From assembly GCA_020725625.1 (NCBI GenBank), contig DYET01000069.1:1-34571 (forward strand): DNA of 34,571 nucleotides. Reading direction: 5' to 3'. The notes beneath the pieces are model-generated. The model did no database searches. It was not told the origin of the DNA and saw only the letters and a list, made by a program, of their open reading frames with translations. Shown here piece by piece: positions 1 through 34,571 of the stretch (within the stretch, counting starts at the first letter, position 1; every line of letters begins with the position of its first letter). This DNA is from Desulfovirgula sp. (GTDB taxonomy: Bacteria; Bacillota; Desulfotomaculia; Desulfotomaculales; Desulfocucumaceae). The translations under genes and the position numbers were made by a program.

Positions 1-225
1 GCCGGTGACCACCCCGTCGGCCGGCAAATCCCCGGCCAGGTTGTTGGCCCAGAATCCGTCCTCCACAAAGGTGCCGGGATCAAGCAGCAGCCGGATCCTT
101 TCCCGCGCGAACATTTTGCCCTTTCTGGCGTTGCTTTCGTGGTACTTGGGATGGCCGCCCTTGAGAATTTCGTTTTCTTTTTCCTTCAATTCCCCGTACA
201 AGGTTTTTAAGTTGTTCCCTTCCAT
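1..225 (-). CDS. Acyl-CoA carboxyltransferase (biotin-dependent decarboxylase/carboxylase) N-terminus, partial
   Basis: Reads leftward off the window, so only the first 75 residues are visible. They contain the ARERIRLLLDPGTFVED block and a PADGVVTG block, typical of the N-terminus of carboxyltransferase subunits of the propionyl-CoA carboxylase / methylmalonyl-CoA / glutaconyl-CoA decarboxylase family. The ATG at 225 is preceded by an AAGGAGGG ribosome site about 8-10 bases upstream. A -24/-12 sigma-54 promoter lies at 428-443 on the same strand. The family moves a carboxyl group between an acyl-CoA and biotin; in anaerobes the alpha subunit of Na+-pumping glutaconyl-CoA decarboxylase belongs here. 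The substrate cannot be read from this fragment. The context (nicotinate genes, CoA-acylating aldehyde dehydrogenase) makes glutaconyl-CoA attractive, by inference. Confidence 0.8.
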   Translation of the reverse strand, partial: MEGNNLKTLYGELKEKENEILKGGHPKYHESNARKGKMFARERIRLLLDPGTFVEDGFWANNLAGDLPADGVVTG

Positions 226-427
226 AAAAGTGCATTCCCTCCTTCATGTTTTCGGGCCCGGGTTTTCCCGGCGTCCGCACGGTTGCCCGCGGCGGCCGCC
301 GGAGGATCGGTCAGGGCGGATACAGGCCGGCGCTCGGCCCGGTTGAAGCTGCAGTTTTTTCGTTTTGCCGCGGATTGCCTCCCGACTTCAGAAAGTTTTT
401 AATATTTCATACACATGTTTGATAACA

Positions 428-443
428 TGCAATACGTGTGCCA
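428..443 (-). promoter_or_regulatory. Sigma-54 (-24/-12) promoter for the leftward carboxyltransferase gene
   Basis: On the minus strand TGGCAC (443-438), five bases, then TTGCA (432-428), which is the exact -24/-12 spacing of RpoN promoters. It lies about 200 bases upstream of the carboxyltransferase start. A 6-bp inverted repeat with arms CATGTT and AACATG (414-429) overlaps the -12 side. A sigma-54 activator gene lies 2.2 kb away, which supports function. Confidence 0.75.
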
Positions 444-515
444 GTCATGACATAATGGGTCTATGCAGGAGAAACAAGCTTTTCCCTTAATCGCAGCCGG
501 ACCGGGCACGGCTTC

Positions 516-541
516 CAACTGTTCACGAATGTGAACAGTTG
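516..541. promoter_or_regulatory. Perfect 11-bp inverted repeat, candidate activator/operator site
   Basis: Arms CAACTGTTCAC (516-526) and GTGAACAGTTG (531-541) are perfectly complementary around GAAT. The site is about 75-100 bases upstream of the leftward sigma-54 promoter, a usual distance for an enhancer site, and also upstream of the rightward promoter at 621-650. I saw no second full copy in the window. The bound protein is unknown; the neighbouring sigma-54 activator is the obvious candidate. Confidence 0.5.
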
Positions 542-620
542 TAATGGTTCGTTTTCATTTGTGCGCAGGCCGGCCCCGCGTCGCCAGAGACGGTGTTTTT
601 CAAGGCCGTTTCCATCCTCA

Positions 621-650
621 TTGACACACGGCGGCCGCAACTGATTTAAT
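621..650 (+). promoter_or_regulatory. Possible sigma-A promoter for the deacetylase-activator operon
   Basis: TTGACA at 621-626 and TTTAAT at 645-650 are separated by 18 bases. The next gene starts at 725 with no gene between. The rest of the roughly 500-base gap between 225 and 725 holds only the sigma-54 promoter and the inverted repeat described separately. Confidence 0.45.
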
Positions 651-724
651 AGGGTTATAAAGCTGGTTGATCCGGATGATTTGGCCGGATAACGATAATC
701 CGGGCGCAGAACGGGAGGGTCCGT

Positions 725-1468
725 ATGAAAGTGGTTTTCCATGAGAGATACCGGGAGGTTTACGACTCCGATCCTGCGGCGGCCCTGGGAAGATTGGACG
801 GCATAGTGGACGAACTTCGTCCTTCCTACCAGTTTGTAACACCGCTCCCCGCAGAGGAGGAAGACCTGCTTCTGGTGCACAAAAAAAGCCACCTGGAGCG
901 GGTCAGGGAAAGGGGACTGCTTTACGAGATAGCCGCCCTGTCCGCGGGCGGGGCGATCAAGGCGGCCGAACTCGCCGTCCGGGGTGATCCGGCCTTCGCC
1001 CTCATCCGGCCGCCGGGACACCATGCCAGCAGCAATTCCTGCTGGGGGTTTTGCTGGTTCAACAATGTGGCCGTGGCGGTGGAAAAGCTGCGCCGGGCCG
1101 GTGCGGTGAACAGGGTGCTGATAGTGGACATAGACCTGCATTACGGCGACGGGACCAACAATATATTTTCGGGCGTACCCGAGGTTGTTTACTACCACCT
1201 CGACGGCATCAGGGACCTGGAGCGATGCCTGTCAAGGAATACCGGCTGCGACCTGGTGGCCGTTTCGGCGGGGTTCGACATGCACGTCGAGGACTGGGGG
1301 GGTATTCTCAGCACCGGTGACTATGCCACCATCGGCAGGATGATTTCCGGCCACGCCCGCAAGTTTTGCGGGGGGCGGTTTTTTGCCGCCCTCGAAGGGG
1401 GCTACAACCACCGGATAATCGGAAAGAACGTCAGGGCGCTGCTGGAGGGATTCGAAAAATCAATCTAA
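725..1468 (+). CDS. Histone-deacetylase-superfamily protein (AcuC/acetylpolyamine amidohydrolase type)
   Basis: A 247-residue zinc-dependent deacylase-fold protein. Visible family blocks in order: IRPPGHHA (His-His dyad), FCWFNNVAVAV, DIDLHYGDGT (Asp-x-His zinc ligands), SAGFDMHVEDWGG (third ligand Asp) and LEGGYN near the end. All main active-site positions are present, although it is shorter than AcuC (about 380 residues). The ATG has a GGGAGG site upstream. It is the first gene of a rightward group with an unknown protein and a sigma-54 activator. The substrate (acetyl-lysine on a CoA-ligase, a polyamine, or another amide) cannot be told. A role in adjusting acyl-CoA enzymes or in cleaving an amide intermediate is speculation. 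Confidence 0.85.
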   Translation: MKVVFHERYREVYDSDPAAALGRLDGIVDELRPSYQFVTPLPAEEEDLLLVHKKSHLERVRERGLLYEIAALSAGGAIKAAELAVRGDPAFALIRPPGHHASSNSCWGFCWFNNVAVAVEKLRRAGAVNRVLIVDIDLHYGDGTNNIFSGVPEVVYYHLDGIRDLERCLSRNTGCDLVAVSAGFDMHVEDWGGILSTGDYATIGRMISGHARKFCGGRFFAALEGGYNHRIIGKNVRALLEGFEKSI

Positions 1469-1547
1469 AAACCGTTACGGCGAACCCGTTGCCGTAATCC
1501 GCTTATTCGGGCAGTTTGGTCAGGTAAAACGCCATGGGAGGGATATT

Positions 1548-2600
1548 ATGAAAATTGCCTTTCATTTTGATGCCGACCACGAGAGGTTTGACCGGTATGA
1601 CGGGCTGCCCGTAATCAAGGAAATATTCCGGCAGCTGCTCCTGCAGGACACCGCCAACCTGCACCTCAAGGTTTTTACCGGTGATATAGTTGCCATGGAC
1701 TACCTGAGGGACAAAAAAAACCGCGAAGAAATCTGGCGCGGGTTTTTCATACCCCCCCGCCCGGTCTGGCAGTCGCTGCGGCCGGATTTCATGGACTTCC
1801 TTTACAACAAGAAGGTTTTTGTGGCGGCCTTTGAAGGCATGGGCTTCAGGCTCAGGGACAGGCTGCACGAAGCCCTTCTGAACGACGAGACATACCTCGG
1901 GGCACAGCAAATCCACGAGGCCAACCCCATCCACTGGGTTTTGTACGGGGCATCGCTGATTCCCGCGTACAGGATCACCGGACGTGACCTGCGCCTTTTT
2001 TATTCCATAGGGTCTGACGACGAAAGGGACCAGGCGCTGGCCGTCAACTTCAGAGACGACTTGCCCTTCAGCAGCATCACCTTTGAAGAAATGGCGATTT
2101 CCCACACCATTTTGGACAGCTACAGCTCTTACGAGCATGCCTCCAGGGTGGCCGATCTCTCCACCATGCTTTACGACCACCTCAACCTGGTGGCCGACCA
2201 GGTAATGCTGAGGCTGAACGACCTGGCGCCCGACCTGTACGACAACATGCACGCAACCCTGATCGAATTTGAAGACATTGAGAACCCCGGAGGGCCGGCC
2301 CGGGCGGCCCGGGCGTGCAGGAACATGATCGGCGTTCTGGCCGGGCGGCTTTCTCCCGGGGGCGGCCGGACCGCAGCGGCGCCGGATTACCCGGAGAGGA
2401 TCCGGAAGTATATCAGTGACCGGGCGGAGGGGACCGAACGGGATGTGCTATTTGCCCAGCTGCAGGATATCGAGGCCAGGATAGTTAAACTTGAAAACGC
2501 CCACAGGGATATGCGCGACGCCGATTTTCCCATGGAGGGCGGGAGGCTTTTGCTGGGCCTGATCATTTTCACCTGCGACATTATCCTGCTGGGTTTTTGA
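1548..2600 (+). CDS. Hypothetical protein with a hydrophobic C-terminus
   Basis: A 350-residue protein I do not recognise. It starts at an ATG behind GGGAGGG and is acidic and aromatic in its first half (early HFDADHERFDRYDG). Residues about 280-325 look helical and charged, possibly a short coiled coil. The last 20 residues are strongly hydrophobic and could be a tail anchor. It lies 79 bases after the deacetylase and 57 bases before the sigma-54 activator, on the same strand, so it probably shares their transcript. A role in sensing or membrane-linked control is possible, but nothing in the sequence shows it. Confidence 0.7.
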   Translation: MKIAFHFDADHERFDRYDGLPVIKEIFRQLLLQDTANLHLKVFTGDIVAMDYLRDKKNREEIWRGFFIPPRPVWQSLRPDFMDFLYNKKVFVAAFEGMGFRLRDRLHEALLNDETYLGAQQIHEANPIHWVLYGASLIPAYRITGRDLRLFYSIGSDDERDQALAVNFRDDLPFSSITFEEMAISHTILDSYSSYEHASRVADLSTMLYDHLNLVADQVMLRLNDLAPDLYDNMHATLIEFEDIENPGGPARAARACRNMIGVLAGRLSPGGGRTAAAPDYPERIRKYISDRAEGTERDVLFAQLQDIEARIVKLENAHRDMRDADFPMEGGRLLLGLIIFTCDIILLGF

Positions 2601-2657
2601 AAAGTTCCGGCAAACACGGGAAAGGTCTCCATATTCACCATCAAGGGGGCGAAATGC

Positions 2658-4091
2658 GTGGGTTTCGAAGAAGGCAATAAAGCCGCCCTGGATGAGCTGA
2701 ACCAGGTGAAAAACCGGCTGCGGCAACTGGAGGCGGTGTTTGAACACTGCCATGACGGGATCAGCATTGTCGACCGGCACGGCAAGATAGTTTCCTCCAA
2801 CCCCGCCATGCAGAGGCTTTACAACTTGAAGCCGGATGATTACGTGGGCAAAAACGTGGATGATCTGGTGAATGAAGGAATATTCAACAGAAGCGTCTCT
2901 TCCAGGGTGCTGGCCACCGGGCGGCCCTTCACCATTTTGCAGGAGGTAAGATCGGGGGTCAGGTGCCTCACCACGGGGGTCCCCGTCATGGGGGAAGACG
3001 GCCGGGTGGAGATGGTGGTGGTCAACAGCCACGATGTCACCGAACTGTACGCCCTGAAGGAGAGCCTGAGGCAGTCGCAGAAGCTGGCCGGCGGCTACCA
3101 GGCCGAGCTGACCGACATGCGGATCGCCCAGATGCAGAAGGAAGACATCGTGGTGAGAAGCAAGAAGATGCTGGATATCCTGGACCTGGCCCGGAGGCTG
3201 GCGGCGGTGGATACCACCGTGCTGATTGTCGGCGAGTCCGGGTGCGGGAAAGAGGTGGTGGCCACCCTGCTGCACAGGGCCAGCCCCCGCCGGTCGGAAA
3301 AATCCTTCATCAAGGTGAACTGCGGGGCGATTCCCCGGGATTTGCTGGAAGCCGAGCTCTTCGGGTACGAATATGGCGCTTTTACCGGGGCCGCCAAGGA
3401 GGGCAGGCCCGGGCTGTTCGAGCTGGCCGACGGCGGCAGCATTTTCCTGGACGAGGTGGGCGAGCTGCCGCTGGACCTGCAGGTGAAGCTCCTTCGGGTG
3501 CTTCAGGAGAAGGAGTTTAAGAGAATTGGCGGATCAAAGGTGGTCCGGGTTGATGTCAGGGTAATCGCCGCCAGCAACAGGAACCTGCAGGATCTGGTGA
3601 ACCAGGGAAAGTTCAGGGAGGACCTTTACTACCGGCTGAACGTGGTGCCCCTGAAGGTGCCGCCCCTGCGGGAGCGCAAGGAGGACATAGTGGCCCTGGC
3701 CCAGCACTACGTGCGGCACTTCAACCGCAGGTACGGCTTTGAAAAAGTGCTCTCGGCCGAGCTGATAGACGTTATGGAAAGCTACCACTGGCCGGGCAAC
3801 GTCCGCGAACTGGTCAACCTGGTGGAGAGAATGGTGGTCACCAGCAAGGGAAACATCCTGGGAGCGGAGGAATTTCCGCTGGACACGGCCGCCCCGAACC
3901 TCCTGCAGGCAGGAGGGGGTTGCATTCCCAGGGGAGTGAACATCCATGAGGTCCTGAGTGAAACTGAAAAAAACGTAATTTTCAGCGTCCTGCAGAACAG
4001 CCGGAGCACCGCCAGCGCCGCCAGAAGCCTGGGTATCAGCAGGGCCACCCTGGCAAGAAAAATGCGGAAATACGGGATTAGGAGGCGGTAA
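2658..4091 (+). CDS. Sigma-54-dependent transcriptional activator (PAS-AAA+-Fis HTH)
   Basis: A 477-residue enhancer-binding protein. Residues about 20-125 form a PAS-like sensor domain and about 125-150 a helical linker. The AAA+ domain follows: Walker A GESGCGKE near residue 192, the sigma-54-contacting GAFTGA loop near 240, and Walker B SIFLDEVGE near 260. A Fis-type helix-turn-helix ends the protein (ASAARSLGISRATLARKM). There is no receiver domain, so it probably senses a ligand through PAS. The GTG start is chosen because GGGGG sits 8 bases upstream and the nearby ATG is out of frame. It lies between two -24/-12 promoters, so it very likely switches on both the left carboxyltransferase operon and the right catabolic operon, perhaps in response to nicotinate or a related pyridine (inference). 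Confidence 0.93.
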   Translation: MGFEEGNKAALDELNQVKNRLRQLEAVFEHCHDGISIVDRHGKIVSSNPAMQRLYNLKPDDYVGKNVDDLVNEGIFNRSVSSRVLATGRPFTILQEVRSGVRCLTTGVPVMGEDGRVEMVVVNSHDVTELYALKESLRQSQKLAGGYQAELTDMRIAQMQKEDIVVRSKKMLDILDLARRLAAVDTTVLIVGESGCGKEVVATLLHRASPRRSEKSFIKVNCGAIPRDLLEAELFGYEYGAFTGAAKEGRPGLFELADGGSIFLDEVGELPLDLQVKLLRVLQEKEFKRIGGSKVVRVDVRVIAASNRNLQDLVNQGKFREDLYYRLNVVPLKVPPLRERKEDIVALAQHYVRHFNRRYGFEKVLSAELIDVMESYHWPGNVRELVNLVERMVVTSKGNILGAEEFPLDTAAPNLLQAGGGCIPRGVNIHEVLSETEKNVIFSVLQNSRSTASAARSLGISRATLARKMRKYGIRRR

Positions 4092-4092
4092 T

Positions 4093-4142
4093 TGTATCAT
4101 TTATGATGCATTATGTCAGTTGTGATCGCTTCAATATGTCAG
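4093..4142 (+). promoter_or_regulatory. Candidate upstream activator sites for the aldehyde dehydrogenase promoter
   Basis: Between the activator stop codon and the -24 box lie an imperfect palindrome (arms TGTATCAT and ATGATGCA, 4093-4110) and the direct repeat TATGTCAG at 4112-4119 and 4135-4142, spaced 23 bases, about two helix turns. The 10-mer CATTATGTCA (4109-4118) recurs on the minus strand at 448-457, next to the other sigma-54 promoter. The distance to the -24 box (about 70-120 bases) suits an enhancer. The protein is inferred to be the activator encoded just upstream. Confidence 0.45.
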
Positions 4143-4212
4143 ATATGAGACATTCTCCAGGGCAGAAAAGTATTGGTCCCTCGAGAGCCAGTGTTTGGCC
4201 TGTTTTTTTTTC

Positions 4213-4227
4213 TGGCATCCTTTTTGC
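4213..4227 (+). promoter_or_regulatory. Sigma-54 (-24/-12) promoter for the catabolic operon
   Basis: TGGCAT (4213-4218), five bases, then TTGC (4224-4227): correct GG-to-GC spacing. It lies 75 bases before the ATG of the aldehyde dehydrogenase gene and directly downstream of the sigma-54 activator gene. Genes follow on the same strand with short gaps to at least 23578, so this may drive a very long operon. Confidence 0.7.
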
Positions 4228-4301
4228 GTCAACATACTTCCAGGCGGATAGATGCCGGCCCGCAGACAAAAATATTTAAGCCGGAAAAGGAGTGGTTGGA
4301 C

Positions 4302-5801
4302 ATGCAGCCGGGCGTCCCGGTACTGAAGAACTACATCGGCGGGGAATGGGTTCCCTCAAAAGCGAAGGATTTCCTTGAAATCAGAAACCCTGCCACGGAC
4401 GAGGTTATTTCATTGTACCCGCTTTCGCTGCCGGAAGAGGTTGACGCGGCGGTGGCCGCCGCCAGGAAGGCCTTCCAGGGGTGGAGGAATACGCCCGTTC
4501 CCAGGCGGGTTAAGTTGATGTATAAGCTGCGCTACAAAATGGAGGAGCGCGCCAGGGAACTGGCCAGGATAATCACCCTTGAGCACGGCAAAACCTACGA
4601 GGAGTCGCTGCAGGAAATGGGGCGTTGCCTGGAATACGTCGAGGACGCCTGCACAGTCACCGAAACCATGCGGGGAGCTTACACCGAGGACATAGCCGGC
4701 GGGGTGGACGAATACTACATAAGGGAGCCCCTAGGGGTATTCGTCATTCTGCCCCCCTTCAACTTCCCCGCCATGATCGCCTCGTACTTTGTATGGGCCG
4801 TGGCCTGCGGCAACACGGTGGTGGTCAAGCCCAGCAAGTACTGCCCGAACACCATGATCGAAATCGCCAAGCTGGTTGAAGAGTGCGGCTTCCCTGCGGG
4901 AGTGGTGAACGTCGTCAACGGCAGCGGGGCTGAGGCCGGAAACAGGCTGATCACCCATCCCGACGTAGCCGGGGTCACCTTTGTGGGATCGTCGTCCGCC
5001 GGCCTGAAAATATACCAGGCTGCCTGCGCCCACGGCAAGAGGGCCCAGTGCCAGGGAGGGGCCAAAAACCACCTGGTGGTCATGGAGGACGCGCAGCTTG
5101 ACGGCGGGGTTGTTCGGAATATTATCAACTCGTGCTTCGGCCACGTCGGTGAGAGGTGCTTCGCCGGGTCAAACATCCTGGTGATGGAATCGGTTTACGA
5201 GGAGTTCAAGGAAAAGTTTCTGGAGGCCGCCCGCCGGCTGAAGCTGGGTTACGGCTTCGATGAAGGAGTAACCCTGGGGCCGGTGGTGGACAGGGAACAC
5301 CTGAACGGGCTTTTGAAGGAAATTGAAAACGGAGTCCGGGAGGGGGCCAGGCTTCTTCTGGACGGCAGAAACGCCAGGGTCGAGGGCTATCCCAACGGCT
5401 GCTTTTTGGGCCCCACCATTTTCGAGGCGGAGCCCGGGATGCGCATTTTCGAGGAGGAGGTTTTCGGGCCGGTAAGGTGCCTGAAGAAGGTGAAGAGCCT
5501 CGGGGAGGCCGTCTCCATCATAGACCGGAACAAGTACGGACATACCGCCGTCATATACACCGAAACCGGGAAATATGCCCGGGAGTTCATCCGCCGGGTC
5601 AACACCGGCCAGGTTGGGGTAAACATCGGCACGCCCGCCCCGATTGCCTTTTATCCCGTGGGCGGCAGGAAGATTTCCGGTTTCGGGTCTACCCGGGGGC
5701 GCGCGGCCGATGCCGTGGATTTCTATACCGACAAGAAAGTGGTGGTCTGCCAGTGGCTTAAGTCCATCGATCTGGGCAAGGACGACAGCTTTGTGTGGTA
5801 A
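4302..5801 (+). CDS. CoA-acylating aldehyde dehydrogenase, methylmalonate-semialdehyde dehydrogenase type
   Basis: A 499-residue aldehyde dehydrogenase of the MmsA/IolA branch, which oxidises 2-carboxy aldehydes with NAD+ and CoA and loses the free carboxyl as CO2. Visible are the cofactor region LPPFNFPAMI and VVKPSKYCPNT, TFVGSSSAG, QGGAKNHLVVMEDA and the catalytic Cys about residue 286 in GHVGERCFAGS. The usual general-base Glu of hydrolytic ALDHs is replaced by the MmsA-type QGGAKN. The start at 4302 has AAAAGGAG 9 bases upstream; an in-frame codon at 4173 lies before the promoter and is rejected. The gene directly precedes ena, whose product is 2-formylglutarate, an alpha-carboxy aldehyde like methylmalonate semialdehyde. 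I infer that it makes glutaryl-CoA, CO2 and NADH. Confidence 0.85.
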   Translation: MQPGVPVLKNYIGGEWVPSKAKDFLEIRNPATDEVISLYPLSLPEEVDAAVAAARKAFQGWRNTPVPRRVKLMYKLRYKMEERARELARIITLEHGKTYEESLQEMGRCLEYVEDACTVTETMRGAYTEDIAGGVDEYYIREPLGVFVILPPFNFPAMIASYFVWAVACGNTVVVKPSKYCPNTMIEIAKLVEECGFPAGVVNVVNGSGAEAGNRLITHPDVAGVTFVGSSSAGLKIYQAACAHGKRAQCQGGAKNHLVVMEDAQLDGGVVRNIINSCFGHVGERCFAGSNILVMESVYEEFKEKFLEAARRLKLGYGFDEGVTLGPVVDREHLNGLLKEIENGVREGARLLLDGRNARVEGYPNGCFLGPTIFEAEPGMRIFEEEVFGPVRCLKKVKSLGEAVSIIDRNKYGHTAVIYTETGKYAREFIRRVNTGQVGVNIGTPAPIAFYPVGGRKISGFGSTRGRAADAVDFYTDKKVVVCQWLKSIDLGKDDSFVW

Positions 5802-5898
5802 ACCGGCGGTCGGCCCTCAGCCGTCGGAATACAGGAGACCGGGGTCGGCGGGGGCGAAGGCAGCTATTTAAGATTAGTTTTAGGGAGATGATGTAAAG

Positions 5899-7065
5899 GT
5901 GGCTTCCTTGGCCATAACCAATATCGGGACCATTGTCAGCGGGGACATGAACAAACCCGTTTTGGAAGGGGACACCATCCTGGTGGCGGACGGGAAGATA
6001 GAAAGCGTCGGGAACGCCGGCCTGCTGAAAGGGGTGAAGGTGGACCGCCTGGTTGACGCCGTAGGCTCCACAGTGATACCCGGGCTCATCGACTCCCACG
6101 CCCACCCGGTCCTGGGCGACTTCACACCCCGGCAGAAGACCCTGGATTACCTGGACAGTTCGGTGCACGGGGGTGTGACCACCATGATTTCGGCGGGCGA
6201 GCCCCATACCCCCGGCAGGCCCAAGGACCCGGCGGGAACCAAGGCCCTCGCCCTTCTGGCTTTCAAGTCCTTTAAAAACTTCAGGCCCTGCGGCCTGAAA
6301 GTGCATGCCGGAGCCCTGATTCTTGAGAAGGGGCTGCAGGAAAAGGACTTCGCCGAACTCGCCGGGGAAGGGGTCTGGCTGGTGGGGGAAGTGGGCCTGG
6401 GGAGCATAAAAACCCCGGAGGAAGCCGCGCCCATGGTTCAGTGGGCAAAGAAGTACGGCATGAAGGTGGCCATGCATACCGGCGGAACGTCCATTCCGGG
6501 AAGTTCGACGGTAACCGCCGAAATGGTCCTGAAGGTCAATCCGACCCTGGTCTCCCACATCAACGGCGGCACCACCGCCATTCCGCCGGAGGAGGTTGAC
6601 AGGCTGGTGGACGGCTGCGACCTGCCGCTGGAAATCGTTCAGTGCGGCAACCCCAGGGTGGCCGACTATGTAGCCAGGCGCCTTAACGAAAAGGGACAAT
6701 TGCACAGGATTGTCATCGGCAACGATTCCCCGTCGGGCACCGGCATAATACCCCTGGGCATCTTGAGGACCATTGTTCAGCTTTCCTCCATGTCGCAGAT
6801 TCCCGCGGAAAAGGCCGTGGCCATGGCCACCGGAAACACCGCCCGGGTTTTCGGGCTCAACACTTCGGTAATCGCTCCCGGCAGGGAAGCGGACCTGGTG
6901 ATTATCGACGCCCCGCTGGGATCGGTGGGCGACGACGCCCTAAAGGCCGTTGAAGCCGGCGACCTTCCCGGGGTTTCAATGGTCATCATCGACGGGATGA
7001 TCAGGGTTATGGCCAGCAGGAACACTCCCCCGGCCAGGCGCCAAGCGAAAGTAAGTGAGGTCTAA
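5899..7065 (+). CDS. ena: Enamidase (6-oxo-1,4,5,6-tetrahydronicotinate amidohydrolase)
   Basis: A 388-residue cyclic amidohydrolase that opens the reduced pyridone ring and releases ammonia, giving 2-formylglutarate. The sequence agrees along its length with my recollection of Eubacterium barkeri enamidase: TTMISAGEPHTPGRPKD, KVHAGALILEKGL, MHTGGTSIPGSSTVTA, GNDSPSGTGIIPLGILR and a C-terminal SRNTPPA. Metal ligands fit: His67 and His69 in DSHAHP, the Glu in LVGEVGLG, the His in MHTGG and VSHINGG, and the Asp in GNDSPSG. Start is GTG behind GGGAGATG. It lies 23 bases before hnr, whose product is its substrate. Confidence 0.92.
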   Translation: MASLAITNIGTIVSGDMNKPVLEGDTILVADGKIESVGNAGLLKGVKVDRLVDAVGSTVIPGLIDSHAHPVLGDFTPRQKTLDYLDSSVHGGVTTMISAGEPHTPGRPKDPAGTKALALLAFKSFKNFRPCGLKVHAGALILEKGLQEKDFAELAGEGVWLVGEVGLGSIKTPEEAAPMVQWAKKYGMKVAMHTGGTSIPGSSTVTAEMVLKVNPTLVSHINGGTTAIPPEEVDRLVDGCDLPLEIVQCGNPRVADYVARRLNEKGQLHRIVIGNDSPSGTGIIPLGILRTIVQLSSMSQIPAEKAVAMATGNTARVFGLNTSVIAPGREADLVIIDAPLGSVGDDALKAVEAGDLPGVSMVIIDGMIRVMASRNTPPARRQAKVSEV

Positions 7066-7088
7066 ACAGTCACCCGGGAGGGGAATCC

Positions 7089-8639
7089 ATGGTTGAGATA
7101 GACAGAGAAAGCTGCAAGGGCTGCGGGGTTTGCGAGCAGAATTGCCCCACCGGTGCGATAACAGTGATCGACCGCAAGGCCGTGGCGGACGAAAAGTGCG
7201 TAAACTGCGGCGTCTGCATGCGGGTATGCAAGTTCGGCAGCATAAGCCGCCCGGCCGAAATGGAGGCGGGAGCAGTAAAGTGCCCGTCGTGCCCGGTGCA
7301 GTGTGAAATAAAACCCGGTTTTTACGGGGCCTGCCGGCGGTTCATCAACACCGGGGGGGTGCTTTTGAGGAGCAGGCCGCTGGTAACGGAGCCCGCCTAC
7401 AATTCCAGGCGCAAGCCGTACCTGGAACGTCCGCTGATCACCGGCGTCGGGGCCGGAACCACATACCCCTGCCTGCGCCCCGCTCCTCATATAGTTATGG
7501 ACACGGTGGACGGAATTGACGTGGTCACCGTGGTCACCGAAGCGCCGCTCAGCTACAGCGGTGTCAAGGTCAAAATCGACACCAACTTTTTTATCGGGGA
7601 AGAGGGGGCCAGAGTGAGAAGGTGCGGCCAGGTGGTCGGCATGGTGGAAACCGAGGAATACGGTTCCAAGATGATTTCCATCGGAGGGGCCAACCTTCTT
7701 ACCGGGGAGTCCGGGTTCATGGTGGCCAGGACAATAGTGGAGATCTGCAACGGCGAGAGGGTCGCCTTAAAGGTGGACAAGGGAGCCAAGCTGGAAATCC
7801 AGGTGGGCAAGCCCCCGGTCGTCAACGGGCAGGTCGACAGCAAGATGAGGGTGGGGTGCGGCAGCGCCACCATCGGGATGTTTGCCCGGCAGCTTGCCGG
7901 GGCTGTGGACGAAGCCATTATCCTGGACCACCACGTGGTGGGCCTGCTTTCCGAACACCTGGCCGGGGAAGACGTGGGGCTCAGGTGGAGCGGGGTGGTG
8001 CCCAACGCCCGGAAAAGCACCCGGGGCCGTTATTTCGGAGAACAAGGCACCGGCTGGGGTGGAACCAGCATTGAAAATCCGAGAGACGCCATCCTGAGAG
8101 TGGACATGAGCGTCGCCTCCCCCGGGATCAAAATTCTGGTTACCGAAACTACCGGCCAGAAAGCGGCCCTGTTTACCGTTACGGCAGAAGGTGAGGTGGA
8201 GGAAATCCCCCTGACCCGGAAGGCCATAGAGGTGGTGGACCTGATCAGGTCCAACTGCGAGGATGCCAGGGTCTCGGCCTTTTTCGTGGGGGGAACCGGG
8301 GGCAGCGCCAGGGCCGGGGTTACCAGCTACCCCATCAGGCTGACCCGGGCAGTCCATGAAGGGGAGGCCAGTCTCACCATAGGCGGGGCACCCACTTGTA
8401 TCCTTCCCGGGGGAGGAATAAACTTCCGGGTAGACGTCGAGAAAACAGTACCCAAAGCCTTTACCTGGGTGCCCACCCCGGCCACCGTGGCCCCGGTGGA
8501 ATACACCATGACCCTGGAGAAATACAGGGAAATTGGTGGGCACGTTGGCAATGCGGTCAGAAAGTCGGATCTGACGGGTAAATACGAGGTTTCGCGCAAG
8601 AAAGAGGATGAGGGTCCGAAAAAAAATAAAACCGGTTAA
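7089..8639 (+). CDS. hnr: 6-hydroxynicotinate reductase, iron-sulfur flavoprotein
   Basis: A 516-residue protein with two N-terminal ferredoxin-type 4Fe-4S motifs (CKGCGVCEQNC and CVNCGVCMRVC, residues about 11-45) and a further Cys group (CPSCPVQC then GAC, residues about 62-84). A long glycine-rich region follows with no transmembrane segment. This architecture fits Hnr of E. barkeri, which reduces 6-hydroxynicotinate to 1,4,5,6-tetrahydro-6-oxonicotinate with reduced ferredoxin. Homology is recalled, not computed, but the tight pairing with ena is the best support. Start ATG with GGGAGGGG 8 bases upstream. The C-terminal tail is lysine-rich and looks disordered. Confidence 0.85.
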   Translation: MVEIDRESCKGCGVCEQNCPTGAITVIDRKAVADEKCVNCGVCMRVCKFGSISRPAEMEAGAVKCPSCPVQCEIKPGFYGACRRFINTGGVLLRSRPLVTEPAYNSRRKPYLERPLITGVGAGTTYPCLRPAPHIVMDTVDGIDVVTVVTEAPLSYSGVKVKIDTNFFIGEEGARVRRCGQVVGMVETEEYGSKMISIGGANLLTGESGFMVARTIVEICNGERVALKVDKGAKLEIQVGKPPVVNGQVDSKMRVGCGSATIGMFARQLAGAVDEAIILDHHVVGLLSEHLAGEDVGLRWSGVVPNARKSTRGRYFGEQGTGWGGTSIENPRDAILRVDMSVASPGIKILVTETTGQKAALFTVTAEGEVEEIPLTRKAIEVVDLIRSNCEDARVSAFFVGGTGGSARAGVTSYPIRLTRAVHEGEASLTIGGAPTCILPGGGINFRVDVEKTVPKAFTWVPTPATVAPVEYTMTLEKYREIGGHVGNAVRKSDLTGKYEVSRKKEDEGPKKNKTG

Positions 8640-8721
8640 CATTGGTTTTTGAAAAGGTCAGGCTAATTGTCAAGGCTGTGCGGATGGCAGCGGGGGAATT
8701 GGCAGGAGGTAAAGGCTTGAG

Positions 8722-10965
8722 ATGAGTCTCCGGGTGGTAGGTAAAAACGTAATCAAACCTGATGCCTTGGAAAAGGTCACCGGAAAGGCCCTTTATGCCG
8801 GTGACCTGAAGAGGCCGGGCATGCTGTACGCCAGGGCGGTGCGCAGTCCTTACGCCCACGCCCTTGTTCTCTCCATCGAAACGGAAGGAGCGCTGGCCGT
8901 TCCCGGTGTCGTAGCTGTACTGACGGCCCGGGATATACCCGGTGAAAACCACGTGGGCATGACCGGCAACAAGGACCAGCCTGTGCTGGCCGAGGAGAAA
9001 GTGCGATTTCGCGGAGAGGCGGTGGCGGTGGTCGCGGCGGAGACACCGGCTGCGGCTGAAAAAGGCGTCAGGAAGGTTGCGGTGGAATACCGGGCGCTGC
9101 CGGTGGTGGAGACCGCCGAACAGGGCCTGGATGAAGGGTCGGCACAGGTGTCGGATAAAGGCAACCTTTGCTGGCACAAAAAGGTGGTGCGGGGTGACTG
9201 GGAAAAGGCGGTAAAAGAAGCTGCCGTGGTGGTAACCGGTGAATACAGGACGCAAATGGTGGAACACGCCTACCTGGAAACCGAGGCAGTCCTGGCCGAG
9301 CCGCAGGGCGACGGGGTTTTGGTCTGGTCCACCACTAAAAGCGTTCACCTGGACCGGAAGGAAATTGCCAGGGTGCTGGGCCTTCCCCTGGAGGGCGTTC
9401 ACGTAGTCGCCCCCCATATCGGAGGGAGTTTTGGCGGCAAGTCCGACCTGACCCTGAATTGCATGGCGGCCCTCCTGTGCCTGAAAACGGGGCGGCCGGT
9501 GACCATGACCTTGTTGAGGGAAGAGAGCATGCAGGTGTCCACCAAGAGGCACGCCTGCGTTATGAAATACACCCACGCCGCGGATGCCCGGGGCAACCTG
9601 ACGGCGGTCAGGCTGGAGGTGATCGGGGACGCCGGCGCTTACATAGATTATACCCCGGCGGTTATGCAGCGCATGATTATTCACGGGGCGGGACCATACC
9701 GCGTGCCGAACGTTTGGCTGGAAGGGCGGGGGGTGCTCACCAACAACCCCGTAGCCGGAGCTATGCGGGGCTTCGGTGTGCCCCAGGTCGTCTTTGCCTG
9801 CGAACGCCAGATGGACCGCCTGGCTGAAAAACTGGGCATTGATCCTGTAGAGATAAGGCTTAGAAATGTCCTGGAAAAAGGTGACTTACTGGCTACAGGC
9901 CAGCAGGTGGACCATGTCGTTGGCCTCAGGGAAGGAATAATCAAGGCGAGGGAAATCATGGACAGTTGTTCACCCCTCCCCGCGCGGCCAAACGAAAAAA
10001 CTGCCTGGGGCATAGCCTGCTTTCATTACGGAAACGGGAGAACCGGCATGAACGACCCTGGGGTGGCCACGGTCAGGCCGCTGGATGACGGCAGGGTACA
10101 TGTGGCCGTCGGATCGCCGGACATAGGCCAGGGGTCCAATACAATCCTGGCCCAGATAGCGGCTGAAGCGCTGGGCTTGGATATAGGCCAGATTGAACTT
10201 GTTTCCGCCGACACGAGGCTGACCCTGGATTCGGGCACCACTTCGGGGACCAGGCTGACTGCCGTTGTGGGCCGGGCCGTCAAGGATGCGGCCGAATGCT
10301 GGCGCAGCCTACTTCTTGGAGCGGCGGCGGCCTTGCTGAACACAGAAGCCGGCGAACTGCGGCTGTCGGCCGGCCCGGGGGGCGGGGCCGTGATTGCCGG
10401 CCCCAAGGGTGCCCTGAGCCTCGGGGAGGTATTCCGGCGCGCCCGCCAGGCCAATATCAACCTGGAGGTTACCACCAGGTTCGACCCGCCGACCACTCCC
10501 CTGGACGATGAGAACGGGCAGGGGAGTCCTTACGGCGTGTATACCTATGGTGTACAGCTGGTTGGCCTGGGCGTCAATGTTTACACAGGACAGGTCGGCC
10601 TGCATAAAGTGGCCTGCATATTAAACGTCGGCCGGGTAATCAATCCCGTTCTCTTCGAAGGGCAGGTTGAAGGAGGCACGGCCATGGGGATCGGCTATGC
10701 CCTTTTTGAGGAGGTAAAGCTCAAAGAAGGCAGGGTATTGAACGACAATTTCAACAGCTACCTTATTCCCACCGTCCTCGATGTGGCGCCGGTTGAATGC
10801 CTGGTACTTCCCATCAGTGACCAAAGGGGGCCTTTCGGGGCCAGCGGTATTGGCGAGCCCTCAACGATCCCCGCGGCGGCTGCCATTGCCAACGCCGTGT
10901 CGCGTGCCACAGGCGTGCAGTATTATAATCTCCCGTTAAGTCTGGAAGAGGTTATTTCCGGCTGA
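8722..10965 (+). CDS. Molybdenum hydroxylase large subunit, xanthine dehydrogenase family (fused form)
   Basis: A 747-residue molybdopterin-binding subunit. Visible are the aldehyde-oxidase a/b hammerhead start (ALEKVTGKALYAGDL), GGSFGGKSD and AGAMRGFGVPQ at the Mo site, DIGQGSNT for cofactor binding, and the catalytic Glu in GIGEPSTIPAAAAIA. Such enzymes add water-derived OH to a carbon next to a ring nitrogen. It resembles the split NdhL+NdhM pair downstream, but in one chain. No FAD or 2Fe-2S partner is adjacent; the only such genes in the window are ndhF and ndhS. It may share them, or hydroxylate a second pyridine derivative. The ATG has AGGAGGT about 12 bases upstream. Confidence 0.9.
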   Translation: MSLRVVGKNVIKPDALEKVTGKALYAGDLKRPGMLYARAVRSPYAHALVLSIETEGALAVPGVVAVLTARDIPGENHVGMTGNKDQPVLAEEKVRFRGEAVAVVAAETPAAAEKGVRKVAVEYRALPVVETAEQGLDEGSAQVSDKGNLCWHKKVVRGDWEKAVKEAAVVVTGEYRTQMVEHAYLETEAVLAEPQGDGVLVWSTTKSVHLDRKEIARVLGLPLEGVHVVAPHIGGSFGGKSDLTLNCMAALLCLKTGRPVTMTLLREESMQVSTKRHACVMKYTHAADARGNLTAVRLEVIGDAGAYIDYTPAVMQRMIIHGAGPYRVPNVWLEGRGVLTNNPVAGAMRGFGVPQVVFACERQMDRLAEKLGIDPVEIRLRNVLEKGDLLATGQQVDHVVGLREGIIKAREIMDSCSPLPARPNEKTAWGIACFHYGNGRTGMNDPGVATVRPLDDGRVHVAVGSPDIGQGSNTILAQIAAEALGLDIGQIELVSADTRLTLDSGTTSGTRLTAVVGRAVKDAAECWRSLLLGAAAALLNTEAGELRLSAGPGGGAVIAGPKGALSLGEVFRRARQANINLEVTTRFDPPTTPLDDENGQGSPYGVYTYGVQLVGLGVNVYTGQVGLHKVACILNVGRVINPVLFEGQVEGGTAMGIGYALFEEVKLKEGRVLNDNFNSYLIPTVLDVAPVECLVLPISDQRGPFGASGIGEPSTIPAAAAIANAVSRATGVQYYNLPLSLEEVISG

Positions 10966-10994
10966 ACTAAATATAGAAAGAGGGGGACCGGAAA

Positions 10995-12902
10995 GTGACA
11001 TCAGTGACCTGGAAAGAAGTGTGGCATGACCGGCCGCTTTACCAGAGAACGGCGGCAGTGGTGGGCATAATACTGACAATTTTTCACATATATACCGCCC
11101 TGTTCGGGTGCTTCGACGCGCTGTTGCAGCGGTCCGTCCACCTGGGCCTGGGCCTGGTGCTGGTGTTTCTGGTATATAACTCAAAAAAGGATAAAAAAAC
11201 CATCGGCCTGCTGGACCTGGTTATGGCTGTTTCGGTTATTGTGGTCATGGGATACCTGATCGCCAACTATGACTGGATAACGGTTGAACGCTTTACCCTG
11301 ATCAGCTCACTGTACTGGTACGAAATTGTACTTAGCATAGCAACCATAATTCTGGTGCTTGAGGCAACGCGGCGGGTGGTCAGCACCGGTCTGTTCTACA
11401 TAACCCTGGCGTTTTTGGCCTACCCGTACGCAGCCCCTTACCTTCCAGGCGTACTGTACGCCACACCCGTTCACTGGACTGCAGTGCTTGACTTCAATTA
11501 CCTCTCCCTGGGGGGTATTTTCGGCATCCCCCTTGGCGTATCGGCCACCGACATCGCCCTGTTTATTATATTCGGGGCTATCCTGATGCGGAGCGGCGGG
11601 TCATTTTTAATCAGCAACGTGGCCACGGTCCTTTCCGGCCGTGCAGTGGGCGGGACGGCCAAGGTGGCGGTGGTGGCCAGTTCTCTGATGGGCACCATCT
11701 CCGGCAGCGGGACAGCCAACGTGGCCACCACGGGCAGCGTAACCATTCCGATGATGAAAAAAGCCGGTTATCAGCCGCACTTCGCCGCTTCGGTGGAGGC
11801 CGTGGCTTCCACCGGGGGGCAGATCATGCCCCCCGTTATGGGTGCCGCCGCTTTTGTCATGGCGGCCTTCAGCGGCATACCCTACTCGGAAATCATAATC
11901 TACGCCCTTTTCCCGGCCATCCTTTACTACTTCAGCCTTTTTCTCACCGTGGACTTGGAAGCCAGGCGACTTAAACTCCCCGGCCAGGAGCCGGAAGTTA
12001 CCCTGAAGGAAACCCTGCGGGACTACGGCCATATGATTATTCCCATAGTCGTCCTGGTCTATTTCCTTGTTGCCGGCTACACCCCCAGGATGGCCGGCGG
12101 CCTGGGCATCATCACAGCCCTGCTGGCCTGCCAGCTGCGTTCGACCACCCGGATGGGCCTGCCGGCCATATTCGCCGCCCTGGAGGACGGGGCCAAGGGT
12201 ATGCTTATCGTCGTCGTTTCCTGCGCGGCGGCGGGCATAATCGTCGGCACGGTGGACCTGACCGGGCTCGGGCAACGCCTGGGAACCGCTTTTATTACCC
12301 TGGCCGGCGGAAGCCTGTTCCTTGCTCTCCTTTTGGGGATGTTTGTGGCCCTGCTTCTGGGCCTGGGGCTTCCCACCACGCCGGCTTATATCGTCCAGGT
12401 GGCCACGGTCATCCCGGCCCTCATAAAACTGGGCCTGCCCCCGATCGCGGCGCACATGTTCGCCTTTTATTACTCCTGCCTGTCCATTGTTACCCCGCCG
12501 GTGGCGGCGGCGTCCTATACGGCGGCGGCCATTGCCCAATCGGACGGCTGGAAAACGGGCTGGACCGCCGCGCGGCTTGCGCTGGTGGCCTATATCATAC
12601 CATTTATGTTTGCCTTCGACCAATCACTGTTGCTTATCGGTTCCATTCTGGACATCATCATACATACCATTACAGCGCTAATCGGAGTGCTGTTCCTGGC
12701 CGTAGCCTGTGAAGGTTATTTCATGCGCAGGTTGATCTGGTTCGAGAGGGTGGTTTCGGGTATCGCGGCGTTGATGCTGATAGTGCCCAACTGGAAGGTC
12801 AGCATGGCCGGCGGCATCTTGATCGCACTGGTTTTTCTGGCCCAGTTCCGCGGCCGGGGGGCGGCGGACGGAAAATATTCCGCAAAGGGGGTGAAAGGTT
12901 AG
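10995..12902 (+). CDS. TRAP transporter fused permease (4TM-12TM)
   Basis: A 635-residue, strongly hydrophobic protein with many transmembrane segments. A DctQ-like N-terminal part (residues about 1-150) is fused to the DctM-like large permease, as in TAXI-type TRAP systems. Typical blocks include AVVASSLMGTISGSGTANVATTGSVTIPMMKKAGY and MPPVMGAAAFVMA, given here as two short signature regions around residues 225-290. It moves small carboxylates with an ion gradient. A GTG start follows AGAGGGGG. The TAXI binding protein is next (13007). Its position between hydroxylase and decarboxylase genes suggests uptake of an N-heterocyclic carboxylate (inference). Confidence 0.92.
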   Translation: MTSVTWKEVWHDRPLYQRTAAVVGIILTIFHIYTALFGCFDALLQRSVHLGLGLVLVFLVYNSKKDKKTIGLLDLVMAVSVIVVMGYLIANYDWITVERFTLISSLYWYEIVLSIATIILVLEATRRVVSTGLFYITLAFLAYPYAAPYLPGVLYATPVHWTAVLDFNYLSLGGIFGIPLGVSATDIALFIIFGAILMRSGGSFLISNVATVLSGRAVGGTAKVAVVASSLMGTISGSGTANVATTGSVTIPMMKKAGYQPHFAASVEAVASTGGQIMPPVMGAAAFVMAAFSGIPYSEIIIYALFPAILYYFSLFLTVDLEARRLKLPGQEPEVTLKETLRDYGHMIIPIVVLVYFLVAGYTPRMAGGLGIITALLACQLRSTTRMGLPAIFAALEDGAKGMLIVVVSCAAAGIIVGTVDLTGLGQRLGTAFITLAGGSLFLALLLGMFVALLLGLGLPTTPAYIVQVATVIPALIKLGLPPIAAHMFAFYYSCLSIVTPPVAAASYTAAAIAQSDGWKTGWTAARLALVAYIIPFMFAFDQSLLLIGSILDIIIHTITALIGVLFLAVACEGYFMRRLIWFERVVSGIAALMLIVPNWKVSMAGGILIALVFLAQFRGRGAADGKYSAKGVKG

Positions 12903-13006
12903 GCAAAGCGAGCGGCATTGCAGCGCAGAAGGAACCGGAGTTGCTGCGCAGGTCCTTGACCTGGACGGGCAACAGTTTGTCAAAATATTTTACGGGAGGT
13001 CATGGA

Positions 13007-14023
13007 ATGAAAAGGTGGGCGTTTTGTTTAATCAGCGGACTGGCGCTGAGCGCGTTGGTACTGGCGGGTTGCGGCGGCCAGGGCGGCCAGCAGCCGGCGA
13101 AGGACGGCAAAAAGGCTGATTCGGGCCAGGCCGCATCCAAGTATGAAATCACCTGGGGCACGGCCCCGGCCGGCGGGGCCTGGCAAGTTTTGGGCACCGC
13201 CATGCTTGAGGATGTGACCAAGGCCAATCCCAATTTAACGGGATCGACCATGCCCGTGGGCGGCGCCGCCAACATCATGGGGGTGCACGAGGGCAAACTC
13301 AAGGTTGCCTTCTCGTTGTCGGCCACTGTCGGGGACGCGTGGGAAGGCAAGGACTTTTTCAAGGACAAGGGCCAAATCAAGAGTATCCGTGCCCTGGCCA
13401 CGCTTTTTCCGGAGCCTACGCAAATAGTGGTGATGGCCAACTCCGGCATTGATTCGCTTGAGCAGCTCAAAGGCAAGAAAGTGTCTCCGGGACCTAAAGG
13501 CTCCGCGGTTGAGCAGGACACCAGGAGGGTTTTAAACGCCTACGGCATGTCGTACAATGACCTGCAGGCGGCCTTTCTGAGCTTTGAAGAAGCCGCCCAG
13601 CAAATGCTCGACGGGCACCTGGACGCAATTTGTTACGGCGCCATGCTCTACCCCGCTCCGAACATAGTAAACGTCAGCTCCCAGAAGTCAATTAAGATGC
13701 TGTCTCTGTCCGACGATAAGATTGCGGCCATAGTTAGGGACAACAAGGGTACGGAGCCGTATACCCTCCCTGCGGGGTCGTACAAGGGCGTTGATTACCC
13801 GGTCAAGGGCATCGCCACCACCTGCCTGATTATCTGCCGTGAGGATATGCCCGAGGATGTGGCCTACAGCATTGTGAAGACTATAGCGGAGAATTTTGAC
13901 CGCTACGCCACCGTGACCAAGGCAATGACCCTGGCCAAGAAGGAGAACATGGGCAAGGAACTGGGCATTCCCATGCACCCCGGCGCCCTGAAGTATTATA
14001 AAGAAAAGGGATGGGTCAAGTAA
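13007..14023 (+). CDS. TAXI-family TRAP transporter solute-binding lipoprotein
   Basis: A 338-residue lipoprotein. The signal peptide has lipobox LAGC with Cys22. After a Gly/Gln/Lys-rich linker comes the TAXI fold: WGTAPAGGAWQVLGTA near the start of the mature protein, NIMGVHEGKLKVAFS, and GPKGSAVEQDTRRVLNAYG. The in-frame ATG at 13007 is preferred over the out-of-frame ATG at 13002; GGGAGG lies 8 bases upstream. It delivers its ligand to the fused permease. The ligand is unknown; a pyridinecarboxylate fits the operon. Confidence 0.92.
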   Translation: MKRWAFCLISGLALSALVLAGCGGQGGQQPAKDGKKADSGQAASKYEITWGTAPAGGAWQVLGTAMLEDVTKANPNLTGSTMPVGGAANIMGVHEGKLKVAFSLSATVGDAWEGKDFFKDKGQIKSIRALATLFPEPTQIVVMANSGIDSLEQLKGKKVSPGPKGSAVEQDTRRVLNAYGMSYNDLQAAFLSFEEAAQQMLDGHLDAICYGAMLYPAPNIVNVSSQKSIKMLSLSDDKIAAIVRDNKGTEPYTLPAGSYKGVDYPVKGIATTCLIICREDMPEDVAYSIVKTIAENFDRYATVTKAMTLAKKENMGKELGIPMHPGALKYYKEKGWVK

Positions 14024-14058
14024 CGGGAGGCAAACATAGATAAGGCGTGCCTGGCGGT

Positions 14059-14080
14059 GGGGGCGGCCGGTCCCGCCCCC
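14059..14080 (+). other. Strong GC hairpin after the TAXI gene
   Basis: Arms GGGGGCGG (14059-14066) and CCGCCCCC (14073-14080) pair perfectly around a 6-base loop. There is no T-tract, so it is more likely an mRNA-stabilising or processing stem inside the operon than a terminator. The remaining 120 bases to the next gene show no clear promoter. Confidence 0.45.
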
Positions 14081-14204
14081 TTCCGGGCGGCACCGACTGG
14101 ACGGGCGCTGATGAGGCAGGGCGGTGCCGATGTTTCTGAAGTAAAAGGCCTATGCAAAATGACTCTTTACAGGAGACAGAAGCAGGACAGGCGGAGGCAT
14201 GGAA

Positions 14205-15071
14205 ATGTTAAGTGAGGCCGGGAAAATCCAGTTGACCGTGCTGGTGGAAAACAGCGTCGCCTTTCCATTTGCCCCGGACAGTGTTCCGGGAGTGTTGGGC
14301 GAACACGGGCTGGCTGTTTTAATTGACAACGGGGAGGAACAAGTGCTCTACGACACCGGCCGGGGGCGGACGCTGGTGGGCAACCTGGCCCAGTGCGGCT
14401 TTAACATTGAAAATATCAACAAGGTTGTTATCAGCCACGGGCACCTGGATCACACCGGGTCGCTGAAGTCCTTCCTGCAGGAAAGGAAAAAGAAAACCGA
14501 GGTATACTGCCACGAGGGGATTTTTAAAGACAGGTACGGAAAAAGGGACGAGAAATATAACAGGATAGGCATTCCTTTTACCAGAAGCGACCTGGTGGAA
14601 GCCGGCGCGATATTCAGGCCGGTGTCCGCCGTCCAGGAAGTCGGCCGGGGAATATTGGTATCCGGGCCAATCCCCCGGGCTCACCGCTGGGAGGAGAACC
14701 GGGGAAACTTCTTCGTGCGCGACGGAGAACAATTCGTTCCCGATGATTTTGAAGATGATATGGCTGTTTTTATAGATGTTGGCGCCGCTCCCGCAGTTCT
14801 GACCGGGTGCGGTCATGCGGGCGTGATCAATACGCTGGAATATGCCCTGAAAATCTTTGGCAGTAAAAGAATACCTGCCCTGATAGGCGGGTTGCACATG
14901 GAGGGGGTGCCGCCGGATCGGGCCGGACTTACCATCAGGCACCTGGGTAATTTTGTTATAGACAGGCTTATAGTGGGCCACTGTACCGGTTTTGGTTTTA
15001 TGTGCAGCCTGCGGCAGGAGTTCGGGGACAAAGTGACGCCTTTGACCGCCGGCAGGCAGATCCGGTTATAG
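14205..15071 (+). CDS. Metallo-beta-lactamase-fold hydrolase, COG1237 type
   Basis: A 288-residue MBL-fold protein. The zinc motif HGHLDH is in KVVISHGHLDHTGSLK near residue 82; later ligands are likely in TGCGHAGVINT and VGHCTGFG. The start LTVLVENSVA..GEHGLAVLID matches the family that includes the methanogen 7,8-dihydropterin-6-methyl-aminobenzene phosphate synthase, but that name gives little functional information here. ATG 14205 is chosen because GGAGG lies 7 bases upstream; the ATG at 14199 would be too close. It sits between the transporter and UbiD genes. A hydrolytic role on a ring or ester is possible; the substrate is unknown. Confidence 0.8.
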   Translation: MLSEAGKIQLTVLVENSVAFPFAPDSVPGVLGEHGLAVLIDNGEEQVLYDTGRGRTLVGNLAQCGFNIENINKVVISHGHLDHTGSLKSFLQERKKKTEVYCHEGIFKDRYGKRDEKYNRIGIPFTRSDLVEAGAIFRPVSAVQEVGRGILVSGPIPRAHRWEENRGNFFVRDGEQFVPDDFEDDMAVFIDVGAAPAVLTGCGHAGVINTLEYALKIFGSKRIPALIGGLHMEGVPPDRAGLTIRHLGNFVIDRLIVGHCTGFGFMCSLRQEFGDKVTPLTAGRQIRL

Positions 15072-15107
15072 CCGCTTGTTGATCACGTGTACGGAGGTGA
15101 CGCTGAA

Positions 15108-15338
15108 ATGAAAATGTTTAACTTTACCTGCCCGGAGTGCAATAGGTTTTTTTACGGAGACGTTACCCTGGTTAACCTGAAAGTACCCATACACTGTCCC
15201 GGCTGCGACAAGTACTACCGCTTCGAAGAGTACTCAAGGATCTTTGAGAGCCGCAGGGACACCACCCTGGCCAGGCTCAACAAGCCTATTACCGGGGAAA
15301 ACATGTTCGAAATAATCTATCTGCCCGAAAAGGCTTAA
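15108..15338 (+). CDS. Small zinc-ribbon protein next to UbiD
   Basis: A 76-residue protein with two Cys pairs, CPEC (residues about 8-11) and CPGC (about 29-32), forming a probable zinc ribbon. The ATG at 15108 has GGAGGTG 8 bases upstream; a GTG at 15087 is rejected. It is immediately upstream of the UbiD-type gene. Some UbiD/UbiX hydroxyarylic acid decarboxylases have a small third subunit (subunit D) with Cys pairs, and this may play that part. The similarity is in size, cysteines and location only. Confidence 0.65.
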   Translation: MKMFNFTCPECNRFFYGDVTLVNLKVPIHCPGCDKYYRFEEYSRIFESRRDTTLARLNKPITGENMFEIIYLPEKA

Positions 15339-15406
15339 AAACAGAGTGGCGTTTCTGTAAAACCCGGTTCCTGTCGCCGCTGGCAATGAACGAAGGAGAA
15401 TGTCCA

Positions 15407-16795
15407 ATGAAAGATCTGAAGTCTTTCCTGAAAGATTTAAGAAGCCTATATCCAAAGGAAATAGTGGATTTTAACGACCCGGTTGATCCCGGTGCTTACG
15501 AGGCCTCCGCTATAATGGAGCTTTATGAAAGGGAGCAAGAATACCCGCTGGTTATATTCAATAACCCGCTAAACCTGAGGCGGGAAAAAACCGGCTTTAA
15601 GCTTCTGTTCAACGCTTTTTCCACCATGGAAAAACAGGCTGTGGCGCTGGGAGCGGAAAAACCGCATAGAAAGTTGATTATGGAACAATACTACCGGCTT
15701 TCCCTTGACAAGAGGCCCGTAGTCAGGGTGGAAAGCGCCGGTGCGCCCATAAAAGAATTAATCTGGCGGGACAAGGAAGTGGACTTATACCACTTCCCAA
15801 TTCCGAGAATTAATGAAATGGACGGCGGGCCGTACCTGACCCCGGCCGTTGTGGCCAGGGACGGAGAGACCGGCAGGTACAACATTTCTTGGAACAGGGC
15901 CATGGTTATAGACCGGAATCACCTGGGATTGTGGATGTCGCCGCGGCACTTATGGAGTCTGTTCTCAAAATACGAACAAAAAGGGGAGGCCTTGCCCATA
16001 GCCTTAGTGCTGGGGCATCACCCGGCGTTTTTCCTGGTTAGCGCCGGTCTGACGAAGATTTCCGACGACGAGTACGAGGTGGCCGGGGGCGTAATGGGAG
16101 AAAGCGTGCGGGTGGCGGAGTCCGAGAGCTTTGGCGGGGATTTGCTGGTTCCGGCAGACGCCGAATTTGTTATTGAGGGTGTGATACTGCCCGACCGCAG
16201 GTCCGTGGAGGGTCCATTCGGCGAGTTTACCGGTTATTCCGGGCCCCAGCGGATTTCCTGGCTGGTGGAGGTAAGGGCGGTGACCGCCCGCAGGGGGGGA
16301 ACCATAATCAGCGTTTTCGGGGCCCACCAGGATAACCTCTACGCTCACTTGCCCATCCAGGCCGATATATACCAGAATCTCAAGAATATCATGCCGGCTG
16401 TAAAAGACATAAGCTGGGTAGATTCCGGCGGCCCGCTGAACCTGATCATCAGCATGACCAAGAAAACCGAGGGCGAGCCTGTAAGGGCGGCCATGGCCGC
16501 AATGAGCCTGAGCAACTTTATCAAGCACGTGATTGTGGTGGATGACGACATCGACCCGGGCAACCTGAAGCAGGTCATGTGGGCTTGGTCCACCAGGTCC
16601 CAGGCCGACAAGGACGTCAATATAATCAAGCGGACCCAGGGCCAGGTCCTGGACCCTTCATTAACCGATGAAATCCTGGGGTCAGCAATGATTATCGATG
16701 CCACCAGGCCTGTGGGACAGCCATTTTCTGTCAAGGCACAGCCGCCGGAGGAAATTGTCCGGTCAATGGTGAAAAAAATAAAGTTAGGAACGTAA
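15407..16795 (+). CDS. UbiD-family prenylated-FMN (de)carboxylase
   Basis: A 462-residue UbiD-type enzyme. The prFMN region is visible as YNISWNRAMVIDRNHLGLW, and the catalytic Glu pair in VEGPFGEFTGYSGP near residues 267-272. Members reversibly remove or add CO2 on (hydroxy)aromatic acids and need a UbiX partner, which is the next gene. Start ATG 15407 with AAGGAG 8 bases upstream is preferred over 15386. In this operon the likely substrates are pyridine acids: 6-hydroxynicotinate is the aza analogue of 4-hydroxybenzoate, with OH and COOH para. The direction in vivo is not shown. Confidence 0.9.
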   Translation: MKDLKSFLKDLRSLYPKEIVDFNDPVDPGAYEASAIMELYEREQEYPLVIFNNPLNLRREKTGFKLLFNAFSTMEKQAVALGAEKPHRKLIMEQYYRLSLDKRPVVRVESAGAPIKELIWRDKEVDLYHFPIPRINEMDGGPYLTPAVVARDGETGRYNISWNRAMVIDRNHLGLWMSPRHLWSLFSKYEQKGEALPIALVLGHHPAFFLVSAGLTKISDDEYEVAGGVMGESVRVAESESFGGDLLVPADAEFVIEGVILPDRRSVEGPFGEFTGYSGPQRISWLVEVRAVTARRGGTIISVFGAHQDNLYAHLPIQADIYQNLKNIMPAVKDISWVDSGGPLNLIISMTKKTEGEPVRAAMAAMSLSNFIKHVIVVDDDIDPGNLKQVMWAWSTRSQADKDVNIIKRTQGQVLDPSLTDEILGSAMIIDATRPVGQPFSVKAQPPEEIVRSMVKKIKLGT

Positions 16796-16834
16796 AAGGG
16801 CGGCGGTATATACGGGCCGCTGGAGGGATGGCCT

Positions 16835-17416
16835 TTGCGCGTAGTAGTAGCAATTACCGGGGCCACAGGGGCTGTTTACGGGATTACTCTGCTTAAGGCC
16901 CTGGCCGGGGCCGGGGTTGAGACACACCTGGTTATAAGCAGGTGGGCCGGGGAGACAATCAGGCTGGAGACCGATTTTTCTCCTGAACAGGTGGCTAAAA
17001 TGGCTTTCCGCTGTTACTCCCCGGACGACCAGGGAGCCCCGCCTGCCAGCGGGTCTTTCAGGCACGGCGGAATGGTGATTGCGCCCTGCAGCATGAAAAC
17101 CCTGTCCGCAGTTGCCTCCGGGTATGCCGACAACCTGATTTCGAGGGCCGCGGACGTAACGCTGAAGGAAAAGCGTCCCCTGATCTTGCTACCCAGGGAA
17201 ACCCCGCTAAGCGTCATCCACCTTGAAAACATGATCCGGGTGGCCCGGGCGGGAGCGGTAATTATGCCGCCGATGCCTTCGTTTTACCACCGGCCGGAGA
17301 CCATCGGCGACATCGTCAACCAGACCGTCGGCCGCGTGATGGACCTGCTGGGGATTGAGAATTCGATGGTCCGGCGCTGGGATGGCCGGGCACTAAAAAT
17401 TCAGGAAAAGGAATGA
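16835..17416 (+). CDS. ubiX: UbiX-family flavin prenyltransferase
   Basis: A 193-residue flavoprotein: VAITGATGAVYGITLLKAL at the N-terminus (FMN-binding Rossmann loop), MVIAPCSMKTLSAVASGYADNL in the middle, RPLILLPRETPLS and an AVIMPPMPSFYH segment. UbiX joins dimethylallyl phosphate to FMN to make the cofactor for UbiD, encoded 40 bases upstream. The TTG start at 16835 is supported by GGAGGG 7 bases before it; the ATG at 16828 is in another frame. Confidence 0.93.
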   Translation: MRVVVAITGATGAVYGITLLKALAGAGVETHLVISRWAGETIRLETDFSPEQVAKMAFRCYSPDDQGAPPASGSFRHGGMVIAPCSMKTLSAVASGYADNLISRAADVTLKEKRPLILLPRETPLSVIHLENMIRVARAGAVIMPPMPSFYHRPETIGDIVNQTVGRVMDLLGIENSMVRRWDGRALKIQEKE

Positions 17417-17481
17417 TAAATAAAGGGTTAATAAATAAGGTGGCCGGTTGTCCCTGAAATTCTGGAAGGGGAGGTGCTTTT

Positions 17482-18357
17482 TTGCTGCAGCCTTTTAATT
17501 ACCACCAACCGTCGTCTATGGAGGAGGCCCTGTCCCTGATGGCCACCCTGCCCGGGCCGAAAAAGGTGCTGGCGGGGGGAACCGACCTGGTCCCCGCCCT
17601 GCGCCGGGGGGAGCTGTCCCCGGCCCACGTGGTCAGCCTGAAGCAGTTGGCCGAAATGAGAGAAATAAAAATAAAAGAAGGCCGCGTGCACATCGGGGCG
17701 CTGGTTACTTTCAGCCAGCTGGCCGAGTTCCGCCCGTTCAGGGGGCCCCACAACCTGCTGGCCGAGGCCGCCCTCCAGGTGGGCGGGCCCCAGATACGCA
17801 GCCAGGGAACCATCGGCGGCAATATCGTCAACGCCTCGCCGGCCGGCGACCTGCTGCCTCCCCTCGTGGCGCTGGAAGCCGAGGTAAGGCTGTGCCGGGC
17901 GGGAGGCGAACGGGTATTGCCGCTGGATGAGTTTTTAAAAGGGCTGGGGCGGACCTGCATCGAGCAGGAAGAAATACTTACAGAGGCGGTCTTTCCCGTC
18001 CTTCCCGGACAGGCAGCCAGCAGCTTCGTCAAGCTGGGGAGGCGCAACAGCCTGGCCATCAGCCGGATCAGCATGGCGGCCATTCTTGTTCCCGGCGCAA
18101 CGGGGATTATCGAGGAAGCCCGCCTGGCCCTAGGAGCCGTTGCGCCCAAGCCCGTCAGGGTCCCCCGGGCTGAGGCCCTGCTGAAGGGGCGGCGGCCCGA
18201 TCCCAGCTTGCTGGAAGAAGCTGTCACCGCGGTGGCGGAAACCGTAGCCGCAACACTGGGCGACCGGCCCTCGGCTCCCTACAAGAAGGTCGCAGTGAGG
18301 GGAGTGGCCCGGGAGGCCCTGATTAAAGCAGCGCCCCAGTTTGGCTGTAAGCTGTAA
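17482..18357 (+). CDS. ndhF: Nicotinate dehydrogenase FAD subunit
   Basis: A 291-residue CoxM/XdhB-type FAD subunit. FAD loops are visible as LAGGTDLVPAL (residues about 32-42) and GTIGGNIVNASPAGDLLPPLVAL (about 109-131). Its TTG start follows GGGGAGG by 7 bases. Gene order FAD, 2Fe-2S, large Mo, medium Mo matches the four-subunit nicotinate dehydrogenase of E. barkeri, which hydroxylates nicotinate at C6 and passes electrons through 2Fe-2S and FAD to NADP+. The specific substrate rests on the hnr-ena context and the split Mo subunit. Confidence 0.85.
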   Translation: MLQPFNYHQPSSMEEALSLMATLPGPKKVLAGGTDLVPALRRGELSPAHVVSLKQLAEMREIKIKEGRVHIGALVTFSQLAEFRPFRGPHNLLAEAALQVGGPQIRSQGTIGGNIVNASPAGDLLPPLVALEAEVRLCRAGGERVLPLDEFLKGLGRTCIEQEEILTEAVFPVLPGQAASSFVKLGRRNSLAISRISMAAILVPGATGIIEEARLALGAVAPKPVRVPRAEALLKGRRPDPSLLEEAVTAVAETVAATLGDRPSAPYKKVAVRGVAREALIKAAPQFGCKL

Positions 18358-18423
18358 GCTATTTAGTTACCGGTTGTTGGTTGTTGTTTATTGGCTCAAG
18401 GTAATTTATTAGGGGGTACTGTA

Positions 18424-18912
18424 GTGAAGCCCTTCAGATTTACAGCTACGATTAACGGCCGTCCGGTTGACCTTCCGGTGAATCCCCACCGCCGGCTGCT
18501 GGACGTGATCCGGGACGATCTGGGCCTGACCGGCACCAAGGAGGGCTGCGGCGAAGGGGAGTGCGGCGCCTGCACGGTTTTGTTGAACGGCCGCCCGGTC
18601 AACGCCTGTCTGGTTCTGGCACCCGAAGCGGCGGGATGCGAAATCACCACCATTGAGGGAGTGGCCCCGGAAGGCGGCCTTCATCCAATCCAGGAGGCCT
18701 TTTTGGAGGCCGGGGCGGTTCAGTGCGGTTACTGCACGCCCGGCATGATTCTGGCGGCCAAGGCACTGCTGGACAAGGACCTCAGCCCCACCGACCAGGC
18801 CATAAAGACCGCCGTTTCCGGCAACCTCTGCCGGTGCACCGGCTACATAAAAATTATCGAAGCCGTAAGGCTGGCCGCCGCCAAGCTGTCCGGGGAGGGG
18901 GACGCGGTATGA
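18424..18912 (+). CDS. ndhS: Nicotinate dehydrogenase 2Fe-2S subunit
   Basis: A 162-residue CoxS-type protein with the plant-ferredoxin motif EGCGEGECGACTVLLNG (residues about 40-56) and the second cluster motifs CGYCTPGM and CRCTGY in the C-terminal half. It carries electrons from the Mo site to FAD. GTG 18424 is chosen for the AGGGGG 7 bases upstream; a TTG at 18391 would add 11 unlikely residues. The stop overlaps the next ATG (ATGA). Confidence 0.9.
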   Translation: MKPFRFTATINGRPVDLPVNPHRRLLDVIRDDLGLTGTKEGCGEGECGACTVLLNGRPVNACLVLAPEAAGCEITTIEGVAPEGGLHPIQEAFLEAGAVQCGYCTPGMILAAKALLDKDLSPTDQAIKTAVSGNLCRCTGYIKIIEAVRLAAAKLSGEGDAV

Positions 18913-20207
18913 ACCGCCGGGGCTCCGGGTGCTTAAAAGACGGCCCGGGGGTAATCGGGAGGAACTGCCGGAGGGTGGACGGGATCGCCAAGGTCAAGGG
19001 AAGCGCCTTCTTCGCCGCCGACCGCAAGATAGACGGGATGCTCCTCGCCCGGGTGTTGCGCAGCCGGGTTCCCCATGCGGTGCTGAATAAGATCGACGCC
19101 CGATCCGCCCTGGAGGTGCCCGGGGTGGTGGCGGTGTATACCGCCTCAGACATTCCCGGGGAGAACAGGGTGGGCATTATCGTTAAAGACGAGCCGGTAC
19201 TGGTGGACGACCGCATCCGCAGGGTGGGCGACGCCCTGGCCCTGGTGGTGGCCGAGAGCGAAGAAGCCCTGGCCGCGGCCCTGCCCGCGATTAAGGTATG
19301 GTACGAGGAACTGCCGGGAATTTTTTCGCCCGCCCAGGCGATGGCCGGCGGGGCCCCAGCGATTCACGGGCAGGGCAACATCCAGTCGGTGACCAGGATA
19401 GTCAAAGGTGATGCGGATTCCGCCCTGAAGGAAGCCAGGGTGGTGATCAGCCGGCGGTACACCACCCAGATGGTAGAACACGCCTACCTTGAGCCGGAGG
19501 CCGGGCTGGCAGCCGTGGAAGACGGCCAGGTTACGATCTGGGCGTCCACGCAGAACCCGCATTACGACCGGCGGGAGGTGGCCCGGGTGCTGGGGATCGG
19601 CCAGAACCGGGTCCGGGTGGTACAGGCCCCCACCGGAGGGGGTTTCGGCGGCAAACTGGACATTTCGGTGCAATGCCTGCTGGGCCTGGCGGCCTGGAAG
19701 TCCGGCCGGCCGGTTAGGATGGTTTACAGCCGGGAGGAATCCATGGAGTTTTCCCCCAAGCGCCATCCCTGCGTCATAGATTACACCAGCGCCTGTGACG
19801 GCGACGGGCGGCTGCTGGCAGTAAAGGTAAAGATAGTGGGCGACACCGGGGCGTACGCCTCCTACGGGCCGGCCACCCTCAAGCGTGCGGCGGTGCACGC
19901 CAGCGGCCCCTACCAGGTGCCAAACGTGTTTATCGAGGCCTACTGCGTATATACCAACAATCCCACGGCGGGGGCCATGCGCGGCTTCGGGGTGCCCCAG
20001 GTGGCCTTCGCCCACGAGTCCCAGATGGACCTCTTGGCCGGGGCCCTTGGCCTGGATCCCTTCACCATCAGGCTGCGCAACTGTTTTCAGCCGGGCAGCG
20101 CCACGGCTACCGGGCAACGCCTCATCCAGAGCGTGGGCATAGGGCAGACTATCGAACAGGCCCGGGCCGGGGCGGTCCAACTGGGTGTTTTGGGGGGAAA
20201 GCGATGA
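18909..20207 (+). CDS. ndhL: Nicotinate dehydrogenase large molybdopterin subunit
   Basis: A 432-residue N-terminal half of a molybdenum hydroxylase: hammerhead domain (GIAKVKGSAFFAADRK), TQMVEHAYLEPE, TGGGFGGKLD and TAGAMRGFGVPQ. It ends after the first Mo-domain half, where the single-chain homologue at 8722 continues. The E. barkeri enzyme is also split here (about 425 + 330 residues, from memory), so this is a natural two-subunit form and not a frameshift. GGGGAGGGGG precedes the ATG, which overlaps the ndhS stop. The next gene starts in its own stop codon. Confidence 0.88.
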   Translation: MNRRGSGCLKDGPGVIGRNCRRVDGIAKVKGSAFFAADRKIDGMLLARVLRSRVPHAVLNKIDARSALEVPGVVAVYTASDIPGENRVGIIVKDEPVLVDDRIRRVGDALALVVAESEEALAAALPAIKVWYEELPGIFSPAQAMAGGAPAIHGQGNIQSVTRIVKGDADSALKEARVVISRRYTTQMVEHAYLEPEAGLAAVEDGQVTIWASTQNPHYDRREVARVLGIGQNRVRVVQAPTGGGFGGKLDISVQCLLGLAAWKSGRPVRMVYSREESMEFSPKRHPCVIDYTSACDGDGRLLAVKVKIVGDTGAYASYGPATLKRAAVHASGPYQVPNVFIEAYCVYTNNPTAGAMRGFGVPQVAFAHESQMDLLAGALGLDPFTIRLRNCFQPGSATATGQRLIQSVGIGQTIEQARAGAVQLGVLGGKR

Positions 20208-21211
20208 AGAAGCGCGGCATTGGCGTAGGTTGCATGTTCTACGGCATCGGCAACACCGGTATGCCGAATCCAGCCGGTGCTTTCCTGGACTTAACAGACG
20301 ACGGAACCGTTCTTGTGCTTACCGGGTGCGCCGACATAGGCCAGGGGTCAAGCACCGTCCTGGCCCAGATTGCGGCCGGGGAACTGGGCGTGAATATTGA
20401 AGATGTGCTGGTGGTGGCGGGGGATACCGGCGTCAGCCCGGATGCCGGGGCCACCTCGGCCAGCCGCCAGACATATATTTCCGGCAATGCAGTCCTGCTG
20501 GCGGCCCGGCAGGCCAAGGAGGTGCTGCTTGAGGAGGCTGCCGGGATTATGGCCGCCGCGGCTTCTGACCTGTGCCTTCGTGACGGCCATGTCTGGCGGG
20601 CGGGGGAGAAAACCCCGCTGACGGTGAAGGAAGTCCTGGCCGCCTGCCGCAAAAAGGGGAAACTGACCCTGGGCAGCGGCTGGTTCAACCCGGAGACCAC
20701 CGGGATGGACGAAACAGGCCGTGGCGCTCCCTATGCCACCTACAGTTACGCCACCCAGGTGGCTGAGATTGAGGTGGATACAGAAACGGGCAAAGTTAGT
20801 GTGTTACGTCTGGTGGCCGCCCATGACGTGGGCCGGGCCATAAATCCAAAGTCGGTGGAAGGCCAGATTGAAGGGGGGTGCTTGATGGGAATCGGCTATG
20901 CCCTGCTGGAGGAGGTGAAACTGACTGAAGGCCGGATCGGCAATCCCCGCTATGCCGAGTACCTGTTGCCTATGAGCCTGGATGTCCCTGAAATTCATGC
21001 CATTATTGTCGAGGAACCGGAAATTACCGGACCCTTCGGGGCAAAGGGAGTCGGAGAGCCGGCTTTGATTCCCACGGCGGCGGCCATCGCCAACGCAGTG
21101 GCTGACGCTTTGGGCGTCAGGTTTTACGACCTTCCCATAACACCGGAGAAGATCCTGGCCGCCTTGAGTGCCAAAGGAGACGGCAGTGCCAGGATGGGCG
21201 AAATTACTTAA
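20204..21211 (+). CDS. ndhM: Nicotinate dehydrogenase medium molybdopterin subunit
   Basis: A 335-residue C-terminal half of the Mo subunit: GIGNTGMPNPAGAF, the cofactor motif GCADIGQGSSTVLAQIA, VSVLRLVAAHDVGRAINP, and the catalytic Glu in KGVGEPALIPTAAAIANAV near the end. Translation is coupled to ndhL by an ATGA overlap. In the E. barkeri enzyme the site carries Mo, a cytosine-dinucleotide pterin and a selenium ligand; nothing here shows selenium directly. The start is fixed by the overlap. Confidence 0.88.
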   Translation: MKKRGIGVGCMFYGIGNTGMPNPAGAFLDLTDDGTVLVLTGCADIGQGSSTVLAQIAAGELGVNIEDVLVVAGDTGVSPDAGATSASRQTYISGNAVLLAARQAKEVLLEEAAGIMAAAASDLCLRDGHVWRAGEKTPLTVKEVLAACRKKGKLTLGSGWFNPETTGMDETGRGAPYATYSYATQVAEIEVDTETGKVSVLRLVAAHDVGRAINPKSVEGQIEGGCLMGIGYALLEEVKLTEGRIGNPRYAEYLLPMSLDVPEIHAIIVEEPEITGPFGAKGVGEPALIPTAAAIANAVADALGVRFYDLPITPEKILAALSAKGDGSARMGEIT

Positions 21212-21230
21212 CATGCCGGAGGTGAAACTG

Positions 21231-21413
21231 ATGCAAGGCCAACTGATCGGGTGGGCAATCTGGTTTTTCATCATTGTGCTGTCGGCTTTTACCGTTCCCT
21301 TTTATTTTCTCTCCAACGTGCCCAAGGTTACCGGCGCATTTCTTTACTGGGGGGTTTTCGCTATAGTCGCAATTATCAGTGTAGGAATTATTACCAGCAA
21401 ATGGAGGGATTAA
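21231..21413 (+). CDS. Small two-helix membrane protein (symporter partner)
   Basis: A 60-residue protein with two transmembrane helices and a short charged C-terminus (SKWRD). ATG 21231 is chosen for GGAGGTG 6 bases upstream. It lies 4 bases before a sodium:solute symporter gene. The arrangement resembles YhdT (DUF997) before PanF in enterobacteria, so it is probably a small subunit or assembly factor of the symporter. Confidence 0.7.
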   Translation: MQGQLIGWAIWFFIIVLSAFTVPFYFLSNVPKVTGAFLYWGVFAIVAIISVGIITSKWRD

Positions 21414-21417
21414 ACGC

Positions 21418-22896
21418 ATGAACGCCACCTATATTTATACGGCTATAGCCCTATATTTCATCGTCGGCACGGCTGTGGCCATTTACGCCAAAAGGGACAT
21501 GGGCCGGGGCGTTTCAGACTTCTTTATAGCCAACAGGACCATAGGCGGTTTCGTGGCCGCCCTCACATACAGCGCCACCACGTACAGCGCCTTCATGCTG
21601 GTGGGCCTGGCCGGCCTGACGTACATCGGCGGGGTCGGCGCCTGGGGCTTTGAACTTATCTATCTGTCCGGACTGGTGCTGGTGGCTTTTTTCGGCCCCA
21701 GGTTCTGGCTGGCGGGCAAAAAGTACGGGTATATCACTCCTTCCGAGCTTCTGGGTGACAGGTATCAAAGCAGAGCGCTGCAGGCTGTCACCGCCGTTGC
21801 TTCGATAATATTTCTTATTCCGTACAGCGCCGTGCAGCTTATCGGCATCGGGACGCTGATGAACGGTATGTCGAAGGGAGCCATTCCGTTTTTGGTGGGC
21901 CTCGTTATTGCGACCTTTATCGCCATTGTCTGGGCCTACATGGGGGGAATGAGGGCCGTGGCCTGGACCGACTCCCTTCAGGCCCTGATCATGATCACGG
22001 TATCTACCCTTTCCCTGTTGGTTGTTGTCTACGGCGCCTTCGGCGGCTTCGGGGGCCTGTTTGAAACCCTGGAAACCAAGTTTCCCAAGTGGCTGACCGT
22101 TCCGGGACCGGGGTTCTTCAACCACAAGGCCTTCGTTGCCCTGGCTCTCCCCTGGTTTTTCTTCTGCCTGTCCAACCCGCAGGTCAGCCAGCGGCTGTTC
22201 ATCCCGAAGTCGCTGGGGGCCATGAGGACGATGGTGATGGGCTTCCTGGTTTTCGGATTCATCTACACCTTTATTTCCATCATGTGGGGATTATCCGCCC
22301 GGGCCTTGATTCCCGGCCTCAAGAGCGGCGACCTGGCCACTCCCAGCCTGCTGGCCCTGGACATCGTTCCGGTGGGCATTTCCCTTCTGGTCATGGTGGG
22401 CATCACGGCAGCGGCCATCTCGACCATCAACTCGATTATCCTGACCCTGTCATCCATGGTGTCCCAGGACATCCTGAAAGTTTCCAACCCCAATATTGAA
22501 GAAAGCAAGCTGTATTCGGTGGGCAGGATTTTTGTCCCGCTGTTTGCCATCTTGGCCTTCCTTTTCGCAACCCTGAAACTGGGTTTGATTGCCGTTCTCT
22601 CGGTGGCGTCCTCGGCGGGGCTCCTGGTGATCGTACCGTCAATAATCGGCGCCTTTTTCTGGAAAAGAGGAACGGCGGCAGGCGCCATTACCAGCATTGT
22701 CACAGGAGGAATCGTGGCTTTCTGGTTCCAGTTCGGCGGCGTCAAGCCCCTGGGCTGGGGACCGGGCGTGTGGAGCGGGATTATCTCGGCGTCCCTGTAT
22801 ATCGTCGTCAGCCTCCTGACTACTCCGCCCAGGGAAAAGGCCGAGGAATTTATCGGCTACGTGAATGGTGCCTTGAAGGAGAAAAACGCCATTTAG
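21418..22896 (+). CDS. Sodium:solute symporter (SSS family)
   Basis: A 492-residue membrane protein with about 12-13 helices. Family landmarks: DFFIANRTIGGFVAALTYSAT early, WAYMGGMRAVAWTDSLQ in the middle (the GGM/WTD signature), and AAAISTINSIILTLSSMVSQDI later. It takes up a small organic solute with Na+. Directly after ndhM and in the same direction, it is likely the nicotinate (or pantothenate-like carboxylate) importer of the pathway. It would be a second uptake route beside TRAP-TAXI. Confidence 0.88.
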   Translation: MNATYIYTAIALYFIVGTAVAIYAKRDMGRGVSDFFIANRTIGGFVAALTYSATTYSAFMLVGLAGLTYIGGVGAWGFELIYLSGLVLVAFFGPRFWLAGKKYGYITPSELLGDRYQSRALQAVTAVASIIFLIPYSAVQLIGIGTLMNGMSKGAIPFLVGLVIATFIAIVWAYMGGMRAVAWTDSLQALIMITVSTLSLLVVVYGAFGGFGGLFETLETKFPKWLTVPGPGFFNHKAFVALALPWFFFCLSNPQVSQRLFIPKSLGAMRTMVMGFLVFGFIYTFISIMWGLSARALIPGLKSGDLATPSLLALDIVPVGISLLVMVGITAAAISTINSIILTLSSMVSQDILKVSNPNIEESKLYSVGRIFVPLFAILAFLFATLKLGLIAVLSVASSAGLLVIVPSIIGAFFWKRGTAAGAITSIVTGGIVAFWFQFGGVKPLGWGPGVWSGIISASLYIVVSLLTTPPREKAEEFIGYVNGALKEKNAI

Positions 22897-22910
22897 CAGC
22901 CGGGAGCGGG

Positions 22911-22930
22911 GGGATTAAGTTCCCCCCTTT
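22911..22930 (+). other. GC hairpin between symporter and DUF1185 genes
   Basis: GGGGGG, an ATTAAGTT loop and CCCCCC form a 6-bp stem, followed by TTTCCCGCCC rather than a T-run. It could weaken read-through or protect the 3' end, but it is not a classical terminator. Confidence 0.4.
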
Positions 22931-22987
22931 CCCGCCCATCTTTAAACTCCCGGGACCTTGTATTTTATCGCATGGGGAGGAGACAAA

Positions 22988-23578
22988 ATGAAAAGCAAGC
23001 CTGAAATCAGAAAATTGTACACCGTTGTGGAGGAGACCTGGGCCGAGGGGGTAAAGAGCCTGGACAAACCCACCCGCAAGGCGGCAGCCGTGGCTGTTTT
23101 TAAAAACCCGTATGCCGGAAGATACCAGGAAGACCTCTCCCTGCTCATCGACTGGAGCGAGGAACTGGGGGAAATGCTTACCAAAAGGGCGGTAGCCGCC
23201 CTGGGAATTGACCCGGCCGCGGTGCACAGTTACGGGAAGGCCGCCATCGCAGGTGAACAAGGGGAGCTGGAGCACTGCGCAGCCCTGATGCATCCCAAGC
23301 TGGGCAAGCCAATGCGGGATAACGTGGGCGGCGGCAAGGCCATTATCCCCTCGGCCAAGAAGACAGGTTATCCCGGGGCGGCCATAGACGTGCCCCTGCA
23401 CTTCAAGAACGCGGCCTTTGTCCGATCCCACTTTGACGCCATGGAAGTCCGCGTGCCGGATGCCCCCAGGTCCGACGAGTTGGTCCTGGTTGTCGCCGTA
23501 ACGGATTCCGGCCGCCCCCTGGCGAGGATCGGCGGCCTGAAGGTGGAGGAGGTCAAGGGTGAAGACGGGCTGCGGTAA
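22988..23578 (+). CDS. Amino acid synthesis family protein (DUF1185)
   Basis: A 196-residue protein of the AA_synth/DUF1185 family: an N-terminal [29 protein letters not shown], a central [24 protein letters not shown] and [12 protein letters not shown], then a [21 protein letters not shown] end. The enzymatic role of the family is not known to me. It often appears in small-molecule catabolic operons (recollection). GGGAGGAG precedes the ATG. It is the last intact gene of the catabolic run. A hydrolase/lyase-like or accessory role on a ring intermediate is a guess. Confidence 0.8.
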
Positions 23579-23633
23579 CATCCCGGCCCTCGGACGTACT
23601 TTTTTAAAAAAACAGCGGCCCGGTCCCGGGCAT

Positions 23634-23951
23634 TTCCGCGACCAGACCCACCTGTTGGGATTGAACGCGGCAATCGAGGCTGCCCGTGCGGGGGACCAGG
23701 GCAGGGGGTTCAACGTGGTGGCCGGGGAAATTTGCAAGCTTGCCGCCAAAACCAACAGTTCGGTAAAAGAGATCAGCGAAAAACTGAAAAAGATCCAGGA
23801 TACGGTGATCGGCCTGAGTGTCCAAATCCAGCAGATCTCCTCGGTTTGCCAGCATCAGGCCGAATCAGCGGCGGAAATAACATCCGGGATTGAGGGGCTG
23901 GGGTCGATGTCTCGGGATCTGGCCAAGCTGGCCGACGACCTGGTCAGTTGA
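23634..23951 (+). pseudogene. Methyl-accepting chemotaxis protein tip fragment
   Basis: The reading frame carries the MCP signalling hairpin tip ([21 protein letters not shown] then [15 protein letters not shown]), followed by about 70 residues of helical C-terminal domain. No sensor, membrane or HAMP part is upstream: the frame runs back into the DUF1185 gene, with no ribosome site. The upstream GTG at 23559 gives unrelated residues. It is probably a deletion remnant of a chemoreceptor. A short free signalling domain is less likely. Confidence 0.65.
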
Positions 23952-24005
23952 CGGTACCGGCCCCAGTATCCGGTGGGGCCTGCAGGCGCCTGCCGGGACG
24001 GGGGT

Positions 24006-24043
24006 CCGGGGGAAGGCTTTGCTCCCCCCGGGCTTCATTGTTT
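24006..24043 (+). terminator. Probable terminator downstream of the catabolic region
   Basis: Arms CCGGGGG (24006-24012) and CCCCCGG (24025-24031), then GCTTCATTGTTTT. It lies between convergent units (MCP remnant and the minus-strand zf-TFIIB gene). The T-rich tail is interrupted, so efficiency is uncertain. Confidence 0.4.
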
Positions 24044-24108
24044 TACAGCCTTTCAGGAATGGTGTCAAAAAAGAAGAACCGAAAATGGAGCTTTCGCGTT
24101 CCCGACCA

Positions 24109-24432
24109 TCAATCAAAAATTTCCTCAAACATTTTGAAGAAAGACTTTTTCTTGTGGTGCTTGCCGTGTTTGTAATCCCCGTACTTGTAATCGCCGCGGT
24201 TATGCCCGTGACCGTGGTAATGGTCATGGTGGTGGGTGTGCCCGGGCCGGTATTGCTGTTTTTCCCCGTATATTTCGTCGTAATCCGGGGGTTCCGACCG
24301 GCCTGCGGCCAGTATTTTTTCCAGCTCGCCCCGTTCCAGCCAGATACCCCGGCACTTCGGGCAGACATCGATGAGCACCCCCTGCTTGATAACCTCATGC
24401 ATCTTCACTTCACTGCAGACTGGGCAATACAT
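24109..24432 (-). CDS. zf-TFIIB zinc-finger protein with His-rich tail
   Basis: A 107-residue protein with YCPVC (residues about 2-6) and DVCPKCRGIWLERGELEKIL (about 22-41), the zf-TFIIB pattern. A low-complexity segment follows, rich in His, Gly, Tyr and Lys (GHTHHHDHYHGHGHN), and a lysine/aromatic end. The second of two ATGs (24432) is chosen because GGGAGG lies about 7 bases upstream. The His tract could bind metal or result from repeat slippage. The function is unknown; relatives are small cytosolic proteins. Confidence 0.8.
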   Translation of the reverse strand: MYCPVCSEVKMHEVIKQGVLIDVCPKCRGIWLERGELEKILAAGRSEPPDYDEIYGEKQQYRPGHTHHHDHYHGHGHNRGDYKYGDYKHGKHHKKKSFFKMFEEIFD

Positions 24433-24618
24433 GAACATTCCTCCCGGAAAATGGTGTAAGTTTATTTTAACCCTAGCATGATTTTGCCATAAAAGCCATC
24501 TATTGAAAAGCCGGCAAAAAACTGTGCCCGGGCAAAATTTAAGGGTCTTACCGCCTCTGGCCGGAAGGAAATTGAGGCAGACCGGCAAATACCTTAAACT
24601 AGGGAATTTGGTACGGGA

Positions 24619-26526
24619 GTGGTAGCCCTGCACCTGAGGAAACTGACACTGTTGGCGGTATGGGTGGCCGCCCTTTTTCTCGGCGGCTGTGCCGACACCT
24701 ACGTGATAGGAGAAAGCAAGGCGGCCGGGAAAGCGCCCCCCGGGCCTTCCATGGCAGTCAAGCCGGCGCTGCTGAGGCTGGAGGACGTCGGCCCGGGCGG
24801 TCCTTACGAAAGCGAAGAGAGTCTACACAAGCTCTACGTCATTGCGGACTACCTTCACCGGGAGGGCGTCCCCTTTCATATATCGCTCATTCCCCGCATG
24901 GTGGTGCCTAAAAAGGGATACGACGTGACCATAGCCGATGATACGGCGTATGCCAGGAGATTCTTATCCACCATCAAGCAGATGGAGAAAATGGGAGGCA
25001 TCGTGGGCGTTCACGGGTACACCCATCAAAGCGGCAGGGACCCGAGCGGCTGGGGTTTCGAGTTTTACGACCCGCTGGAAAACCCGGTAGTGCCGAACAC
25101 CCTCGAGTATGCCAGGGACCGCATCGACAGGGCCATCAGCCTGTTTCAGAGGGCCGGCATCACCCCTGCCTACTGGGAGACACCGCATTACACGGCCTCT
25201 TTAAGGCAGTACCCGGCCTTTGAGGAGCAGTCCGGCCTGATGTACGAAAACAGGCACCGGTTGGAAATGGCCGGCAATTACAGGGTAAGCGACTACCCCG
25301 GCGGAAGTTACCGGGGATTTGTCACCGTCCCGACTCCTCTCGGCTGTGTTGACCGGGACGGAGATGTGGAAAAAATGATAAAAAAACTGGACCACCTGGG
25401 CAACGACCTGGCCTCATTTTTCTACCACCCCTTCAGGGAATTCAGGTACATGTACAAAGATTACAACGCCAGGGGAGAAGTGTATTACATATACGACCAG
25501 AAGTCCCCGCTGCATGTCCTGGTCAGCGCCTTCAGGGAGAAGGGATATACCTTCGTGTCGGTATACTCGCTGGTGCGGTTCATACCCGCCCACAGGCTGG
25601 AAGCGATCCCCTTCCGGGAGGGTGATGCCGTGCTGGCCGGACGGTTTGGTTCGGAGGGAGGAAAGGGGGTTCTGGTGTGGAACAGAAGGGAGAACCAGTG
25701 GCGGGTGTACGAATATACCGCGGCCTGGCACTCTCCAAGACGAATCACGGCCTTTGCCGAGCTGAGGGTGGGATCTCCGGATTTGGAGAAGGACGCGGTG
25801 CTCCTGGCCGGCGATTTCAACGGGGATAAAAGGGACGACCTGCTTGTTTTCAATCCCCGCTCCGGTGCCTTTCAGCTTGCCGAGAACACCGGCGGCGGTT
25901 TTGCAGCCCGGGGCAGGGTTTCCCCCGGTTTAGAGGGGATTAAATCGGTAATCCCGCTGGCCGGCGACTTCAACGGCGACGGATTGGCCGACGTGGCCGT
26001 ACACGACCCGGAGAAGGGCAGGATTGGCATCGCCCTGAGAAGCGAAAACGGGGTCTTTAAGCGGAACAGGTGGATAAGCATCGATCATCTGAAGGGAAAT
26101 AACGTAAGGCTGCTGGCCGGGGATTTTAACGGGGACCGCAGGGACGATATCGTCGCCTGTAATACCGTCAGCGGCGACTGGAAGGTGCTGCTGGCGGGAC
26201 CGGGCGGGAAAAGCTTCGCCCCGGCCGGCAACTGGATTGACAGGTGGGGAGCCGGCGGGGCATGGCTGCCCTTCGCCGCCGATTTGAACGGTGACGGAAA
26301 GTGCGACCTGATCCTGTACAGCAGGCTGGGGCACTGGCAGGTGGCCGTCTCGGACGGCCAGAGGTTTGTCTGGCAGGGGGATTTCGGCCCCTGGGGATCC
26401 AGTCAGAAGGGTGTTCCCCTGGTGGCCGATTTGAACGGTGACGGCAGGTCCGACCTGGTCATCATCGATGAAACCAGGAGCGGGGGATACAACCTGGATG
26501 TCGCCCTGTCGGTAATGGACAGGTAG
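24619..26526 (+). CDS. DUF2334 deacetylase-like lipoprotein with five FG-GAP/VCBS repeats
   Basis: About 635 residues. A lipoprotein signal (ALFLGGC) is followed by a DUF2334 domain (residues about 45-320; LLRLEDVGPGG, FHISLIPRM, VGVHGYTHQSG), a branch of the polysaccharide deacetylase superfamily. The C-terminal third carries five calcium-loop repeats: GDFNGDKRDDL, GDFNGDGLADV, GDFNGDRRDDI, ADLNGDGKCDL and ADLNGDGRSDL, which build a beta-propeller-like surface. It should face the cell surface and act on or bind a polysaccharide. The GTG start is uncertain because GGGAG sits very close; a start about 9 bases later is possible. It stands alone on this strand. Confidence 0.82.
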   Translation: MVALHLRKLTLLAVWVAALFLGGCADTYVIGESKAAGKAPPGPSMAVKPALLRLEDVGPGGPYESEESLHKLYVIADYLHREGVPFHISLIPRMVVPKKGYDVTIADDTAYARRFLSTIKQMEKMGGIVGVHGYTHQSGRDPSGWGFEFYDPLENPVVPNTLEYARDRIDRAISLFQRAGITPAYWETPHYTASLRQYPAFEEQSGLMYENRHRLEMAGNYRVSDYPGGSYRGFVTVPTPLGCVDRDGDVEKMIKKLDHLGNDLASFFYHPFREFRYMYKDYNARGEVYYIYDQKSPLHVLVSAFREKGYTFVSVYSLVRFIPAHRLEAIPFREGDAVLAGRFGSEGGKGVLVWNRRENQWRVYEYTAAWHSPRRITAFAELRVGSPDLEKDAVLLAGDFNGDKRDDLLVFNPRSGAFQLAENTGGGFAARGRVSPGLEGIKSVIPLAGDFNGDGLADVAVHDPEKGRIGIALRSENGVFKRNRWISIDHLKGNNVRLLAGDFNGDRRDDIVACNTVSGDWKVLLAGPGGKSFAPAGNWIDRWGAGGAWLPFAADLNGDGKCDLILYSRLGHWQVAVSDGQRFVWQGDFGPWGSSQKGVPLVADLNGDGRSDLVIIDETRSGGYNLDVALSVMDR

Positions 26527-26656
26527 ACGACCGCCCGCCCGGGGCCGGTCACGTCCAGGGGGTTGAAGGAGTCCTTAAGCCGTGAGGTTGCCTCCTCCCT
26601 CGCCCCCAGGGGTAGAATTTGCGGATATTATTTGATGTATCCCCCTTTTACCGTAC

Positions 26657-26863
26657 CTATTCCATTTTATACTGGGGTTCTTCCTTTTCAGTGTAATTAA
26701 CGCGCCCCCTCAGGGACTGGCAAATATTTTCCAGCTGCCGGTTCAAATCGTTGAACATTTTTTTTGCCGATTGATCCTGGGTTTCCAGGGCATAGGTCTT
26801 TAAATCGGCAGCTGCTCCTTCAAGGCTGGCGAGGGTCTGGTGCATTTTGGTGCCTACTGTCAT
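26657..26863 (-). CDS. DUF1657 family protein
   Basis: A 68-residue helical protein (MTVGTKMHQTLASLEGAAAD, then TYALETQDQSAKKMF), a pattern I recognise as DUF1657 of spore-forming Firmicutes. ATG 26863 has AAGGAGGT about 8 bases upstream. Members often lie near spore or membrane proteins; the biochemical role is unknown. The 250 bases between it and the next gene on the other strand are A/T-rich, with no strong promoter call. Confidence 0.8.
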   Translation of the reverse strand: MTVGTKMHQTLASLEGAAADLKTYALETQDQSAKKMFNDLNRQLENICQSLRGRVNYTEKEEPQYKME

Positions 26864-27118
26864 TAGGCAATACCTCCTTGTTTTGTTGACGTAGCTAATA
26901 TTATCATTACCGGAAGATTTTTTTTTATGTATGTAAGCAGGTCGTTTTCTTAAAAGTTAAACAATAGTCCGGCACTTTGGAGTTATTAAGTTTGTTGAAG
27001 ATTGTAATTTTTAAATTTCAATGGTAAACTAATTTCGATTTGAGGGAGCCACACCGGACCCGCGGCATGGGAAAAGAAGGTGCGGTCCCTGCTAACAGGT
27101 GCAAAAGGGGAAAATTCA

Positions 27119-27310
27119 TTGGACAGGATCAGGCTTATTCTTTTTGTCGTGGGGTTGGTATTATTCGGGCTGGGGATGATTTTGGCAGGATTGATTAAAA
27201 TCTCCAACAACCAGTCTGCAGCCGGGTTTTCATACCTATTATTGGCCTTCGTTTTAATTGTTTTTTTGACCGCCGCGTTCATGTACGGAAGCGGGAAAAG
27301 GAAGGGCTGA
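27119..27310 (+). CDS. Small membrane protein, two helices
   Basis: A 63-residue protein with two hydrophobic helices (LILFVVGLVLFGLGMILAGL and YLLLAFVLIVFLTAAF) separated by a short polar loop, and a basic end. The TTG at 27119 has AAAGGGG 8 bases upstream; a GTG at 27080 would add a polar stretch. Function unknown; it may be unrelated to the ABC genes that follow. Confidence 0.6.
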   Translation: MDRIRLILFVVGLVLFGLGMILAGLIKISNNQSAAGFSYLLLAFVLIVFLTAAFMYGSGKRKG

Positions 27311-27411
27311 GCCGTATCTGGCAAGGCTGCGACCCGGTCTAATGCCCGGTAAATCCTGCGGCCCTTTCCATAAGAATTAATTGAATTTTACTGAAGGGGG
27401 GTTTGTATTTT

Positions 27412-28362
27412 TTGCGCCGGGTGAAGCAACTTTTCCTGACCTCTGTCCTGCTTGCCGCCCTACTTGCCGGCTGCGCCGAAAAGAGAGAAGAAAAAGTCAA
27501 AATTGGCCTGCTGCCCATCGTGGATTCCCTGCCTTTTTACGTAGCGGCCGATAAGGGGTATTTCCAGGCGGAAGGCGTAAATGTCCAACTGATTAATTTC
27601 GACAGTGCCGTGGAAAGGGACAGCGCCATTCAGGCCGGCGAGATAGACGGCACCCTGGGAGATGTCCTGGCCGTGGCGGCCCTCAACAACAGCGGCAGTC
27701 CCGTCAAAATGGTGTCACTGGGCCTGGGCGAGACCGGCAGGGAGGGCAGGTTCGCCATCCTTTCCTCCCCCGGTTCCGGGATAACCAGGCCGGAACAGTT
27801 AAAAAACGTACCGGTGGCCGTTTCGGCCAATTCCATCATTGAATACGTCACCGACAACCTCTTGCTGGAACAGGGCCTTGAGCCCGGTGAGATTAAGAAG
27901 GAAATCATCCCGAAGATACCGGTACGTTTCAACCTGCTTTTGGAAGGCAAAATCAAAGCGGCCTGCCTGCCCGACCCCCTGGCGGCGCTGGCTGAAAGCA
28001 AGGGAGCGAATCTTGTCATAGACGACACCTCCTCGAACCTGTCCCAGACGGTGATTTATTTCCGGGAAGACTTTCTGGGCCGGAATTCCGGGGCGGTTGC
28101 CAGGTTCCTGAAGGCCTACGGAAGGGCGGCCGGGGACATAAATGCCAGCCCGGGCGACTACAGGGCCTTGCTGGTGGAAAAGGCGAGGGTTCCCCAGGAG
28201 GCGCTGTCGGTGTTCGCCATGGACCGCTATCCCGAACCGCAGGCCCCCGATAGAAAGCAGGTGGAAAGGGTCGTCAAGTGGATGGCGGATAAAGGGCTTT
28301 TGAAACGGCAGTTCAGTTACGAAGATTTGGCCAGGGTGGACCTTCTGCCCACTAAAAACTGA
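27412..28362 (+). CDS. ABC transporter substrate-binding lipoprotein (NMT1/SsuA type)
   Basis: About 316 residues with lipobox LLAGC, then the NMT1/THI5-SsuA fold: KIGLLPIVDSLPFYVAADKG, GYFQAEGVNVQLINF, and a hinge with SANSIIEYVTDNLL. The family binds nitrate, sulfonates, aromatic or pyrimidine compounds. TTG 27412 is preferred for ribosome-site distance (GAAGGGGGG upstream); TTG 27403 is an alternative. It begins a three-gene ABC system with the ATPase 2 bases downstream. The ligand is unknown. Confidence 0.88.
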   Translation: MRRVKQLFLTSVLLAALLAGCAEKREEKVKIGLLPIVDSLPFYVAADKGYFQAEGVNVQLINFDSAVERDSAIQAGEIDGTLGDVLAVAALNNSGSPVKMVSLGLGETGREGRFAILSSPGSGITRPEQLKNVPVAVSANSIIEYVTDNLLLEQGLEPGEIKKEIIPKIPVRFNLLLEGKIKAACLPDPLAALAESKGANLVIDDTSSNLSQTVIYFREDFLGRNSGAVARFLKAYGRAAGDINASPGDYRALLVEKARVPQEALSVFAMDRYPEPQAPDRKQVERVVKWMADKGLLKRQFSYEDLARVDLLPTKN

Positions 28363-28363
28363 A

Positions 28364-29119
28364 ATGATCAGAGTAAGCGGTCTTGAGGTAACTTATGTGA
28401 ATAAAAATACGCAGGTACCGGCCCTAAAGGATGTCAGCTTTAACCTGGAAAAGGGTCATACCTGCGCCATTATCGGACCCTCGGGGTGCGGCAAGAGCAC
28501 CCTGCTTTACGTTCTGGCGGGAATGCTGAAGCATACCGGGGGAGAAGTGACCATAAACGGAGAACCTGTCCGGCCCAAAAGGCGGGAGACCGCTTTAATC
28601 CTCCAGGACTACGGCCTTCTGCCGTGGAGGACGGCCCTGCAAAACGTTTCCCTGGGCCTTGAGATAAGGGGTTTTTCCAGAAAGGAAGGCCTGGCCGCGG
28701 CTGAGGAATGCATGAAAGAGCTGGGGATATGGGAAGTCAGGGGACATTACCCGGCCCAGCTGAGCGGGGGGCAGCGCCAGCGTGTGGCCATAGCCCGGTC
28801 GCTGACTTTAAAGCCCGACCTCTTCCTGATGGACGAGCCTTTTTCCTCCCTGGACGCCCTGACCAGGGAAGGTCTTCAGAACACCCTCCTGGAGTTTTGG
28901 AAAAAAAAGAAATCAACCATGGTACTGGTTACCCACAGCATTGAGGAAGCAGTTTTTCTCGGCCAGAAAATCCTCATTTTTTCGGCCGGGCCGGGAAGAA
29001 TTCTGCATACCGTCGAGAACGGCGAAATGGGTGATGAAAACTACCGCAACAAACCTCTCTTTTACGACCGCTGCTCCCGGGTGCGGGAGATTATCGAAAG
29101 GGGAGTTGTCCAGCGTTGA
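28364..29119 (+). CDS. ABC transporter ATP-binding protein (SsuB/TauB type)
   Basis: A 251-residue ATPase. Walker A GPSGCGKST (residues about 39-47), Q-loop LQDYGLLPW, signature LSGGQRQRVAIARSL, Walker B LFLMDEPFSSLD and H-loop VTHSIEEA are all intact. It energises import with the adjacent binding protein and permease. The start is 2 bases after the binding-protein stop, and its end overlaps the permease start. Confidence 0.93.
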   Translation: MIRVSGLEVTYVNKNTQVPALKDVSFNLEKGHTCAIIGPSGCGKSTLLYVLAGMLKHTGGEVTINGEPVRPKRRETALILQDYGLLPWRTALQNVSLGLEIRGFSRKEGLAAAEECMKELGIWEVRGHYPAQLSGGQRQRVAIARSLTLKPDLFLMDEPFSSLDALTREGLQNTLLEFWKKKKSTMVLVTHSIEEAVFLGQKILIFSAGPGRILHTVENGEMGDENYRNKPLFYDRCSRVREIIERGVVQR

Positions 29120-29877
29120 AGAAAAAGGCAGCACAACTTGCAGCCGACTATGCAGGGGCGGTGGTTTTTTTGCTGGCCCTGTGGGAGGTAGCCTCCCTGT
29201 GCCTGAACAAACCTTATTTTCCGGGACCCTTGGAGTCTTTCCTGGCCTTCGGCCGTGAATTTGCCAAGGGTCTCTGGGCCCACCTGTTAGTCAGCACCGC
29301 CAGGGTGGTGGCGAGCCTGGCGGCGGCGCTGGTGCCGGCGGCGGTTTTAGGAATGATCCTGGGCAGGGTTGAAAGGCTTGACCGCTACGCTGCCCCGCTG
29401 ATTTACCTGACCTATCCGATTCCCAAGATAATATTCCTTCCCCTGGTTATTACCCTGCTGGGGCTGGGGGACATTTCGAAAATCTTTTTAATCTCGGTAA
29501 TCGTTTTTTTTCAAATCCTGGTCACCGCCAGGGACGCCTCCCGCCAGGTCAACAGGAGCATGGTGGACTCCGTGCTGTCTCTGGGGGCAAGCGAATTTCA
29601 GATTTACCTTCACGTCATTTACCCGGCCTGCCTGCCGAAAATCCTTACGGCGCTCAGGATAAGCCTGGGAACGGCCATAGCCGTTCTGTTTTTCTCCGAG
29701 ACCATTGCCAGCCGGGGGGGGTTCGGCGGCATCGGCTACCATTTGATGGAGGCCTGGGCCAGGCTGGAATGGGACGTCATGTTCGCCGGAATAATTGCCA
29801 TGGGATTCATGGGTTTTACCCTGTACCTGTTTCTGGAGTGGCTGGAGAGGAGGTTTTGCCCCTGGGAGTTTATGTAG
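29116..29877 (+). CDS. ABC transporter permease (SsuC/TauC type)
   Basis: A 253-residue membrane protein with about six helices. The EAA loop that docks on the ATPase is seen as LGASEFQIYLHVIYPACLPK followed by ILTALRISLG. The TTG start overlaps the ATPase stop (TTGA), so the two are translationally coupled. It completes the importer begun at 27412. Confidence 0.92.
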   Translation: MKKKAAQLAADYAGAVVFLLALWEVASLCLNKPYFPGPLESFLAFGREFAKGLWAHLLVSTARVVASLAAALVPAAVLGMILGRVERLDRYAAPLIYLTYPIPKIIFLPLVITLLGLGDISKIFLISVIVFFQILVTARDASRQVNRSMVDSVLSLGASEFQIYLHVIYPACLPKILTALRISLGTAIAVLFFSETIASRGGFGGIGYHLMEAWARLEWDVMFAGIIAMGFMGFTLYLFLEWLERRFCPWEFM

Positions 29878-29890
29878 AAATCCATGCAAA

Positions 29891-29922
29891 ATAAATCCCC
29901 CGGCAGCAGAAGGCCCCAGGGG
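29891..29922 (-). terminator. Probable terminator for the first zinc-ribbon gene
   Basis: Read on the minus strand, CCCCTGG and CCGGGGG form a 7-bp stem (one G-U) around a 12-base loop, then ATTTATTTT follows. It lies just past the stop of the minus-strand gene at 29951 and between convergent genes. Confidence 0.45.
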
Positions 29923-29950
29923 TTATCGAGTTTTACCATTTGTGCCGGTA

Positions 29951-30256
29951 TTATACTCTCAGCCGCGGAGGCCGGTAGCAGTCCTTGCAGTATACCGGCC
30001 TGTCGCCGCTTGGCCGGAAAGGAACCTCGGTCGATTTGCCGCAGGCTGCGCATACAGCCTTATACATTTGGCGGTTTTGACGGCCGAAGCCGTTGCGGAA
30101 TTCCCTTTGGCCCCGGTTTTTGCGTGCTGCACGGCACTGGGGGCAGCGGCCGGGGTCGTTTGTGTACCCTTTTTCTGCGAAGAACTCCTGTTCCGCTGCA
30201 GAAAAAACAAACTCCATGCCGCAGTCACGGCACGTCAGGATGCGGTCATGATACAT
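29951..30256 (-). CDS. Zinc-ribbon protein, zf-trcl plus second CxxC pair (copy 1)
   Basis: A 101-residue protein with an N-terminal zinc ribbon (CRDCGMEFVFSAAEQEFF, then GRCPQCRAARK) and a C-terminal one (CAACGKSTEVPFRP, then YCKDCYR). ATG 30256 has GAGGAGGG 6 bases upstream. It is clearly a paralogue of the gene at 32838 over its whole length. Such proteins may bind nucleic acid or act as redox/zinc modules; the role is not established. Its promoter and leader are described separately. Confidence 0.85.
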   Translation of the reverse strand: MYHDRILTCRDCGMEFVFSAAEQEFFAEKGYTNDPGRCPQCRAARKNRGQREFRNGFGRQNRQMYKAVCAACGKSTEVPFRPSGDRPVYCKDCYRPPRLRV

Positions 30257-30282
30257 CAAAAACCCTCCTCAATCGATTTTTA

Positions 30283-30358
30283 TCCATTGGTATTAGGAAT
30301 TCTAAATCCCCAACCAATGAGATTGAGAAAGGGAATTTGACGAAACCTAATATATGGA
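30283..30358 (-). promoter_or_regulatory. Conserved structured 5' leader RNA, copy A
   Basis: On the minus strand the leader can close a stem TCCAT/ATGGA plus ATTAGG/CCTAAT (30358-30346 with 30297-30283), with an inner hairpin AATCTC/GGGATT (30324-30319 with 30310-30305). A pyrimidine run CCTTTCTC (30332-30325) could pair with the GAGGAGGG ribosome site at 30270-30263. The paralogous gene has the same layout with different bases in the inner stem. The match to a known riboswitch class is not evident. Confidence 0.5.
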
Positions 30359-30365
30359 CACTGTA

Positions 30366-30394
30366 ATCATAGCACAAGGTTTGTATGCTTTCAA
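30366..30394 (-). promoter_or_regulatory. Sigma-A promoter of zinc-ribbon gene copy 1
   Basis: TTGAAA (30394-30389), 17 bases, TATGAT (30371-30366) on the minus strand. The predicted start is at the 5' edge of the structured leader. The stretch 30395-30587 otherwise holds A/T-rich DNA and the upstream region of the next gene. Confidence 0.7.
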
Positions 30395-30587
30395 GGCGGT
30401 CGTGCCACCCTCCCCAAAAAACTCCGTGCCATCCTGGTCGTTCCCCAACCTGTTCTCAGAAATTCTTGCTTAAATTTTAAACTTTTAGTGAAGGAATATT
30501 TTAAACAATAAAGAAAGTGTAATAAAAAGTAAACAGTCTTATATCCGGCGCGATCCTTAATTTTCTGTTCCCGGAGGTTATGAGAGG

Positions 30588-32057
30588 TTGAAAGCAAAAG
30601 GAACATTGTCAGAAAGGCTGAATGCTGTTTTTCACCCCCGGTCGATAGCGGTGGTAGGGGCTTCCGCCACTCCAAACACTTTCGGGTACCTGTTCATGGA
30701 CTACCTGATCAAGGCGGGCTACACGGGAACTCTATACCCTGTAAATCCAAACAGCGACCAAATCCTGGGGTTCAAGGCCTACCCGTCGCTGAAAGACATC
30801 CCCGGGGACGTGGACTACGTCATTTCGTGTATAGGGGCCAGGCATGTGCCGGAAATGATCCGCCAGTGCCCGGCCAGGAACGTGAAGGGAGTCCACCTGT
30901 TCACCGCAAGGATGAGCGAGACCGGGGACAAAAGGGGCCACGAACTGGAGAAGGAAATATCTTCGGAGGCCGGAAGGCTCGGCATATCCCTGATCGGCCC
31001 GAACTGCATGGGCATTTATTATCCGAAAGGGGGAATCTCATACGCCTACGACCTCCCGAAAAGGTCCGGCAAAGTCGGGGGTATATTCCAGAGCGGCGGT
31101 ATATCGGTCAACTTTATCCGTTATGCCGGGATAAGGGGGGTTACCTTCAGCAAGGTGGTCTCCTACGGCAACGCTGCAGGATTGAATGAATCAGACCTGC
31201 TGGAGTACCTGGCCGGGGATGACGAGACCGGCCTGATCGCCATATACATCGAGGGCGTCAGGGACGGCCGCCGGTTTTTTAAAACGCTGAAGAAGGCCGC
31301 TGCGGTCAAGCCGGTGATAGTATTAAAGGGCGGCAGAACCCGGGCGGGGACCAGGAGCACCTTTTCCCACACGGCGTCCATAGCCGGGTCCTTCAACGCC
31401 TGGGAGGTTATGTTCCGGCAGTGCAACGCCGTTCAGGCTGCGGACATGGACGAGTTCGTCGATTTGACCGTGGCCTTCAACTTCCTCCCGGAAATAAACG
31501 GAAAGCGTGTAGGGGTGATAGGGGGCAGCGGGGGAAAGGTGGTGCTGGCCGCCGACGAGTGCGAACAGGCCGGGCTGGATGTCGTGGCCTTGCCAGAAGA
31601 CGTAAAGGAGTTAATAAGAAACAAGGCGCCGGAATTTATAAACTGGCTGGGGAACCCGGTTGATTTTTCCATACTGACGGGAGCAAAGATTACGCCGATG
31701 GAACTCATGCAGGGCATGGCCGGAAGCAGCGGCTTTGATTTTCTGGTCTGCAACGTCACCGAGGAGAACCCCTTTGACGATTTTATGTGGGCCCAGCTGA
31801 TAACATTCGAGGTCAACGAATACCTGAACATTTCATCTGCCGGGATCAAACCCCTTGTCGTCACCATTGCCAACCCGGGGCTGGGAATGTCAAACACCGG
31901 GGAATGGCGCTGGAAAACGCTGCTGGAAAAGCGCGAGATGTTGGCTTCAAGAGGAATAGCGGTCTTTTCCTCGGTCAGAAGCGCTGCCACGGCTCTGAGC
32001 AAGCTGGTGAACTACTATCTGAACAGGAAAAGGATGCGGCACGGAGGTGCGGAATGA
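30588..32057 (+). CDS. Acyl-CoA synthetase (ADP-forming), alpha subunit
   Basis: A 489-residue protein of the acetyl-CoA synthetase (ADP-forming) alpha class. It has a CoA-binding domain (RSIAVVGASATPNTFG, residues about 18-33) and succinyl-CoA-ligase-like domains. The phosphorylatable His is in GGRTRAGTRSTFSHTASIAG. The family interconverts acyl-CoA + ADP + Pi with acid + ATP + CoA, a usual energy-conserving step in anaerobes. The TTG start has GGAGG 10 bases upstream. The stop overlaps the beta-subunit ATG. It could work on acetyl-CoA, or activate an aromatic/dicarboxylic acid; the context does not decide. Confidence 0.9.
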   Translation: MKAKGTLSERLNAVFHPRSIAVVGASATPNTFGYLFMDYLIKAGYTGTLYPVNPNSDQILGFKAYPSLKDIPGDVDYVISCIGARHVPEMIRQCPARNVKGVHLFTARMSETGDKRGHELEKEISSEAGRLGISLIGPNCMGIYYPKGGISYAYDLPKRSGKVGGIFQSGGISVNFIRYAGIRGVTFSKVVSYGNAAGLNESDLLEYLAGDDETGLIAIYIEGVRDGRRFFKTLKKAAAVKPVIVLKGGRTRAGTRSTFSHTASIAGSFNAWEVMFRQCNAVQAADMDEFVDLTVAFNFLPEINGKRVGVIGGSGGKVVLAADECEQAGLDVVALPEDVKELIRNKAPEFINWLGNPVDFSILTGAKITPMELMQGMAGSSGFDFLVCNVTEENPFDDFMWAQLITFEVNEYLNISSAGIKPLVVTIANPGLGMSNTGEWRWKTLLEKREMLASRGIAVFSSVRSAATALSKLVNYYLNRKRMRHGGAE

Positions 32058-32752
32058 AAGGTTCTATTCTGGAACGGCTGAGGAATGAGGGGCGGAACGT
32101 CCTGGCCGAGGTGGAGGCAAAAGAGGTATTAAAAGAAGCGGGGGTCCCGGTGAACGAAACGCTGATAGCCCGATCCAGGGAAGAAGCCGTATCGTTGGGC
32201 GGGAAACTGGGGTATCCCGTTGTCCTGAAGGTTGTTTCGCAGGACGTGCTGCACAAGACCGAGGCGGGGGGTGTGGAACTTAACCTTGCCGGCCCGGAAC
32301 AGGTCATGGAGGCCTACGACAGGATTATTGCCGCGGCCCGGGCAAAATATCCCGGGGCCCGTATTGAAGGCGTGTCCGTGCAAAGGATGATTGCAGGGGG
32401 GACCGAGGTCATCATCGGCCTGACGAAGGACCCCCAGTTCGGGCCGATGCTGATGTTCGGGCTGGGTGGCATCCTGGTCGAGGTTCTAAGGGATGTCTCC
32501 TTTAGGATAGTTCCGCTTACCGAAACCGACGCCAGGGAAATGATCTCCGAGATAAAGGGCTATCCCCTGCTCAAAGGATTCAGGGGTTCCGCCCCGGTAA
32601 ACGAGGATGCCCTGGCGGAGGTTTTAACCAGGCTTTCTAATTTTATCGAACTGCACCCGGAAATAGATGAAATGGACATCAACCCGCTTTTTGCGACCGA
32701 AAAAGGGGTTATCGCCGTCGATGCCAGGATGATCCTGAAATGGGACGAGTGA
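32054..32752 (+). CDS. Acyl-CoA synthetase (ADP-forming), beta (ATP-grasp) subunit
   Basis: A 232-residue ATP-grasp protein: ALPVN-type linker KEAGVPVNETLIARSREEA, lysine in YPVVLKVVSQDVLHKTEAGG, MFGLGGILVEVLRDV and EMDINPLFA near the end. It supplies the nucleotide site for the alpha subunit, with which it is coupled by an ATGA overlap. A size of about 230 residues is normal for a separate beta subunit. Confidence 0.92.
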   Translation: MKGSILERLRNEGRNVLAEVEAKEVLKEAGVPVNETLIARSREEAVSLGGKLGYPVVLKVVSQDVLHKTEAGGVELNLAGPEQVMEAYDRIIAAARAKYPGARIEGVSVQRMIAGGTEVIIGLTKDPQFGPMLMFGLGGILVEVLRDVSFRIVPLTETDAREMISEIKGYPLLKGFRGSAPVNEDALAEVLTRLSNFIELHPEIDEMDINPLFATEKGVIAVDARMILKWDE

Positions 32753-32799
32753 CCCATAATTACGAAAAATAAATCAGGCCTACCCGGATCATAAAAAAT

Positions 32800-32829
32800 A
32801 AAAATAAACCCGCTGGCGGGTTTATTTTT
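32800..32829. terminator. Bidirectional intrinsic terminator
   Basis: A long near-perfect stem, AAAAATAAACCCG with CGGGTTTATTTTT around CTGG, has an A-run on one side and a T-run on the other. It lies between the convergent acyl-CoA synthetase beta gene and zinc-ribbon gene copy 2, so it should end both transcripts. Confidence 0.85.
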
Positions 32830-32837
32830 CTGCCTGC

Positions 32838-33140
32838 TTAGTAGTTTTGTACCTGCCGGTAGCAGTCCCTGCAATAAACCGGCCTGTCTTCACGCGGCAT
32901 GAAGGGGACCTCGGTCTGCTGACCGCAGGCTGCACATACTGCCGGGTACATCACCCGTTCACGCCTGCCGTAGTCACTGCGGGTGTCCCTTCTGTTGCGC
33001 TGCTTGCGGGCTGCGCGGCACCCCGGGCAGCGTCCCGGGTCGTTCGTGAATCCCTTTTCTGCGAAAAACTCCTGTTCGGAGATGGAGAATAAGAACTCCG
33101 ATCCGCAGTCACGGCATACCAGGTAACGGTCTTGATACAT
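32838..33140 (-). CDS. Zinc-ribbon protein, zf-trcl plus second CxxC pair (copy 2)
   Basis: A 100-residue paralogue of the protein at 29951: CRDCGSEFLFSISEQEFF, GRCPGCRAARK, CAACGQQTEVPFMP, YCRDCYR. The two differ mainly in the basic middle section. ATG 33140 has GAGGGAGG 7 bases upstream. It has its own promoter and leader of the same type. The two copies flank the acyl-CoA synthetase operon, suggesting a local duplication. Confidence 0.87.
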   Translation of the reverse strand: MYQDRYLVCRDCGSEFLFSISEQEFFAEKGFTNDPGRCPGCRAARKQRNRRDTRSDYGRRERVMYPAVCAACGQQTEVPFMPREDRPVYCRDCYRQVQNY

Positions 33141-33163
33141 AGAAAAACCTCCCTCTTTTTTTT

Positions 33164-33251
33164 TCCATATAGTATTAGGAGATACGCAAATCCGACTCTC
33201 CTAACCCAAATGGATTTGAGGAAAGGCAAATTGCAGGACCTAAACTATGGA
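33164..33251 (-). promoter_or_regulatory. Conserved structured 5' leader RNA, copy B
   Basis: On the minus strand TCCATA/TATGGA and TTAGG/CCTAA close an outer stem (33251-33239 with 33179-33164). CAAATCC/GGATTTG (33218-33212 with 33193-33187) forms an inner stem. An alternative 8-bp stem, TTAGGAGA/TCTCCTAA (33204-33197 with 33182-33175), uses the same 3' strand, so two exclusive folds exist. CTTTCCTC (33225-33218) could pair with the ribosome site at 33155-33148. Layout as in copy A. Confidence 0.55.
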
Positions 33252-33259
33252 TGTTTGTA

Positions 33260-33288
33260 ATAATACCATGCCGTTGGCAAAAAGTCAA
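33260..33288 (-). promoter_or_regulatory. Sigma-A promoter of zinc-ribbon gene copy 2
   Basis: TTGACT (33288-33283), 17 bases, TATTAT (33265-33260) on the minus strand: near-consensus. Transcription would start about 33253, at the 5' end of the leader RNA, giving a leader of about 110 bases. Confidence 0.8.
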
Positions 33289-33398
33289 AAATATTTTTTG
33301 TTTTGTCTGCGTCAAGATTTAGACTGAACCGGCTCTATGCTCGTCGCTTACGGTCTGCCGGCCGCCTCCGTACGTGCGTCCATGCATACTTAAGCTGC

Positions 33399-33482
33399 GG
33401 CTGCGTCCTGCAGCCTGCTTGGCATCCCGTATGCTCCTTCGCCAAGGAGCCGGGTAACAGCCTCCGGTATCTTCCGCCCGGC
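33399..33482. other. GC-rich island with three stacked hairpins, possible structured RNA
   Basis: Within 33300-33714 I see no convincing gene; open frames there lack ribosome sites and family features. Three perfect stems lie close together: GGCTGC/GCAGCC (33399-33415), GCTCCTT/AAGGAGC (33433-33450) and GCCGGG/CCCGGC (33449-33454 with 33477-33482). The island is GC-rich against A/T-rich flanks. It could be an uncharacterised RNA or an old mobile-element end. Strand unknown; I do not recognise an Rfam family. Confidence 0.3.
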
Positions 33483-33714
33483 TTGAAAATCCTCCCCCTG
33501 CGTGCATTGTCAGCTTTGGGGTCCGTTCAGGTCCATCCTTTTTCTCAGACTGTAATCCATTGTATAGATGTAATGCTCCGCAAAACATATTTTATCCAGG
33601 CACCTAATAAACTAACGGGCGGCACTGATAAAATAGGACCATAGTCCTAATAAAATAGTTCCTGGGACTTATTGCCACTGAATACTTTAGAATTACAGTA
33701 AATATAAACATAAA

Positions 33715-33805
33715 TCGTACGAAAAGGTACAACCATTGAAAAGTGGTGTCGCAAAGCTAAAGGGGCTAAGGCGTATTACGCTATGCCAGCCAGCTGCCGA
33801 TACGA
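33715..33805 (+). promoter_or_regulatory. Cyclic di-GMP-I (GEMM-I) riboswitch
   Basis: Closing stem TCGTA/TACGA (33715-33719 with 33801-33805). A hairpin ACCATT-GAAA-AGTGGT (33732-33747) carries the class GNRA tetraloop. Then come the conserved CGCAAAGCTA and GGGGCTAAGGC segments and the 3' GCCAGCCAGCTGCCGA block. This order is that of the c-di-GMP-I aptamer. Directly downstream CCTCC (33807-33811) can pair with GGAGG (33833-33837), the ribosome site of the next ORF, suggesting translational control. Confidence 0.85.
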
Positions 33806-33844
33806 GCCTCCGTCGATTTATGCAAAATTTGTGGAGGTATGTTT

Positions 33845-34039
33845 ATGCTAACCAAAGTAAGGTTTATCTGGCACAAGTTTTGGTTTTTCTACAACAAGTC
33901 ACTAATCAATAGCTGCCTGGACGAAAAATACAGGGAAAAACTTATTCGAAAAGCCTTGTATCACGAAAAACAATATTTACGATATTGTAAACTAAACGAA
34001 AAAGCATCAATTGCAAAGCAGGTGATGCCATGGGCATAA
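33845..34039 (+). CDS. Small protein downstream of the c-di-GMP riboswitch
   Basis: A 64-residue basic protein, aromatic at the N-terminus (FIWHKFWFFYNKS) and charged helical afterwards (DEKYREKLIRKALYHEKQYLRY). ATG 33845 lies 7 bases after GGAGG; the ATG at 33839 is too close. I do not recognise a family. The A/T-rich codon use differs from the GC-rich catabolic genes. Being the only gene directly behind a c-di-GMP-I riboswitch, it is probably involved in a motile/sessile or sporulation decision, but nothing shows how. Confidence 0.6.
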   Translation: MLTKVRFIWHKFWFFYNKSLINSCLDEKYREKLIRKALYHEKQYLRYCKLNEKASIAKQVMPWA

Positions 34040-34067
34040 CAATACCCGGCAAGATAGAGATTAAACC

Positions 34068-34089
34068 AGCCACCGGCCGGACGGTGGCT
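34068..34089 (+). terminator. Hairpin after the small ORF
   Basis: AGCCACCG (34068-34075) and CGGTGGCT (34082-34089) pair perfectly around a 6-base loop; TATCATTCTCC follows. The T-run is weak, so it may be a poor terminator. Confidence 0.4.
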
Positions 34090-34104
34090 TATCATTCTCC
34101 ACAT

Positions 34105-34362
34105 GCCTGCGGCGGTACTGCCTGCGGTGCCACTGCCTGGGTACTGCCTGCGGTGCCAGGCACCTAAGATACTAAGTTATAATGCCTGTGGTGCCAATGC
34201 CTGTGGTGCCAGGCACCTAACATGCCAACTGGCCAACTGCGGTGCCAGCCAACTGCGGTGCCAGGCACCTAAGATACTAAGTTATGTCTCCTCATGCATG
34301 CCTGTGGTGCCATGCCTGCGGTGCCAGGCCAACTGCGGTGCCAGGCACCTAAGATACTTTGA
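34105..34362. repeat. Cluster of GGTGCCAGGCACC palindromic repeats
   Basis: Four full copies of the 13-base palindrome GGTGCCAGGCACC (34152-34164, 34205-34217, 34257-34269, 34337-34349) are mixed with at least five half-copies (GGTGCCA), mostly preceded by TGCCTGCG/TGTG or CAACTGCG. Copies 1 and 3 are followed by the same TAAGATACTAAGTTAT, and copy 4 by TAAGATACTTTGAGA. It looks like a REP/MITE-type array that has expanded by slippage or insertion. No transposase gene is in the window. Confidence 0.75.
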
Positions 34363-34386
34363 GAATCATTTATCGGAGGTGGAACA

Positions 34387-34571
34387 ATGATTATCGCGGG
34401 AACTGAGCAACTGGCCATAGAAAGAATACAGGAAATCGTTGATAAAAACCTTTTACATGCCAACGATCTCAGCCTGGTCCGGTTTGTTGACCCGGTTTTC
34501 CCCCTGGATTATTATGTAGTCTCTCGGAAATCCGAAAGTATATATGGTTCAAGGCATGAAGCCTTGGGCCA
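34387..34571 (+). CDS. Unidentified protein, N-terminal part, cut by the window edge
   Basis: ATG 34387 follows CGGAGGTGG by a good distance, and an open frame runs to the end of the window (61 full codons). The visible part begins MIIAGTEQLAIERIQEIVDK and contains VRFVDPVFPLDYYVVSRK. I do not recognise a family. The palindrome array ends 25 bases before it. Confidence 0.55.
   Translation, partial: MIIAGTEQLAIERIQEIVDKNLLHANDLSLVRFVDPVFPLDYYVVSRKSESIYGSRHEALG

Follow-up and report, generated by a model that had tools for sequence, protein, structure and literature searches.

Organization of the nicotinate locus

The window, meaning the whole analyzed stretch of 34,571 nucleotides, is an entire contig (G000:C45) of a 97% complete genome of 3.15 Mb from the Peptococcaceae group. 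A rightward run of plus-strand genes starts at 2658 and comprises an activator, a dehydrogenase, ena, hnr, an insert, ndhFSLM, a symporter, and a PF06684 gene. The annotated features are as follows.

1 to 237, minus strand: 5′ fragment (first ~75 codons) of a divergent propionyl-CoA-carboxylase-type carboxyltransferase; 33% identity over 73 aa to a GcdA-like subunit
2658 to 4091, plus strand: sigma-54 activator with PAS, AAA+, and Fis-type HTH domains (PF00158, 8.3e-69; PF00989; HTH)
4213 to 4228, plus strand: predicted sigma-54 (−24/−12) promoter TGGCATCCTTTTTGCG, 73 nt 5′ of the dehydrogenase start codon
4302 to 5801, plus strand: predicted CoA-acylating, decarboxylating dehydrogenase of the methylmalonate-semialdehyde dehydrogenase (MMSDH) family (TIGR01722, 462.6 bits)
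5899 to 7065, plus strand: enamidase Ena (E. barkeri enamidase 2VUN, E 5e-163; 64% identity to the E. barkeri gene)
7089 to 8639, plus strand: 6-hydroxynicotinate reductase Hnr with a 4Fe-4S N terminus (57% identity to E. barkeri Hnr)
17482 to 18357, plus strand: NdhF, FAD subunit of nicotinate dehydrogenase (PF00941/PF03450; 35% to E. barkeri NdhF)
18391 to 18912, plus strand: NdhS, [2Fe-2S] subunit of nicotinate dehydrogenase (PF01799/PF00111; 56% to E. barkeri)
18723 to 20207, plus strand: NdhL, large Mo subunit (PF02738; 47% to E. barkeri)
20204 to 21211, plus strand: NdhM, medium Mo subunit (PF20256; 55% to E. barkeri)
21418 to 22896, plus strand: sodium/solute symporter, likely for nicotinate uptake (PF00474)
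22958 to 23578, plus strand: PF06684 "amino acid synthesis" protein (4.9e-75; 56% to the E. barkeri cluster gene)

The start of the NdhL reading frame is placed too far upstream, hence its overlap with NdhS.

The fermentation of nicotinate by Eubacterium barkeri, said to have been described by Alhapel et al. in 2006, is to our knowledge the only anaerobic nicotinate pathway resolved enzyme by enzyme, and its gene cluster (L102) was used for comparison. The complete upper gene set of the E. barkeri type, ndhFSLM, hnr, and ena, is present in the window. Together with the PF06684 gene, which occurs at 55 of 80 hnr loci and is conserved with hnr and ena, it indicates a shared upper pathway to 2-formylglutarate. 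The three reading frames at 4302–5801, 5899–7065, and 7089–8639 lie on the plus strand with short gaps between them, and their family and identity matches bear out the order dehydrogenase–ena–hnr, in one direction, that an earlier note had read from this DNA. That note had also stated that the lower-pathway genes of E. barkeri are absent from the window. Indeed, hgd and mgm (2-methyleneglutarate mutase) have no match there, and hgd has none in the other stretches of the same genome that were compared with the E. barkeri gene. Its further claim, that the glutaconyl-CoA decarboxylase family is represented at the left edge, holds in part: a carboxyltransferase fragment does lie at 1–237, but the best match of its full-length orthologue from a sister genome is the beta subunit of propionyl-CoA carboxylase, with glutaconyl-CoA decarboxylase being the weakest match listed. 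The left-edge gene was hence ruled out as a glutaconyl-CoA decarboxylase, which is likely encoded on another contig.

The insert at 8722–17416 codes for a Mo-hydroxylase, a TRAP transporter, a metallo-hydrolase, UbiD, and UbiX. A substituted pyridine, as opposed to nicotinate, might accordingly be the substrate of the cluster, with the dehydrogenase acting on a related formyl-dicarboxylate; the extra Mo-hydroxylase, the transporter, UbiD, and UbiX would fit such a substrate, as would the second hnr cluster located elsewhere in the same genome. However, the insert is missing from both sister genomes, G001 and G007, which still retain the dehydrogenase, ena, hnr, and ndhFSLM, and the 64% identity of Ena is to a characterized enamidase, so that we regard a substituted pyridine as quite improbable. 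We favor nicotinate as the substrate. The symporter gene is kept in the clusters of G001, G007, G065, and G079.

Promoter and regulation

The sigma-54 activator is likely the regulator of the nicotinate operon. Activators of the same cluster precede nicotinate genes in both pathway classes described below, the one with the dehydrogenase and the one with the mutase. The predicted −24/−12 element was missed by a strict sigma-54 consensus scan and found when the GG/GC dinucleotides served as anchors; it deviates from the consensus by two mismatches, with both invariant dinucleotides intact. Such an element also precedes the dehydrogenase gene at comparable positions in G001, G007, G095, and G079 and, in weak form, in G065, while the anchored scan found none before the dehydrogenase in G064. 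In the mutase class, it lies ahead of the gene that directly follows the related activator. Judging from the promoter position and the activator, the nicotinate operon probably begins with the dehydrogenase gene.

Family and active site of the dehydrogenase

The dehydrogenase exceeds the TIGR01722 cut-off of 448.5 bits and is the only MMSDH-family enzyme encoded in the genome, the next match of the genome search reaching 18 bits. Because solved MMSDHs match it at ~40% sequence identity, the MMSDH fold is taken as fixed. With the members MmsA, IolA, and ALDH6A1 it shares this fold, the catalytic Cys, the adjoining Arg, the missing general-base Glu, and presumably the chemistry on α-carboxy aldehydes. 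The catalytic C286, the preceding R285, and R108 are retained, with R285–C286 being invariant, and Q251 occupies the position of Glu268, the general base of hydrolytic aldehyde dehydrogenases (ALDHs) that is missing in acylating MMSDHs as well. In work on the Bacillus subtilis MMSDH, these two Arg positions reportedly deal with the carboxylate of the substrate, and the lack of the Glu is said to let CoA take the acyl group.

In a tree, a branch supported at 100/98 sets 13 cluster enzymes apart from the 13 MMSDHs used as references. The cluster enzymes fall into two clades, A and B, both outside the canonical MmsA/IolA/ALDH6A1 enzymes, and their union as one group has a support of 88/40. The window dehydrogenase belongs to clade A. 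Clade B is more divergent, scoring 375 to 400 bits and thus below the TIGR01722 cut-off, and has lost Arg141 and the NAD-site Lys176; the case is therefore weaker for clade B than for clade A.

Both clades differ from canonical MMSDHs at three positions, which we take to be equivalent to ALDH2 residues 177, 465, and 468 (by alignment to the ALDH2 motif). Position 162 is Trp in 23 of 23 canonical MMSDHs, Tyr in clade A (Y162 in the window), and Ser in clade B; position 453 is Phe in all 23, Val in clade A (V453), and Leu in clade B. At position 456, all clade A enzymes have Arg (R456) and those of clade B either Arg or Lys, neither of which occurs there in the 23 canonical sequences. A wider, more positive pocket would be expected because the side chain of 2-formylglutarate is carboxyethyl, as opposed to the methyl of methylmalonate semialdehyde. 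The wider pocket and the extra positive charge thus appear to suit the former substrate over the latter, and we infer the reaction 2-formylglutarate + NAD+ + CoA → glutaryl-CoA + CO2 + NADH.

Distribution of two lower pathways

A scan of genomes with an Hnr alignment yielded 80 named loci, whose genes were clustered into neighborhoods. These are mainly of two kinds, containing either an MMSDH-type dehydrogenase or the E. barkeri set with Hgd, methyleneglutarate mutase, and its remaining members; at none of the 80 hnr loci do dehydrogenase and mutase occur together. Enzymes of the two MMSDH-type clades accompany nicotinate genes in 19 genomes that carry hnr and belong to several phyla, and in all 19 the clade A or B enzyme adjoins nicotinate genes or the sigma-54 activator of the cluster. 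Where the Hnr contig is broken, the missing piece is located on another contig beside Ena, Ndh, PF06684, or the activator. In the cultured Acididesulfobacillus acetoxydans (L056), the dehydrogenase gene is split in two, and a transposase-like ORF separates the halves.

This linkage bears on whether the gene codes for an ordinary MMSDH of valine, inositol, or β-alanine metabolism that adjoins nicotinate genes by chance, as its passing the general TIGR01722 model would allow. The position outside the canonical clade, the changed pocket residues, and the nicotinate linkage in 19/19 genomes all speak against such an enzyme. It was rejected on these three grounds and is, in our estimate, highly improbable. 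The dehydrogenase is hence regarded as distinct from the valine and inositol MMSDHs and as consistently linked to nicotinate.

The possibility that the full E. barkeri set lies outside the window was likewise considered and rejected for mgm: the search of the 97% complete genome returned no methyleneglutarate mutase, in line with the B12-mutase-free route that the earlier note had proposed. The gene is absent from all 19 dehydrogenase genomes, including that of the window, and present in 19 of the 32 other hnr genomes in which both were looked for (Fisher p = 1e-5, overstated since the genomes are related); both lower pathways are missing from 13 hnr genomes. The pathway class switches at least five times on the Hnr tree, and a phylogeny-corrected pair test contains only one or two informative pairs (p = 0.5). 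The mutual exclusivity of dehydrogenase and mutase is a consistent pattern rather than a statistically closed one.

Downstream of glutaryl-CoA

The genome encodes a putative glutaryl-CoA dehydrogenase, Acd, on contig C128, where the gene is broken off at the contig end and adjoins genes for a carboxyltransferase and a biotin carrier. The fragment scores 421 bits over positions 81–387 against an NF045552 cut-off of 470, which Acd of the sister genome G001 passes with 527 bits. Acd was chosen as the marker, since GcdA-like carboxyltransferases gave only generic 44–49% homologues outside the Peptococcaceae group. Acd-like genes occur in 15 to 16 of the 19 dehydrogenase genomes compared with 2 of 26 mgm genomes (Fisher p = 2e-7 at 16/19, a value that overstates independence among related genomes). 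The search found none in G200, G201, and G213, and the match in G204 is nearer to acryloyl-CoA reductase.

The arrangement resembles the Acd and glutaconyl-CoA decarboxylase of other anaerobes (NF045552; PDB 3MPI, 1PIX) in that Acd adjoins a carboxyltransferase and a biotin carrier in the genome of the window and in its sister. The Acd–carboxyltransferase pair recurs in G001, G007, G064, G065, G079, G095, and G103. The gene that comes after Acd in G205 matches glutaconyl-CoA decarboxylase A (3GF3, 1PIX) at 4e-226; unlike this GcdA type, the carboxyltransferase beside Acd in the window's genome is of the propionyl-CoA-carboxylase/MmdA type. Membrane-bound β subunits of carboxybiotin decarboxylases are present in the genome and unlinked to the Acd contig. 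Acd, carboxyltransferase, and biotin carrier would fit a glutaconyl-CoA decarboxylase route; Acd may also serve other substrates, so its presence is supporting evidence and no proof.

Proposed pathway and comparison with known systems

By homology to characterized enzymes, NdhFSLM would hydroxylate nicotinate, Hnr would reduce 6-hydroxynicotinate, and Ena would open the ring of 1,4,5,6-tetrahydro-6-oxonicotinate to give 2-formylglutarate and NH3. The dehydrogenase would then oxidize the aldehyde of 2-formylglutarate at Cys286, whereby the adjoining carboxylate would be lost as CO2, and CoA would accept the acyl group to yield glutaryl-CoA. Acd, acting with a decarboxylase that depends on biotin and probably pumps sodium, could convert glutaryl-CoA via glutaconyl-CoA to crotonyl-CoA and on to acetyl-CoA; the genes for these steps are present on other contigs. 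In E. barkeri, 2-formylglutarate is processed further through Hgd and the B12-dependent Mgm; unlike that organism, the window's genome lacks mgm and contains the MMSDH-type dehydrogenase instead.

Work by Kitts et al. in 1992 on Azorhizobium caulinodans is said to describe an aerobic route with free glutarate, CoA transfer, and a glutaryl-CoA step, in contrast to the anaerobic route proposed for the window. A literature search whose coverage excluded most subscription journals found no description of an MMSDH-type enzyme acting on 2-formylglutarate. According to PMC3511419, which cites Kitts 1992, the Azorhizobium nicotinate pathway runs via glutarate, so that the glutarate proposal mentioned in the earlier note is a real one; tetrahydro-6-oxonicotinate is processed onward there by a glutarate-type route, and related Bradyrhizobiaceae contain a homologue of the E. 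barkeri cluster. The pathway of the window would therefore be a variant of an already known pathway. Three alphaproteobacterial plasmid hnr clusters carry hydantoinase/oxoprolinase-type genes, and in them no MMSDH is listed and no enamidase annotated.

The Azorhizobium precedent lends itself to a different order of steps, in which 2-formylglutarate is first decarboxylated, spontaneously or by another enzyme, the dehydrogenase makes free glutarate from glutarate semialdehyde, and a CoA ligase or transferase follows. An ADP-forming CoA ligase pair at 30588–32752 of the window and CoA-ligase-like genes near Acd in G064, G079, and G214 could provide that last step. Both nicotinate clades, however, lack the Glu268 equivalent of hydrolytic ALDHs and retain the Arg–Cys pair of MMSDHs, and neither a CoA transferase nor a CoA ligase gene is a constant member of the cluster; a passage through free glutarate is thus deemed unlikely, if less so than the other two alternatives.

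Direct formation of glutaryl-CoA is the preferred reading. The absence of mgm, the Acd cluster, the distinct clade, and the exclusivity with the mutase support the rerouting proposed in the earlier note, with 2-formylglutarate and glutaryl-CoA as the putative substrate and product. We consider it likely that the window contains an anaerobic nicotinate operon in which one MMSDH-type enzyme stands in for the lower, B12-dependent branch known from E. barkeri and gives glutaryl-CoA. The chances are about even for the broader proposition that two MMSDH clades were recruited, once or twice, as decarboxylating CoA-acylating 2-formylglutarate dehydrogenases, that the resulting B12-free route feeds a sodium-pumping glutaconyl-CoA decarboxylase, and that it was swapped with the mutase branch, in either direction, several times across phyla.

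Implications

If correct, nicotinate would have a second and simpler anaerobic lower branch that needs no B12 and gains NADH and a CoA thioester from a single step. Nicotinate degradation would thereby be joined to the route by which anaerobes process aromatics via glutaryl-CoA and crotonyl-CoA. The textbook MMSDH family would acquire a new substrate, with specific residues named for it, and genes of this kind would no longer be misannotated as belonging to valine or inositol metabolism.

Companion genes of hnr

Of the 80 loci of the 6-hydroxynicotinate reductase gene (hnr) named in the scan with the Hnr alignment (L032–L111), 68 also contain a UPF0280-family gene. Since Hnr contains a covalent flavin and the UPF0280 family is akin to ApbE, a flavin transferase, the UPF0280 protein could be the flavinylation factor of Hnr. 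The gene of a PF06684 "amino acid synthesis" protein, located at 22958–23578 of the window, is kept in 55 of the 80 loci. It accompanies hnr and the enamidase gene (ena) in both pathway classes, meaning the one with an MMSDH-type dehydrogenase and the one with the E. barkeri set, and is also found in the alphaproteobacterial plasmids.

Possible variants of ring opening and of the lower route

The hnr clusters of three alphaproteobacterial plasmids (L237–L239) harbor hydantoinase/oxoprolinase-type genes and no annotated enamidase, which suggests that the ring is herein opened by another enzyme. In several genomes (L057, L067, L078, and L089), among them those of Pelosinus propionicus and Clostridium magnum, the hnr locus contains an Hgd-like gene, but the genome lacks a methyleneglutarate mutase. 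This combination points to either a third lower route or 2-(hydroxymethyl)glutarate as an excreted product. In Acididesulfobacillus acetoxydans (L056, 383–4493), the clade B dehydrogenase gene consists of two pieces, and the ORFs lying between them include a transposase-like one.

Inserted block and second hnr cluster

Two further features of the window are as follows:

8722–17416, between hnr and the nicotinate dehydrogenase gene ndhF: inserted block of single-chain Mo-hydroxylase, TAXI-TRAP transporter, metallo-hydrolase, UbiD, and UbiX
33716–33801, + strand: c-di-GMP-I riboswitch aptamer (72.1 bits)

By locus comparison, neither of the sister genomes (G001 and G007) has the block at the corresponding position. 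Most of its genes are present, in conserved order, ahead of ena–hnr in another compared genome (G037, L024). The block may mediate hydroxylation and decarboxylation of a pyridine dicarboxylate, e.g., quinolinate, to 6-hydroxynicotinate.

The genome of the window additionally encodes a second hnr paralogue (55%) on another contig (L019, C88:15001–35000). Its cluster holds Mo-hydroxylase, FAD and FeS subunits of its own, as well as a UPF0280-like gene, a transporter, and an amidohydrolase. This cluster probably serves the reductive dearomatization of an N-heterocycle other than that of the window cluster.
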